Below, in pieces: positions 1 through 50,795 of a DNA stretch of 50,795 nt. Position numbers and translations under genes: made by a program. The stretch comes from a virus, in the IMG/VR virus record IMGVR_UViG_3300048592_000287, positions 1 to 50,795 of that record. One strand, written 5' to 3'. The notes beneath the pieces were generated by a model that was not told the DNA's origin, ran no database searches, and was given only the letters and a program-made list of their open reading frames with translations. Each line of letters begins with the position of its first letter. Position 1 is the first letter of the stretch.

Positions 1-136
1 CGACTTCCTCTCGAACTACATCGAAGCGAGCGGATACGAGTTCCGAGGTCAGCATCGCGTCGTCGTGCTGAAACCTCGGCGCGATCAATACGGCGCCGCC
101 CGCGCTTCCGATCTCGCCGCATCGCTTCGCGACACG
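1..136. repeat. Direct terminal repeat, left copy (contig circularisation overlap)
   Basis: Bases 1-136 match 50660-50795. The only difference is at position 10 (C here, G at 50669), so 126 bases from 11 onward are exact. The repeat is coding in both places and the mismatch is silent (CTC versus CTG, Leu). The gene cut at the right end finishes here at 182-184, so the molecule is circular or circularly permuted. Whether this is a physical terminal repeat or only assembly overlap cannot be decided from sequence alone. Confidence 0.9.
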
Positions 137-184
137 CTGATCGGTTTCAACGCGAAGATGAGAACAATCAGAATCGACCTCTGA
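2..184 (+). CDS. C-terminal end of the replication initiator (continues from the right end)
   Basis: The open frame enters from base 2 and stops with TGA at 182-184. Residues encoded by 2-136 duplicate the last residues at the right end of the window. Bases 137-181 add 15 further residues not present there. This is therefore the 3' end of the gene starting at 49233, about 536 aa when joined. The helicase gene follows after about 31 bases, giving an initiator-then-helicase order as in lambda O/P or P22 18/12 modules. Confidence 0.85.
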   Translation, partial: DFLSNYIEASGYEFRGQHRVVVLKPRRDQYGAARASDLAASLRDTLIGFNAKMRTIRIDL

Positions 185-215
185 GCACAACGCACCTCAC
201 AAGGACACAGGACAC

Positions 216-1667
216 ATGGCACAAGCACGAAACGCAGAACTGATCGACCACATTTCTCTCCCGCACTCGATCGAATCCGAGATGACCATCCTCGGTTCGA
301 TGATGATCGACAACTCGACGATCAGCCTCGTCGTCGATCTCATGGGTGACGGTCAGGCATTTTACTCCGACGACAACGTGCGAATCTATCGCACGATTGT
401 TGACATGCACAACAACGGGATCGCGATCGAGCCGTCGGCTCTGATGGCGCACCTCCGTCTTCGAGACTCGCTAGAGCGCGTCGGCGGGATGCCTTACTTG
501 GCGAAGCTGGAAGCCAGCGTCATCTCTGCCGACAACGTCGAGCCGCACGTTCGCATCGTGCTCGAAAGAGCGGCGCGCTGCGAGCTTGTGCGCCAATGCG
601 TGCAACTGATCGAGAACGCATCATCGCCGATGCACTCGCTCGACGACTTGACGGCGCCGGTCGAGCGATCTCTTGCGCGAGTCGCGAAGGGCTCGCAGCG
701 CGCAGAGACTTGGGAACGTCTCGGCGACATCGTCCGACACGAGGTGGACGAGATCGGAGAGTGCGTTCGCGGAAACCGCGTGCGCTACGGACTGAAGACA
801 GGAATCCCCGAGTTCGACAATGCGACCGGCGGTCTGGAAAAAGGCGACTACATGATTCTTGCCGCGCGTCCATCCACGGGGAAGACCGCGCTGGCGAAGC
901 AGATCGAGATCGAGTGGGGCAAAGTCGCGCTGGCGAACAACAGCGCCGTCGCGATGATTTCGATGGACTCCTCGAAGAAGTCGCTGGCGCAACGCAGTCT
1001 CGCGGCTGTCGGCGACGTCCACATGACGCACATTCAGCGCGCGAAGCTGACGAGCGAGGAACTCGACTCGATCGTCGCCGCCGCGATGAACATCGCTCGA
1101 TTGCCGATCTTCGTCGATTCGACCTCGGGCACAAACGTCGAGCGTCTGGTCTCTCGCCTCCGACGCCTCGCGTCTGAGCACAACGGCCTGACGGCGATCA
1201 TTGTGGACTACATTCAGCAGGTCGGGGCACGCGGGAATGACTTCGAGCGCGTCAGCAACGTGTCGCGCGCGCTGAAAGACTTCGCGAAGGAGATCGGCGC
1301 GCCGCTGCTTGCGCTGTCGCAGCTCTCTCGCAACAAGGAGAGCGAGTTCGCGCGGCCGTCGCTGTCGGATCTTCGATCGAGCGGGCAGCTCGAACAGGAC
1401 GCAGACATCGTCGTCTTCCTGCACCGCGAATCGGACGACCAGGCCGGGCCGGTGTGCGCCACCGGTGCGAAATACAAGAACGGCCCGAAGTCGGAATGGA
1501 AAATGAAGTTCGACGGGACGCGGCAGAGGTTCACCCGCTGGACGCTCGCCGATCAGCGCGAGTATGAGGGGCGCAAGGGTGGCGGAACGCAGAAGGCCAC
1601 CACGACCAGCGCGGCGCGGCGCGGCGGTGCGAACGGTTACTCGCGCGGCGGCCAGCTCGATTTCTGA
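216..1667 (+). CDS. dnaB-like: Replicative DNA helicase, DnaB family
   Basis: A 483-residue hexameric 5'-3' replicative helicase expected to unwind the phage fork after loading by the initiator encoded just upstream. Residues about 15-100 match the DnaB N-terminal helical domain. The RecA-like motor has Walker A RPSTGKT (218-224), Walker B AIIVDY (327-332) and the C-terminal DnaB signature SDLRSSG followed by EQDADIVVFLHRE (about 384-405). The tail after residue 450 is Gly/Arg/Thr rich. An oddity: the segment that is usually S-L-E-M in DnaB proteins, carrying the catalytic Glu, reads SMDSS (about 249-253), with Asp in the Glu position. An AAGGA Shine-Dalgarno about 15 bases before the ATG supports the start. 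Family assignment is firm; P22 gp12-type self-loading is inference. Confidence 0.93.
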   Translation: MAQARNAELIDHISLPHSIESEMTILGSMMIDNSTISLVVDLMGDGQAFYSDDNVRIYRTIVDMHNNGIAIEPSALMAHLRLRDSLERVGGMPYLAKLEASVISADNVEPHVRIVLERAARCELVRQCVQLIENASSPMHSLDDLTAPVERSLARVAKGSQRAETWERLGDIVRHEVDEIGECVRGNRVRYGLKTGIPEFDNATGGLEKGDYMILAARPSTGKTALAKQIEIEWGKVALANNSAVAMISMDSSKKSLAQRSLAAVGDVHMTHIQRAKLTSEELDSIVAAAMNIARLPIFVDSTSGTNVERLVSRLRRLASEHNGLTAIIVDYIQQVGARGNDFERVSNVSRALKDFAKEIGAPLLALSQLSRNKESEFARPSLSDLRSSGQLEQDADIVVFLHRESDDQAGPVCATGAKYKNGPKSEWKMKFDGTRQRFTRWTLADQREYEGRKGGGTQKATTTSAARRGGANGYSRGGQLDF

Positions 1668-1706
1668 CCGCGCACTTGCCGCCGCAAGAAATACGTGGCG
1701 GGTAGC

Positions 1707-1740
1707 TTTTTCGATTGACAGGTCGGTGCGGCATGAGGAC
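1707..1740 (+). promoter_or_regulatory. Promoter-like site with TTGACA, copy 1
   Basis: TTTTTCGATTGACAGG lies just after the helicase gene, with TTGACA at 1715-1720. The same arrangement (TTTT-N-CG-N-TTGACAGG followed by G-rich sequence) occurs at 16761-16790. Both copies sit in gaps that begin new gene runs, and both are followed 35-44 bases later by ATCAYCGGCGAG. There is no good TATAAT at the usual spacing, so the site could be a non-canonical promoter or an operator. Just upstream (1675-1688) is a weak 5-bp hairpin, CTTGC/GCAAG, with a T5 tract at 1707-1711. It is too distant to call a terminator. Confidence 0.35.
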
Positions 1741-1785
1741 TCTCGCGTCGCCTCGTCAATCATCGGCGAGGCAAGGACACATCTC

Positions 1786-1944
1786 ATGCGAGCACTACCG
1801 CTGCAAATGCAGCCGACCATCGCGCCGATTCGCCGGCGCGTCCCCGACCGCCCCGTCTCCGAGCCGCTGCGCCGATGGAATCGACGCAAGGCCACTCGCT
1901 CTGGCCGCGCCGCCCGCCACATCGCCGCGAGGACCGAACGATGA
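1786..1944 (+). CDS. Small basic hypothetical protein (52 aa)
   Basis: A 52-residue, Arg/Pro-rich product of unknown function with no recognisable domain. Support for a real gene: an AAGGA ribosome-binding site 11 bases before the ATG, and a stop codon overlapping the next start as ATGA at 1941-1944, the junction style used by most gene pairs in this genome. It is the first gene after the TTGACA site. High Arg content is also typical of spurious frames in GC-rich DNA, so coding status is uncertain. Confidence 0.45.
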   Translation: MRALPLQMQPTIAPIRRRVPDRPVSEPLRRWNRRKATRSGRAARHIAARTER

Positions 1945-2423
1945 CTCCCGCCGAAGCGCGCAGGCACGCCGAGCGTGCCGCAGTCGCCGTCCTCCTCCGT
2001 ATGCGCGAGAACGCAGTGTCGAGGGGGCGGTTCGAGATCACGATCGACGACATCGACCACGTCGTCGAGACGCTCGCCGCCGAACGCATCGCCGCGATCG
2101 ATGCCGAGTCTCGCCTTCTCAGCGATGGGAACTGTCGCCGCACCGCTCCCATCGTTCCCGAGATCGACGATCGGTGCGCCGGCGTCGTGACCGATAGCGA
2201 GGGGCGCATCATCGGCGAGATCGCGCGTCTGGTGCCGGGCAATGAGCGCTGGGGGATCAGATTCAGCGCCGACGCCCCGCCGCCTGTCCCGACGGAGACG
2301 CACTGGGGCGTGCGCTGGTGGAGCGACATCGCTGGCGTTCTCGCTGCCGATGACCCGGCCGAGGTGCGGCGCCTCTACGCCGCCGCGATCGGCGGAGAGC
2401 AGGAGGACGAGTCCAATGCGTGA
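1941..2423 (+). CDS. Hypothetical protein (160 aa)
   Basis: No family recognised. The product has an acidic, helical N-terminal half (residues 1-65) and a Trp-containing C-terminal part (HWGVRWWSD near 120) that looks like a small folded domain. The ATG is chosen over an upstream in-frame ATG at 1875 because it overlaps the preceding stop as ATGA, and because the region before it carries another gene. It overlaps the following nuclease gene by 8 bases, so it is translationally coupled to the recombination module. A role in replication or recombination is suggested only by position. Confidence 0.65.
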   Translation: MTPAEARRHAERAAVAVLLRMRENAVSRGRFEITIDDIDHVVETLAAERIAAIDAESRLLSDGNCRRTAPIVPEIDDRCAGVVTDSEGRIIGEIARLVPGNERWGIRFSADAPPPVPTETHWGVRWWSDIAGVLAADDPAEVRRLYAAAIGGEQEDESNA

Positions 2424-3888
2424 CGTCCACCCATGCGTTGAGGACTGGCGTCGCCACGTCCTCCCCTCGCTCGTGTCGCCGCGCGTCATCATCGAAATCG
2501 GCGGCGTGCTCGAAACGGCGACAATCATCGGCAGCCGCGACGACGGAGACGAGACTGCCTACACCTGCATCGTCGAGTCGATCGCCTCCCGCTCGATCCC
2601 CGGCCGGTCCGGTCGCGTCGATCGCATCGCGGACGAAATCTTCCCGTGTTTCCGGCCCAGCTTCAAGCCGCTCGCCCGCTGCCCCGCGTCGGCGACGATC
2701 TCCGCATCGGTCACGTCACCGGGGAACGAGCTGACGCAGAGCGGGTCAGCCGCGCACGAGATCGACGCGCTGATCGAGACGACCGGCGCTGACTCGGGCC
2801 TGCCCGACGCGACGCTGGTGGCGATCGCCGTCCGCTACGGCGTGACCCTGACCGAGGCGCGCGATCTTGAGCGGACGATTCTCTGGCATCGCTCTCGCCT
2901 GGCGGAGCACGTCGCCCTCGGCGCGCAGGTCTCCCGCGAGTTCGGCCTGTTCGTCGAGATCGTCCCCGGTCTCTTCCTGATCGGGACAGTCGATCGCATC
3001 GCGATCTCGGCCGACGGTCGCTCCGCATGGATCGACGACCTCAAGACCGGATGGGGATTCGTCGAGGGCGCGGCGCACAACTTTCAGGCCGCGTGCTACA
3101 TCGTCGCCGTCGCCTACACGTTTCCGGCTCTCGATCGGATTGAGTTCTCGTTCCAGTATCCTCGCCGTCCGTTCGCGCCCGAGAGCGCGACAGCGACGTT
3201 CCTTCGCCACGACGTCGAGATCGACATCATGCCGCGAGTGCGTTCGGCGGCGCTCGACTCGATCACCCCTCACCCGCGATTCGTGACGGGGACTCAGTGC
3301 GCGGAGTGCAACGGCCGCGCCGTCTGCCCGGTGCTGCATCAGCACGTCGTCGCGCGCGTCACCGGCGACGACGCTGACGTCGTTCGCGCGTCGATTCGCC
3401 AGCTCTCACCCGATCAGCGTACGGCGCTCGCCGCCGACCTGATCGCTGCCGAGGCGTGGGCGAAGGCGGTCAGGCAGGCGATCCGCAACGCGGTCGAGAT
3501 CGACGGCGTCGAGGTCGCGACTCCCGACGGCCGCGTATTCGCGAACGTCGAACGCAGCAACCCGACGCGCGAGATCGACCTCGAAGCGTTCGCGCGCTCG
3601 ACGAACCTCGGCGAGGTGACTGCCTCGGCTGACGGCGTTCCGTTCGCCCACCTACTCGCCCAGGTCGGTCGCGTCCGCGAGAGCGCGCTGATCGATGCGA
3701 TCAAGTCAGCGGAGCGCGAGTCATCGCCGAAAGGCCGCCTGCCGAACGGGCGCGCTGCTGAGATCGTTGATCTCGTTCGCACGAACGCCGCGGCCTTTGG
3801 CGCGCTCGTCGAGACGCCGGCCACCATATTCACCCTCGTCGATCGCGCGGACCTTCCCGCCACCGACGCGCCCTCCTCCAACTCCTGA
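2416..3888 (+). CDS. PD-(D/E)XK nuclease, RecB/Cas4-like with Fe-S cysteines (DUF2800-like)
   Basis: A 490-residue protein with the layout of phage RecB-type exonucleases. Residues 86-93 read LARCPASA, the N-terminal cysteine motif of DUF2800-type proteins. Residues 109-116 (SGSAAHEI) fit the conserved helix with His. The nuclease core shows GTVDRI (190-195, D193), IDDLKTG (206-212, D208 and K210) and a Q...Y motif (Q223, Y228). CAEC plus a later Cys (C295, C298, C304) with C89 make four cysteines able to hold a 4Fe-4S cluster, as in Cas4 and AddB. The gene after it encodes a RecT-like protein, the usual partner of a 5'-3' resecting exonuclease. The start at 2416 follows AGGAGGA and overlaps the previous gene; a longer frame upstream is only a shadow of that gene. 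Confidence 0.8.
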   Translation: MRDVHPCVEDWRRHVLPSLVSPRVIIEIGGVLETATIIGSRDDGDETAYTCIVESIASRSIPGRSGRVDRIADEIFPCFRPSFKPLARCPASATISASVTSPGNELTQSGSAAHEIDALIETTGADSGLPDATLVAIAVRYGVTLTEARDLERTILWHRSRLAEHVALGAQVSREFGLFVEIVPGLFLIGTVDRIAISADGRSAWIDDLKTGWGFVEGAAHNFQAACYIVAVAYTFPALDRIEFSFQYPRRPFAPESATATFLRHDVEIDIMPRVRSAALDSITPHPRFVTGTQCAECNGRAVCPVLHQHVVARVTGDDADVVRASIRQLSPDQRTALAADLIAAEAWAKAVRQAIRNAVEIDGVEVATPDGRVFANVERSNPTREIDLEAFARSTNLGEVTASADGVPFAHLLAQVGRVRESALIDAIKSAERESSPKGRLPNGRAAEIVDLVRTNAAAFGALVETPATIFTLVDRADLPATDAPSSNS

Positions 3889-3914
3889 ATCACCACACAA
3901 GGACAGAACACACC

Positions 3915-5447
3915 ATGAGCACGAACCTCCCCGCAGTATCCACCCGCCCGACCGTCGAGCTTTCCGAGTCCGGCGTCGTCCTCCGCAATCTCGACGATCT
4001 CGGCCGCGTCGCCGACATGATCTGGAAGTCCGGCCTCGCTCCGAAGGGCGACGATGCCTCCACCATCGGAACGAAAATCCTCTTTGGCATCGAAGTTGGC
4101 CTGTCGATGATGACCGCCCTGAACAACATCTCGGTCATCAATGGCCGCCCGTCGATCTACGGCGATGCCGTATTGTCGAGAATCATGTCGTCGCCCGTGT
4201 TCGACTTCGACGTATTCGACGAGCACTTCGAGAACGAGCCGGACAACATCGCCAACCCGGCCGACAACTTCACGGCCGTCATCACGATGGGGCGAATCAC
4301 CCGCACGGGCGCGACGAAGGTTCGCACGGAGCGCTTCAGCGTCGCCGACGCCAAGCGAGCGAAGCTGTGGGGCAAGTCCGGTCCGTGGACCGAGCACCCC
4401 AAGCGCATGTTGCTATGGCGCCCGCGCACGTTTCTCGCCCGCAATCTGTTCGCTGATCTCCTGCGGGGATACCAGATCGCCGAGGAGGCGATGGATCTCC
4501 CGCACATCGTCCGCGAAGCTGTCATCATTCAGAATCCACCCGTCGCGCCGCCGGCCGCGATCGCCGCGCCGCGCCCCGTGCTCTCTCCCGTTCCTGTTCC
4601 GTCGTCTGCCGCGCCCGCTCCTGCTCCCACTCATCAACCGGCAGACGACCACACCTCTCCCGCCACCGCCGCGCCTCCTGCCGCTCCCGCCGAATCGGAT
4701 GACGAGGCCGAAGAAACGTCGGTCGATCTCGACGCATTCGCGAAGGCCGTCCACTCCGGCGACACGTTCGCCCTGCTCGACGGCCGGCGCGCGAATCATA
4801 CCATGTATCGCGTCGATCAGACCAACGTCGATCGCAACGGCGAGGTCGGATGCCTCTGCTACTTCTCCGACGACGGCGGCGCGGTCTGGTCGCAGAAGCG
4901 CTCGTTCGTGCCCTACGGGAAGCTCGCCAACGACTTTGCGCTGCACGTCGAGCACATCTCCGATGTCCCCGACGCCGTCGAATCCAGCGCGCCCCAGGCA
5001 CTTCCTGCCCCGGCCGCGGCAGTCGCTCAGATCGACGACGCCGGTGAGTTCGAGGGGACGCTCTGGGGGCGCCGCGATCAGGCTGTCGGCACGAGCGAGC
5101 GCGACACGGCCGTATTGGCCGAGGACGGCGAGGGCGACAGCGAGTTCCGAATCACCGGCCCGCTCGGCTGGTGTTACGTCTCAAGTGCGTTCGGTGGCCT
5201 GCGCGATCACGAGGCCGCTCTCGTCCAGCAGATCGAGGTCGAGCGCGACGACTCGGTTTTGGCGAAGACGGTCAGGCACCTGATCGAGGGCGGGTTCCCT
5301 GTCCACGGGGCAAAGGCAGCCGTCTCCGATTTCACGGCGGCGCGCAACCAGCGCGCGTTCGCGAACCTGAGCGCAGATGACAAGCTGCTCGCCATGAGGA
5401 CGGCGAAGCGCTATGCCGATGCGAGAGCCGCCGCGTTCCGCGCCTGA
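3915..5447 (+). CDS. recT-like: RecT-like single-strand annealing protein with C-terminal extension
   Basis: A 510-residue DNA-annealing recombinase. Residues about 20-200 carry the hallmarks of a phage RecT-type family: KSGLAPKG, GIEVGLSMMTAL, INGRPSIYGDA, AKLWGKSGPW, then PKRM and a conserved block ending in AEEAMD. A Pro/Ala-rich linker (about 207-255) separates a second region (about 265-350) and a third (about 375-510) that I do not recognise. Family members are usually 250-350 residues, so the extension is unusual. The linker could tether an SSB- or nuclease-interacting domain (inference). It follows the exonuclease by 26 bases with its own AAGGA leader, forming an exonuclease/annealase pair. 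Confidence 0.8.
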   Translation: MSTNLPAVSTRPTVELSESGVVLRNLDDLGRVADMIWKSGLAPKGDDASTIGTKILFGIEVGLSMMTALNNISVINGRPSIYGDAVLSRIMSSPVFDFDVFDEHFENEPDNIANPADNFTAVITMGRITRTGATKVRTERFSVADAKRAKLWGKSGPWTEHPKRMLLWRPRTFLARNLFADLLRGYQIAEEAMDLPHIVREAVIIQNPPVAPPAAIAAPRPVLSPVPVPSSAAPAPAPTHQPADDHTSPATAAPPAAPAESDDEAEETSVDLDAFAKAVHSGDTFALLDGRRANHTMYRVDQTNVDRNGEVGCLCYFSDDGGAVWSQKRSFVPYGKLANDFALHVEHISDVPDAVESSAPQALPAPAAAVAQIDDAGEFEGTLWGRRDQAVGTSERDTAVLAEDGEGDSEFRITGPLGWCYVSSAFGGLRDHEAALVQQIEVERDDSVLAKTVRHLIEGGFPVHGAKAAVSDFTAARNQRAFANLSADDKLLAMRTAKRYADARAAAFRA

Positions 5448-5475
5448 CCCGCCGCAACAGTTGAGGACAACAACC

Positions 5476-6291
5476 ATGAGCAACAAGGACAATAACCCCG
5501 CCCCCGACATCCACGGCCTGACGCCGCTGCCCCGTGACCGCTGGCCGGAGGAGCTGCGAAAATATCCCGGCGAGACGATGGTCTTCGGTCCGATCCCGCC
5601 GAATCCCGGAGGCGCCGATGGCGGCCACCTCGTTCGCATGCGGTGGTGCGAGGATGTGCTGTGGGGAGTCGTTTACTCGGGGTTCGCCGATTCTCGCGCC
5701 TGGGCTTATTCACCCAAGGCCGCCCTCGAAGCAGCCGGCCTCGACCCCGCCGTCCTCGACCAGATGCGTGCGGAGTCCGACGTGGCGACGAAGGCGGAGG
5801 CGGAGGCGAAACTTACCGCCCTTCATCACTGGAAGTGGGGCGAAACGCCGCAGGTCGGCGACGTGGTCGGGATGCCTGACAACCCGATCCTCTGGGGTGC
5901 AATCGGCATGGCGGAGGTCGAGGTCAGGCGCTTCGATGCCGACGGTGTGGCGTGGGGCTTCGTGCCGCACCTCAATCAGGAGAACACGATCCGGCCAGAG
6001 AACTTCGAGAAGTGGACGCTTCTCAAGCGAGACGGCGAGCTGGTTGCCAAGGCGCCCGCTCCGACTGCCGCACCCGCCCCCTCCATCCGTGCCGTCGGGC
6101 CGGGGAGGATCGAGGCGGAGCGGCACGACGCCCCGGATGCACGCATCTCCTTCCCGGATGCGCAGGCGCTCTTCCATTTCGATGGCCAAGAGGTTCGCGT
6201 CTTCGTCTGCGGGTGCTGCTACCGCCTCACCTGCACGCCCGACGAGGCCCGCGCCGCGATCGTTGACGCAATCAACCGGCCGAAATCCTGA
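5476..6291 (+). CDS. Hypothetical protein (271 aa)
   Basis: Family not recognised. The protein is soluble with no signal peptide or membrane segment. The N-terminal 60 residues are Pro-rich. A central Trp-rich part (HHWKWGETP, then VVGMPDNPILWG) looks like a beta-rich fold. A Pro/Ala linker near 195-210 leads to a short C-terminal piece with CGCC, which could be a metal or redox site. The start at 5476 follows TTGAGGACAACAACC, one of the recurrent leaders of this genome. It lies downstream of the annealing protein, so a DNA-metabolism role is possible but unproven. Confidence 0.7.
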   Translation: MSNKDNNPAPDIHGLTPLPRDRWPEELRKYPGETMVFGPIPPNPGGADGGHLVRMRWCEDVLWGVVYSGFADSRAWAYSPKAALEAAGLDPAVLDQMRAESDVATKAEAEAKLTALHHWKWGETPQVGDVVGMPDNPILWGAIGMAEVEVRRFDADGVAWGFVPHLNQENTIRPENFEKWTLLKRDGELVAKAPAPTAAPAPSIRAVGPGRIEAERHDAPDARISFPDAQALFHFDGQEVRVFVCGCCYRLTCTPDEARAAIVDAINRPKS

Positions 6292-6322
6292 CCACCCACC
6301 ACAACCAACAGGAGAACCAACC

Positions 6323-6547
6323 ATGAAGCGCAACGCATCGGATCGCATCCTTACCGCCTCGCTCTGGTGCGCTGCGATCTACCTCGTCGTCGGCATCGGC
6401 ATCGTCGCCGGCGCCGCCGTCTCCGGGCTGAACGTCAACCGCGCGATCGACGTGGCCGTCCGCTGGCCTCTCATCGCCGGATACGTCACCATCAACATCG
6501 TCGGCATCTACGCCGCGAAGTTCGTCGCCGCGATCGCGGCAATCTGA
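6323..6547 (+). CDS. Small two-span membrane protein (74 aa)
   Basis: Two hydrophobic segments (residues about 9-34 and 44-70) separated by a short polar turn with Asn and Arg make this an inner-membrane hairpin protein. CAGGAGA lies 12 bases before the ATG. No family is recognised. It sits in the early region far from any lysis gene, so an early membrane function (host takeover or superinfection exclusion) is as likely as a holin. Both are inference from topology and location. Confidence 0.7.
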   Translation: MKRNASDRILTASLWCAAIYLVVGIGIVAGAAVSGLNVNRAIDVAVRWPLIAGYVTINIVGIYAAKFVAAIAAI

Positions 6548-6549
6548 CC

Positions 6550-7392
6550 ATGACCAACAAACCGAAAGACACGAAGAAGGCGCCTGCCGAATCGAAAGGC
6601 GCCGAACCGACTCCCGCCACCGCCACAGTTGTCGAGGTCGCCGCCCCGCCGACGAAGACGCTCGACACCACGCGGCGCCGCACTGACGCGCTCGTACTCG
6701 ACGGCCTCCTCGGCGAGCGCTTTCCCGACGTTCTCGCTGAGTCCCGCAAGGTCGCGCGCGGCGCGATCGGTGACAGCGCCGACATGCGAGTGTCGAGCCT
6801 CGAAGCAGCGCGCGATCTCCTGAACAAGGCCGAGGCGCTGCTCGACGAAGCGATCCCGTTCGCATCGCGTCTCGACGACTTCTCCGCCAAGGACGCGCCC
6901 GGTCAGGCGAAGCTCGATCTCGACGCCGCAAAGGCGCCGACGACGATCCAGACGCCGCGCGTCTCGCAGCAGGCCGAGTTCGACGGATACCTCGCCAGCC
7001 TGCGCGAGATCGCATTCGAGATCGTCCGCAACGCGCCGCTCGACGTTGCGCGTCTCGCCCCCGAAACGCTGCCCGACTTCCCGGTCAGCGTCCCGGCGGC
7101 AGAACATGAAACGTGGGAGCGCGCGGCGAGCGACACCTGGGACACGGCCGTGGCCTCGGCTCAACTCGAAGTCGCTCTCCGCGCGAAGGAGGGCTGCCCC
7201 GCTCGCGTCGCAGCGCTCTCCGAGATCAAGATGTTCGCGGCGGAGATGAAGCGCACTCAGCCGAAAGACTGGGAATCGGTTTCGCCCGTGTGGGCGGAGA
7301 TCGAGATCGAGCGTCGCGTCGAGATTCTGAGCGTTCTCGGCGTCACGCCGAAGGGCGACATCGTGCATCTGAAGGAAGAGGCGACGTCGTAA
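6550..7392 (+). CDS. Hypothetical protein, mostly helical (280 aa)
   Basis: Not recognised. A Lys/Ala/Pro/Thr-rich disordered N-terminus (1-40) precedes a helical body. One segment (about 80-105) has Ala/Leu heptad-like spacing, and the C-terminal third is charged. It starts two bases after the preceding stop, so the two genes are co-translated. A hairpin and a standard leader follow it. No catalytic motif is visible. Confidence 0.7.
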   Translation: MTNKPKDTKKAPAESKGAEPTPATATVVEVAAPPTKTLDTTRRRTDALVLDGLLGERFPDVLAESRKVARGAIGDSADMRVSSLEAARDLLNKAEALLDEAIPFASRLDDFSAKDAPGQAKLDLDAAKAPTTIQTPRVSQQAEFDGYLASLREIAFEIVRNAPLDVARLAPETLPDFPVSVPAAEHETWERAASDTWDTAVASAQLEVALRAKEGCPARVAALSEIKMFAAEMKRTQPKDWESVSPVWAEIEIERRVEILSVLGVTPKGDIVHLKEEATS

Positions 7393-7396
7393 CCCA

Positions 7397-7467
7397 CCAT
7401 CATCGCCGTGCGCTCCGACGATCGCAACCCGCCGGAGCGCGGCGATCACATCACAGAGGACAGACCA
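7397..7467 (+). promoter_or_regulatory. Intercistronic hairpin plus conserved ribosome-binding leader
   Basis: The gap contains GCGCTCCG and CGGAGCGC as an 8-bp inverted repeat with a 15-base loop. Allowing a two-base bulge, the stem extends outward to CGCCG/CGGCG. It is followed by GAGGACAGACCAATG, the leader also found at 17325, 17700 and 18025. GCGCTCCGACG recurs in the hairpin at 17289. It lacks a T tract, so RNA processing or translational control is more likely than termination. Confidence 0.5.
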
Positions 7468-8067
7468 ATGACCGACAACCCGATCACTCCCACCCCCCTC
7501 GCGAGCCTGCTGAAGCAGCAGCTCGACACCACCCGCCGCGATGCCAATGCCGCCAGCATCAATGCTCGCCGTCTCGATCGCGCCGTCCGCGCGCTCATGG
7601 CAGCCGACCTCGTGGCCGAACTCGTCACGAGCTGCAACGATCTGGAGCTGACGACGTATTTCGTCGATGAGGACGGCGACACCGAAACCTTCCTGTATGT
7701 CGGCGGACGCTCGTTTGATTACCAGATCGTCGAGTTCGTTGACGACGGCAACGATGAGTTCCCGTCGCTGATCGAGTGGGCCGAGTGGGACTGCCCAGAG
7801 GCCGTCGATGCCCGTCGCGGCCGCCTCCGCCCCGAGTGCGTGCGCTGGTTCTTCGATCAGATCGTCGGCGCCGATCTTCCCGAGATTGCACGCGCTGCGT
7901 TCTACTGGGAGATGGGGCGGCGCTGCGTGCCTGGATTCACGTCGCCAAGCTACGCCCGCGCCACGGTTGATCCCGAGTTCCCGATTTCCCTGAGAGACGA
8001 TCCGTGGTCGATCTACCCAGACAGCGAGTGGGCAGCGCGCGCGGCCGAGTGGGGAGGTGGACGATGA
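7468..8067 (+). CDS. Hypothetical protein (199 aa)
   Basis: Unknown family. The first 50 residues form a polar helix. The rest is acidic and aromatic-rich (several Trp/Tyr, for example IEWAEWDCPEA and WIFDQ-like helices) and ends WAARAAEWGGGR. The start at 7468 is fixed by the GAGGACAGACCA leader. The stop overlaps the next ATG (ATGA), so it forms a translationally coupled chain with the following genes. Confidence 0.7.
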   Translation: MTDNPITPTPLASLLKQQLDTTRRDANAASINARRLDRAVRALMAADLVAELVTSCNDLELTTYFVDEDGDTETFLYVGGRSFDYQIVEFVDDGNDEFPSLIEWAEWDCPEAVDARRGRLRPECVRWFFDQIVGADLPEIARAAFYWEMGRRCVPGFTSPSYARATVDPEFPISLRDDPWSIYPDSEWAARAAEWGGGR

Positions 8068-8396
8068 GATCATCCAGACACTATTGCGAGCTTACATGCC
8101 CCGGCGTGGATCGCGCATTTGCCGCCGTCGAGGAACACATCGCATTATTTTGTAGAGAACTAGACGAAACGAGCGCCGCAGCTAGCTGTCTCGACGACGA
8201 CATAAGCGATCTGGTAAAAGGACTCTGCGACAGATTCGAGACGATCAGCAGCGCGATTGAGTATTACCGGGACGCCGAGAAAGATGCGCGCGACAAGATG
8301 CGCGACGGGCTCGACCTCGCAATCTCTGAAGCACACGATGAAGCCGAAGAGGCGCGCCGATCTGGATACGAAGAGGGGGTGCAATCAGTAGCATGA
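8064..8396 (+). CDS. Hypothetical acidic coiled-coil-type protein (110 aa)
   Basis: A 110-residue, highly charged helical protein with many Glu, Asp and Arg residues in the C-terminal two thirds and five cysteines, three of them in the first 32 residues. GGAGGTGG precedes the ATG, which overlaps the previous stop. By eye its DNA is richer in A/T and in less common codons (TTA, TGT, AGA, CTA) than both neighbours, suggesting recent acquisition. Function unknown. Confidence 0.7.
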   Translation: MRSSRHYCELTCPGVDRAFAAVEEHIALFCRELDETSAAASCLDDDISDLVKGLCDRFETISSAIEYYRDAEKDARDKMRDGLDLAISEAHDEAEEARRSGYEEGVQSVA

Positions 8397-8953
8397 GCAC
8401 TCCGAGCCGATCCACCGATCTTTCCGCCTTCCTTTCCCTGACGCGCCGCTGGGCGCTCCGTATCGAGCGGGCGCACCCGATCGACCACTATGGCGACGGC
8501 GACGGCGACGACGCCCTCAGCTACTGGCACGTCTCCAACACGCTTCTCTCGACGATGTGGCGGGTCGCGGGCCGCATCGCGCGGGCGAACCTTGACCACT
8601 ACAACGGCGACGCTCCGCGCCCCGATGTGCGACGCCACGCAGCGCTCCTCGGCGCGCTGGCGATCGTGCGCTACACCGCGAGCTATCAGTCGAGCGTGCT
8701 CGGCGACAGCCTCGTCTATAAGCAGGCCCTAGCGATCGAGGTCGAGCGTGCCCGCGCGAAGTTCCCGAGTTCGCGCCACGCATTCGCCGCGCTGATCGAG
8801 GAGATCGGCGAGGCAATCGACAGGCCGCCGCGCAACGTGTGGCACCGTCGGCGGCACGACGCCGCCGAGACGCAGCAGGTCGTCGCGATGTGCGCGCGGC
8901 TCGCGATCGAGGGCGATCCGGCGTTCGAGCCGGCGGAGGTGCATCATGGCTGA
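8393..8953 (+). CDS. Possible MazG-like helical protein (186 aa)
   Basis: An all-helical protein. Its C-terminal third reads FAALIEEIGEAI, then after a short gap ETQQVVAMCARLAIEGD. This resembles the EExxE helix and the following helix of phage MazG-type nucleotide pyrophosphohydrolases. The second metal-binding ExxD motif is not clear, so enzymatic activity is uncertain. If real, it would hydrolyse NTPs or dNTPs and shape the nucleotide pool. It overlaps both neighbours by a few bases within a coupled run of small genes. Confidence 0.5.
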   Translation: MSTPSRSTDLSAFLSLTRRWALRIERAHPIDHYGDGDGDDALSYWHVSNTLLSTMWRVAGRIARANLDHYNGDAPRPDVRRHAALLGALAIVRYTASYQSSVLGDSLVYKQALAIEVERARAKFPSSRHAFAALIEEIGEAIDRPPRNVWHRRRHDAAETQQVVAMCARLAIEGDPAFEPAEVHHG

Positions 8954-9266
8954 ACGACTCAACGAACCTCACCGGGCGATCCGGCGGCGGCAGAGGCAGC
9001 ACAAGAGGCTGTGCGGCCGTATTCGGATGCGATACTGTGTGGCGTCCGTGGGCTCGTGGCGCGTGTCCGACGCGGCTGATCGCGTCTCCCGACGGAGCGC
9101 GAACGGCTGTTATCCGACACCGCGCGCCGACTCGCCGGCCACGAACAGGCACTGGTCACACGTGCTGCGGCGCGGTGCCGGCCGCATCGGCGGGCAGAAG
9201 CGTGCGTATCTCGACGAGATTCAGCGCCGCGAATGGACCAATACGGAGGACCAGTCAAATGCTTGA
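8946..9266 (+). CDS. Small basic hypothetical protein (106 aa)
   Basis: An Arg-rich 106-residue product with no recognised domain. Support comes from context: its start overlaps the preceding stop by 8 bases and its stop overlaps the next start by 8 bases, exactly filling the gap. A basic composition suits nucleic-acid binding. It is also what out-of-frame GC-rich DNA produces, so confidence is moderate. Confidence 0.5.
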   Translation: MAERLNEPHRAIRRRQRQHKRLCGRIRMRYCVASVGSWRVSDAADRVSRRSANGCYPTPRADSPATNRHWSHVLRRGAGRIGGQKRAYLDEIQRREWTNTEDQSNA

Positions 9267-9756
9267 GAACAACAACAACACCCAGCCCGACGTGGCGGCG
9301 CTGATCGAGGCGCTGGAGAAGGAGATTCTGCACGAGCGTGAATCACTGGGTTCCGCCCTCGGGTTCCCGCCGTCGGACAGGTTGACGCTCTACCAGCGGT
9401 CTCTCTCGGCCATCGCCCGGCTCACCGCCCGCATCGCCGAGCTGGAGGCGGAGGTAAAACGCCCGCAGATGGACGTGTCGGCCGTTGCCGGGTTTGAGGC
9501 CGGCCGTTCCGAGGCGGCGGAGGAGCTTGCGTCACTCAACGCCACCATCGCCCGGCAGGCGGAGTCGCTGGATGGGTATCGGCGCTGGCTGTCGCGGTTG
9601 CAGGGGGAGCTGGTCGCCGAGGCGGAGCGTCTGTACCACACGGCCGGTAGCGGCGACGGCAACAAACTGATGGCCGATGCGTGTCAAAACAAGGCCGTCG
9701 GCATCGGCATTGCACTGGCCGAACTCCGCCGGCGGGGCGTGGAGGTGGGGGAATGA
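9259..9756 (+). CDS. Coiled-coil hypothetical protein (165 aa)
   Basis: An acidic protein dominated by helices with heptad-like hydrophobic spacing at about 45-70 (IARLTARIAELEAEV) and about 85-120 (AAEELASLNATIARQAESL). It was probably selected as an oligomer or a scaffold for another factor. Family not recognised. GGAGGA lies about 13 bases before the ATG within another copy of the recurrent leader. The stop overlaps the next ATG as ATGA. Confidence 0.65.
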   Translation: MLENNNNTQPDVAALIEALEKEILHERESLGSALGFPPSDRLTLYQRSLSAIARLTARIAELEAEVKRPQMDVSAVAGFEAGRSEAAEELASLNATIARQAESLDGYRRWLSRLQGELVAEAERLYHTAGSGDGNKLMADACQNKAVGIGIALAELRRRGVEVGE

Positions 9757-10130
9757 GCATCTCCGTCTATCGTGTGCAGGACGCGCGTGGTCGAGGCCCG
9801 TGGCGGCCGGGCCAGTCTCATCGGTGGGTTGATCCAATAGCCGACGTGCGTCGCCCGGCCGCCGACATAGCGTGTCTTTTGCGGGCGCGCCGTCTCGCGA
9901 GGCCTGACGATCATGTGGGGAGTGCGTGCCTGACGATCGAATCGCTCCGGCGATGGTTCACGGCAGAGGAATACGGGCGGCTGATCGGCCTCGGTTATCG
10001 GTGCGTGCGGCTCGACGGCTGTCGTGTGCTGTATCGCGGCGAGGCAGAGGTCGTGATCGCCCGCGCGCGCCAGTTTCGGAAAGGGGCGGTGCCGGTCTCG
10101 CTCTATGGGGCAGAGGGGGCGGGCCGATGA
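9753..10130 (+). CDS. Conserved-type phage hypothetical protein (125 aa)
   Basis: It begins SVYRVQDARGRGPWRPG, which resembles a small protein often seen in the accessory regions of proteobacterial phages, of unknown function. The body contains an HTH-like helical piece (SLRRWFTAEEYGRLIGLGY) ending in a short beta part. It overlaps both neighbours as ATGA. No catalytic motif is seen. Confidence 0.6.
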   Translation: MSISVYRVQDARGRGPWRPGQSHRWVDPIADVRRPAADIACLLRARRLARPDDHVGSACLTIESLRRWFTAEEYGRLIGLGYRCVRLDGCRVLYRGEAEVVIARARQFRKGAVPVSLYGAEGAGR

Positions 10131-10477
10131 GACCATTCGAGAGCGCCGCCGCCGTGTTCATCGGCGAGCGCATTCCACCAATCGACCATTCTAGCGGCGC
10201 GATCTTCGTCCGCGACTGGCTCGCTTCCGTCCTCCGGGACGACGTCGAGGTCTTCCTCTCCGGGTCGCGCGTGACGGTGCCACGCCGCGCCGTCGTGTCA
10301 GTCTCGGAGGTCACCAGCGGATCGACGCGATCCCTGCGATTCGAGATCATCAGCATCATCCGACGTCACGACTCGTTCGGATTCAGCGAGCCGTTTCGCA
10401 CCGGCTCGTTACTCCTCGCGCTCTGCGTAGCGGCCGAACGAGCTGGTGCGTCGCGACCTCTGAGGTGCCAGCAATGA
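10127..10477 (+). CDS. Hypothetical protein (116 aa)
   Basis: Not recognised. A predicted alternation of short helices and strands with no membrane segment. The ATG overlaps the preceding stop (ATGA) and its own stop overlaps the next ATG, so it is part of the coupled small-gene run. A longer frame extending upstream to 9926 merely shadows the previous gene. Confidence 0.6.
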   Translation: MRPFESAAAVFIGERIPPIDHSSGAIFVRDWLASVLRDDVEVFLSGSRVTVPRRAVVSVSEVTSGSTRSLRFEIISIIRRHDSFGFSEPFRTGSLLLALCVAAERAGASRPLRCQQ

Positions 10478-10569
10478 CCGCCCTGACTACGCTCGCCGCC
10501 ATCATCATCGCCGACCTGGCGCTCGCTATCATCGTCGGTCGTCTGCTCTCCGCGGGAGACGTTGACTGA
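10474..10569 (+). CDS. Membrane micropeptide (31 aa)
   Basis: A 31-residue peptide that is almost entirely one hydrophobic helix (residues 2-24, rich in Ala, Leu and Ile) with an Arg and an acidic tail. It starts in an ATGA overlap with the previous gene and ends one base before the next ATG, so it fits the operon exactly. It is probably a single-span inner-membrane peptide. Function unknown. Confidence 0.55.
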   Translation: MTALTTLAAIIIADLALAIIVGRLLSAGDVD

Positions 10570-10570
10570 C

Positions 10571-11209
10571 ATGGGGATCAACGTCTCCAACGCACCGAAG
10601 CCGCTCAGGGAAGCGATCGAGCGCGCCCTCGCGAAAGCTGACGCTGCATCAACGACGGCGTGCCGTCGAATCCCTCGCAGCGCGCCCCAGCCCCACACGC
10701 TACCACCACCACCAGCGTCGCCGACACCACCTCCTCCGATCGCCGCGAAGAATCGACCTCGAGGACGCGCGAAGGCGCGCCACGTCCCCGGCACGATGAA
10801 CCAGGCAGAGCGTCGCTACTTCGCCGAACTCCAGCGCCGCGTCGCTGCCGACGAACTCGCGTTCGCCCTGTTCGAGGGCGTCAAGATTCGCATCGGCGAG
10901 AACTCGTGGTATTCGCCAGACTTCTACGTCGAGACGGCAGCCGGCGAGATCGAGATCCACGAGGTGAAGGCGCAGCGTCGGCGCCCGTCCGGCAAGATCG
11001 GCGCCCACTGGGAAGACGACGCCCGCGTCAAACTGAAGGCGGCCGCCGCGCTCTTCGCAGGCTGGCGATTCGTCGTCGTCTCGTGGAACAAGAGCGAGAA
11101 CCGACACGACATCGAAGAGGTCACCGCACGCCAGACGGTCGCGACGCGACACGTCATCGAAAGCGAAATCACAGAACCACCATCCACAGAAACGAGGAAC
11201 ATCCGATGA
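10571..11209 (+). CDS. DUF1064-like PD-(D/E)XK nuclease
   Basis: A 212-residue protein with a low-complexity Pro/Ser/Thr N-terminus (25-75) and a folded C-terminal domain. The domain follows the DUF1064 pattern: MNQAERRYFAEL (about 76-87), YSPDFYVE (about 116-123) and IEIHEVKA (about 129-136, the E-x-K pair). It ends in a KLKAAAALF helix and a FVVVSW strand. DUF1064 is regarded as an endonuclease-like phage family that may cut or resolve branched DNA. ATG 10571 is used here; a TTG at 10562 in the same frame is possible. The next gene overlaps as ATGA. Confidence 0.75.
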   Translation: MGINVSNAPKPLREAIERALAKADAASTTACRRIPRSAPQPHTLPPPPASPTPPPPIAAKNRPRGRAKARHVPGTMNQAERRYFAELQRRVAADELAFALFEGVKIRIGENSWYSPDFYVETAAGEIEIHEVKAQRRRPSGKIGAHWEDDARVKLKAAAALFAGWRFVVVSWNKSENRHDIEEVTARQTVATRHVIESEITEPPSTETRNIR

Positions 11210-11514
11210 CCGAACAAAATCAGAAACACACCCGCCAGCGCGTTTTGCTGGCACTTCGGGACTGGTTTCGCGACAAGCGCGGCGTCCCGACGTATCAGCA
11301 GCTCGCCGACGTCGTCGGCGTTTCGTCGCCGTCCACGATCAAGGCGCATATCGACGCGCTCGGTGCGGAGGGATACCTGCGCGTTGCGCCTCGCCGCAAG
11401 CACGGGCGCGTCGAGGCCGTCATGGTGGACAGCGCGACGCTCGAGCCCGACAAGTCTGGAAACGGCGAGCTGCTGCCAAACTTCAACCGCGCGGCGGAGG
11501 GGAGCGAGCGATGA
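11206..11514 (+). CDS. LexA-type winged-helix DNA-binding protein
   Basis: A 102-residue protein whose residues 8-66 match the LexA N-terminal DNA-binding domain: RQRVLLALRDWF, then GVPTYQQLADVVGVSS, then STIKAHIDALGAEGYL. No peptidase domain follows, so it cannot self-cleave like LexA. It probably acts as a compact transcriptional regulator or competes for SOS boxes (inference). It overlaps both neighbouring genes as ATGA and lies just upstream of the methyltransferase. Confidence 0.75.
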   Translation: MTEQNQKHTRQRVLLALRDWFRDKRGVPTYQQLADVVGVSSPSTIKAHIDALGAEGYLRVAPRRKHGRVEAVMVDSATLEPDKSGNGELLPNFNRAAEGSER

Positions 11515-11801
11515 GAGAACGCTATCTCGTTTCCGCCCCTGACGGCGCTGCGATCATCGCCGGCCACTGGGTGCTCACCGGCGACGCCGCCACCCAGCGC
11601 GTCGCCCGCGTAGAGCGCATCATCATCGCCGCGACGACACCCCTGCAGATCACCCTCCGCCTGACGTGGTTTGAGGCGGACGGTTCAGAGATCGAAGGTC
11701 TCGCGCGTCTCTGTTGCGTTCTCGCCGCCGCCCCGACGCGGCCGGAGATAGAAGCGATCGCCGCGAACCTCCGCGACATGGACGGCGAGGTGACGCAATG
11801 A
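11511..11801 (+). CDS. Hypothetical protein (96 aa)
   Basis: Unknown. An N-terminal stretch with beta-strand character (ERIIIAATTPLQITLRLTWF) is followed by a helical C-terminus ending in an acidic helix. No membrane segment or motif is recognised. ATGA overlaps on both sides place it in the same coupled unit as the LexA-type regulator and the cytosine methyltransferase. Confidence 0.6.
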   Translation: MRERYLVSAPDGAAIIAGHWVLTGDAATQRVARVERIIIAATTPLQITLRLTWFEADGSEIEGLARLCCVLAAAPTRPEIEAIAANLRDMDGEVTQ

Positions 11802-13162
11802 AGTCGAAACGCCAACCCCGCGTCGAGATTCAAGCCGGCGACCTCACCGTCCGTTTCAGCGAGGCTGACCTCGACCGCTGGGCCGATCGACGAACTCCGC
11901 CAACGTCGTCGCCGCGCCTGCCCACCCGATCGCAGGCCAGTCGTGCGAGCCTATCCGCCGGCGCCGGGCGAGCCGCGCCGCCGTCCAGTGCACCCGCGCG
12001 AGGTGCTCTCATGACGACCATCGCGACGTTGTGCAGCGGGATTGCGGCGCCGGAGGTTGGTGCGGCGAGGGTGGGCGACATCCGCTCGCTCTGGTGCGCG
12101 GAGGTGGAGGCGTTCCCATCGGCAGTGCTGGCGGCGCGTTTCCCCGAGTCGCCGAACCTTGGTGACATCACCGCGGCGGACTTCGTGGAGCGGGCGCGGG
12201 GGATCGGCGTGCCCGACGTGCTGGTGGCGGGGACACCGTGCCAGGCATTCAGCGTGGCGGGGCGTCGTGGCGGGCTGGCTGACGCCCGCGGGAATCTCAC
12301 TCTCCGATTCGTGGACATCTGCAATGAACTCGACCCCTCGATCATCGTCTGGGAAAACGTGCCGGGCGTCCTGTCCGACGCGGACAACGCCTTCGGCTGC
12401 CTGCTGGGAGGACTGGCCGGGGCGGACGGTCCCGTCGAGCGTCCAGGGGGAGGGAGCTGGGCGCGTGTCGGTGTGGTTGCCGGGCCGCGCCGACGACTTG
12501 TTTGGCGGGTGCTCGACGCTCAACATTTCGGAGTCGCCCAACGACGCCGTAGGGTGTTCGTTGTCGCGTGTCCTTTGGGAGGGGCCGATCCCGTCTCGAT
12601 ACTGTTTGAGCGAGGTAGCGGCGGCGGGCATCCTGCGGCGGGCGGATCGAAGAGGGCGTGCGTTGCCGGCACATTTACGGCGCGCGCTCAGGGAGGTGGC
12701 GGGCTTGGGACAGACTTCGAGTGCGACGGAGGGCTGATCGCCCACACGTTGCGGGGCGAGGGATTCGATGCGAGCGAGGACGGCACTGGCAGGGGGACGC
12801 CGCTGGTGGTGTCGGCCGTGACGGCGAAGTGGGCGAAGGGGAGCGGTGGGCCGGCCGGCGACGAATGCCAGAACCTGATTGCGTTCAATGCGCGGCAGGA
12901 TCCCGACGTGAGCGGCGAGATCACGCAGCCTCTCGACACCGATGGGCACTCGATCGGGGTGCTGACTAGGTGGGCCGTCCGGCGGCTGATGCCGGTGGAG
13001 TGCGAGCGGCTTCAGGGGTTCGACGACGGGTGGACCGACGTCGAGCATCGCGGGCAGCCGGCGAGCGACGCCGCGCGGTATCGAGCCATCGGCAACAGCA
13101 TGGCGGTGCCGTGTCTGGAGTGGATTCTGGCGGGGGTGGGGGAAGGAGCAACAGAACGATGA
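11798..13162 (+). CDS. dcm-like: DNA (cytosine-C5) methyltransferase
   Basis: A SAM-dependent enzyme making 5-methylcytosine in DNA. Counting from the internal ATG at 12011, motif I is TLCSGIAAPEVG (6-17), motif IV GTPCQAFS with catalytic Cys77, motif VI ENVPGV (115-120), motif VIII QRRRR (177-181) and motif X AIGNSMAVP near the C-terminus. The segment between VIII and IX is Gly-rich with TARAQGGGG and HTLRGEG, the loose recognition region common in phage Dcm proteins. The ATG at 11798 overlaps the previous stop and adds 71 low-complexity residues. The core enzyme could equally start at 12011 (383 aa). It may protect DNA from host restriction or supply substrate for the modification genes downstream. 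Confidence 0.92.
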   Translation: MKSKRQPRVEIQAGDLTVRFSEADLDRWADRRTPPTSSPRLPTRSQASRASLSAGAGRAAPPSSAPARGALMTTIATLCSGIAAPEVGAARVGDIRSLWCAEVEAFPSAVLAARFPESPNLGDITAADFVERARGIGVPDVLVAGTPCQAFSVAGRRGGLADARGNLTLRFVDICNELDPSIIVWENVPGVLSDADNAFGCLLGGLAGADGPVERPGGGSWARVGVVAGPRRRLVWRVLDAQHFGVAQRRRRVFVVACPLGGADPVSILFERGSGGGHPAAGGSKRACVAGTFTARAQGGGGLGTDFECDGGLIAHTLRGEGFDASEDGTGRGTPLVVSAVTAKWAKGSGGPAGDECQNLIAFNARQDPDVSGEITQPLDTDGHSIGVLTRWAVRRLMPVECERLQGFDDGWTDVEHRGQPASDAARYRAIGNSMAVPCLEWILAGVGEGATER

Positions 13163-13467
13163 ACGAATCAATTTCGATGCACGATCTCCGCCCGGGCGCG
13201 ATCCTGCGGAGCATTCAAGACCGCGAACACGTCGTGTTCCACCGAATCGAGTCCGTGTCCGCTTCCGCCGCCACGATCACGGTCCTCAGCTCCGGCAACG
13301 GCCAGCGGAAGAACATATCGTGGGGGCACGCGCTCGCTCGCATGCGTCTCGTGGAGGGCGAAGAGCGTAATGCAGCACTCGCTCTGTTCGAGACTCTTCG
13401 GCGCGCGGACAGCGGCCGTCCTGCCGGCGCGCGGATGCAGAAGTTCCCGCGGCGGAGCGTTCGATGA
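13159..13467 (+). CDS. Hypothetical protein (102 aa)
   Basis: Not recognised. The first 60 residues look like a small beta barrel (DLRPGAILRS, then VVFHRIESV, then TITVLSS). The rest is helical and basic. It is coupled to the methyltransferase upstream and to the nuclease downstream by ATGA overlaps, so it may belong to the modification block. Confidence 0.65.
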   Translation: MNESISMHDLRPGAILRSIQDREHVVFHRIESVSASAATITVLSSGNGQRKNISWGHALARMRLVEGEERNAALALFETLRRADSGRPAGARMQKFPRRSVR

Positions 13468-14243
13468 GCGCCCCCTCGCACGAGGAGCTGAAGATCGCGG
13501 CCGCCCGCTGGGCACACGAGGCCGGCATGTTCGCGCTCTCCGAGTGGTCACTCGCCGGAGTGACGAAGCGCATCGATCTGATCGCGATCCCAACCCGGCG
13601 TGACGCCCCCATGATGATGCTCGCCCGCGAGAACGAGGACGGCGAGCTGACGCGAGAATCCGTCTCCATCCCGCTCGACTTCGACGACCCGGGCTTCGTC
13701 GCACGCCTGAACGCCGCCGAGGCGCGCAATCCCCCGGTCTGGTTCTGGGAGCGGCCCGGTTTCGTCGGGATCGAGATCAAGGCCTCGCGCGCGGACTTCC
13801 GCCGAGGACTGAAGGAGCGCCAGCTCGAGACCTACGCCGACATGTTCTCTGGCGTTTACCTGTTCACGGTTCCCGGCGTCGCGAAGAAAGCCGAACTGCC
13901 CGAGGGCATCGGGTGGCTCGTGTTCAACCCCGAGACTGGGCAGGTTCGCTGCAATCGCCACCCGAGGTTCGTCCGCCGCGACGAGGACGCGGTGGAGCTG
14001 TGGCGCGTGCTCTTCGCCATGGAGAGCACGCATCGCCGCGCGCTGAGGGACATCACTCGGATCATCAGGGAGGCGGCGCAACCGGAGGTCTCTGGATACC
14101 TGCTCAAGCGGATCGACGGGCTTCTCGAACGCAATGCCGGCGCCAGACACGACGACGCGCGTGCCCGGCTGTTCGAGGCGCTCAACAGCTGCATTGAGGA
14201 AGCCGAGGACTGGGAAGATCGCGCGTTGGCGGAGGGTGCATGA
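13464..14243 (+). CDS. MmcB-like PD-(D/E)XK family DNA-repair protein
   Basis: A 259-residue protein. Residues about 8-45 (ARWAHEAGMF, then KRIDLIAIP) provide the early conserved Asp. Residues about 98-133 (VGIEIKASRADFRRGLKERQLETY) hold the E-x-K motif and the following basic helix. Then comes YLFTVPG, as in MmcB/DUF2786-neighbour nuclease-like proteins. The helical C-terminus (170-259) is extra. MmcB proteins of alphaproteobacteria are DNA-damage linked; what this version does is unknown. It sits between the C5 methyltransferase and the ParB/glycosyltransferase pair, so processing of modified or unmodified DNA is an attractive inference. Confidence 0.6.
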   Translation: MSAPSHEELKIAAARWAHEAGMFALSEWSLAGVTKRIDLIAIPTRRDAPMMMLARENEDGELTRESVSIPLDFDDPGFVARLNAAEARNPPVWFWERPGFVGIEIKASRADFRRGLKERQLETYADMFSGVYLFTVPGVAKKAELPEGIGWLVFNPETGQVRCNRHPRFVRRDEDAVELWRVLFAMESTHRRALRDITRIIREAAQPEVSGYLLKRIDGLLERNAGARHDDARARLFEALNSCIEEAEDWEDRALAEGA

Positions 14244-14293
14244 GCGCCCCGCCACCGATTGACCACCATCCCAACCATCAGCGAGGATCAACC

Positions 14294-15145
14294 ATGACAC
14301 GACCGAACCGACCAGCCTCGATCGAGGCACTCACGCCTGCCAACTACAACCCGAGGACGATCACGCCTGCGGCCGACGCAGGCCTCGCCGAGTCCATGAA
14401 GCGCTTCGGCGATCTCTCCGGCCTGACGATCAACCGCCGCGCTGACGGCTCGCACGTCATCGTCGCGGGCCACCAGAGGCGCCGCAAGCACCTCGAAGCG
14501 CACGGCGACCTCCCGATCGACTGGCTCGACGGCGAGCGCGGATTCTACACGACCCCCGACGGGCAGCGCTGGCCCGTCCGCATCGTCGAGCTGTCGCCGG
14601 CCGACGAGCGCGCCGCGAACCTGATCGCCAACTCCCCGCACGTCGCCGGCGAGTTCGACGACGCGAAGGCCGAGGCGATGCTCGCCGAACTCCGCGACAC
14701 GATCGGTGACGCCTTCGAGGCCCTGCGGTTCGACGCGCTGATGGCGGAGGTCATGCAGCACGCGCAGGACCAAGCGCCACCCAAGGAATCCTACACGAAA
14801 AAGATAGTCGCCCCGATTTACGAACCAAAGGGGGACTGCCCACCATCCCGAGACCTCTATGACGAGACCACGACCGCGAAGCTGCTTTCTGACATCGAAG
14901 CTGCCGACGTTCCAGACGATGTTCGGCTCTTTCTACGATCAGCAGCGACTCGACATACGAGGTTCAACTTCGCACGGATCGCCGAGTTCTATGCCCACGC
15001 ATCGCCAGCGGTTCAATCGCTGATGGAGGATTCAGCTCTGGTTATCATCGACTTCAACAAGGCGATAGAACTCGGGTTCGTGAACCTAACCGGTAAGCTG
15101 GCACAGATCGCCGACGTGGAGGGGTGGAACAATGACGAATCCTGA
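14294..15145 (+). CDS. ParB-domain protein of a DNA-glycosylation pair
   Basis: A 283-residue protein in two parts. Residues 8-130 are a ParB/sulfiredoxin-like nucleotide-binding domain (ANYNPRTI, then ESMKRFGDLSGLTIN, then VIVAGHQRRRKHL at about 55-67). Residues 166-283 (YTKKIVAPIYEPKG, then RDLYDETTTAKLLSDIEAAD, then LVIIDFNKAIELGFV) form a domain I associate with phage genes next to TAGT-type glycosyltransferases. It overlaps the glycosyltransferase gene by 14 bases, implying coupled expression and probably a joint reaction. Start 14294 is preferred because it follows CGAGGATCAACC, the recurrent leader; an upstream ATG at 14240 overlaps the previous gene. The DNA becomes visibly less GC-rich from about 14775, at the border between the two parts. 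Confidence 0.75.
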   Translation: MTRPNRPASIEALTPANYNPRTITPAADAGLAESMKRFGDLSGLTINRRADGSHVIVAGHQRRRKHLEAHGDLPIDWLDGERGFYTTPDGQRWPVRIVELSPADERAANLIANSPHVAGEFDDAKAEAMLAELRDTIGDAFEALRFDALMAEVMQHAQDQAPPKESYTKKIVAPIYEPKGDCPPSRDLYDETTTAKLLSDIEAADVPDDVRLFLRSAATRHTRFNFARIAEFYAHASPAVQSLMEDSALVIIDFNKAIELGFVNLTGKLAQIADVEGWNNDES

Positions 15146-16016
15146 CTTCTGCGCATTCATCCTGACGAACGGTCGCCCCGATCGCGTGTATACTTACCAG
15201 ATGCTCCGGCTCGCCGGATATACCGGCCCGATCCGTCTCGTGATCGACGACGAAGATCCATCGGGTCCAGAGTATCGCAAACGATATGGAGACGAGGTGA
15301 TCGTCTTCAGCAAGGCAGAGTATACCGACAAGTTCGACCTAGGAGACAACAACCACGAGAAACGGAACATTGTCACCTTCGCGCGGACTGCGGTTTGGAC
15401 GCTCGCGAAGCAAGTCGGCTGCAAGTGGTTCATCATGCTCGACGATGACTACACACAGATGTCGATTCGGTTCAACAGTCAGCTTCAATATATCCATCTG
15501 AAAGTGCGTCACAGCGCAGACGCCTTGTTTGCTTCGCTTGTCGAGTTTCTCGAAGTGTCAGGCGCACTAACAGTCGCGATGAGCCAAGGCGGCGGCGATC
15601 ACTTTGGCGGCGGCGGCGGCCGTTACAATCGCGATGGACCTATGTTGCTACGAAAAGCAATGAACTCTTTCGTCTGTCGCACCGATCGCCCGTTCTACTT
15701 CATGGGACGCCTCAACGAAGACGTAACAACTTATGTCACAGAAGGTCGTCGCGGCGTGCTTTTCTTCACGGTCATGCAGGCTCAGGTCAACCAGCTTGCG
15801 ACGCAGTCCAACGCCGGCGGGTTGACGACGGCCTATCTGGAAAGCGGGACATACTTCAAGACCTTCTACTCCGTGATGTTCTGCCCGTCCGCCGTGCGCG
15901 TTGGCACTTTGAGCGATCCACGCTCGCCGCACGTCAGGATTCATCACAAGGTCAACTGGAACGCCTGCGCCCCTAAGATCATCCGGGAGGAGTGGAGAAA
16001 GGCACGCGCAGAATAA
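15132..16016 (+). CDS. TET-associated-type DNA-base glycosyltransferase (TAGT-like, GT-A fold)
   Basis: A 294-residue putative glycosyltransferase. The N-terminus (FCAFILTNGRPDRVYTYQML) is the entry strand of a GT-A Rossmann fold. FIMLDDDYTQM (D104-D106) is the metal/nucleotide-sugar DxD-type site. The Gly-rich GGGDHFGGGGGRYNRDG region, KAMNSFVCRTDRPF, GRLNEDVTTY, TQSNAGG, YLESGTYFKTFYSVM and the HHKVNWN C-terminus match the TET-associated glycosyltransferase family of phages. That family adds sugar to oxidised 5-methyl-pyrimidines in DNA. The upstream partner is a ParB-domain protein. Its DNA is less GC-rich than its surroundings, suggesting transfer. No dioxygenase that would make the hydroxymethyl substrate is seen. 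Confidence 0.8.
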   Translation: MTNPDFCAFILTNGRPDRVYTYQMLRLAGYTGPIRLVIDDEDPSGPEYRKRYGDEVIVFSKAEYTDKFDLGDNNHEKRNIVTFARTAVWTLAKQVGCKWFIMLDDDYTQMSIRFNSQLQYIHLKVRHSADALFASLVEFLEVSGALTVAMSQGGGDHFGGGGGRYNRDGPMLLRKAMNSFVCRTDRPFYFMGRLNEDVTTYVTEGRRGVLFFTVMQAQVNQLATQSNAGGLTTAYLESGTYFKTFYSVMFCPSAVRVGTLSDPRSPHVRIHHKVNWNACAPKIIREEWRKARAE

Positions 16017-16075
16017 AGCCCCGCCCGTCCCGTTTTGTCTCGACCGCCCTCGCCGCCCTGCACAGGCTCCACACC

Positions 16076-16747
16076 ATGCCCCGCAAATCGACCTACAGCT
16101 CGCAGCCGTTCGACCGCGACGACCCCCTCGCCCCGATGGAGGGGGAAACCGTCCGGGCGATCGAGGCGCTCCACCAATACGTCGCGCTCGGCCCTGCGCG
16201 CTCGCTCGAAGAGTTGCGGCGGAAAACCGGAAAATCGTCCGATCGCTACCTCCAGCATTGGTCGTCTCGCTGGCGGTGGCAGGACCGCATCTCTGCCTGG
16301 GTCAGGACCGTCGGGCGGGCGAACACCGAACGCATCGCCGAGATGCAGGCGCAGGAGTCGTTCGCGGCGATCCAGCAGCTCAAGCGGATTGCCGCCGAGG
16401 CGTTCGCGGCGTGGGAGGCGTCGAAGGCGCCGCGCCGCCGCACGATCGAGGAGGCCGCGCTCCAGAAGGGCGGCGGCGAGGGTGGCCGCGCGAAACGAAC
16501 CGTCGTCACGGTCGAGTCGGTGGGCGATCCCCACATGCTGATTGCTGCGATCAAGGCCAACGACTCGCTCCGCCGGGCGCTGGGGACGGACGCCGCCGCC
16601 AAGGTCGAACTCGACTACGGGGAGCGGACTCTCGGCTCCGCGACGGACATGGCCGTCGCGCTGTCGAAGGCGGCCTCTGAGGTGGGCGGAGTGGCGGCCC
16701 TGCGCGACCTCCAGACCCAGCTACAGCGCGGGATTGAGAAAAAGTGA
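16076..16747 (+). CDS. terS-like: Putative terminase small subunit (HTH type)
   Basis: A 223-residue DNA-binding protein. Residues 20-85 (EALHQYVALGPARSLEELRRKTG followed by HWSSRWRWQDRISAW) match a phage family in which an HTH is followed by a W-x-W motif. That family is often found beside packaging genes and annotated as small terminase. The rest is helical with a basic insert, then a C-terminal oligomerisation-like region. The large terminase lies 4.5 kb downstream, so the link is positional and tentative. ATG 16076 has no strong Shine-Dalgarno; GTG 15992 in the same frame is an alternative inside the previous gene's tail. Confidence 0.6.
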   Translation: MPRKSTYSSQPFDRDDPLAPMEGETVRAIEALHQYVALGPARSLEELRRKTGKSSDRYLQHWSSRWRWQDRISAWVRTVGRANTERIAEMQAQESFAAIQQLKRIAAEAFAAWEASKAPRRRTIEEAALQKGGGEGGRAKRTVVTVESVGDPHMLIAAIKANDSLRRALGTDAAAKVELDYGERTLGSATDMAVALSKAASEVGGVAALRDLQTQLQRGIEKK

Positions 16748-16760
16748 CAGGCGGAACGTT

Positions 16761-16790
16761 TTGCGCTTGACAGGGGGGCGGGTGGCGTGG
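16761..16790 (+). promoter_or_regulatory. Promoter-like site with TTGACA, copy 2
   Basis: TTTTGCGCTTGACAGG, with TTGACA at 16768-16773, repeats the site at 1707-1740, including the TTTT and CG upstream of TTGACA, the GG after it, and a downstream ATCACCGGCGAG at 16803. It lies in the 96-base gap between the putative small terminase and the next gene run. No -10 hexamer is evident. The repetition in two operon-leading gaps is the main argument for function. Confidence 0.35.
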
Positions 16791-16843
16791 CTGGCTCATC
16801 CCATCACCGGCGAGCACCCCACCGCCGCACAGGACACCAGACC

Positions 16844-17278
16844 ATGACCAGCCCCAGCCTCACGAAGCAAGAGATCGCCGCTCACGCCGCCCGCGAGGCC
16901 GCAGCCGCTCGCCGCAACAAGATCGCCGCCGCCATGCCTCATCTTGAGGCAGCCAGCGACAAGCAGCGCGACTACGCCGACGACCTCCGGCTCGACATCG
17001 TCGAGTATGCAGCCGACACGATGCGCGACATGTTTGACCGCGCGCGCCGTCACTACGCCGCCCGGCGAGACGTCATCGACGCGATCGCAGCCGCGACCGA
17101 CGAGATACTCGACCTCGTCATCGACATCGCCGGTCAGCACACGACCGCCCGCCACTGGATCGACGAGAGCAAAAGCTCGATCGCTGGCGCCTCGGTGACC
17201 ATCACGAGCGTTGCTCGCAAAAGCCCGCGCCTTGCCGAGATCGCCGCGAAGGTGCAGGCCGTCGCCGCCAGCAAGTAA
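16844..17278 (+). CDS. Hypothetical helical protein (144 aa)
   Basis: Ala/Asp/Arg-rich and almost wholly helical. Residues 5-30 are a basic helix, and residues 45-115 alternate acidic and basic residues in long helices. No family recognised. The start follows ACAGGACACCAGACC, a leader variant. It is the first gene after the second TTGACA site and is followed by a GC hairpin. Confidence 0.65.
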   Translation: MTSPSLTKQEIAAHAAREAAAARRNKIAAAMPHLEAASDKQRDYADDLRLDIVEYAADTMRDMFDRARRHYAARRDVIDAIAAATDEILDLVIDIAGQHTTARHWIDESKSSIAGASVTITSVARKSPRLAEIAAKVQAVAASK

Positions 17279-17288
17279 CCGACCACCT

Positions 17289-17308
17289 GGGGCGCTCCGA
17301 CGCGCCCC
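17289..17308 (+). promoter_or_regulatory. Intercistronic GC hairpin, copy A
   Basis: GGGGCGC and GCGCCCC form a 7-bp stem around a six-base loop (TCCGAC). It sits about 10 bases after a stop codon and is preceded by GACCACCT. A C-rich spacer and the GAGGACAGACC leader follow. The same block recurs at 17668-17685. No T tract, so it is more likely an mRNA stability or processing element than a rho-independent terminator. Confidence 0.55.
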
Positions 17309-17337
17309 CCCCAATCCACCACCACCGAGGACAGACC

Positions 17338-17658
17338 ATGACCAGCAATAACAGCAACACCGCCGCCGAAACGCGCATCCACATCGCCGATGCGGGTGAC
17401 CTCCCTGCCGCCATCGAGGCCATCAGCACATGGCCGGCCGTCGCCGTCTATTGGGCACCCAGAGGGTTTGCGGGCGAGTCGCAACTCGTCCACTGCCTGC
17501 CGGACGACGCCACCGCCATCATCAGACGCCTCGCTCCCCAGCACGAGCGCGTCGGCAACAACCCCATCCTGTGGGTGGAGCGCAGCGCCCCGCAGTTGAT
17601 CGCCCACGACGAGGCCATCGTCGCCAACTGGCTCGCGCTGCTGACGAGCTGGGAGTGA
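17338..17658 (+). CDS. Hypothetical protein (106 aa)
   Basis: A small soluble protein. After a Ser/Asn/Thr N-terminus, residues 12-85 show alternating strands and helices (IHIADAGDLPAAIEAI, then VAVYWAPRG, then ATAIIRRLA). It has no recognised family. It is flanked on both sides by nearly identical hairpin-leader units, as if it were an insertable cassette. Start set by the GAGGACAGACC leader. Confidence 0.65.
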   Translation: MTSNNSNTAAETRIHIADAGDLPAAIEAISTWPAVAVYWAPRGFAGESQLVHCLPDDATAIIRRLAPQHERVGNNPILWVERSAPQLIAHDEAIVANWLALLTSWE

Positions 17659-17667
17659 CCACCACCT

Positions 17668-17685
17668 GGGGCGCTTCGGCGCCCC
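17668..17685 (+). promoter_or_regulatory. Intercistronic GC hairpin with UUCG loop, copy B
   Basis: GGGGCGC-TTCG-GCGCCCC is a perfect 7-bp stem closed by a C(UUCG)G tetraloop, one of the most stable RNA hairpin types. It follows the stop at 17658 with the same ACCACCT prefix as copy A at 17289 and precedes another GAGGACCAGACCA leader. It probably acts in the RNA, by protecting upstream message or separating cistrons (inference). Confidence 0.6.
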
Positions 17686-17714
17686 ACCCCCAACCCAGGC
17701 AGAGGACCAGACCA

Positions 17715-18002
17715 ATGATCGCCAGCATCCCCACCTCAGAACGCCACATTTCCGTCGCCGCCGCCATCGAAGCCGAGGGCGACGACTCCACCATCCACCT
17801 GCTGCCCTATCGCGTGGCCTCCGACGCCGACGGCCTCGTTGCAGTATTCGACCGCGCTGACATCGCCGGCGGAATCGAACCGCCCTCCGACATGGAGATC
17901 GTCGCGACCATCTCCTCCGTGACCGACGACGACATCGCCGCAGCGCAGGCCGCTGTCGAGCGCCACGCCGGCAGCGAGTTCCGCCCCGTGCGGCGCGGCT
18001 GA
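17715..18002 (+). CDS. Hypothetical acidic protein (95 aa)
   Basis: A small acidic protein with an alternating strand/helix pattern (residues 10-70) and a basic last six residues. No family recognised. Its start is defined by the leader GAGGACCAGACCA. It lies between the hairpin units and the helicase-methyltransferase pair. Confidence 0.65.
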   Translation: MIASIPTSERHISVAAAIEAEGDDSTIHLLPYRVASDADGLVAVFDRADIAGGIEPPSDMEIVATISSVTDDDIAAAQAAVERHAGSEFRPVRRG

Positions 18003-18040
18003 ATCGGATAGCACTACAACCTGACACGCAGAGGACAGAC

Positions 18041-19456
18041 ATGACCAAAACGACGACGCGACTCCGCAACGAGGAGAACGCACTTCGCGCCGACGACTAC
18101 TCCGCATTCATCTCAACGAAGGCACATCACCACTCCGACAGAGGAGTCGCACCGACATTTATCCCGGACGCGATGTTCGACTTTCAGTCGTATCTCGCGG
18201 AGTGGAGTATCCGCCGAGGATGCGGTGCCGTATTCGCCGACTGCGGCCTCGGCAAGACGCTCATTCAGCTCGTCTGGGCGCACAACATGGTGCTGGCAAC
18301 GAATCGCCCTGCGCTCATCATCACGCCGATCGCCGTGACGTTCCAGTTCCTGGAGGAGGCCGCCAAGTTCGGCATTCCAGCCAGGAAGGCGACCGGCGGT
18401 TCCGACGCGATCGTTGAGGTTATCAACTACGAGCGCATCCACCACCTCGACGCATCGGACTACTCCGCCGTATCGCTGGACGAGTCGAGTATCCTCAAAT
18501 CCTACGACGGGAAGAGGCGGAAGCAGATCACCGGGTTCATGAAGAACACGCGGTATCGACTTCTTTCGACTGCGACCGCCGCGCCGAACGACTACACCGA
18601 ACTCGGCACATCGAGCGAGGCCCTCGGCATGATGGGTCACATGGACATGCTCTCCCGATTCTTCAAGAACGACCAACACACCGTTGGCACTCGGCGATTC
18701 TGCGGGAAGACGCGCGAGTGGCGATTCAAGGGGCACGCCGAAGAGCCGTTCTGGCGGTGGGTCTGCTCGTGGTCGCGGTCAGCACGGCGCCCATCCGACC
18801 TCGGGTTCGACGACGGCCGAATGGTTCTACCGTCGTTGATCGAGAACGAGCATGTCGTCGATCATGAGTATTTCCGAGACGGCGAACTCTTCCCGGCCAC
18901 CGCCAGCGGGTTGCACGAAGAGCGCGCCGAGGCTCGCCAGACCGTCAGCAAGCGATGCGAAAAGGTCGTCGATTTGGTCAGCAACCGGAGCGACCAGTCG
19001 CTCGTCTGGTGCAATCTGAATGACGAGGCCGACAGCGTTTGCCAGATGCTCGACAGCGCCGTCCAGGTCAGCGGAAAGGACTGCGACGAATCGAAGGAGG
19101 AGAAGTTTCACGCATTCGCGAAGGGCGAGATAAAGGTTCTCGTCACGAAGCCGAAGATCGGAGCGTGGGGACTCAACTTCCAAAACTGCGCGCACTGCAC
19201 CTTCTTTCCCACGCACTCATTCGAGCAATACTATCAGGGCGTCCGGCGGCTGTGGCGCTTCGGGCAGAAGCGCAAGGTCGTCGTGGACATGGTCACGAGC
19301 CCGTCCGCGTCTGGCGTCGTGAACAACCTGCGGAGGAAGCAGTCACAGGCCGAGGCGATGTTCGACAGCATCACGAAACACATGGCCGAAGCGCTCACCA
19401 TCGAAGACGTCAACAAACACATCAACAAAGTGGAGATCCCATCATGGCTACGATAG
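18041..19456 (+). CDS. SNF2-like DEAD/DEAH-type helicase/translocase
   Basis: A 471-residue superfamily-2 ATPase. Walker A is DCGLGKT (67-73). Motif Ia follows as ALIITPIAVTFQF. Motif II appears as LDESS (146-150) in place of DEAH. Motif III is STATAAPND (about 178). The C-terminal motor half includes SLVWCNLNDEADSV, VLVTKPKIGAWGLNFQ and motif VI-like RRLWRFGQKRK. It probably translocates on duplex DNA using ATP. Its gene overlaps the following methyltransferase by 13 bases. Such a helicase/amino-methyltransferase pair recurs in phages and may act on hemi-methylated or replicating DNA. The exact function is unknown. The start follows GAGGACAGAC. Confidence 0.85.
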   Translation: MTKTTTRLRNEENALRADDYSAFISTKAHHHSDRGVAPTFIPDAMFDFQSYLAEWSIRRGCGAVFADCGLGKTLIQLVWAHNMVLATNRPALIITPIAVTFQFLEEAAKFGIPARKATGGSDAIVEVINYERIHHLDASDYSAVSLDESSILKSYDGKRRKQITGFMKNTRYRLLSTATAAPNDYTELGTSSEALGMMGHMDMLSRFFKNDQHTVGTRRFCGKTREWRFKGHAEEPFWRWVCSWSRSARRPSDLGFDDGRMVLPSLIENEHVVDHEYFRDGELFPATASGLHEERAEARQTVSKRCEKVVDLVSNRSDQSLVWCNLNDEADSVCQMLDSAVQVSGKDCDESKEEKFHAFAKGEIKVLVTKPKIGAWGLNFQNCAHCTFFPTHSFEQYYQGVRRLWRFGQKRKVVVDMVTSPSASGVVNNLRRKQSQAEAMFDSITKHMAEALTIEDVNKHINKVEIPSWLR

Positions 19457-20442
19457 ACCAGAAGCACACGGACAGCTACTCAATATACAACGGCGACTGC
19501 TGCGAGGTCATGGCATCGCTTCCTCGCGGGTTCGTTGACCTGTCCGTATATTCCCCGCCGTTCGGCGGTCTTTACAACTACAGCTCAAGCGACCGTGACC
19601 TCTCGAACTGCGCCTCGTATGAGGAGTTTTTCGATCACTACTCGTTCGTCGTTGGAGAGATCGCGAGGCTCACGAAGCCGGGTCGAATGACTGCCGTCCA
19701 CTGCATGGACGTGCCGTCTGGAAACTCCGGGAAGGATTGCCTGCGCGACTTCCCTGGCGACATCATTCGCCTACACGAGAAGCACGGGTTCCGCTACATC
19801 GCGCGCTACTGCGTGTGGAAGGAACCGCTCGCGGTCAGACTGAGGACGATGGCAAAGAACCTCGCCCACAAGACCATCGTGGACGATTCGTCGCGGTGCT
19901 CGGTCGCGTCTGCCGACTACCTGCTGGTGTTCCGCCGCGACGGCGAGAACGCGGTCCCGATCGCTCACCCCATCGGCCTGACGGAGTATGCCGGTTCGCG
20001 GCAGATGCCCGCCGACGTCCTGTCCTACAAGGGATGGACCGGCAACCAGATCGAGAACCGATTCTCGCACTGGATCTGGCGCAACTACGCGAGCGCGTTC
20101 TGGGACGACGTTCGGCTCGATCGAGTCCTGCCGTTCCGCGACTCCAAGAGTGAGGACGACGAGAAGCACGTCCACCCTCTTCAACTCGACGTCATCGACC
20201 GCGTTGTCACGCTGTGGAGCAATCCCGGAGAAACCGTCTTCACGCCGTTCATGGGAGTCGGCTCGGAAGTTTACTCGCCGGTGCTCCTTGGCCGCAGGGG
20301 TGTCGGCGTGGAGCTGAAGCAATCCTACTATCGGCAGGCCATCGCGAACATGGAATCCATCGAGAGCCGCATCGGCGAGGCCGAACAGGCGACGATTTTC
20401 GAGTCGATGTTTGAGCCGATCGCCCCGTCGGAGAGCAACTGA
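19444..20442 (+). CDS. Beta-class DNA amino-methyltransferase (N4-cytosine or N6-adenine)
   Basis: A 332-residue SAM-dependent methyltransferase. The catalytic motif IV is SPPF (37-40) within DLSVYSPPFGGLY, and the SAM-binding motif I comes later as FMGVGSEVYSPVLLGRRGVGVELK (about 282-305). That IV-then-I order is the beta class. S/DPPF/Y motifs occur in N4-C and N6-A enzymes, so the base cannot be fixed. The ASYEEFFDHYSFVV and GRMTAVHCMDVP segments match a widespread phage methyltransferase. Its start lies inside the helicase gene, so the two are coupled. No restriction endonuclease is visible, consistent with anti-restriction or regulatory methylation. Confidence 0.88.
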   Translation: MATIDQKHTDSYSIYNGDCCEVMASLPRGFVDLSVYSPPFGGLYNYSSSDRDLSNCASYEEFFDHYSFVVGEIARLTKPGRMTAVHCMDVPSGNSGKDCLRDFPGDIIRLHEKHGFRYIARYCVWKEPLAVRLRTMAKNLAHKTIVDDSSRCSVASADYLLVFRRDGENAVPIAHPIGLTEYAGSRQMPADVLSYKGWTGNQIENRFSHWIWRNYASAFWDDVRLDRVLPFRDSKSEDDEKHVHPLQLDVIDRVVTLWSNPGETVFTPFMGVGSEVYSPVLLGRRGVGVELKQSYYRQAIANMESIESRIGEAEQATIFESMFEPIAPSESN

Positions 20443-20444
20443 CC

Positions 20445-20714
20445 ATGCCCTACACCATTCGCCAGGCGGCGGTCGAAGCGACCGCCATTCTCCGCGCCCG
20501 CGGCGTCCGCCTCCGCCAGCCGATCAGTCACACGACGATCAGGCGGGCGATCGAGCGCGGCGACCTCGCGGCGACCTATCTCGACCTCCCGACCGGGTCG
20601 CGCGTCGCGCAGATCGAAGCTGACGCGCTCGCCTCGTGGGAGCCACGCAAGCGCGGCCGCAAGGCCAAGGACCAGACGACCGACGGCGACACCATCGCCG
20701 AGGATGCGGTATGA
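20445..20714 (+). CDS. Small HTH/excisionase-type DNA-binding protein
   Basis: An 89-residue protein. Residues 3-65 (YTIRQAAVEAT, then SHTTIRRAIERGDL, then GSRVAQIEADALASW) look like the MerR/excisionase-type helix-turn-helix with a winged strand. It ends in a basic linker (RKRGRKAKD) and an acidic tail. A regulatory or DNA-architectural role is likely, target unknown. It starts two bases after the methyltransferase stop. Confidence 0.65.
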   Translation: MPYTIRQAAVEATAILRARGVRLRQPISHTTIRRAIERGDLAATYLDLPTGSRVAQIEADALASWEPRKRGRKAKDQTTDGDTIAEDAV

Positions 20715-21148
20715 TGTCTGACAACCCCAACCCCCTCGACCGCATCCGTGCGCTCGCCCCCGCCGACATGACCGACGATGAGTTGGGCGTGGCGGTGCTG
20801 CTGGCTGCCGGGCAGGTTCCGAAGCAGTCCACTTCCGTCAAGACGTTCGACTTGCTCTGGTGTAGCGCCGATCCGGCGGAGGGATATTTCGCAATCCTCC
20901 GCAGCGGTGGAAACATCCACAACTTTGCGGAGCGGCACCCAGCCCTCAGCTACGACGCCCTGCTGCCGATCGTGCGGGAGTGGCGAGAGAAAGACCCAAC
21001 CCAGCGCTACTGGCAGTTCTTCGAGGCACTCGATACGATGCTGAACTGGCCAAGGGGTGGGTCGGATGGGATGATGCTGCTCGCATCCACCCCCCGCCAG
21101 CTCGCCGAGGCGTTCGTCACGGCGGCGAGGGAGGTGGGCCATGAGTGA
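20711..21148 (+). CDS. Hypothetical protein (145 aa)
   Basis: Not recognised. A soluble helical protein with a Trp-containing middle (LLWCSADPAEGYFAIL and IVREWREKDPTQRYWQFFEALDTML). The ATG overlaps the preceding stop as ATGA. It is the last small gene before the packaging genes, so a packaging accessory role is possible on position only. Confidence 0.65.
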   Translation: MMSDNPNPLDRIRALAPADMTDDELGVAVLLAAGQVPKQSTSVKTFDLLWCSADPAEGYFAILRSGGNIHNFAERHPALSYDALLPIVREWREKDPTQRYWQFFEALDTMLNWPRGGSDGMMLLASTPRQLAEAFVTAAREVGHE

Positions 21149-21261
21149 CCCGAAACACGCTGAGTGGATTCTGCCATCGATCATCGCCGAGACGCTCGCC
21201 GCCCCACAGCGGCGGGCGTTTCTGTTTGGCGCCGCTCCGCTCTGCGTGCTGAAATCTCAGC
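21141..21261 (+). other. Coding-looking segment before terminase, in another frame
   Basis: An ATGA overlap at 21145-21148 with the previous stop (start at 21141) opens a frame that reads MSDPKHAEWILPSIIAETLA and on to GAAPLCVLK before turning into an Arg-rich shadow of terminase. A +1 change of frame at about 21250-21262 would join it to the terminase reading frame. The terminase GTG at 21262 lacks a good Shine-Dalgarno. This may be the true terminase N-terminus broken by a sequence error or a frameshift, or a short separate peptide. It cannot be settled here. Confidence 0.4.
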
Positions 21262-23031
21262 GTGCTGTCCCCCGAGATCATCGCAGCGACCGACCAGCGC
21301 GACATCGCCGAGGCCGTCGACTTCGCGATCGCCCGCATGTCGTTCCCGGATTTCTACCGCCTGCTCGGTCGTCGCCGACAGGTCGGAGAGGACGGCGCCG
21401 TGCAGCTCGACTGGTGGCTGCTTCACGCGCTGCTAGACGACACGCTCGACGCCGCGTGGCGCGCTGGCCGGTGGTTCTCGATCCAGGCCATGCCTGGCAT
21501 CGGCAAATCGACCTACGCCCGCCTCCGCGCTCTCTGGGAACTCGGGCGCGACCCGGGGAAAAACGTCGCGGTGATCTCATCGCTGATGTCCACAGCGAAA
21601 AAGAACGTCGGCCTCTGCCGCTCGATCGTCGCCGAACCGCAAGAGGGGCACGAGGTTTCGCTCTTCCGCCGCATATTCCCGGAGGTGCGGCCCGACTTCG
21701 ATCGCTCCGAGGCCGAGAAGCGCGGGCAGAGAAACTGGGAGATGGCCCAGTGGTTCGTCCGCCGCGACGACGTCCAGTCGGCTGACCCGGCGTTCTCGGC
21801 GTGGCCGTGCGTCACGCAGGCGGAGGGAACGCGCGTGGACATCCTGATCGCCGACGACGCGATGACCCGAGACGTCGCGCAGTCGCCAGCGAAGCGCAAC
21901 GACGCCTGCGACGCCGCGATGGCGACGTGGCTCGAAGGGCGCCTGGTGGACGAGGCCGCCGGCGTGCGCGGGCGCGCGATCCTGATGCAAAACTGCTGGC
22001 ACCCCGACGACCTCGCCCACCGCCTGCTCAAAGACCCTCGCGCGACGTCGCTGTGGATCGGCGTCACCGACACCAACGACGCCTTCGAGGTGCGAATCGT
22101 GAATGCGCCAGACGACATGCCGATCTTCGACGACCCCGACCGCTACGAGGCGGAACGATTGAGCGCCGACACGTGGCGCCTGCCGTTCCCGCCCGACCAC
22201 CCGACGATCAACAAGGCGACGCTCGACGTGGAGGAGCAGGCAGACGCGCGCTCGTTCGCCCGCAAGAAGCGCAACCGGCCGATCGCCGACGACGACCTGA
22301 TGATCCCGTCGTGGGCGACGCGCGTCCGCTCGCCGGTGTTCGCCCACCAGCTCGCCGGTCTCGACTGCGACGACTACGGCCGGCCGATCGGCGGGGCGCG
22401 GGCGGAAGAGAACCTCCTGATCGTCGCCGGTCTCGACCTGTCGTCGCGCAAGCGCGCCGGGACGTGGTTCTCGAAGTGGGGCATGAACGTGGACCGAAAA
22501 CGATTCCCGCTCGAGATGATGGCCGGTCGTTGGAGCCCGTCGGAGATGGTGGAGGCGATCGCAGCGTCCTACCGCCGCCTCCGCTGGCGCGTGCTTTACG
22601 TCGAGACCGTCGGCGTTCAGGACCAGATCGCCGCTGCGATCAGCGAGCATCCCGACTCGGCCGCGTTCCGCCACACGATTCGCGGATTCGAGACGACCGG
22701 CGGGAACAAGATGTCGGAGGAGATCGGCCTCCCTGCGCTCGACATCCTCGTGGCGAATGGAACGATTCAGTGGCCGGACCGGGAAGCAGAGGCTGGCGCT
22801 GACCGCGCTGTGTGGTCGCGCTTCGCGGCCGAGATTGCGACCATGCCGCGCCACCTGCCTCCCGGCATGACGCCCGACGGCGCGATGTCGTGGTGGTTTT
22901 GCGACCGCGGCCTGACGACGATCGGCGGGGCGAGCTTCGGCGACTACCGAGCGGAGACGACCGACAGGAGCAACGTCGAGCGCGAGTTCGGCGAATGGTC
23001 TAGCGCCGACAGCTTCCTCGACCAATACTGA
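21262..23031 (+). CDS. terL: Terminase large subunit
   Basis: The ATP-driven DNA-packaging motor and nuclease. In the 589-residue frame, Walker A is MPGIGKST (77-84), Walker B with catalytic acids VDILIADDA (192-200), and the RNase H-like nuclease domain begins LLIVAGLDLSS (385-395, D392). A second acidic strand VLYVETVGV lies near 450. It docks on the portal encoded 8 bases downstream. GTG 21262 is the first possible start in this frame after a stop at 21250 and has no clear ribosome-binding site. An in-frame ATG at 21337 would remove 25 residues. See the frame question just upstream. Confidence 0.9.
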   Translation: MLSPEIIAATDQRDIAEAVDFAIARMSFPDFYRLLGRRRQVGEDGAVQLDWWLLHALLDDTLDAAWRAGRWFSIQAMPGIGKSTYARLRALWELGRDPGKNVAVISSLMSTAKKNVGLCRSIVAEPQEGHEVSLFRRIFPEVRPDFDRSEAEKRGQRNWEMAQWFVRRDDVQSADPAFSAWPCVTQAEGTRVDILIADDAMTRDVAQSPAKRNDACDAAMATWLEGRLVDEAAGVRGRAILMQNCWHPDDLAHRLLKDPRATSLWIGVTDTNDAFEVRIVNAPDDMPIFDDPDRYEAERLSADTWRLPFPPDHPTINKATLDVEEQADARSFARKKRNRPIADDDLMIPSWATRVRSPVFAHQLAGLDCDDYGRPIGGARAEENLLIVAGLDLSSRKRAGTWFSKWGMNVDRKRFPLEMMAGRWSPSEMVEAIAASYRRLRWRVLYVETVGVQDQIAAAISEHPDSAAFRHTIRGFETTGGNKMSEEIGLPALDILVANGTIQWPDREAEAGADRAVWSRFAAEIATMPRHLPPGMTPDGAMSWWFCDRGLTTIGGASFGDYRAETTDRSNVEREFGEWSSADSFLDQY

Positions 23032-23038
23032 GGGCGCC

Positions 23039-25489
23039 ATGTCGATCATCTCCTCTCTCTCCGCACTGTTCGCATCGAAGAGCGACCGGCCCGCGCCGGT
23101 GACGCCGCCTGCCGCGCCGCTCGACCGGTCCATGATCTTCGACCTGATCAACCCAGCGCCGCGGTCTGGACCAAGCGCAGGAGTGACTGACGAGGCGCCG
23201 CTGTGGTCGTCGCTGTCCCCCTACATCGGCGGCAACCCGGCAGGGCAGCAACGATTCACGCAGGCGACGGAGTGCTATGATGAGGACCGCGGCGGACTGA
23301 CTGTCTGGTCGCGCGACGCGGCGTTCTACGATCGGTTGCAAGAGACAGCCGACAAGAACCTCCACGTCGCCGCGCTGATCGAACAGCGGGGCGCCGAGGT
23401 GCTATGCCTCCCGCGCCGCATCGTTGTCGATTCAACCGATCCCCTCGCTCAGGATATCCGCGAGTTCGTCGAGAACGAGGTGTTCAACTCGCCCGACCAG
23501 CTCCCGCTCAATCAGCGCCTCGCTCAGATTCTCAACGCAGTCTTTTGGGGATTTTCGGTCCACGAGATAATGTGGGGAGTGCGACCGGGCGATCGCATCG
23601 GAATCGACGCGCTCGCCTACCGCTGGCCCGGTCAGTTCGTCTTCGATGCGAGCTGGAATCTCTACATGTCCAGCGGCTACGGAGCAAAGCTCGAAAAGAT
23701 GCCCCGTGAGAAGTTCATCGTCGCGCGCGGCGGGTTTCCTATCCTCTGGGACAACCCCTACGGCAACGGAATCCTCCACCGCCTGCGATACGTTGACGCG
23801 ATCAAGCGCAACGTCGAGCGCTACTGGGTTTTGTTTGCCGAGCAGTTTGGAGCCCCGACCGTCATCGCGAAGATGCCGCTCGGCGCGAACGATCGAAAGA
23901 ACCTCTATGACGAGGTCCGCGCGGCGCTCAACGGCCTCGGGAAGCGGCTCGGAATCCTGCTCCCGAAAGACGTCGAGTTCGACGAGCTGTCGCGCATGGC
24001 GCCGGCGAACGGCCGCACGGTGCATCAGGCGATCTTGAAATACATCAGCGACCTCGAGGCCCAGCTCATCCTCGGATCGACGCTCACGACGGCTGAGGCG
24101 GAGAAGGGGACGCGCGCCCAGGCCGAGGTGCATCAGACGACGTCGGAGAAGCGCACCGAGGCCGACGCATCGTCGCTCTGCGACATCATCAACCGCCAGC
24201 TCATCGCGACGCTCGTCCGACTGAACTTCGGCGAGCTGCCGCGCGAGATGGTTCCCTATTTCGTGATCGACACGGACCCTGGCGAAAACCTTACCGAGAA
24301 GGCCGCGCTCTACACGACGCTCGTCCGCGACCTGAATCTGGCGATCAGCGAGTCGCACCTGCGCGAGGTCTTCAACGCGCCAGCGCCCGACGACGTTGAC
24401 GACGACAACGAGCCGCCGCCTCCCACCACCCCGCCAGCCTCGAAGACGGTGGCCGCTCCGGCGATGCGAGATTGCGGATGCGCGCCGATCGCCGCGTTCG
24501 CGGACAGGGAGGCGTCGTTTGTGACGCCGGCGGCAGTTGCTCGCATCAGGTCGTGGGGCACGGCGAGCGATCGCCTCTATGCAGAGATGCTCGCCGACGT
24601 GCGCGCCTGGTTCATGCGCTGGCGCGACGCGGTGATCCCGTATCTAGAGGGCGACGACATCGTGACGATCAGGGCAGTCAACCTCGCGACGCCGGAGAAC
24701 CTGCCGCGCGAGCTACTCGTGAAGCGGTGGATGCAGGCCGAGGCGCTGTCGGCGATCCGCGCGATGTCTGACACGCTCGACGACTTCTCCGATCAGGGAG
24801 CCGACTCCGTGCTCGCCTCTGACAGCGACGTGGTCGCGAGCTTCGCCGATCCTGTGTCGGATGACCTGTTGGCCTACCGTCAGGGTGTGGAAATCCTCCA
24901 GTCGCGCGACATCGTGACGGAGAGCCAGCTCGCCAGCTACCAGACGATGCTCGTGGCGCAAGGCGTCCGCGAGGAAATCGTCGCCAGCGTCGCGCGCGCT
25001 CGCGCCCTGGTCTTCGCCGGCGACGTATCATCGGCAGTTACCGCGCTGGTCCGCGACTCGCTCGTCACTGCGGCGCGCGATGGAATCTCGTTCGCCGATT
25101 GGCGAAAGACGTTCGACGACGTGCCAGTCACCGACCTCCCAGGCAGCGGCTCGCAGGCGCGGATGGAAACGATCTACCGCACCGAGGTGAATCGGGTCTA
25201 TCACGAGCAGCGCGAGGCGCTCTACGCCAAGCCGGCTGTGGCGTCGCGCCTCCTCGGGTTCGACTGGTATAACCCGAACGACGACCGCTCTCGCGAGACG
25301 CACGCAGCGCTGATCGGCTTCATCCCGATCGACAGTCCGTCGGCGTCGGAAGTGCCGCCGCTGTCATACAACTGCCGCTGTGCGAAGTTCCCGGTGATGA
25401 AGCGGCCGGGGCGAGTCGCTCCCGAGGTAGACCGCGAAGACCTCGCCGCGCGATGGAACACGACGGAACGATTTCGGGTTTCGGACTGA
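23039..25489 (+). CDS. Portal protein (DUF935, Mu gp29-like) fused to Mu F-like head morphogenesis domain
   Basis: One 816-residue frame holds two proteins that are separate in Mu. Residues about 60-450 match the DUF935 portal (TVWSRDAAFYDRLQETADK, ALIEQRGAEVLCLPRR, GFSVHEIMWG, GNGILHRLRYVDAIKRN, ALNGLGKRLGILLPKD, ISDLEAQLILGSTLTT). A Pro-rich linker (about 461-475) leads to a C-terminal part ending in the Mu F/gp7 motif (TIYRTEVNRVYHEQRE, then PPLSYNCRCAKFP near 790). The portal ring is the vertex channel for DNA; the F-type domain assists early head assembly inside the capsid. The stop is followed by an intrinsic terminator. Confidence 0.88.
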   Translation: MSIISSLSALFASKSDRPAPVTPPAAPLDRSMIFDLINPAPRSGPSAGVTDEAPLWSSLSPYIGGNPAGQQRFTQATECYDEDRGGLTVWSRDAAFYDRLQETADKNLHVAALIEQRGAEVLCLPRRIVVDSTDPLAQDIREFVENEVFNSPDQLPLNQRLAQILNAVFWGFSVHEIMWGVRPGDRIGIDALAYRWPGQFVFDASWNLYMSSGYGAKLEKMPREKFIVARGGFPILWDNPYGNGILHRLRYVDAIKRNVERYWVLFAEQFGAPTVIAKMPLGANDRKNLYDEVRAALNGLGKRLGILLPKDVEFDELSRMAPANGRTVHQAILKYISDLEAQLILGSTLTTAEAEKGTRAQAEVHQTTSEKRTEADASSLCDIINRQLIATLVRLNFGELPREMVPYFVIDTDPGENLTEKAALYTTLVRDLNLAISESHLREVFNAPAPDDVDDDNEPPPPTTPPASKTVAAPAMRDCGCAPIAAFADREASFVTPAAVARIRSWGTASDRLYAEMLADVRAWFMRWRDAVIPYLEGDDIVTIRAVNLATPENLPRELLVKRWMQAEALSAIRAMSDTLDDFSDQGADSVLASDSDVVASFADPVSDDLLAYRQGVEILQSRDIVTESQLASYQTMLVAQGVREEIVASVARARALVFAGDVSSAVTALVRDSLVTAARDGISFADWRKTFDDVPVTDLPGSGSQARMETIYRTEVNRVYHEQREALYAKPAVASRLLGFDWYNPNDDRSRETHAALIGFIPIDSPSASEVPPLSYNCRCAKFPVMKRPGRVAPEVDREDLAARWNTTERFRVSD

Positions 25490-25519
25490 TCGGCCCGGCG
25501 GGTCTGCCGATTGGTCCGC

Positions 25520-25565
25520 GCGGGGCGCGCCTTCTGTCCTCGAGGTCGCGCCCCGCACTGTTTTT
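25520..25565 (+). terminator. Intrinsic terminator after the portal gene
   Basis: GCGGGGCGCG (25520-25529) pairs perfectly with CGCGCCCCGC (25547-25556), with CCT/AGG extending the stem inside. The right arm is followed by ACTG and a T5 run (25561-25565). The strong stem plus T tract between two genes makes a rho-independent terminator or a partial one that lowers downstream expression. Confidence 0.75.
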
Positions 25566-25603
25566 GTGGAGCGGCGGCGAATCGCTGTGGTTCAGTGGAT
25601 TGC

Positions 25604-26785
25604 ATGAGCACCCTGAACACCGCCGACACGACCGGGCGATGCAATTTCAGCGACGCCCCGCTTTTTTTCGATAACTTCCCGTCCGTTGACGACGGCAACG
25701 GCATGACCGGCTGGGTCGAAATCTTCCGCGCCGGAGACTACGGCGAGCGGGGAAAATACGGAGCGACCGAGCTGGCGCGCTTCGTCGAGAACTTCGGCGC
25801 CGAGGTCGTCCGCGTCCCGCTCACTCGTGACCATATCCGCGAGGGCCACGCGCTCGGATGGGTGCGGGAACTGAAAGTCGAAGGCGACGTTCTCATGGCG
25901 CGATTCGGAGACGTGGACGACTGGACGCGCGAGGCGGTCAACCGCGGCATGTGGGGCGCCGTTTCGATCGAAGCATGGACCGGCGTCCCGATCGGTCTCC
26001 CCGCCGGCGTGGTCCTTGAACCGCCGACGCTCTCCGCCGTCACGCTGCTCGGCGCCAGTCAGCCGGCCGTGAAAGGACTTAAGCAGCCCAAGTTTTCGGA
26101 CGTCGCTGGCAACTCCGCGCCGTCCTCCACTCCGGTCGAGAAACCCGCGACCGACCTCATCCTCAACTACATGGAGACGAAACCCATGCCGACCGAAATC
26201 ACCACTCAGGATCAGACCGACCGTGTCGCGGAACTCGAATCGAAGCTCGCCGCGTCCGAATCCGCAGCCTCGAAGTTCCGCGCCGATGCGGAGGCCGCGA
26301 GTGCCGAACGCGACAAGCTCAAGGCCACCATCGGCACGTTCTCGGAACGACTCGACGTCGCCACGAAGCAGATCGCCCAGCTCAACGAAGACAAGGCGTC
26401 GGCCGAGTTCGATCGTCGCTTCTCCGACCTCGTGAAGAGCGGCAAGGTCACGCCGGCGGAGCGCGAGATTCTCCGCGCCCAGCACAGCGCGAACCGCTCG
26501 CTCGACAGCGTGGACGGCGCCGCGGAGATCAAGTTCGGCGATCAGACGTTCTCGCACGTCTCCCTGTTCTGGCACGGCCTCGAGACGCGCCAGCCCGTCG
26601 TCGAGTTCGGCCAGCTCACGCAGTCGGGCGGGAGCCGATCGGCTTCGAGCGATCCCGACCTCGCGCTCTCCGAGGCGATCAAGTCGCTCGCCGCCGAGAA
26701 GAATCTCACCTATCCCGACGCGATGAAAGAACTGCGCCGGACGCGCCCCGCCCTGTTCGCGGACGCGGAAGCCGCCGTCATCTAA
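25604..26785 (+). CDS. Capsid maturation protease (Mu I-like) with C-terminal scaffold
   Basis: A 393-residue protein. Residues about 35-150 resemble Mu gpI-type head proteases: GWVEIFRAGDYG, then VPLTRDHIREGHALGWVRELKVEGDVLMARF, then an EAVNRGMWGAVSIE helix/strand typical of the family. Residues about 205-270 are a coiled coil (VAELESKLAASESAAS and ISQLNED-type heptads), and the C-terminal helix is charged, as in scaffolds. It would act inside the prohead to drive assembly and then clear the scaffold. ATG 25604 is chosen; a TTG at 25511 in the same frame lies inside the terminator hairpin. An internal start at 26186 probably makes scaffold alone. Confidence 0.78.
   Translation: MSTLNTADTTGRCNFSDAPLFFDNFPSVDDGNGMTGWVEIFRAGDYGERGKYGATELARFVENFGAEVVRVPLTRDHIREGHALGWVRELKVEGDVLMARFGDVDDWTREAVNRGMWGAVSIEAWTGVPIGLPAGVVLEPPTLSAVTLLGASQPAVKGLKQPKFSDVAGNSAPSSTPVEKPATDLILNYMETKPMPTEITTQDQTDRVAELESKLAASESAASKFRADAEAASAERDKLKATIGTFSERLDVATKQIAQLNEDKASAEFDRRFSDLVKSGKVTPAEREILRAQHSANRSLDSVDGAAEIKFGDQTFSHVSLFWHGLETRQPVVEFGQLTQSGGSRSASSDPDLALSEAIKSLAAEKNLTYPDAMKELRRTRPALFADAEAAVI
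26186..26785 (+). CDS. Nested scaffold protein from internal start (predicted)
   Basis: In the same frame as the protease, ATG 26186 is preceded by GGAGACGAAACCC, a plausible ribosome-binding site, at the boundary between the protease part and the coiled coil. The product would be 199 residues comprising coiled coil and charged tail. Mu I/Z and lambda C/Nu3 make scaffold the same way. Prediction from sequence only. Confidence 0.5.
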   Translation: MPTEITTQDQTDRVAELESKLAASESAASKFRADAEAASAERDKLKATIGTFSERLDVATKQIAQLNEDKASAEFDRRFSDLVKSGKVTPAEREILRAQHSANRSLDSVDGAAEIKFGDQTFSHVSLFWHGLETRQPVVEFGQLTQSGGSRSASSDPDLALSEAIKSLAAEKNLTYPDAMKELRRTRPALFADAEAAVI

Positions 26786-26826
26786 CCCGCTGAATCCCCA
26801 GACCACAAACGCAGGAGCACAATCAC

Positions 26827-27588
26827 ATGACCACCGTGAACACCAACGGTCAGGGCTACGCGCGAACCTACACGCACGCCAACGGCGGGAGCGCGGCCGC
26901 GCCCTACTCTGATCTCATCAACCGCTTCGTGGACGACAACTCGACGACGGCGCTCTCGCACCTCTGCGACATCGCTGGCGCCGGTGCAGTCGCCGTCGGC
27001 GTCGTCAATGACGTCGGCGTCGGCGCAAGCACGAGCCTCCCCGCTTCCGTCATCGTCAGCGGGCACGCACTCCTCTTCGTCAACGCCGCGACCTATCCTC
27101 TGGTGCCTGGCGATCCGATCAAGTGCGACGCCTCCGGTCTCGGCGTGAAGGCGCAGATTCCGGGCGAGCGCTACTTCGCGCGCGCCGTCGGATATGCGGC
27201 CGCCAACGCCGTCCTCCTCGAAGTCATCGTCGAGAACGGGACTGTCCCGACCGGCGTCGGATTCCAGACGCTGACGGCGATCACCGGAGCGACCGGCGGA
27301 GCGATCACGGCCGCGCAGCTCGCCGCTGCACAGCACTCGTCTCTCGAAATGTCCTACGCCGGTGCCGCGGCTCTCGCGATCCCCGGCGCGGCGCCGTCGA
27401 ACAAGGGCAAGCGCATCCGGATCGTGAAGACAGGAACCGCCGGCGCGATCACGATCACGCCCGCCTCCGGGACGATCGCTGGCGGAGCGACGCACGCCGC
27501 GATCGACGCCGACAACGACTTCGCGACCTTCCAGTCTGACGGCGTGTCCGACTGGGTGCTGATCGCGGACGAAACCACCATCGCGTAA
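26827..27588 (+). CDS. Capsid decoration/cement protein
   Basis: A 253-residue Gly/Ala-rich protein without charged enzymatic motifs. The first 140 residues include VPGDPIKCDASGLGVKAQIPGERYFARAVGYA, in the style of DUF2190 capsid-cement proteins (G-D-x-V/I, G-x-KAQ, A-VG-A). The second half (TGATGGAITAAQLAAAQHSSLEMSY onward) looks like a small beta domain of head fibers. It lies between protease and major capsid genes, the usual place for a decoration protein that sits on hexamers. GCAGGAGC lies before the ATG. Confidence 0.65.
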   Translation: MTTVNTNGQGYARTYTHANGGSAAAPYSDLINRFVDDNSTTALSHLCDIAGAGAVAVGVVNDVGVGASTSLPASVIVSGHALLFVNAATYPLVPGDPIKCDASGLGVKAQIPGERYFARAVGYAAANAVLLEVIVENGTVPTGVGFQTLTAITGATGGAITAAQLAAAQHSSLEMSYAGAAALAIPGAAPSNKGKRIRIVKTGTAGAITITPASGTIAGGATHAAIDADNDFATFQSDGVSDWVLIADETTIA

Positions 27589-27630
27589 CGGCAAGCCGAC
27601 GCACAAACTCTCACTCACGGAGATCAGAAC

Positions 27631-28635
27631 ATGAGCACCAGTGCTTCTTTCCCCAGTCGGCATCTGACCGGCTTCGTCGCCGGTCACGGGGCGCCGACGC
27701 ATCTCGCGTATCCGCGCCTGTTCGCGCCGATGCCGGTGCAGCTCCAGTCGGATACGTTCGACGTTTTCGACGCGGCCGCCGAGTCGCTTCGCGCGATGGA
27801 CATCCTCATCGGCCCGCGGGACAAGGCCCCGCAGGTGGACCTCAGCACGACGACCGACACCTACGCCGCGAAAGTGTATGGCGCCATCGCGTCCTACACG
27901 CCGTCGGAAGTGCGGAATGCGTCGAGCGCGCTCAACGTCCAGGAGGCGAAGGCAAAGCTGGCCCTCCGCATCCTCCAGGCGAATCTTGAGCGCGTCCTCT
28001 CGGCCGGATTTCAGGCCGCGATGACGACCGCGTCGAAGGTCTACACGCCGGCCGGATCGGGCACCGACTACGTGTGGGACGACTACACGAGCGGCCGCAG
28101 CTATCCGATCCGCGCCCTGCGCGCTCAGATCGCGGTGGTCACCGACGCGCTGTGGGCTGACCGCGAGACGCTCAAGATCACCGTCGGCCTCGACGAGAAG
28201 GTGATCGACGGCGTAGTCGAGCATCCCGAGGTGCTCGCTCGCGTCTCGGGCGGATCGACGAGCGACAGCCCTGCGCGAGTCGGCCTGCTTCGTCTCGCCG
28301 AACTGCTCGAGGTGGACGAGGTCATGCGACTCAACAGCAAGACCAACACCGCCGCGGCTGGCGTCTCGACGCCGGTGATGACGCGCACATGGAACAAGGG
28401 CGGGTTCATCGTCGCGGAGCCGAGAGGCCCCGCGGGAATGGACACGCCGTGCTTCGGCAAGCTCTTCAACTGGGACGGCTACACCGAACTCGGCATGAAG
28501 AGCGAGGGCGGCATCATCGTGGACATGTGGAAGGAGCCCAACCCGGAGGTCACCTACGTTCGCGCGCGCCATTCGTGCGACGCGAAGATCACCAACGCCA
28601 GCGCCGCCCGCTACCTGTACGGGCTGATCGCCTGA
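27631..28635 (+). CDS. Major capsid protein
   Basis: A 334-residue protein, the length and position expected of an HK97-fold shell subunit. Features: a long hydrophilic N-arm helix region (VQEAKAKLALRILQANLERVLSAGF, about 110-135), a central P-domain-like part, and a C-terminal beta region (MWKEPNPEVTYVRARHSCDAKITNASAARYLYGLIA). It follows protease/scaffold and decoration genes and precedes connector genes. There is no sequence motif specific enough to prove the fold, so the call rests on composition, length and gene order. GGAGATC lies before the ATG, and high expression is expected. Confidence 0.82.
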   Translation: MSTSASFPSRHLTGFVAGHGAPTHLAYPRLFAPMPVQLQSDTFDVFDAAAESLRAMDILIGPRDKAPQVDLSTTTDTYAAKVYGAIASYTPSEVRNASSALNVQEAKAKLALRILQANLERVLSAGFQAAMTTASKVYTPAGSGTDYVWDDYTSGRSYPIRALRAQIAVVTDALWADRETLKITVGLDEKVIDGVVEHPEVLARVSGGSTSDSPARVGLLRLAELLEVDEVMRLNSKTNTAAAGVSTPVMTRTWNKGGFIVAEPRGPAGMDTPCFGKLFNWDGYTELGMKSEGGIIVDMWKEPNPEVTYVRARHSCDAKITNASAARYLYGLIA

Positions 28636-29033
28636 TGAGCAAGGCGACCCGCAACAGCGTCGCGATCTCGATCTTCGACGGGCGGAAGGGCTCGAAGCTC
28701 TTCCGCCTCGTCGGGGAAACGCCGCGCGGTCGGATGCGTGGCGCCGAGTATGCGACCGAGAAGCGACTGAAGGCGTTCGGCATTCCCGTCCACGCGATGG
28801 TGATGTCTGGCGCACTCGAAGCGGTCGATCAGGACGAGGCCGACGCGATGGTGTCGGCGGCTATCGACCTGATGGCAGGAATCATCGAAGAGGACGACGG
28901 AGAGGCGACCGTTACGATGGTGGACGAGACATCGTCCGAGATCAACGACGACGCCCCAGTGGTCATCATGCGCTCGACCAAGCCGGAACAGGGGTTGCAG
29001 AAGGTCGGACGCCCGAGGCGCCGGATCGAATAG
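28635..29033 (+). CDS. Hypothetical head-module protein (132 aa)
   Basis: A small charged protein starting in a TGATG overlap with the capsid stop. Residues 5-60 mix basic strands and helices, residues 70-105 are very acidic, and the C-terminus is basic (GRPRRRIE). Mu-type phages often carry a small gene of unknown function here. A strong terminator follows. Function unknown. Confidence 0.65.
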   Translation: MSKATRNSVAISIFDGRKGSKLFRLVGETPRGRMRGAEYATEKRLKAFGIPVHAMVMSGALEAVDQDEADAMVSAAIDLMAGIIEEDDGEATVTMVDETSSEINDDAPVVIMRSTKPEQGLQKVGRPRRRIE

Positions 29034-29063
29034 CGCCACTTATTCCGCGCCCGCGTGACACTG

Positions 29064-29106
29064 AACGCCGCTTCGCGACTGATAACTGGCGCGCGGCGGC
29101 GTTTTT
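29064..29106 (+). terminator. Intrinsic terminator after the capsid genes
   Basis: AACGCCGC (29064-29071) pairs with GCGGCGTT (29096-29103). A two-base bulge separates this from an inner CGCG/CGCG, giving about 12 bp of stem. It runs straight into a T5 run (29102-29106). It ends the capsid transcription segment. The next gene starts 45 bases on, after a GGAGAT site. Confidence 0.85.
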
Positions 29107-29150
29107 GTTGATAGTGACTGCGTAACAATCAACCACGGAGATTTCAGACA

Positions 29151-29609
29151 ATGGCACTATGGGCAACGAGGTCAGACCTCGAATCTGCGATCGGAGATCG
29201 CGACCTGATCGCCCTCGCCGATCTCGATAACGAGGGATCGGAATCGGCTTCGACAGAGGCGAGAATCGCAGCAGCGATCGCCGCGGCGGACGAGAGCGTG
29301 AAGGCTCTCCTGCGCGGTCGAATCGACGTTGATGAGATCGCCTACGCGGACGCCCCGGCAAACCTGCGGCGATACGTCGTCAAGCTGTCAGTCGTCGAGC
29401 TGCAATCTCTCGGCCGGCGCGGGAGCTACACCGAGACGGAGGAGAAGCTGAGAGCCAGCATCTTCGCGGAGCTGCGAGACTACGCAAAGGGCATGGCGGC
29501 GATCTCATACATGCCGACTGAGCAGGAGGGCGCGCTCCGCGACCAGGTCGTGATGACGACGGTCATCGGCAGCGAGGGGACGCTGGCCCAGTTGATGGAG
29601 GACTACTGA
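29151..29609 (+). CDS. Head-completion connector (DUF1320, Mu gp36-like)
   Basis: A 152-residue protein with the DUF1320 pattern: LWATRSDLESAIGDRDLIALAD, then EARIAAAIAAADESVKALLRGR, then a long helix with NLRRYVVKLSVVELQSL. These proteins form a ring under the portal to which the tail attaches. It lies directly after the capsid terminator and overlaps the next gene by one base (TGATG). Confidence 0.8.
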   Translation: MALWATRSDLESAIGDRDLIALADLDNEGSESASTEARIAAAIAAADESVKALLRGRIDVDEIAYADAPANLRRYVVKLSVVELQSLGRRGSYTETEEKLRASIFAELRDYAKGMAAISYMPTEQEGALRDQVVMTTVIGSEGTLAQLMEDY

Positions 29610-30085
29610 TGACGCAGCACGGCGGCCTACAGCTCGACGGGCTCGACCTGATCGTCACGCGACTGATCGGCCTGCGCGAAGCGGCGCTAAACACGAAAGA
29701 CGCCATGGACGTCATTGGCGCGCACATGATGGAGGTCGTGCAGACCGCGTTCACGACGGAGACGGAGCCGGAAACGGGGAAGAAGTGGGAGCCGCTTGCC
29801 GAGAGCACGCTGAAATCGAAATATCTCAGGCGCGCTCGATCGTCATACACAGGCGGCGCCCCGCTCCGGCGAACCGGGATGCTCTTCAACTCGATCTCCG
29901 TGCTCGACGTGGACGCCTCAACGGTGGCTGTCGGATCGTCTCTCCCCCACGCGCTCTATCACAACAGCGACCCGGTCTCGCCGCGCAGGAAGTTCCCGCG
30001 TCGCCAGTTTCTCGCATTCCCGCCTGACTTCGGCGAGCTGGTCGAGTGGGTCATAACAGACATGCTGACGGAGGCGATGGGATAA
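29609..30085 (+). CDS. Virion morphogenesis protein (Mu gpG / P2 S-like)
   Basis: A 158-residue head-tail joining protein. Key segments are GAHMMEVVQTAFTTETEPETGKKWEPLA (the conserved F...P-x-G-x-x-W-x-P-L block), GGAPLRRTGML and the C-terminal PRRQFLAFP. These match the phage virion-morphogenesis family that completes the tail interface. It is bracketed by gp36- and gp37-like genes, as in Mu. Confidence 0.8.
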   Translation: MTQHGGLQLDGLDLIVTRLIGLREAALNTKDAMDVIGAHMMEVVQTAFTTETEPETGKKWEPLAESTLKSKYLRRARSSYTGGAPLRRTGMLFNSISVLDVDASTVAVGSSLPHALYHNSDPVSPRRKFPRRQFLAFPPDFGELVEWVITDMLTEAMG

Positions 30086-30086
30086 C

Positions 30087-30602
30087 ATGGCACTCACGAT
30101 CGAGGAAGCAATCGAGGACGGGATCGCCGCGCTGCTGGCGTCGCTGGTCGCGTCAGACGGCGAGGCGTTGAGCATCACGAAGCCACTGAAGCGCGTCGAT
30201 GTCTTCGACATCGCCGGCCTGCGGGACATCGTCGAAGCGCTCGGAGCAGGGCGCTCGCCCATGCCGATCGCGCTGATCGGTCACCCGGTGATGACGACGA
30301 CCGACGCGCGGTCGCAGCTCCTGACCGAGACCGCGCGCGTCTGGGTCGCGGTGATCGTTGAGGGGCGCGGGAAGCGCTCGGAGAGAACGCGCGGGGCGAC
30401 TGGCACTTTCAACATCGCGCGCCGAATCATCGCGGCTCTGCGCGGACAGGAGATCGAGATGGGAGCCCTGACGACGCCGCCGGCCACCATGCCGATTGAG
30501 GTGGAGCGAATCCTCTATGAGGACCATGATGACTACAGCGCCGCGATGGTGGAGCTGACGATCCGCGTCCCCTCTGACCTCGAATCGGTGCAACCCTACT
30601 GA
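30087..30602 (+). CDS. Tail terminator/connector (Mu gp37-like, DUF1834)
   Basis: A 171-residue protein beginning with a helix (TIEEAIEDGIAALLASLVAS). An alternating strand core follows (PIALIGHPVMTT, then VWVAVIVEGRG, then AMVELTIRVP), the ferredoxin-like pattern of tail-terminator proteins. Its place between the gpG-like and tail tube genes agrees with DUF1834/gp37. It starts one base after the previous stop. Confidence 0.68.
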   Translation: MALTIEEAIEDGIAALLASLVASDGEALSITKPLKRVDVFDIAGLRDIVEALGAGRSPMPIALIGHPVMTTTDARSQLLTETARVWVAVIVEGRGKRSERTRGATGTFNIARRIIAALRGQEIEMGALTTPPATMPIEVERILYEDHDDYSAAMVELTIRVPSDLESVQPY

Positions 30603-30623
30603 CGCGCGAACGGAGCTGAACCA

Positions 30624-31481
30624 ATGACGATCACTCGAACGAACTGCCTCATCGGGGCATCTATCATCAAGCTAGACGGGACGGACATGGGGCTCACGTC
30701 GCGCAACGGCGCGTCGCTCGCCTATGACGAAACGACCGTCGAGCTCATCGGCGGGCAGTGTTTTGGAGTGCTCGACGAGTTCCGCGAGATGGTGACGGCG
30801 AACGTCTCGTTCGAGCTGATGGAGTCGTCGCTCGCCACCATGAAGACGGTCCTCGACGGCTCGACTGCGGTGTCGGGCGGCACGCTCGCGCACACGGTGA
30901 GGGGGGCCGTCACGCGACACTTCTTCGAGCTGCTTGGGCCCGGCCCCGACGGCGCCTCGCGACGCCTCTGGGGAACCGCAACGCTCCACCGCACGGGCGA
31001 CACGGCGATCAACAAGCAGGGCTATCAGGTAACGCCGTGCGAAGCCCGCTTCATGATCGACGCGGCGACGAACCTGCTATTCACGATCGTGGACACGGCG
31101 GCGAGCACGACCGCGCCGACAGTCGCCTCGTTCCAGGAGGTCACTTCGGCGGGGAGCGAGAGCACGATCACCGATCCGGACACCGACTTCGGCACGACCT
31201 CATCTGTGCAGGCGACGTTCTCGAAGGCGATCGCTCCGAGCGAACTCGACGGGCGGCACTTCTCGCTGATCGACATCACCGGCGGAAACCCAGTCGCCTT
31301 CACGGTGGCCTACGGCGAGACGACCAGCGTGTCCGACATGACGAAGATCAAGGTCACGCCGGCGGCTGCCCTGACTGGAAGCGCGAACGCCTACAAGCTG
31401 GCGATCAAGGCGGGCGTCGAAGCTCTCGACGGCGCTCTGCTGGCCGCTGGCACACACATCGATTTCTCGACCCCGTCTTGA
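30624..31481 (+). CDS. Major tail tube protein with C-terminal Ig-like domain
   Basis: A 285-residue protein. Residues 1-155 are a beta-rich tube-subunit type (TRTNCLIGASIIKLDG, then ETTVELIGG, then ELMESSLATMKTVLDG). Residues about 160-285 form a second domain with APTVASF, SSVQATFSKAIAPSELDGRHFSLID and VTPAAALTGSANAYKLAIKAGVEALDGALL, the style of bacterial Ig-like domains displayed on tails. No sheath gene follows, so the tail is non-contractile. A terminator comes just after. Confidence 0.75.
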   Translation: MTITRTNCLIGASIIKLDGTDMGLTSRNGASLAYDETTVELIGGQCFGVLDEFREMVTANVSFELMESSLATMKTVLDGSTAVSGGTLAHTVRGAVTRHFFELLGPGPDGASRRLWGTATLHRTGDTAINKQGYQVTPCEARFMIDAATNLLFTIVDTAASTTAPTVASFQEVTSAGSESTITDPDTDFGTTSSVQATFSKAIAPSELDGRHFSLIDITGGNPVAFTVAYGETTSVSDMTKIKVTPAAALTGSANAYKLAIKAGVEALDGALLAAGTHIDFSTPS

Positions 31482-31508
31482 TCGTCCCTCCCTCCCTCTG
31501 TGCGAATC

Positions 31509-31546
31509 GCCCCGGCCACGAGTAAGTCGTGCCGGGGCTACTTTTT
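31509..31546 (+). terminator. Intrinsic terminator after the tail tube gene
   Basis: GCCCCGG plus CACGA pairs with TCGTG plus CCGGGGC, with one bulged C and a five-base loop (12 bp in all). TAC and a T5 run (31542-31546) follow. It lies between the highly expressed tube gene and the chaperone genes, the usual place to reduce downstream transcription. Confidence 0.85.
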
Positions 31547-31563
31547 CCCCCACAACAAGAACG

Positions 31564-32169
31564 ATGACAAACGCAACATTTCTCACTCCAGAGATGGCAT
31601 CCTCCCGCAAGGCCACCGCGTCGGACGTCGGCGACTTCGAGGCGCGAATGAGTGATCGCATCGCGGCCCTCGGTGGCATTCCCGAGCCAGCGTTTTCCGC
31701 CCACGACCAGCGCGCCGCGTTGCGCGATGCGGCCAACGTATTCAGCGCCGTGGCCTACGCCGGAGGCGAGACGATCACTCTCGACGTGATCGACGGCGGC
31801 CGAATCGTCGCCGTGCCGATTTCTCTCTCTGTGCCGACGACGCGCGCGATGCTTCCGGTTATCGCCGAGCTGGTGCAGCTCGCCGCGTCGGCGAGCGACG
31901 GCAAGAAGGTCGATTCGGCGGTCTTCCTCGATGCGATGAAGGCGTCGCTGGCCTGCCCGGCAGACTCGCGACTGGTAGCGGCTGTGTCGCGGCTCGTGGG
32001 CTCGTGCTTCGGCCAGTCCGACGATTGGATGCTCGACCATCTGCCCCCGCACTCGGCTGTGCGTGCCCTGGAGGTCGCGCTCGGTCTCGTCCCTTTGGGG
32101 CAACTGCTCGCTGCCTTTCAGTCGTTGGTAGCGAGGGGAGAGGCGGTCGCGAAGACGATGGTCGGCTAA
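31564..32169 (+). CDS. Tail assembly chaperone (lambda G-like)
   Basis: A 201-residue helical protein in the slot between tube and tape measure, where lambda G sits. It starts with a Thr/Ser-rich stretch, then helical segments (AVRALEVALGLVPLGQLLAAFQSLVARGEAVAKTMVG) to the stop at 32167. A second reading frame (-1) continues past that stop with a T-like sequence. The assignment is by position, composition and the frameshift arrangement; the sequence itself is poorly conserved in this class. Confidence 0.7.
   Translation: MTNATFLTPEMASSRKATASDVGDFEARMSDRIAALGGIPEPAFSAHDQRAALRDAANVFSAVAYAGGETITLDVIDGGRIVAVPISLSVPTTRAMLPVIAELVQLAASASDGKKVDSAVFLDAMKASLACPADSRLVAAVSRLVGSCFGQSDDWMLDHLPPHSAVRALEVALGLVPLGQLLAAFQSLVARGEAVAKTMVG
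32091..32097 (+). promoter_or_regulatory. Candidate -1 ribosomal frameshift site
   Basis: C CCT TTG is a perfect X-XXY-YYZ heptamer read in the zero frame of the chaperone gene (third base of GTC, then CCT, TTG). Slipping back one base gives CCC TTT and enters the frame of the downstream extension. It is 23 codons before the zero-frame stop. The overlap reads more naturally in the zero frame up to the stop, so the real slip may be later. A poorer candidate, G GGA GAG, is at 32136-32142. Confidence 0.5.
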
Positions 32170-32405
32170 CTCGCCTCGCGTCTATCCTGCTCACGTTCGG
32201 CGAGTTTCGTCGTCACTATGCGATCAGCTATCGGGACGCGATGGACCTACCGTTCCCGGTATTCCTCGCCGATTGGTTCGCGATGCACACGGCGCGACGG
32301 ATCACGCGATCGGCGGAGATGCGCGACCAGGCGGTGATCGCCCGCGTTGCGTATCATGCAGATGCGAATGCGTTCGAGGGGATGTTGGCCGATCTCGAAT
32401 CGTGA
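32098..32405 (+). CDS. Tail assembly chaperone extension (lambda T-like), -1 frame
   Basis: An open -1 frame relative to the G-like gene that stays open past the G stop and ends at 32405. After the stop it reads RLTRLASILLTFGEF, then DAMDLPFPVFLADWFAMHTARR, then ARVAYHADANAFEGML, a helical protein typical of the T part of G-T fusions. It has no start codon with a ribosome-binding site (only an ATG at 32241 deep in the domain), so it is expected only as a frameshift fusion. The fusion would load onto the tape measure encoded next. Confidence 0.65.
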
Positions 32406-32455
32406 GCCATCTCGGAGCGGTGGCGCGTCGGCGTCCGCCTCTGTAGGCTACACGC

Positions 32456-35236
32456 ATGGCCGACAACACCAACCTGGAGATGCGTGTCTCGCTGGTCGCG
32501 GTCGCTGATACGCTTCTGAAGCCGATCAACGCGGCGATCAAGGCGTTCGACGAGACGAAGAAGTCGGCGCTGGCGGCTGGCGAGGCGCTGGCCGCCACAG
32601 GCGAGGCCGCGATCGAATCCGGCGAGGCGGTTGCGAAATCAACCGACGCCGTCGAGGACAATGTCGGGGCGCTCGACAAGGCTGAGGCGGCTGCCTCCGA
32701 CGTCGCCGACGCGCTCAAAGGAGAGCTGACGCCGGCCCTGATGAAAACCCTCGGATGGGTGAAGGACGCGAACGGCAAACTGCGTGACGCACAGGGGAGA
32801 TTTGTGGGCGCTGAGCGCGCGGCCAAGGCGGCCGCGACCGGCGTTGATGAGTTTGCCGATTCGGCCAAGAAGGGGGCGGACGCTGGCGACGATCTTGGCG
32901 AAGGCGTCGGCGGCGCTGGCGACAAAAGTGAGGACGCCGCGAAGAAGTTCACGCTCTCGGGCGAGGCTGTTCGCAAGCTCGGCGACAGGATGCAGGCGGC
33001 GGCGCGCCAGTTTGCAATCTTCGGTGCCTCGCTTGCCGCGCCGCTCGTTGCGACGACGAAGATTGCCGCGGATTTCGAGACGGCGTTCACGGGCGTGACG
33101 AAAACCGTCACCGCGTCGGCGGATGAGTTCGAGCAACTACGACAGAACATCCGCGACATGGCGAAGGAGATGCCGACGACGCGAGAGGAGATCGCCGGCG
33201 TGATGGAAGCCGCCGGCCAGCTCGGTGTGCGAGGCGTCGAAGGGCTTACGACGTTCACCGACACGGCGCTCAAGGCGGGCGTCGCAACGAACCTGACGGC
33301 ACAGGACTTCGCGATGACCGCCGCGCAGATGCTGAACATCTTCGGCCTCGAAGCGACGAAGTCGAAGGAGCTGGGCGACGCGCTATCGTTCCTCGGCAAC
33401 ACCACGGCGACGACCGAGAGCAAGATATTCGATTTCGGAATGCGGCTGTCGGGCACCGGCAACGTGATGGGGCTCAGCGTCACGCAGACGCTCTCCCTCG
33501 GTGCCTCGCTGGCGTCGCTTGGCTTGGATGCGGAGGCTGGTGGCACTGCGTTCTCTCAGCTCATGCTCCGCATGGCGGCATCGACCGGCGAGACCGACGA
33601 CGTCGCCGAAGCACAAGCGAAGCTCGGAGATGAAACGGCCAAGACGAACCGTCGCCTTGAGCGGATGAAGACGGACCTCGTCGAGCTGGGGCAGGAACAG
33701 TTGATCCTGCAACAGAAGGACGTCACGAGCGCAGAGGGGCGCGCGAAACACGCGCTCGAGACGCTGAGGCTCAACAACCGCATCAGCGAGCTGAGGGAGA
33801 ACATCGCGGCGGAGGAGGACTCGCTCGACCAGCTCGCCGTCGCGATGTCGATGGCTGGCAAGGAGGCGAACAAGTTCGCCGACGTCGCCGGCATGACGGT
33901 CGATCAGTTTCGGTCGCTCGTGAAGGAAAACCCAGAGGAGGCGCTGTTTCGCTTCCTGTCTGGGGTCAAGGCGATGATCGACAAGGACGGCGTCCCTGCC
34001 GCGACCGTTGCGCTCGAAGAGATGCAGCTCGCCGGCAACAGGATGACGGACGCGATTCTGCGCGGTTCCGGCAACGTCGCGATGATGCGACAGGCGAGCA
34101 TCGACGCGAGTGCGGCAGTGAAGGAGGGGACGGCGCTCGACGAAGAGGCGCGCAAGAAGAAGGAGGCGCTGGGGGCACAGATTCGCATCGTTGCGAATCG
34201 CATGACGGACATGGCGATCACTCTCGGCGACGTGTTGATTCCGAAGGTGAAGGAGTTCATCGACGACTACATCGTCCCCGGCGTCGAGTGGCTGGCCGAG
34301 TTCGTGAAGCGCAACGACGACGTGATCGGGCGCCTGCTGATTTTCGGCGGTGTCATCGGCGGGCTGATGCTTGTCTTGGCGCCGGTGCTGCTGGTTCTCG
34401 GCGTGCTCATCACGACGGTGTCGAGCCTGACGGTGGCGATCATGGCGCTCAACGCGGCCGGGTTCGTGACCCAGGTTGCGTTCTGGCAGGTGATCGCAGT
34501 TGCCGGCGCGGTAGCCGTGGCGGTTGCCGCTCTGGTGCTCGTCATCGCTACGGCGTGGGACGAAATCTCCGAGGTGACGAGCGTTGCGCTCGACGGAATC
34601 CTCGGCGCTATCACCTGGACGCTGAACTCGATCTGGCTGCTGATTCGCACGCCGTTCGACCTGCTGCGATTCCTCTGGAACGTCGTGACGCTCGACTTCG
34701 AGGAGGCGGCGGACGTCTGGATGGGGATCGCCGATCGATGGGCACAGCACTTCATCGACCTGATCGCCGGAATGCTCTCGTGGGTTGCGCGCCTGACGGG
34801 CGCGGTCGGGCGCTTGATCGGCCGCCTTGGCGGCCTTGGCGCGGCAGGAGGGGCGGTCGCGGACATGGCGAGCGCGATGGATCGCATGGCGGAGATTCAG
34901 GCAGAAGCGGACGAGGCGAAGGCGAAGCAACGCGCCGAGGCGAAGGCGTCGGCTGGCAGTAAGGGCGCGACTGGCGGCGGACTTGGAGTCGGCTCGCTGA
35001 TCGCCTCGATTGCCGGCCTGCCGTTCCTCGCCTCCGGCGGAATCGTTACCCGCCCGACGCTGGCGATGATCGGCGAGGGCGCGTCCTCGGAGGCGGTCAT
35101 CCTTCTCGATCGCCTCGATTCCATGATGCGCAAGAAGGGCGAGGGGAACGTGGTGTTCAACATCTACAACGCTCGCGACCCGAAGGCCGTCGCCCACGAG
35201 GTCGCCCACTACCTGCGTTCTCGGCGAGGAAGCTGA
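32456..35236 (+). CDS. Tape measure protein
   Basis: A 926-residue protein that sets tail length and enters the cell envelope at ejection. The N-terminal 150 residues are Ala/Glu helices. About 190-300 matches the TP901-type minor-tail domain (KIAADFETAFTGVTKTV, then FEQLRQNIRDMAKEMPTTREEI, then GVMEAAGQLGVRGVEGL). Coiled-coil stretches lie around 390-450. Strongly hydrophobic segments at about 620-700 could span a membrane. A Gly/Ala-rich helix region and a C-terminal LASGGIVTRPTLAMIGEG motif (common in tape measures) complete it. It is the longest frame but one in the late region and follows the chaperones directly. Confidence 0.9.
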   Translation: MADNTNLEMRVSLVAVADTLLKPINAAIKAFDETKKSALAAGEALAATGEAAIESGEAVAKSTDAVEDNVGALDKAEAAASDVADALKGELTPALMKTLGWVKDANGKLRDAQGRFVGAERAAKAAATGVDEFADSAKKGADAGDDLGEGVGGAGDKSEDAAKKFTLSGEAVRKLGDRMQAAARQFAIFGASLAAPLVATTKIAADFETAFTGVTKTVTASADEFEQLRQNIRDMAKEMPTTREEIAGVMEAAGQLGVRGVEGLTTFTDTALKAGVATNLTAQDFAMTAAQMLNIFGLEATKSKELGDALSFLGNTTATTESKIFDFGMRLSGTGNVMGLSVTQTLSLGASLASLGLDAEAGGTAFSQLMLRMAASTGETDDVAEAQAKLGDETAKTNRRLERMKTDLVELGQEQLILQQKDVTSAEGRAKHALETLRLNNRISELRENIAAEEDSLDQLAVAMSMAGKEANKFADVAGMTVDQFRSLVKENPEEALFRFLSGVKAMIDKDGVPAATVALEEMQLAGNRMTDAILRGSGNVAMMRQASIDASAAVKEGTALDEEARKKKEALGAQIRIVANRMTDMAITLGDVLIPKVKEFIDDYIVPGVEWLAEFVKRNDDVIGRLLIFGGVIGGLMLVLAPVLLVLGVLITTVSSLTVAIMALNAAGFVTQVAFWQVIAVAGAVAVAVAALVLVIATAWDEISEVTSVALDGILGAITWTLNSIWLLIRTPFDLLRFLWNVVTLDFEEAADVWMGIADRWAQHFIDLIAGMLSWVARLTGAVGRLIGRLGGLGAAGGAVADMASAMDRMAEIQAEADEAKAKQRAEAKASAGSKGATGGGLGVGSLIASIAGLPFLASGGIVTRPTLAMIGEGASSEAVILLDRLDSMMRKKGEGNVVFNIYNARDPKAVAHEVAHYLRSRRGS

Positions 35237-35239
35237 CCA

Positions 35240-36139
35240 ATGCCGTCGAAATACCTGTCCCCCTGCATCACCTACAACAGCGGCGCGAACCGTCTGTGGC
35301 TGCCGCCCTGGATGATCTCGCCGTTGCGCTATCGCCAAACCGTAACGGTGCATCGTCCGGCGAGAGCGGAGAGCGCGCTGATCACCGCCGTGCGACCGAA
35401 CATGGAGGGTGAGATCGAGATGAGCTTTCCCGTCGCGTTCCTCTCCGCGAAAACGGCAGAGGCGGTGCTCGCGTTCTACGACTCGATCATCGCGGCGTGC
35501 GAAGGACAGAAGGTGCAGATCAACCTGTGGTCTGACGTCGGGTGGGGCGCTTGCGCGCTGGTCGAGATGGACGCATCCGAACTAGAGGTCACGCGACGCC
35601 TTGAGCTTGTGCGAGACTTGCGTCTCAGCTTCATCTCTGAGACGATGAGGCCGTCGAGCGACTATGCGATCGAGTTCGACGACGACGACGACTATGAAGC
35701 GACCTATCCATTCGCGGACTACACCGGCAGGGCACACGGCGACGCGGTGTCCGGGACGCCGCTCGTCTTGAGCGCGATCCGACAGGCGATCGCCGGGTTG
35801 TTCCCGGCAACGATTTCGGCAATCTCGACCGCCGGCAACGAGCTGGGGTTCGTGATCGGCGGCGCGTCCGGCTCGACGTGGAAGGTCTCGAATCTTCAGG
35901 TCGTCGGATCGTCGAAAACTTACGCGACCGGGACGACGACGATCAGGCTTTCGACGGCCGGCGTCGGAGGCTCCGGGTCGAACATCGATCTCGATCTCGT
36001 CTCGTCGGCGACGCGCGCCGTTCCGGGAGAGGGCGAGTTCACCGTCGAGGCAGGCGCGACCGTCTATGCGTTCGTCACCGCCGCAGGGCTCCACTCCAAT
36101 GTTCAGATCAAGTTCGACGCCGAGCTGGTCGAGTCGTGA
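35240..36139 (+). CDS. Distal tail protein candidate
   Basis: A 299-residue beta-rich protein right after the tape measure, the position of distal tail proteins. Residues 1-135 (LSPCITYNSGANRLWLPPWMISPLRYRQTVTV, then FPVAFLSAKTAEAVLAFYDSI) look like a small-subunit fold. An acidic run, DDDDDY, near 150 is followed by a C-terminal Thr/Ser/Gly-rich domain (185-299). It has no specific motif, so function is by position. Its 3' end overlaps the fiber gene by 41 bases. Confidence 0.55.
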   Translation: MPSKYLSPCITYNSGANRLWLPPWMISPLRYRQTVTVHRPARAESALITAVRPNMEGEIEMSFPVAFLSAKTAEAVLAFYDSIIAACEGQKVQINLWSDVGWGACALVEMDASELEVTRRLELVRDLRLSFISETMRPSSDYAIEFDDDDDYEATYPFADYTGRAHGDAVSGTPLVLSAIRQAIAGLFPATISAISTAGNELGFVIGGASGSTWKVSNLQVVGSSKTYATGTTTIRLSTAGVGGSGSNIDLDLVSSATRAVPGEGEFTVEAGATVYAFVTAAGLHSNVQIKFDAELVES

Positions 36140-37697
36140 TCGACTCGCCGCGCTCATTCTCTCGGTTCTCGTCGCCTTCGTTGCGACGATCAACAGCTCC
36201 GCGCAGGACGCTCCGGTTTATGCGCCGGAGTTCAGAGCGTTCGGCTCGACCTATGACGCGGCTGAATACGCGCGGCTGATCGAGACGAGCCTGACGTTCA
36301 ACGCGACGGCCGGAAGCGGCTCGTTTTCGTGGGACGCGGCTGGCGGCGAGTTCGAGCTGGGAGACGACCTCAACATCACCTCGGGCGGTCTGTCGCTTGG
36401 CGGCACGCTGGTCATCAGTTCTGCGCGCGCGCTTGGAAACATCTCGAACTCGACCGGCTCGACGAACGTCGTTTTCAGCGACACCCCGACGCTCGCGACG
36501 CCGAACTGGACGGGGACGGCGACGGGCGCCGGCCTGACCATGACGGGCTCGCTCGAGATCGGCAACGACACGGGGACGGGGAGTTTCGTGCGCGCGACCG
36601 ATCCGACGTTGCCGGGCACGGCGTCTGCGATTTTCACGCTCGACAGCGATCAGGCTGGGAGCGCGACGAGTTATGTTGGGATCGGCGCGAACAGGGGATC
36701 GACCGGCGTCGACGCGCTGTGGCAGTGGAACGAAATCAGCAGCCGATGGGAGGGGGTGCTGGCAGGGGCGGGGACGGCGCTCGACCTGTATGTTGGCGAC
36801 ATCACTGCGGTCGATGTCGGGGTGACGGGCACGATCACCGGGATGACCAACACGACGGGCACGGGCAGCATCGTGCTGGCGACGAGCCCGACGCTGGTGA
36901 CGCCGGCGATCGGTGCGGCGACGGGGTCGAGCCTCCAGCTGACTGGAGCCCTGACGGCCGCCTCGGTTTACGCGCATGATGACGTCACTGCAGACAGCTT
37001 CGGAGATTTCGGTTCGCTCAAGATCGACGGTGGCACCGTCATCGACGGCAGCGCGCATGCCTCGTTCGCGAGCATGGCGAGCACCGGGGCGGTGAGCGGG
37101 ACGACGGGGACGTTTTCGGGAGCGATCAGCGGCGCTGGAGGCACGCTGACGGGCAACCTGACGATGAGCGGGGCGACGCGCCGCGTGCTGCTTCGGGAGT
37201 GGGACGGGGTCGCTGGAAACGAGGGGCGAATCGTGTTCGACGGCAGCGACGATGCGGACACGTATCTGGGGGCGAGCGGCACCGATTCCGTCACGCAGGT
37301 TATCAATGGGGCCAACGTCATCCGCTACACGCAGTTCTACGTCCGCAACGAGACGGGCAGCACGCAGATGCAGTGGTCGGCTGGCTCAGCATCCGCTCCG
37401 GCCTACTCCAAGAACGGCGACACCAACACCGGCATCTTTTTCTCGGGGGCTGACGCTGTCGATTTCGCGACCGGCGGGACGCGCGCCGGCGGGTTTTCCT
37501 CCTCGCAGGCGTTCGAGGTCGCGGGCGCGTCCATCACGCTCGGCGGCGTCAAGATCACGCGCGGAACCGGGTCGCCGGAGTCGGTTGTCACAGGTAGCGT
37601 TGGCGACCTGTTCCTCCGCACGGACGGCGGCGCCTCCACCACCCTGTACATCAAGGAGAGCGGCTCGGCCACGAACACCGGCTGGGTCGGAAAGTGA
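36099..37697 (+). CDS. Tail fiber-type repeat protein with N-terminal signal peptide
   Basis: A 532-residue Gly/Thr/Ser/Ala-rich protein. Residues about 14-40 are a textbook signal peptide: basic RDR, hydrophobic LAALILSVLVAFVAT, then NSSAQDA cleavage-like. The body consists of imperfect fiber repeats (TGTGSFVRATDPTL, TGTGSIVLATSPTLVTP and similar). The end, VGDLFLRTDGG followed by TTLYIKESGSATNTGWVGK, is the standard C-terminal module of phage fibers. It should form a trimeric beta-helix for receptor binding. A secretion signal on a virion fiber is odd. ATG 36099 is the nearest start; ATG 36066 is an alternative, and both lie inside the previous gene. Confidence 0.72.
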   Translation: MFRSSSTPSWSSRDRLAALILSVLVAFVATINSSAQDAPVYAPEFRAFGSTYDAAEYARLIETSLTFNATAGSGSFSWDAAGGEFELGDDLNITSGGLSLGGTLVISSARALGNISNSTGSTNVVFSDTPTLATPNWTGTATGAGLTMTGSLEIGNDTGTGSFVRATDPTLPGTASAIFTLDSDQAGSATSYVGIGANRGSTGVDALWQWNEISSRWEGVLAGAGTALDLYVGDITAVDVGVTGTITGMTNTTGTGSIVLATSPTLVTPAIGAATGSSLQLTGALTAASVYAHDDVTADSFGDFGSLKIDGGTVIDGSAHASFASMASTGAVSGTTGTFSGAISGAGGTLTGNLTMSGATRRVLLREWDGVAGNEGRIVFDGSDDADTYLGASGTDSVTQVINGANVIRYTQFYVRNETGSTQMQWSAGSASAPAYSKNGDTNTGIFFSGADAVDFATGGTRAGGFSSSQAFEVAGASITLGGVKITRGTGSPESVVTGSVGDLFLRTDGGASTTLYIKESGSATNTGWVGK

Positions 37698-37705
37698 GGC
37701 ACAAG

Positions 37706-38317
37706 ATGAGCAGCTACGAGACACAGAAAACAGGTCTGAGCCGCGCGGAATGGACGGTTGTCATTGCAACGGTCATCGTCGGGGCGCTGGTCGCGTCCTG
37801 CTTCGGCGCGCCGGTGACGGCGCAGGCTGGCGGGGCGCCGCCCGATCCGACCGAGGGGACGACCTACCGTTACCAGATCGACGGCGCGCCCCCCGAGTGG
37901 ATCGCCGTCATGCAGGAGGCGATCTCGCTCCGGCGCACGGCGCTGGACGAGTTCGTCGCGGCGGGGGAGAGCGCGGCCCTGGCGGCGATCGCATCCGCGC
38001 AGACCGACGCGGAGCTTGCGACGGCTCACCTACAGCTCCGCGGGTTCCGGCTGATCGCCGTCGAGCTGGCGGACATCCCGATGAGGGGCGACATCCTGGC
38101 GGAGGACGTCGGCCGACTGATTTTGCAGCGGATCGAGGTCGGGGCGTTCGGCGTGTTCAGCGACGCGGAGCGAGCGGCTCTCGCGCAGGCCGCGTTCGAT
38201 TTCTGCCGCGGCGTCATCGCGGAGGAGGCGGCGATTCGCGCCGCGCGCTGGAACACGATGGCCTCAAGGGAGATCGCGATTCCGAGCGACCTAGGATCGC
38301 CGATTCTCGTCGAGTGA
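37706..38317 (+). CDS. Membrane-anchored or lipoprotein-like protein (203 aa)
   Basis: A short polar N-terminus, a hydrophobic stretch (residues about 15-31, VVIATVIVGALVASC) and then GAPVTAQAGG. VASC fits a lipobox and TAQA would fit signal peptidase I, so the mature protein is outside the cytoplasm. The remainder (60-203) is helical with Ala/Glu-rich amphipathic segments. ATG 37706 has GAGG 7 bases upstream and is preferred to a GTG at 37694. No family recognised. It may be an exported lysis or exclusion protein, or a tail component; evidence favours export only. Confidence 0.62.
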   Translation: MSSYETQKTGLSRAEWTVVIATVIVGALVASCFGAPVTAQAGGAPPDPTEGTTYRYQIDGAPPEWIAVMQEAISLRRTALDEFVAAGESAALAAIASAQTDAELATAHLQLRGFRLIAVELADIPMRGDILAEDVGRLILQRIEVGAFGVFSDAERAALAQAAFDFCRGVIAEEAAIRAARWNTMASREIAIPSDLGSPILVE

Positions 38318-38363
38318 TGCGACTTCTGGTGGCGGCGCGGCTTGTCGTCCCGGCAGACTGATC

Positions 38364-38407
38364 GCGAGTGGCGGAGCTAACCCGCCGCCCCAAGGAAGGC
38401 CACTCGC
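38364..38407 (+). promoter_or_regulatory. Inverted repeat over the translation start of the lipoprotein gene
   Basis: GCGAGTGGC (38364-38372) pairs with GCCACTCGC (38399-38407), which ends directly at the ATG. The loop contains the AAGGAAGG ribosome-binding site. A competing hairpin, GGCGG/CCGCC (38370-38374 with 38382-38386), shares the left arm. This could hide or expose the start site, delaying translation. Inference from pairing only. Confidence 0.4.
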
Positions 38408-39070
38408 ATGATCTACAAGACCCACCTGTTGCGCCGCTTGCAGCCGCGATTCGTCGCCGCTCTGGCGGCGCTTCTCTTTGTCCCGCTATCGGCCGGTTGC
38501 GTCGGCGGGAAGCTCTCCCACTACGAACTCGCCAAGTTCGCCGCCGAGGCGCGCAACGACGCGAAGACCGCGGCCTCCGAAGCGCGAGGGATGCTCGACC
38601 AGTCGGAGCGCGAACTCGTCGCCTACAAGTCGGCAGCGCTCGACGCGAAGCTCCTCCGCCTCACGGAAGGCACATCGCAGGCGCAGGGCGGCGTCATCTA
38701 TGCCGATCAGGCACGGACGCTCGCGAAGCTCTACGCCGCCGACGTTGCGGCCCTGACGGCCGCACGAGCGCGCCGCGCCGAACAGATCGGGCAGATCACC
38801 CGCAAGATCAGCCTCGCCGGCGACAACATCGATGCGATCATGCGCGCCGAGGAGCAGCGCGCAGTCACCGCGGTCGAGCTGCAAGACTTCGCGCAGAGCG
38901 CGCTTGTTTCCACGCTCGCCGATCTGTCGGAGTTCCAAGCGACGCAGACAGTTCAGGCTGCTGCGATCGAGGCCGCGCAGGCAGCCGAGAATGCGAACGC
39001 CGAATCGGCCGCATCGCACGAAGAGCCGCCGGCGACGTCTGAAACGGTCGAGCCGACGGCGCGTCGCTGA
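38408..39070 (+). CDS. Putative lipoprotein, coiled coil (220 aa)
   Basis: The N-terminus is basic (HLLRRLQPRF), then hydrophobic (VAALAALLFVPLSAG), then Cys31-VGGK: a type II signal with LSAGC lipobox and Gly at +3. The mature part is Ala/Glu/Arg-rich helix with heptad-like spacing through residue 190, ending in an acidic Glu/Pro/Ser tail. An outer-membrane-type lipoprotein with a coiled coil recalls an o-spanin, but at 190 mature residues it is long. The next two membrane genes downstream would be the partner candidates. Function unproven. Confidence 0.65.
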   Translation: MIYKTHLLRRLQPRFVAALAALLFVPLSAGCVGGKLSHYELAKFAAEARNDAKTAASEARGMLDQSERELVAYKSAALDAKLLRLTEGTSQAQGGVIYADQARTLAKLYAADVAALTAARARRAEQIGQITRKISLAGDNIDAIMRAEEQRAVTAVELQDFAQSALVSTLADLSEFQATQTVQAAAIEAAQAAENANAESAASHEEPPATSETVEPTARR

Positions 39071-39101
39071 ACCACGAACCAACTCACGAGAGGATACCAC
39101 C

Positions 39102-39476
39102 ATGACGGCACTCGAAACCTACCGCGCGGCACAGAAGCACGCGCACGACAATCCCCACGACAAGGCCGCGAAGCTCGCCCTGATCGAAGCGGCGATCGAC
39201 CTCGCCGCCGAGTCCCCCGCCGCCGGACCCTCCGGAAGCTACGATGACCGCGAGGCCGCTCGGATAGACGTAGCTGATCTGTGGGCGGCAGAGCCGACGG
39301 ACTACCTCGACGACTTCGAGACGAAGGTATCTGCGCCGACGTCGGACATCGATCGGTTCGCGGCGAGCTATGCAGCCGCGCTCGGTGAAGAGGCCGAGAC
39401 GACGAAGGCGACGATCTCGTCCGCGCTGGCGCTCGTCGCGACGTTCGCGAAGGTGGCGATCGCCGGCGGGCTGTAA
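39102..39476 (+). CDS. Hypothetical protein with hydrophobic C-terminus (124 aa)
   Basis: A 124-residue helical protein. The first 75 residues are polar and acidic (ALETYRAAQKHAHDNPHDKAA, then AARIDVADLWAAE). The last 25 (TISSALALVATFAKVAIAGGL) are apolar enough to be a tail anchor. AGAGGA precedes the ATG. It lies between the lipoprotein and the holin-like gene. No family recognised. Confidence 0.6.
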   Translation: MTALETYRAAQKHAHDNPHDKAAKLALIEAAIDLAAESPAAGPSGSYDDREAARIDVADLWAAEPTDYLDDFETKVSAPTSDIDRFAASYAAALGEEAETTKATISSALALVATFAKVAIAGGL

Positions 39477-39593
39477 CACCGATTGGGGGCGGTTGCGGAC
39501 TGCAACGAACCGCAGAGTGGCGATCCGTCCCTTGAGGCGGACGCCTTGCCCAACTCGCCCCCTCCCCTATCAGAAAACTGGAGAGCATCAACC

Positions 39594-40091
39594 ATGACCC
39601 CCGAAGTCCCTATCATCCCCGACGGTGCGACGACGATGCAGATCACGATGATCGCAGTCGGATGGATCGTCACCGTCCTCATCCCCGGCGTGATCGCGAT
39701 CTACCAGAGGATCAAGCTCGGCAAGGCCGAGGGCTACACGCGCGAGGCGCTGAACGCCGCGACCTACGGCTACGGCGCGATCGAGCTGGCGCACCGATAC
39801 GCGAAGGCGAGCGGCGACACCGAAAAGGCGTCCGCGATCGAAGACGTGAAAAGCTACTACGACGGAATACTTCGCCGCGCTGCGCCGCGGGTTGACGTGA
39901 TCGACGCCGTCATCCGAGACACGAAGCGCGAGGTTGAGGCGATCTTCGACCCGAACGACCCGTCGCCCGAAGAGCCGCTGGCAAACGCGCTGCTTCAGTC
40001 GGCGGAGCGTCGCGCGCAAATCCTCGAGGGGAAGGGCCACGTTCCGACCCGATCGAAACTCTACTCTGTCGCCGGCCGGTCGAACGCCTGA
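39594..40091 (+). CDS. Single-span membrane protein, holin-like candidate (165 aa)
   Basis: Residues about 14-37 (TMQITMIAVGWIVTVLIPGVIAIY) form one transmembrane helix. A basic QRIKLGK follows, then a helical cytoplasmic-type domain (YTREALNAATYGYGAIELAHRYAK, DVKSYYDGILRRAAPRVDV). An N-terminal span with a long helical, charged C-terminus is the layout of LL-H-type holins, but there is no specific signature. It may equally be a virion or exclusion protein. GGAGAG precedes the ATG. Confidence 0.55.
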   Translation: MTPEVPIIPDGATTMQITMIAVGWIVTVLIPGVIAIYQRIKLGKAEGYTREALNAATYGYGAIELAHRYAKASGDTEKASAIEDVKSYYDGILRRAAPRVDVIDAVIRDTKREVEAIFDPNDPSPEEPLANALLQSAERRAQILEGKGHVPTRSKLYSVAGRSNA

Positions 40092-40096
40092 CACGA

Positions 40097-40120
40097 GCCG
40101 CGCGCACCTCAGCGCGCGGC
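40097..40120 (+). promoter_or_regulatory. GC-rich hairpin between the two membrane genes
   Basis: GCCGCGCGC-ACCTCA-GCGCGCGGC is a perfect 9-bp stem with a six-base loop. It begins six bases after a stop and ends 14 bases before the next ATG, directly upstream of ATGAGG. It lacks a T tract. It may protect mRNA ends or attenuate transcription. Confidence 0.45.
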
Positions 40121-40134
40121 ATGAGGTCCCAACG

Positions 40135-40629
40135 ATGTCCCCAAACACCGAAAAGCAGATCAACGACACGACCAGCGTTCCGCTCCGCTGGGTGCTCTCG
40201 CTCGTCGTCGGAGGTGCCGCCCTCACGATGTTCTTCCTCGGGCTCCAACGCGCCTACTACAACGACGGCATCTCGACGGAGGCGAAGATCAACAAGGCCG
40301 TCTCTCAGGCACTGATCGACATGGACCAGAAGCGATCGCTTGATCAGGCAGACGTGATCACTCGCCTCAAATCGCTGTCGGACGACAACAAGGCGCTGAG
40401 GATGGACATCATCGCAATCCAGACGCGCTTTGCCCGTGACGACGCCCGCAGTGACGCGGAGACGAACAACCGCTACACGGCGATTCAGGCCGCCTCAAAC
40501 TGGCGAGAGGCTGAAAGGTTGAACACCTGGGACAACCTCCAGAAATACGGATTTCGGTCTCCTGACGTTTGGGTTCCGACGTCGCCGTGGGGATCGAGCA
40601 ACGCCCCGATCAACGCGATCCAAAAATGA
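40135..40629 (+). CDS. Membrane-anchored coiled-coil protein (164 aa)
   Basis: One membrane helix (residues about 17-36, PLRWVLSLVVGGAALTMFFLGL) is followed by a long polar helix with KAVSQALIDMDQKRSLDQADVITRLKSLSDDNKALRMDI (split heptads) and a short Pro/Ser/Trp-rich C-terminus. N-in/C-out topology with a periplasmic coiled coil resembles an i-spanin, but the identity cannot be shown. Its stop overlaps the next ATG (ATGA), so it is coupled to the tail hub gene, which favours a virion-related role. Confidence 0.6.
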   Translation: MSPNTEKQINDTTSVPLRWVLSLVVGGAALTMFFLGLQRAYYNDGISTEAKINKAVSQALIDMDQKRSLDQADVITRLKSLSDDNKALRMDIIAIQTRFARDDARSDAETNNRYTAIQAASNWREAERLNTWDNLQKYGFRSPDVWVPTSPWGSSNAPINAIQK

Positions 40630-42305
40630 CCGCATACCCGTCTCAGCGCTACTCTGTAGAGGTCTGGCGTGGCGGCGCGCGCCAGTCGAGTCTCTCGTCG
40701 GCTGCGACTGCGGCGCTCGTTTCGGCGTCGGTCGATCATGCGATGATTGGCGGGTGCCTCTCCGGCTCGTTCGTCTTTGCGCGAGAGTGGTCGGACGGCG
40801 CGCTGGCACAGCAGGGAGACGAGATTCGGTTTCTCGTGGACGGGCGTTCGCACTTCCGAGGATTCGTCGAGCCGATCAATCGCTCCATCGCCGCGGTCGG
40901 ACAGCAGTCGATCGATGCGCTTGGGTGGTGGCATCGGCTGTCGCGCATTCAGCCGCTCGGTGCGACGCCGACGGTCGATCGAGTCGAGTTCGGCGTCTCG
41001 GGCGAGGACGAGCCAGACCTCGAGACGGCCGCGGAGATTCTCGCACACCTGCTGACCGAGTATGTGATCGCCGACGACGTCTCGCCGATCACCGCCGGTG
41101 CGATCGCATCGCCGACGAACTCGACGAAGGTCGGTCGCTGGACGCTCTACCAGGACACCAGCCTTGCCGCGGCTGTCGAGCAACTCTCGACGATGGACGA
41201 CTGCTTCTGTGGCGTGGACGTGGACGCGAAGTTCTACGTCGCCAGCCGAAAGACACTGGATGCGACCGCGTTCGCGACGATCCAGATCGGCGACCTACCG
41301 TCGAGCCCTGCTGAGTTTCTTTCGATGCTCGTGCTCAACGACGGCGTGCTCCGGATCGAGGGCGACCCGGTGATCGGCGTTTCTGTCGGCGGCCGCGACG
41401 TCGCGAAGACTCGAGGCCGCCGAAAGTATCTGGCAGCAGACGTGCCGGCGAGCGGCGGGCGAACGGTCAACTACTACCGCCCGGAGATTCAGACTGGGCA
41501 GGCGGCGCGGAGGTATGCGGCCGGAAAGCTCCGCCAGTTCGGCTCGACGGTGACGGTCGTCGAGAATGCGAAGATCGTGACCGGCTCGACCACGCCGCTC
41601 CAATGCACGCGAGGCGCCATCACGATCAAAGACACGGAGGGGACGACGATCGACTCGGCGCTCCCTGCTCGCATCACGGTTGAGTATCACGAGGACATCC
41701 AGGCGAGCGTCACGCTCGGTCTGCTGCAAAGCGATCCTGGCGGCGGCGACGTTGCGAATGATGCGTTCGCCCCCGACGTCGGCCTCCTCGACGACCCTGC
41801 GATCGACGTCGGCGAGTCATGGGAAATCGACTTCGGCGACGGCGAGCCCGGCCCGTTCGGCGACACTGACGGCGGAGACGGCGACGACCTCCACTCGAAC
41901 GATTCGCGATCGCTTCCGACAGATGCAGCGGGAAGCGGATCCGGCTCAGGGACGAACGGGGCGATCGACTACGGCACGGACGAGGCGTCGTCGAGCAACG
42001 GCGCCGGTCGCTCGTATCTGCTGACGCCTCGCTCTGCGATCATCAAGGCGAAGCCCTCGACGGGAGTCTATCACGTCAGGCTGACGGACGCGCAGGGCAA
42101 CGAGGTCGGAGCGCAGATCGAGTTCTGCGAGACGTTCCCGACGCCGAACGATGACTCGCTGTCGGTGGATGATCTCGTGCTCGTGTTCTACCGCGACGAA
42201 GCGCTGGCGACGAAACCGTCGATCATCAGCGGCGTCGGCGGGAGCGGCGGCGACGAAGATGTCGTCTTCGCATTCACCGGCGGCGGCGCCTTCTTCATGG
42301 CGTGA
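40626..42305 (+). CDS. Tail hub/baseplate-type protein (559 aa)
   Basis: The N-terminal 100 residues (QRYSVEVWRGG, then SFVFAREWSDGALAQQGDEIRFLVDG, then HFRGFVEP) fit the insert of phage hub proteins: a strand-rich start followed by a domain with G-D-x-I and F-x-G. A mixed central part follows. A Gly/Asp-rich linker (about 385-465) leads to a C-terminal beta domain (SYLLTPRSAIIKAKPSTGVYHVRLTDAQG) ending in FTGGGAFFMA. It probably connects tail tube to tip fibers. No enzymatic motif seen. Confidence 0.6.
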   Translation: MTAYPSQRYSVEVWRGGARQSSLSSAATAALVSASVDHAMIGGCLSGSFVFAREWSDGALAQQGDEIRFLVDGRSHFRGFVEPINRSIAAVGQQSIDALGWWHRLSRIQPLGATPTVDRVEFGVSGEDEPDLETAAEILAHLLTEYVIADDVSPITAGAIASPTNSTKVGRWTLYQDTSLAAAVEQLSTMDDCFCGVDVDAKFYVASRKTLDATAFATIQIGDLPSSPAEFLSMLVLNDGVLRIEGDPVIGVSVGGRDVAKTRGRRKYLAADVPASGGRTVNYYRPEIQTGQAARRYAAGKLRQFGSTVTVVENAKIVTGSTTPLQCTRGAITIKDTEGTTIDSALPARITVEYHEDIQASVTLGLLQSDPGGGDVANDAFAPDVGLLDDPAIDVGESWEIDFGDGEPGPFGDTDGGDGDDLHSNDSRSLPTDAAGSGSGSGTNGAIDYGTDEASSSNGAGRSYLLTPRSAIIKAKPSTGVYHVRLTDAQGNEVGAQIEFCETFPTPNDDSLSVDDLVLVFYRDEALATKPSIISGVGGSGGDEDVVFAFTGGGAFFMA

Positions 42306-42309
42306 TCCA

Positions 42310-44250
42310 ATGGCATTCTTCGGCGTCAGCACCTCCGCATCGAACATGTCCGTCAGCGCCGTTTCTGGCGCCGGCGGGCTTTTCGACTTCGCGACCGCGG
42401 GGACGAAGAGCTTACTCCGCGGTGATGTCGGCGCGCCGGCCGCAGTCGTCGTCGCAGGTGACCCGCGCGGATCGTTCCCCTCCTCCGACACGTCGCAGCG
42501 ACTCACGAGCGACAAGGTGCAAGCGCTCGAGGCGATGGCCTACTTCTCGGCTGGGTTCACGGCCGGAGTCGCCGGCCCGCTGCCGTGGAACGCTGGCGGC
42601 GGTGCGGCGAACATCTCTGAGGCCGTCCGCTATAAGGTGACGAGCGCGAGCGGCAACTCGATCACCTGCACGGGGCCGCACCCGCAACGGATCGACTTCG
42701 TGGTCCTCTCTGCGAATCCTGATTGGCCGGCGGAGGGAGAGCCGAAGTTCATTCAGACGACCGTTTACGGCTCGATTCCAATCGGCGCGGAGATTCGACC
42801 GCTTCCTCCGTCTGTGCTCGCCAACAAGATGATCGGGATCATCACAGCGATCAGCGCGCCGGCTACCTACTCCGAGACGGTGACGGTCACGTTCACGACG
42901 ACCGGCTCGTTCGACAATATCGACGCGCCGCTCGACGCGGCTCTTGGCGAGTTCGATCCGTTCGTGGACGTCTATTTCTACCGAACGGCGGCGCCGATTG
43001 TCGTCCCGCAGGCGTGGGCACCGAATGCGAGCGCATGGACCCGCGTCACCCTCGCGAAGACGCGCGTCGAGGTTCCGACGCTCGACGAGGATGGCTGCTT
43101 CGAGCTTACCGGACCGGGAGGAACCGAGCATCGGATCGCACTCCACCCAGGCACCGAGGGAACAGGCGCTGCGACGTTCGCGATTGCGACACTGACGTGG
43201 CGACAGGCGGACGGCTCGTTCGTGGAGGCCGACGACCTGGCGCTCCGCTGGCGCCCTGTTTATTCCAGCGGGACCCATACCTCGAGAATCTACCTCGCCG
43301 ATCTCTACGACATCGGCGGCGAGTCTGCTCTCGTGTCGTTCGTCGTGTCCTACTGGACGGAGTATCGCTCCGGCGACGACGCCGGGAACGGCCTGTTGCG
43401 CCACCCACGCGCCTGCGTGAACTCGCGCCCGTTCACGGGATACGCGAACGCTGGCGGCGCCGACACAGGACAGGCGTGCTGGGCGCAGGAGGACGCCAGC
43501 GGCGCGGCCCTCGGCCTCTTCCATCGCGACTGCCATCTCCCGCTCTGCGATCGGTTCTCGGCCGTTGCGCTCGACGGAACGGTGGTCAACGGCACGGAGG
43601 CGAGCGGAGACCCGATCGCTCTCCCCGGACGCTACTCCGGTGGCGGCGATCTGTGGGATCGCCTCATGGTCGCCAGCGACATCACGTTCGTCGAGTTCTT
43701 CGTCCCGGGCAGCACGGTCGCGCAAATGTATGTCGAGCGCGTGTCGCGCGGGCAACCGTCGCTCGCATGGCTGTCGGGTCCGTGGTTTCAGATCGAGCGC
43801 GGCCTGTTCACGACTCGGGAGCCGCTCGTCGGACCACTGTTCGGGCAGCGGGAGACCTACACGGACGGAGACGGCGGAGAGCATCACCAGCTCGTGTTCG
43901 GCGCATTCTGGAAGAGCGCCTGGAGTGACGGGAGCGAGGTGCAAGACGCCTTCGATGCGTCGGACTTCGAGGCCGCGGCGCCCGGACTGTTCCCCGCCAA
44001 CGTCGATTTCACGGACCGCACTCCGCCGACCGGGACGGCCTACCCTCCGGCCGTCGCAGGCGTTGACGAGTTCCTGCCTCCTCACTGCGGCGGGCGGAAC
44101 CAATACTCCGGCGCGATCACGGCCGCCAATCCTGGCAATCGCATCATCGCCGTAACCAACTCCGAAAAGTGGTCGTTGTCCGTGACAACTACCTCAGAAG
44201 AGAACGCGACTCTGGCTGAACAGATCGATTTTCTCATCACCGGACTATGA
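42310..44250 (+). CDS. Large tail-tip protein of unknown family (646 aa)
   Basis: A 646-residue beta-rich protein full of Ser/Thr/Gly and aromatic residues with no transmembrane segment. Residues about 1-80 are Ala/Gly-rich, as in fiber heads. The middle has repeated short strands (ATYSETVTVTFTTTGSFDNI, FDPFVDVYFYRTAAPIVVP), and a Cys/Asp-rich zone lies near 400-420 (LFHRDCHLPLCDRF). It shows no hydrolase motif I can identify. Its place after the hub and before the largest tail gene indicates a virion tip or receptor-binding component. Confidence 0.6.
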   Translation: MAFFGVSTSASNMSVSAVSGAGGLFDFATAGTKSLLRGDVGAPAAVVVAGDPRGSFPSSDTSQRLTSDKVQALEAMAYFSAGFTAGVAGPLPWNAGGGAANISEAVRYKVTSASGNSITCTGPHPQRIDFVVLSANPDWPAEGEPKFIQTTVYGSIPIGAEIRPLPPSVLANKMIGIITAISAPATYSETVTVTFTTTGSFDNIDAPLDAALGEFDPFVDVYFYRTAAPIVVPQAWAPNASAWTRVTLAKTRVEVPTLDEDGCFELTGPGGTEHRIALHPGTEGTGAATFAIATLTWRQADGSFVEADDLALRWRPVYSSGTHTSRIYLADLYDIGGESALVSFVVSYWTEYRSGDDAGNGLLRHPRACVNSRPFTGYANAGGADTGQACWAQEDASGAALGLFHRDCHLPLCDRFSAVALDGTVVNGTEASGDPIALPGRYSGGGDLWDRLMVASDITFVEFFVPGSTVAQMYVERVSRGQPSLAWLSGPWFQIERGLFTTREPLVGPLFGQRETYTDGDGGEHHQLVFGAFWKSAWSDGSEVQDAFDASDFEAAAPGLFPANVDFTDRTPPTGTAYPPAVAGVDEFLPPHCGGRNQYSGAITAANPGNRIIAVTNSEKWSLSVTTTSEENATLAEQIDFLITGL

Positions 44251-44256
44251 CGCACC

Positions 44257-47200
44257 ATGCCATCTCTCGACCCTCACATTCGGCTCGCCGACGCGACGAT
44301 TCTTTCCCCGGCCAGATCAGTCGATGGAGTCGCGCACTCGATCGCTCTCGTCACGAGGCCGGTCGGATACGACCGCGCGTCCACCGTCACCACGGCCATC
44401 GTCGAGGGCAGCGCAAGCGGCGGCACTGGGAAGCGTAACGTCTGGTTCAAGCGCGGCGTGCAGCGGAGCGTGAAGCGCGTCACGCACGGAGAGGGCAACG
44501 CGCAGGACGTCCCGATCGACCACGCAATGGGCGGCAACGTATGCGCGTGTCCGGAGCCGATGAACCTCCAGTTCCACAACAACGATCGAGCGATCATCGG
44601 AGGCGATCACGCGAACAGGGCGAGGCCGTGGGACGTCGTCGAACTAGACTACGGAGGCGGGCGCAGACGATTCCTGATCGAGTCTGTCGCGGCGTTCGGG
44701 AAGGCGCCAGATTCGGTCAACTACTCGCCGGACGGTGCGATCACGAGGACTCAGGATTTCGGCCCGGTCGCGCGCCTCAGTCTCGCCGATCACTTCAGTG
44801 TGCCGATCGCGAACGGGGAAACGTTGCTGATCGACGAAGACGAACTCAGCGCTGGCGACGCGGCCCTCTACTCGGGGATGCAGGTGCTCTACTATCACCC
44901 GCCGACGACGAGCTACAACGCGAGCGAGCGCGTGCAGTTCACCGCGGCCGACGCCCCCGTCGCGGCACCGTATTCTGGCGCGGCGCCGGACTACCTGCCT
45001 GACGACGCGGACCTCGGCACGAGCGCGTCACGCTACTTTTGGGAGCGCGGAACGAACGCTCTTCGATTCAACGATGCGACCCGCACGCTCGGCGCAGTTG
45101 GAGTCACTGTCACCGGATGGAAAACGAGCGAAGAGAACGGGCGCGCCTACAGCTACATCTGGCCGGGAGACGAGAGCGGATCGACCGTCTTCGACCTGGC
45201 GCTGAAAGGAGCGGGAACGGGACTCGCGGCGAGCGGAGGAGATCACCGCGTCGCGAGAGCAGTCGAGGCGTGGGCTGGGGCCGCAGGCGTGTTCGTTGCG
45301 CGCGTCAACTTCCGCCACGTCGTCGCGGACACCGGATTCGGCAAGGCTGGTCTCGCCGTGTCGAACGGCATTCGTCCGGGCGCGAGGCAAATCGTCGTGG
45401 ACTGGTATGGAGGCACGCCGCGAGTTTACACGATCGGAGACGACGGAACGGTCTCACACATCGCAACGTTCGCATCATCGGCCGACGACGAAGAGTGGGA
45501 CGTTTCAATCGCCCGATCCGATCCATCGTCGAACGAGTGGACGGTCGTCTGGTATTCTGGAGGCAGCTCGACGACGGTCGCGACGTTGACGTTCGACCTC
45601 GGGACGGACAGCCCGCTGGTCGGTCCCTACGCCGCAGAAGGCACGAGCCTCCGATGGTTTCAGCACTCTGGCACGCTCGGTCCTGCGCGGACCTACACGC
45701 ACACACGCGACTCGCTATCCGACGACGACGTCAGCTCGATCGGGGTTCGCGTCGCCGGTCTCGATCTCGAGTTCGACTTCTCTCGTCGCCGCGAACTTCT
45801 CCTCGCCGGAGCTCTGATCGACAGCGTGGTCAACGTCTCGACCGACGAAGAGATGACGACCGTTTTCGACAATCAGCCGAACAGCAGAAACGAGTATGGA
45901 GTCGAAGCGGGCGACGCGCCGGAAGACCCGCCTACGCTGATCCTCCCACTCGAATCAGACGGCGATGTCTTCCGCGTGATCTATGAGGCAGTGGACCCGC
46001 CGGACGCTCCGGGAGAGTATCCGCCAGCTCAGGGACGGTTGAACTTCTCAACCGTTGACGGATCGGTCTCCGAGAATCGCGCGAACTACTTCGACATGGT
46101 GACGATTCTCGACCCGCGCGGCGACTGGCCGAGTGGATCGGCAGCGGACGGATCGGCTGTCTCGATCAAGCGCGACCCGGTCTGGCTCACAATCGACAGC
46201 GTCGAGTATTCTGCATATTCGGCGGGATCGGCGCCGTCGTGGTCCAGTATCTCGGCTGGTGATCGCACCGACTTCCCCGTCTCTGGTCTCGTGCTCATCA
46301 AGCAGTCGTGGGTGACTGCCAACCTCTCCGCCGGGACGCGATACATCTTCCGCGTCACGGGGACTGAGATGCAGAGGACAGGAGGCTTTGACGCGAACAG
46401 CTACAACCTCGCGGTCGAAGCATTCGAGTCGCTGGACGATGCGTGGATCGTCGCTGCGACGGCCGGCGGCGACGCTGGCCCAGGTTACTACCTCAGCTCG
46501 TTCGACTACCAGTTCGGCGAGACTGGTTTCACTGTTTTCGGCGACAACGCCGTGCCCACTGGCTACGGATACGGCACGATTTCCGAGGTGTTGCTCAACG
46601 CTGACCCGATCGTGGATGATTCGTCTCTTACGTCGTGCGGAGTTCCTGACGACAGTCTCGATGCGAGGGGATGGTCGCGAACGCTGTGGCCGACGAACCA
46701 GTTTCCGACCGGTATCGCTGGGCCGCGATGGGTGGGTGCCAGCGCGGACGGAATCTTCGAGGGATACCGCACCGTTGGAACGGACACTGGTGGCGATCCC
46801 GTCAACGTATGCTCTCAGGCATACCTGATCGAGGGCGCCATGGTCTTCGTCGGAGACACGGCGCCCTCGGTGTCGACGCCGGCCCAGTTTGGTTGCTCAT
46901 TGCAAGCATCAGGCAACTTTCCCGATCAGATGAACGCGGTCATCTATACGGCCGGCGTCGGGATTGCGCTGTCGGAATACATGCGACGTCTGCCGGCAGG
47001 ATCGACCGTTGTCGAAGCGAAGGCCGAGGTTGTCATTCCGGACGACTGGACGATCGGCACCGAGCGAATCGTGTTCTACGGACCTGGGCGAGCGTCCGGC
47101 CTTGGCCTTTACGGGTGGGATCGCTACATCAACGGCGGCCTCGTGTCTCAGTATCGCGAGACGTGGAACGGTTCGTCGTGGGTCGTCACGATTCCTGAGA

Positions 47201-47757
47201 CCACGGACACGACGCCGCCCGCGCCGGACGAGTTCAGCCTCGGATGGATATTGATGGGGACGCGCAAGCGCACGCGCGCCGTCGTGCTGCCCGAGAAGGC
47301 GTCCGCCTCTGTCGATTACATGGACGTCTCGGGCGACGAGTATGTCGCGATCGGCGCAACGCTTGGCGGCACTGTTTCAGCGGACGGCAAGAGCCACGTC
47401 GTCAACATGACGGAGATCATCCAGGCGATTCTCGACGATCGCGACAGCGAAAACGATCCCGACGGCTACTTCCTCTGGCCGACAGGCGGGACGGTTCCAA
47501 ACGCGGAGACGATCGCCAGCGAGTCGGCGATGTTCGGTGCGATCCGAGCGCTGATCCCAGCGCACACGATCGAGGATTTCACAACCGACGGCGCGACCGG
47601 ACAGACTGCCGCGGTGATCGACACGGGGACAGCAACGCGCGTCATCATGCCGACGAACATGTCGATCTCGCGCATCTACGCGAGGGTGCGGACTCCTGCC
47701 GGAACGATTAGCACGCTGCCAGTGCCTTCGATGATTCCCCCTCTCGTCGCAGAATAG
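44257..47757 (+). CDS. Very large tail-tip protein of unknown family (1166 aa)
   Basis: The largest product of the genome, beta-rich and acidic with many Ser/Asp/Gly/Tyr. N-terminal 160 residues: FKRGVQRSVKRVTHGEGNAQDVP, then CACPEPMNLQFHNNDRAIIGG. Segments of about 150-200 residues (around 260-520) alternate strands and Gly-rich loops and may be carbohydrate-binding-like. Residues 1140-1155 include SRIYARVRTPAG before the end. No catalytic signature recognised. It is probably the distal receptor-binding or host-surface-acting protein by size and terminal position in the tail cluster. It starts six bases after the previous stop. Confidence 0.6.
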   Translation: MPSLDPHIRLADATILSPARSVDGVAHSIALVTRPVGYDRASTVTTAIVEGSASGGTGKRNVWFKRGVQRSVKRVTHGEGNAQDVPIDHAMGGNVCACPEPMNLQFHNNDRAIIGGDHANRARPWDVVELDYGGGRRRFLIESVAAFGKAPDSVNYSPDGAITRTQDFGPVARLSLADHFSVPIANGETLLIDEDELSAGDAALYSGMQVLYYHPPTTSYNASERVQFTAADAPVAAPYSGAAPDYLPDDADLGTSASRYFWERGTNALRFNDATRTLGAVGVTVTGWKTSEENGRAYSYIWPGDESGSTVFDLALKGAGTGLAASGGDHRVARAVEAWAGAAGVFVARVNFRHVVADTGFGKAGLAVSNGIRPGARQIVVDWYGGTPRVYTIGDDGTVSHIATFASSADDEEWDVSIARSDPSSNEWTVVWYSGGSSTTVATLTFDLGTDSPLVGPYAAEGTSLRWFQHSGTLGPARTYTHTRDSLSDDDVSSIGVRVAGLDLEFDFSRRRELLLAGALIDSVVNVSTDEEMTTVFDNQPNSRNEYGVEAGDAPEDPPTLILPLESDGDVFRVIYEAVDPPDAPGEYPPAQGRLNFSTVDGSVSENRANYFDMVTILDPRGDWPSGSAADGSAVSIKRDPVWLTIDSVEYSAYSAGSAPSWSSISAGDRTDFPVSGLVLIKQSWVTANLSAGTRYIFRVTGTEMQRTGGFDANSYNLAVEAFESLDDAWIVAATAGGDAGPGYYLSSFDYQFGETGFTVFGDNAVPTGYGYGTISEVLLNADPIVDDSSLTSCGVPDDSLDARGWSRTLWPTNQFPTGIAGPRWVGASADGIFEGYRTVGTDTGGDPVNVCSQAYLIEGAMVFVGDTAPSVSTPAQFGCSLQASGNFPDQMNAVIYTAGVGIALSEYMRRLPAGSTVVEAKAEVVIPDDWTIGTERIVFYGPGRASGLGLYGWDRYINGGLVSQYRETWNGSSWVVTIPETTDTTPPAPDEFSLGWILMGTRKRTRAVVLPEKASASVDYMDVSGDEYVAIGATLGGTVSADGKSHVVNMTEIIQAILDDRDSENDPDGYFLWPTGGTVPNAETIASESAMFGAIRALIPAHTIEDFTTDGATGQTAAVIDTGTATRVIMPTNMSISRIYARVRTPAGTISTLPVPSMIPPLVAE

Positions 47758-47856
47758 CGCGCCGCCATGGATACTTGCGAGGTATCTTCGAGGTTGACTG
47801 ATCGGCCGCTCGGGCGTTCGATCGCGCGCCGACATAGGCACAAGGAGGACCACCGC
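47758..47856 (+). promoter_or_regulatory. Gap between tail genes and early genes
   Basis: This 99-base gap is where late transcription should end and early begin. It holds a dyad, GATAC-7-GTATC (47770-47786), a possible TTGACT (47794-47799) with a poor TTCGAT 17 bases later, and an AAGGAGGA ribosome-binding site at 47842-47849. No terminator T tract is seen. A promoter or operator here is plausible but not demonstrated. Confidence 0.3.
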
Positions 47857-48138
47857 ATGATGCCAAAAATCGTCTCGTGCCCTTTCCGGGCAACGGTTGA
47901 CGCCTATCAGGCTGGCGTGTTCGACGCCGCAGAACTGGCCCGCGAGATGGGTCACGCCGACGCGAAGGGGCGGATGATGATCTACCGCCGCCTGGTAGGA
48001 CCGAGCCCGGCTATCCCGCCCGAGGAATCGTGGCGCATGTATGAGGCCGCACGCCGAATCGAACAGAGGAAGCGCGATGCCACACGGACGAAGACGTCGC
48101 GTTCGCCGCGGCGATCTGCGATCGAGGGACGAGCATGA
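47857..48138 (+). CDS. Small basic early protein, possibly HTH (93 aa)
   Basis: A 93-residue protein. Residues 8-50 (FRATVDAYQAGVFDAAELAREMGHADAKGRMMIYRRLVG) could form a helix-turn-helix of the small repressor type. The rest is basic with Lys/Arg/Ser/Thr. No family identified with confidence. The start follows AAGGAGGA, the best Shine-Dalgarno in the window, suggesting efficient translation as the first early gene. The stop overlaps the next ATG (ATGA). Confidence 0.55.
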   Translation: MMPKIVSCPFRATVDAYQAGVFDAAELAREMGHADAKGRMMIYRRLVGPSPAIPPEESWRMYEAARRIEQRKRDATRTKTSRSPRRSAIEGRA

Positions 48139-48485
48139 TCGACCTGAACTGCATCAACTCACCATTCGCACTGCCGCCGCGCGATCGCCTCGAAGGAGAC
48201 GAGATCGACGCGGCCGTCATGCTCCACCACGAGCGTCGCATCCTGACAACTGAAGAAGCTGTCGAGGCGATCATTCGCGACAGCGTTCTCGACGACATCG
48301 ATGCGGTTCTCGACGACCTTCACATCGTGCTTCAATCGACGCTGAAACATCACATCAGCGAAAGCACGGAAGACGAGGTCGCCGCCCTCGATTTGCGCCT
48401 GAGTGAATGCGATCGTAAGCGTCTCATCTCAGCTCTCATTGCTCGGATCGCCATCGACTACCACGTCGAGGCGACGGTCGAATGA
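48135..48485 (+). CDS. Hypothetical acidic helical protein (116 aa)
   Basis: Unknown family. The protein is acidic and helical; the C-terminal 70 residues (DDIDAVLDDLHIVLQSTLKHHI, then VAALDLRLSECDRKRLISALIARIAI) look like a four-helix or dimerising arrangement. It is flanked by ATGA overlaps on both sides between two putative DNA-binding proteins, which suggests a modulator role (inference). Confidence 0.6.
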   Translation: MIDLNCINSPFALPPRDRLEGDEIDAAVMLHHERRILTTEEAVEAIIRDSVLDDIDAVLDDLHIVLQSTLKHHISESTEDEVAALDLRLSECDRKRLISALIARIAIDYHVEATVE

Positions 48486-49144
48486 GTGGCACAGGTCGCC
48501 GCCGCGAGTTCGTTCCGGTTCCGGCCGGCGTCTCGCGGCGCATGTCGTTCATCTCTGTCGGCGCTGCGTCACGCATCGCAGGCAGGACAGTTCCAGAACT
48601 TGAGGCGATCGTTGCGAAGGGCAACGGTCCAGACGTCTATCGTGGACCGCGAGACGAGATGATGTTTCGCGAGGCCGACGTGCGCGAGTGGGTTCGCCTG
48701 AGGAGGATTCGCCGCGTCATCGATCGCAGCGCGAGGCGCAAGAGCATTACTGCCGCCGTCGCGCACGCGGAAGCTATTGGATTCACGTCGAAGACGACCG
48801 GCGTTTACTGGTCGCGAAAGAGGCTGTGCTGGGACGTCCGCATTCGATGGGGAGGCGCGCCTCGATTCGTCGGATCATTCGTGGACGAGACCGAAGCGTC
48901 CGCGTGCGCGCTCTCTGCGCTGGCAGCACGGAAGGCCGGCGTGACGTTCGCAGATTTCGCGGCCGGCGACTATGACGAGTCCGTCATCTCGACACGGGCG
49001 GCAGGGCACTTTCCGATGATCGACGACGCGCCGGTGGTGATTCCTCGGGGCGACAGCGCGCGCCCGAATCGAGGCGACGTCTCGCGGATCGTCTCCGAGT
49101 ATTTTGGCCGCGCCACCGAAGAGGGCTCCGATGACGATGCTTGA
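48482..49144 (+). CDS. HTH plus AP2-like DNA-binding protein (220 aa)
   Basis: Residues 22-75 (SFISVGAASRIAGRTVPELEAIVAKG, then YRGPRDEMMFREADVREWVRL) match the MerR/excisionase-type helix-turn-helix with the target-coordinate strand. Residues 103-150 (SKTTGVYWSRKRLCWDVRIRW, then RFVGSFVDETEASACAL) match the AP2 pattern (G-V-x-W, x-W-x-v-R-I, G-x-F-x-x-E-x-E-A). AP2 domains in phages usually ride on HNH endonucleases; here no HNH is present. The protein may regulate the adjoining initiator gene or mark the origin. The C-terminal 70 residues are acidic and unrecognised. Confidence 0.68.
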   Translation: MSGTGRRREFVPVPAGVSRRMSFISVGAASRIAGRTVPELEAIVAKGNGPDVYRGPRDEMMFREADVREWVRLRRIRRVIDRSARRKSITAAVAHAEAIGFTSKTTGVYWSRKRLCWDVRIRWGGAPRFVGSFVDETEASACALSALAARKAGVTFADFAAGDYDESVISTRAAGHFPMIDDAPVVIPRGDSARPNRGDVSRIVSEYFGRATEEGSDDDA

Positions 49145-49232
49145 AATCGCTCCACAAACGACATCGCCCCCGGAGGTGATCCGAGGGCGATGCGGTGACC
49201 AGGGCACTACTCCTGAGCACAGGACAGACGAC
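49145..49232 (+). promoter_or_regulatory. Leader of the replication initiator with a strong hairpin
   Basis: CATCGCCC (49162-49169) pairs with GGGCGATG (49185-49192). After a C/A mismatch, CGGA pairs with TCCG around the loop GGTGA, giving 12 paired bases. Then comes GAGCACAGGACAGACGAC directly before ATG 49233, a version of the recurrent leader. An upstream in-frame ATG (49131) would make this coding. The hairpin and leader argue that translation starts at 49233 and that this is an attenuator or operator region. Confidence 0.55.
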
Positions 49233-50795
49233 ATGCGAGACTCTGACGAGACTCGAGCGCCGATTCGTGACAGTGAGCCGCGCTCGGCTGGCTCGGTGTC
49301 AAGAGGCGAAATGAGAAACTGGTTCCGGATGCCGCGCCTTGATCTCCGCGCGATGACGCCGACTGAGGTCATGGTGTTCCACGCGCTTGCTGCGAGAGCC
49401 GACGCTGGCGGGGTGTGCTGGCCGTCCCAATCGACGATCGCCGACGACTGCCGGGTGAGCGATCGGACGGTGCGAAGCGCGCTAGTCAGCCTTGAGGCCA
49501 AGGGTCTGATCGAGCGATCGAAGCAGCGGTCCGGCGATCACAAAACGATCGCCCCCGATCGCATCGCGCTGTCCGGCTTTTCGATCGTCATGCGGAAAGA
49601 TTCTTCCGCAAGGTGTAACGATTTCGAGGAAACCCAGCTCGCACGGCCCCGGAAGGATTCTTCCGCAAGCTCTGACCATGCGGAAAAATCGCGTCATGTC
49701 ATGCGGAAAGATTCTTCCGCAAGGTGTAACGATTTCGAGGAAACCCAGCTCGCACGGCCCCGGAAGGATTCTTCCGCAAGCTCTGACCATGCGGAAAAAT
49801 CGCGTCATGTCATGCGGAAAGATTCTTCCACCAAACTAGACTTAAGAGAACTAGAATTACCCCCCCCTATAGTCCCCCCCCCACCCCTCCCACTCCGCCC
49901 ACAGATCGAACCAACCGACACGAGCGTCGTTGCATGGTGCATGGATTCGGATTCTCCAGATCATTCGACCCACGCAGACGATCAGGCGAGCAACGAAGAG
50001 CCACACGACGACGCGGAGGGCACTTTGCCTGCCCGTGGCGCCACGATCGCCGCGCGAGTCGTGTCGGTAGTCGATTTGGCGCCAGATCGTCGATCTGAGG
50101 CAATCTGTGGCGATCTAGCGTCGCTCGGAGGTTGCCCACTGCCAGAGGACAAGCCGGCGACGCGAATCGCGAAGACCTCCCTCGCCCGTCGAGCGCAGGC
50201 TGCGTGGAACGCTTTAGCGACGGCTGCGAACAGAGCTACCCCAGGCAGGGGGAGAACCTGGCGGATCGCTACGGAACCCGCGAAGCGCGTCGTCGAGCAT
50301 TTGCACGAGGCGATGATGGCCTCGCCGCCGGCGTTCCGGTGCCTTCCTGTCGAGGCATGGGTTGGAGCTTGCTTCGACCGCATGGCTCGCTCGACGCTCA
50401 TCACCCGGAAGTTTAGCCGCGAATGCCGCGGGCTCGACTGGTTGCCGAAGAGGCAGGGCACTGATCGCAGCGGTGACTTCTTCGCCGCCCGCATCCTCTC
50501 CGGAGAATACGATGACGAGAACAGCGAGTTCGACGACGAGAACAGCGAGTTCGGGAACGTCGGACAGCTCGCCGCCGATCAGTGGGCGGAACTCAAACCG
50601 CGCGTCACGGATCGGCTCTGCGCTCTGGTCGCGGATGACGAGACGAGAGACGACCTCGCCGACTTCCTGTCGAACTACATCGAAGCGAGCGGATACGAGT
50701 TCCGAGGTCAGCATCGCGTCGTCGTGCTGAAACCTCGGCGCGATCAATACGGCGCCGCCCGCGCTTCCGATCTCGCCGCATCGCTTCGCGACACG
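49233..50795 (+). CDS. Replication initiator, lambda O-like organisation (continues at base 1)
   Basis: Open to the window end and completed at 2-184, about 536 residues. Residues 41-96 are a winged helix-turn-helix (MTPTEVMVFHALAARADAGG, then CWPSQSTIADDCRVS, then RTVRSALVSLEAKGLIERS), as in phage initiators of the lambda O and helix-turn-helix-36 type. Residues 119-205 are encoded by the tandem repeats and carry RKDSSA five times (the last as RKDSST), then a Pro-rich linker. The C-terminal part (about 310-536) is helical and would contact the helicase. Downstream is DnaB, as in P22 18/12. Homology is judged from architecture, since O proteins diverge. ATG 49131 in the same frame is an alternative start. 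Confidence 0.8.
   Translation, partial: MRDSDETRAPIRDSEPRSAGSVSRGEMRNWFRMPRLDLRAMTPTEVMVFHALAARADAGGVCWPSQSTIADDCRVSDRTVRSALVSLEAKGLIERSKQRSGDHKTIAPDRIALSGFSIVMRKDSSARCNDFEETQLARPRKDSSASSDHAEKSRHVMRKDSSARCNDFEETQLARPRKDSSASSDHAEKSRHVMRKDSSTKLDLRELELPPPIVPPPPLPLRPQIEPTDTSVVAWCMDSDSPDHSTHADDQASNEEPHDDAEGTLPARGATIAARVVSVVDLAPDRRSEAICGDLASLGGCPLPEDKPATRIAKTSLARRAQAAWNALATAANRATPGRGRTWRIATEPAKRVVEHLHEAMMASPPAFRCLPVEAWVGACFDRMARSTLITRKFSRECRGLDWLPKRQGTDRSGDFFAARILSGEYDDENSEFDDENSEFGNVGQLAADQWAELKPRVTDRLCALVADDETRDDLADFLSNYIEASGYEFRGQHRVVVLKPRRDQYGAARASDLAASLRDT
49587..49829 (+). repeat. Origin-type iterons: two exact 111-bp units plus a partial third
   Basis: A 111-base unit starting at 49590 is repeated exactly at 49701, and 18 bases of a third begin at 49812. 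Each unit holds two dyad-symmetric cores CGGAARGATTCTTCCG. The five cores lie at 49593, 49650, 49704, 49761 and 49815, spaced 57, 54, 57 and 54 bases. Each core is an imperfect palindrome (GCGGAA/TTCCGC around six bases). The array encodes part of the initiator in frame. The binding partner is presumed to be the winged helix of the same gene. Confidence 0.8.
49833..49859. other. AT-rich putative unwinding element next to the iterons
   Basis: AAACTAGACTTAAGAGAACTAGAATTA has 20 A/T of 27 bases in a strongly GC-rich genome and follows the last iteron core directly. In lambda, the AT-rich region next to the O iterons is where the duplex opens. Right after it come two C runs (8 and 9 bases) with TATAGT between. 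Together with the repeats this defines a candidate replication origin. Confidence 0.6.
50660..50795. repeat. Direct terminal repeat, right copy
   Basis: Matches 1-136 with one silent difference (50669 G versus 10 C). With this overlap removed, the circular molecule would be 50,659 bases. Because the single mismatch keeps the amino acid, it looks like variation in the sampled population rather than a sequencing slip. Confidence 0.9.

Follow-up and report, generated by a model that had tools for sequence, protein, structure and literature searches.

We found that the conserved companion of a viral TAGT glycosyltransferase appears, from sequence comparison, to be a domain of about 115 residues at the C-terminus of the adjoining 'ParB' gene, and not ParB itself. 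The window, meaning the whole stretch of 50,795 nucleotides that was analysed (IMG/VR record IMGVR_UViG_3300048592_000287), was compared with its relatives, and we consider it probable that the two proteins form a two-part, DNA-tethered glycosyltransferase, which would modify phage DNA late in infection with neither TET/JBP nor dCMP-hydroxymethylase and would thereby protect packaged genomes. An earlier note on this DNA had described a pair of ParB and TAGT genes. Both genes are real and lie at 14294-15145 and 15132-16016 as it had placed them, but ParB did not hold up as the conserved companion, being optional in relatives. The features of the locus are:

14294..14779, plus strand: N-terminal ParB/Srx-fold domain (phrog_620, phrog_498, Foldseek Noc/ParB; GC3 0.90, like its neighbours)
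14780..15145, stop included, plus strand: C-terminal partner domain, CTD-A (all-alpha; companion of TAGT in 172/172 assessable loci)
15132..16016, plus strand: TAGT glycosyltransferase (PF20691, E 3.6e-27)
16070..16747, plus strand: terminase small subunit (phrog_6299, E 4.5e-13), directly 3' of TAGT

The ParB-like and TAGT ORFs share 14 nt, and a second in-frame ATG lies upstream of the ParB-like start, at 14240. The identity of the TAGT protein is certain. It matched PF20691 with 96.1 bits, against a curated cut-off of 27.5, and phrog_842 with an E value of 2.6e-61. The invariant motifs DDY, QGGD/GG, RKAMN and N-D-Y were all kept, and the motif set DDD, GGD/GG, RKAMNSF and N-ED was likewise intact, with every invariant A3 column present in the window protein. 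The N-terminal half of 14294-15145 has a ParB/Srx fold. Its match to ParB_N in Pfam was weak (E 0.09, under the cut-off), and the protein matched phrog_620 (E 4e-26) and phrog_498, a ParB-DNA methyltransferase family (E 1.7e-14). An AlphaFold2 model of the protein matched Noc/ParB structures in Foldseek (E 5e-5 to 1e-3), with weaker matches to sulfiredoxin (Srx, E 0.06) and SbnI. The layout of a partition ParB (ParB, then HTH and dimerisation domains) was absent; the partner domain of TAGT takes up the C-terminal half. The terminase small subunit is a conserved neighbour outside the proposed enzyme. Directly 5' of the pair, 13464-14243 encodes a nuclease-like protein with a weak match to phrog_5429 (MmcB-type 'DNA repair protein'), and in Muribaculaceae prophages a nuclease-like gene also seems to sit 5' of the pair.

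The relatives in IMG/VR numbered at least 588, and the locus set was built from 80 IMG/VR loci fetched by TAGT, loci fetched by CTD-A, 14 loci from bacterial genomes and three annotated phages. When the 'ParB' protein was used as the tblastn query, matches in Vibrio and Haloarcula viruses spanned the C-terminal half only, with 47-50% identity. A profile scan found CTD-A and TAGT together in all 172 assessable loci; the two genes abutted or overlapped in 168, and were 0.3-2.3 kb apart in the remaining four. The only TAGT locus without CTD-A was L080, whose record begins within TAGT. Conversely, TAGT lay directly 3' in 75 of the 76 newly fetched loci that had been found by CTD-A alone. Mean identity among relatives was 30% for the ParB part, 48% for CTD-A and 49% for TAGT, and the ParB part was dispensable or exchangeable, being missing in a subset of them. 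In mirror-tree analysis the correlation between CTD-A and TAGT was highest (Pearson 0.63), which is weak evidence because ParB correlates with CTD-A as well (0.51). The dN/dS ratio was well under 1 in most comparisons of relatives (two CTD comparisons left out), and the genes of the pair therefore appear to be under selection. Natural fusions of CTD-A to TAGT-A were not present among the loci examined.

A second TAGT subfamily, TAGT-B, carries a small partner of its own, domain B (GMPxF...KTKxIWxP), at these loci:

L193 1285-2839, minus strand: domain B and TAGT-B as separate genes, in a Pseudomonadota prophage
L204 4713-5912: domain B and TAGT-B
L203 4692-5861: domain B and TAGT-B

L193 shares its TerS type, and very nearly its ParB domain, with the E. 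coli version of the locus, but differs from it in the TAGT subfamily and the C-terminal domain, so that domain B and TAGT-B substitute for CTD-A and TAGT-A between the same ParB and the same TerS. Domain B forms the N-terminal part of a single protein with TAGT-B in Aeromonas phage Aeh1 and Vibrio phage 1.076.O, the latter fusion having been established by reading the sequence of the phage. Since partner and TAGT are swapped together and can be one polypeptide, a physical complex of the window pair is supported by analogy.

The base composition of the window divided the 'ParB' ORF at the same place. GC3 was 0.90 in the ParB half, 0.645 in CTD-A and 0.69 in TAGT, with other measured genes at 0.77-0.89, and no other 1.2 kb of the record had a GC as low as that of CTD-A plus TAGT (0.555, z -4.1). 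The GC edge, at 14781, is within the ORF and coincides with the domain boundary, which suggests that CTD-A and TAGT arrived as a single unit that then joined a separate ParB domain. N-terminal GC exceeded that of the CTD in 33 of 59 high-GC loci of relatives; the shift is thus not general, and the argument from GC is confined to the window.

The part of the protein that is not conserved with TAGT may serve to hold it on DNA. The same ParB module forms the N-terminus of the phage DNA methyltransferase family phrog_498. Of 12 CTD-A proteins without ParB, 9 carried QxxLF close to the N-terminus (0.3 expected), with starts such as MKQVTLF, MKQFTLF, MKQVNLF, MKQTNLF, MKQFDMF, MQQDLF and similar, compared with 2 of 124 ParB-bearing proteins (2.9 expected). 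The window protein has ParB in place of this motif, which we take to be that of bacterial sliding-clamp binding. We propose that QxxLF replaces ParB as a putative clamp tether in the ParB-less relatives; the motif is short, needs at least two origins on the tree and falls mostly within one clade. T4 alpha-glucosyltransferase binds a clamp, gp45, and is tethered by it (PMC13216743), as the partner subunit of the ParB-less relatives may be through its clamp-type motif. Both the clamp-type motif and the ParB module shared with DNA methyltransferases suggest DNA as the place of action.

In the mechanism that we favour, TAGT (15132-16016) and CTD-A (14780-15145) would be two subunits of one DNA glycosyltransferase, with CTD-A binding TAGT and presenting DNA to it, and the ParB/Srx domain (elsewhere a clamp-binding peptide) keeping the complex on DNA. 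Late in infection, beside packaging, TAGT would take sugar from a nucleotide-sugar and attach it to a phage DNA base, and the packaged, modified genomes would resist restriction in the next host. Because no step by TET/JBP or dCMP-hydroxymethylase was recognised, the acceptor would be either a native base or a hydroxyl of unrecognised origin. Our preferred guess is the exocyclic amine of an unmodified base; alternatively, an unrecognised activity, possibly that of the partner domain, would supply a hydroxyl.

The consensus of CTD-A reads YTxKIxxPIYEPxG...FLxxAAxRHxxFxxxxIAEYYAHA...QxLMExSALVIIDFxKAIExGFV, and its AlphaFold2 model was all-alpha, with core pLDDT above 90. No family was found for it in Pfam or NCBIfam and no significant PDB fold by Foldseek, and the only two entries matched in a viral structure library by Foldseek were both own-family-like by identity. 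A search of PDB chains with the CTD-A profile gave designed armadillo repeats and an adhesin, low-value helical matches that were not considered credible. As the fold resembles nothing known, we infer the role of CTD-A from its linkage. The partner could instead be a hydroxylase-like enzyme that makes the acceptor group in place of TET/JBP, with TAGT then glycosylating it. The one-to-one obligate pairing, the absence of recognised hydroxylation routes and the conserved CTD-A positions R-H, Y-x-H, E, S and D are in its favour, but we think it unlikely. The two conserved histidines are replaced by F, Y, K or Q in part of the family, which speaks against their forming a metal site, and a metal enzyme was rejected for this reason. 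Moreover, the domain, all-alpha and of about 115 residues, has no enzyme-like fold match, and the analogous domain B is a small appendage fused to TAGT-B.

Terminase and portal genes of several unrelated families lie 3' of the pair in most relatives, with a terminase-large match after the pair in about 37 of 52 sampled loci (families summed, which may overlap). The pair of E. coli phage 683R6 sits 3' of Q, between the lysis genes and terminase, and late expression is suggested on that account. This position could also be explained if the target of TAGT were a protein (terminase, portal or capsid) and not DNA. We hold such a target to be quite improbable, since the pair is conserved while the terminase and portal types vary, putative DNA tethers (a ParB fold or a clamp motif) go with the pair, the pair of Vibrio phage Va1 is located among replication genes and not among packaging genes, and the characterised TAGTs of T2 and T6 act on DNA (PMC13216743). 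Elsewhere in the window, a tRNA-Glu (CTC) at 17859-17934 on the minus strand overlaps a plus-strand ORF amid small genes without known function. A helicase (Helicase_C, SNF2-like) and, directly after it, an N6/N4 DNA methyltransferase (together at 18041-20442) lie between the TerS gene and the portal region. The genome is mosaic, in that Mu-type head genes (Portal_Mu, Mu F, Gp36, virion morphogenesis; 23039-30085) coexist with DnaB and a PD-(D/E)XK nuclease (2416-3888).

As the earlier note had claimed, no TET/JBP dioxygenase was detected in the window. Pfam hmmscan of about 50 proteins, including those at 5476, 6550, 7468, 13159 and 13464 that it had singled out, returned no dioxygenase family; the scan took in the proteins of a linear and perhaps incomplete record, apart from the tape-measure protein and several small ORFs. 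PF12851 (TET/JBP) had no match in the window, 50 relatives or 398 Pseudomonadota genomes, nor in a pair-carrying E. coli genome, in searches run without a positive control. PF00303 (dCMP/dUMP hydroxymethylase) was absent from the window by both hmmscan and genome search, and from 33 of 34 relatives, many of whose records are fragments, such that genes missing there may lie elsewhere. T6 served as the positive control for PF00303, with a match adjoining its TAGT, and the single match among relatives, in Vibrio phage Va1, could represent a normal thymidylate synthase. The scanned window proteins gave no match to the alpha- and beta-glucosyltransferase families PF11440 and PF09198, and the literature searched held no nucleoside data for an isolate with the pair.

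The pathway considered in the earlier note would run from a C5 methyltransferase to 5mC, on to 5hmC by a hidden TET-like or host activity, and then to the addition of sugar by TAGT. The cytosine-C5 methyltransferase is real and complete (11798-13162, PF00145 E 3.3e-35), 1.1 kb upstream of the pair, and the family owes its name to TET-linked members. However, the methyltransferase occurred in only 1 of 34 other pair-bearing records and so is not tied to the pair, which leaves the 5mC-to-5hmC reading unsupported; together with the lack of a dioxygenase match among the scanned window proteins and, in a search without a positive control, of a TET match in the E. coli genome, this makes the pathway very doubtful. 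In E. coli, at the least, the host is an improbable source of the hydroxymethylated base: the pair is frequent in this species and TET was not found there. It is scarcely credible that the ParB protein is a plasmid-like partition protein or nuclease with TAGT as unrelated cargo, for although it has a ParB fold and databases name it 'ParB-like partition protein' or 'putative ParB nuclease', its ParB domain is optional and its C-terminal domain is not, and the latter has a common GC shift with TAGT and is exchanged together with it.

No other modification genes recurred near the pair among relatives. A few loci had accessory genes in or beside it:

L070 1296-2288 and L076 843-1811: His_Phos and cytidylyltransferase
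L123 3083-5474: CofD-like/HAD and MobA-like NTP transferase (NTP_transf_3)
L039 5479-8390: TAGT-methyltransferase fusion, then a radical SAM/SPASM protein

These genes, rare among the loci, would fit dedicated synthesis of a sugar donor and tailoring of the sugar. Among the hosts are Bacteroidota, Pseudomonadota, Lactobacillus, Nocardia and Haloarcula. The E. coli prophage version, annotated as ynaK followed by a 'GREB1-related' or 'hypothetical' protein, consists of ParB, partner domain and TAGT before terminase, the same module order as in the window. At least 80% of the pair was present in 885 of 5,426 complete E. coli genomes, and with the pair largely intact in these it is testable with ordinary E. 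coli tools. The ynaK of the K-12 Rac prophage (L175 378-641) is truncated, with the ParB start retained and both TAGT and the partner domain gone; close 3' of it is ynaA (tape-measure-like).

Hypermodification linked to TET/JBP, which joins a C5 methyltransferase, TET and a glycosyltransferase, is reportedly the subject of the paper that named TAGT (Iyer et al. 2013) and of later metavirome work. It has TAGT in common with the window, which also has a C5 methyltransferase; the window differs in that no TET was found and that the methyltransferase is not conserved with the pair. The beta-glucosyl-HMC-alpha-glucosyltransferases of T2 and T6 are TAGTs of the same family, PF20691, and extend a sugar on hmC (PMC13216743). 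T6 carries a member, which adjoins a gene of the dCMP-hydroxymethylase family, and the phage has no partner domain; the window differs in both respects. T4 alpha-glucosyltransferase has an unrelated GT-B fold, acts on hmC and has no separate partner subunit. Mu Mom is a late-expressed, anti-restriction DNA modification that puts a carbamoylmethyl group on adenine N6 and needs no pre-modified base. Its sequence is unrelated to the window pair, and our proposed model resembles the T-even glucosyltransferases in chemistry and Mom in timing.

A TAGT without TET is not new in itself, being known from T2/T6 and from solitary TAGTs in 288 of 753 phage genomes (PMC13216743). What appears new here is the obligate partner domain, its occurrence in two versions and the exchangeable putative DNA tethers, of which we found no description in the literature searched, which did not include Iyer et al. 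2013. With slightly less than even confidence, we suggest a widespread system, shared by viruses of bacteria and archaea, whose TAGT and partner glycosylate DNA in the absence of TET/JBP or hydroxymethylase, through direct attack by a native base amine or on an acceptor made by the partner. To our knowledge, DNA glycosylation begins from a hydroxymethylated base. If the model is true, a pair with neither source of such a base would open a new way into DNA glycosylation, and direct use of an unmodified base by a GT-A enzyme would be new chemistry. The pair is a likely part of the answer to a puzzle raised in print, that of 'solitary' TAGTs. It also offers a testable model for how modification enzymes may be tethered to DNA, by a ParB fold or a clamp motif, and the model predicts a counter-defence role against restriction.
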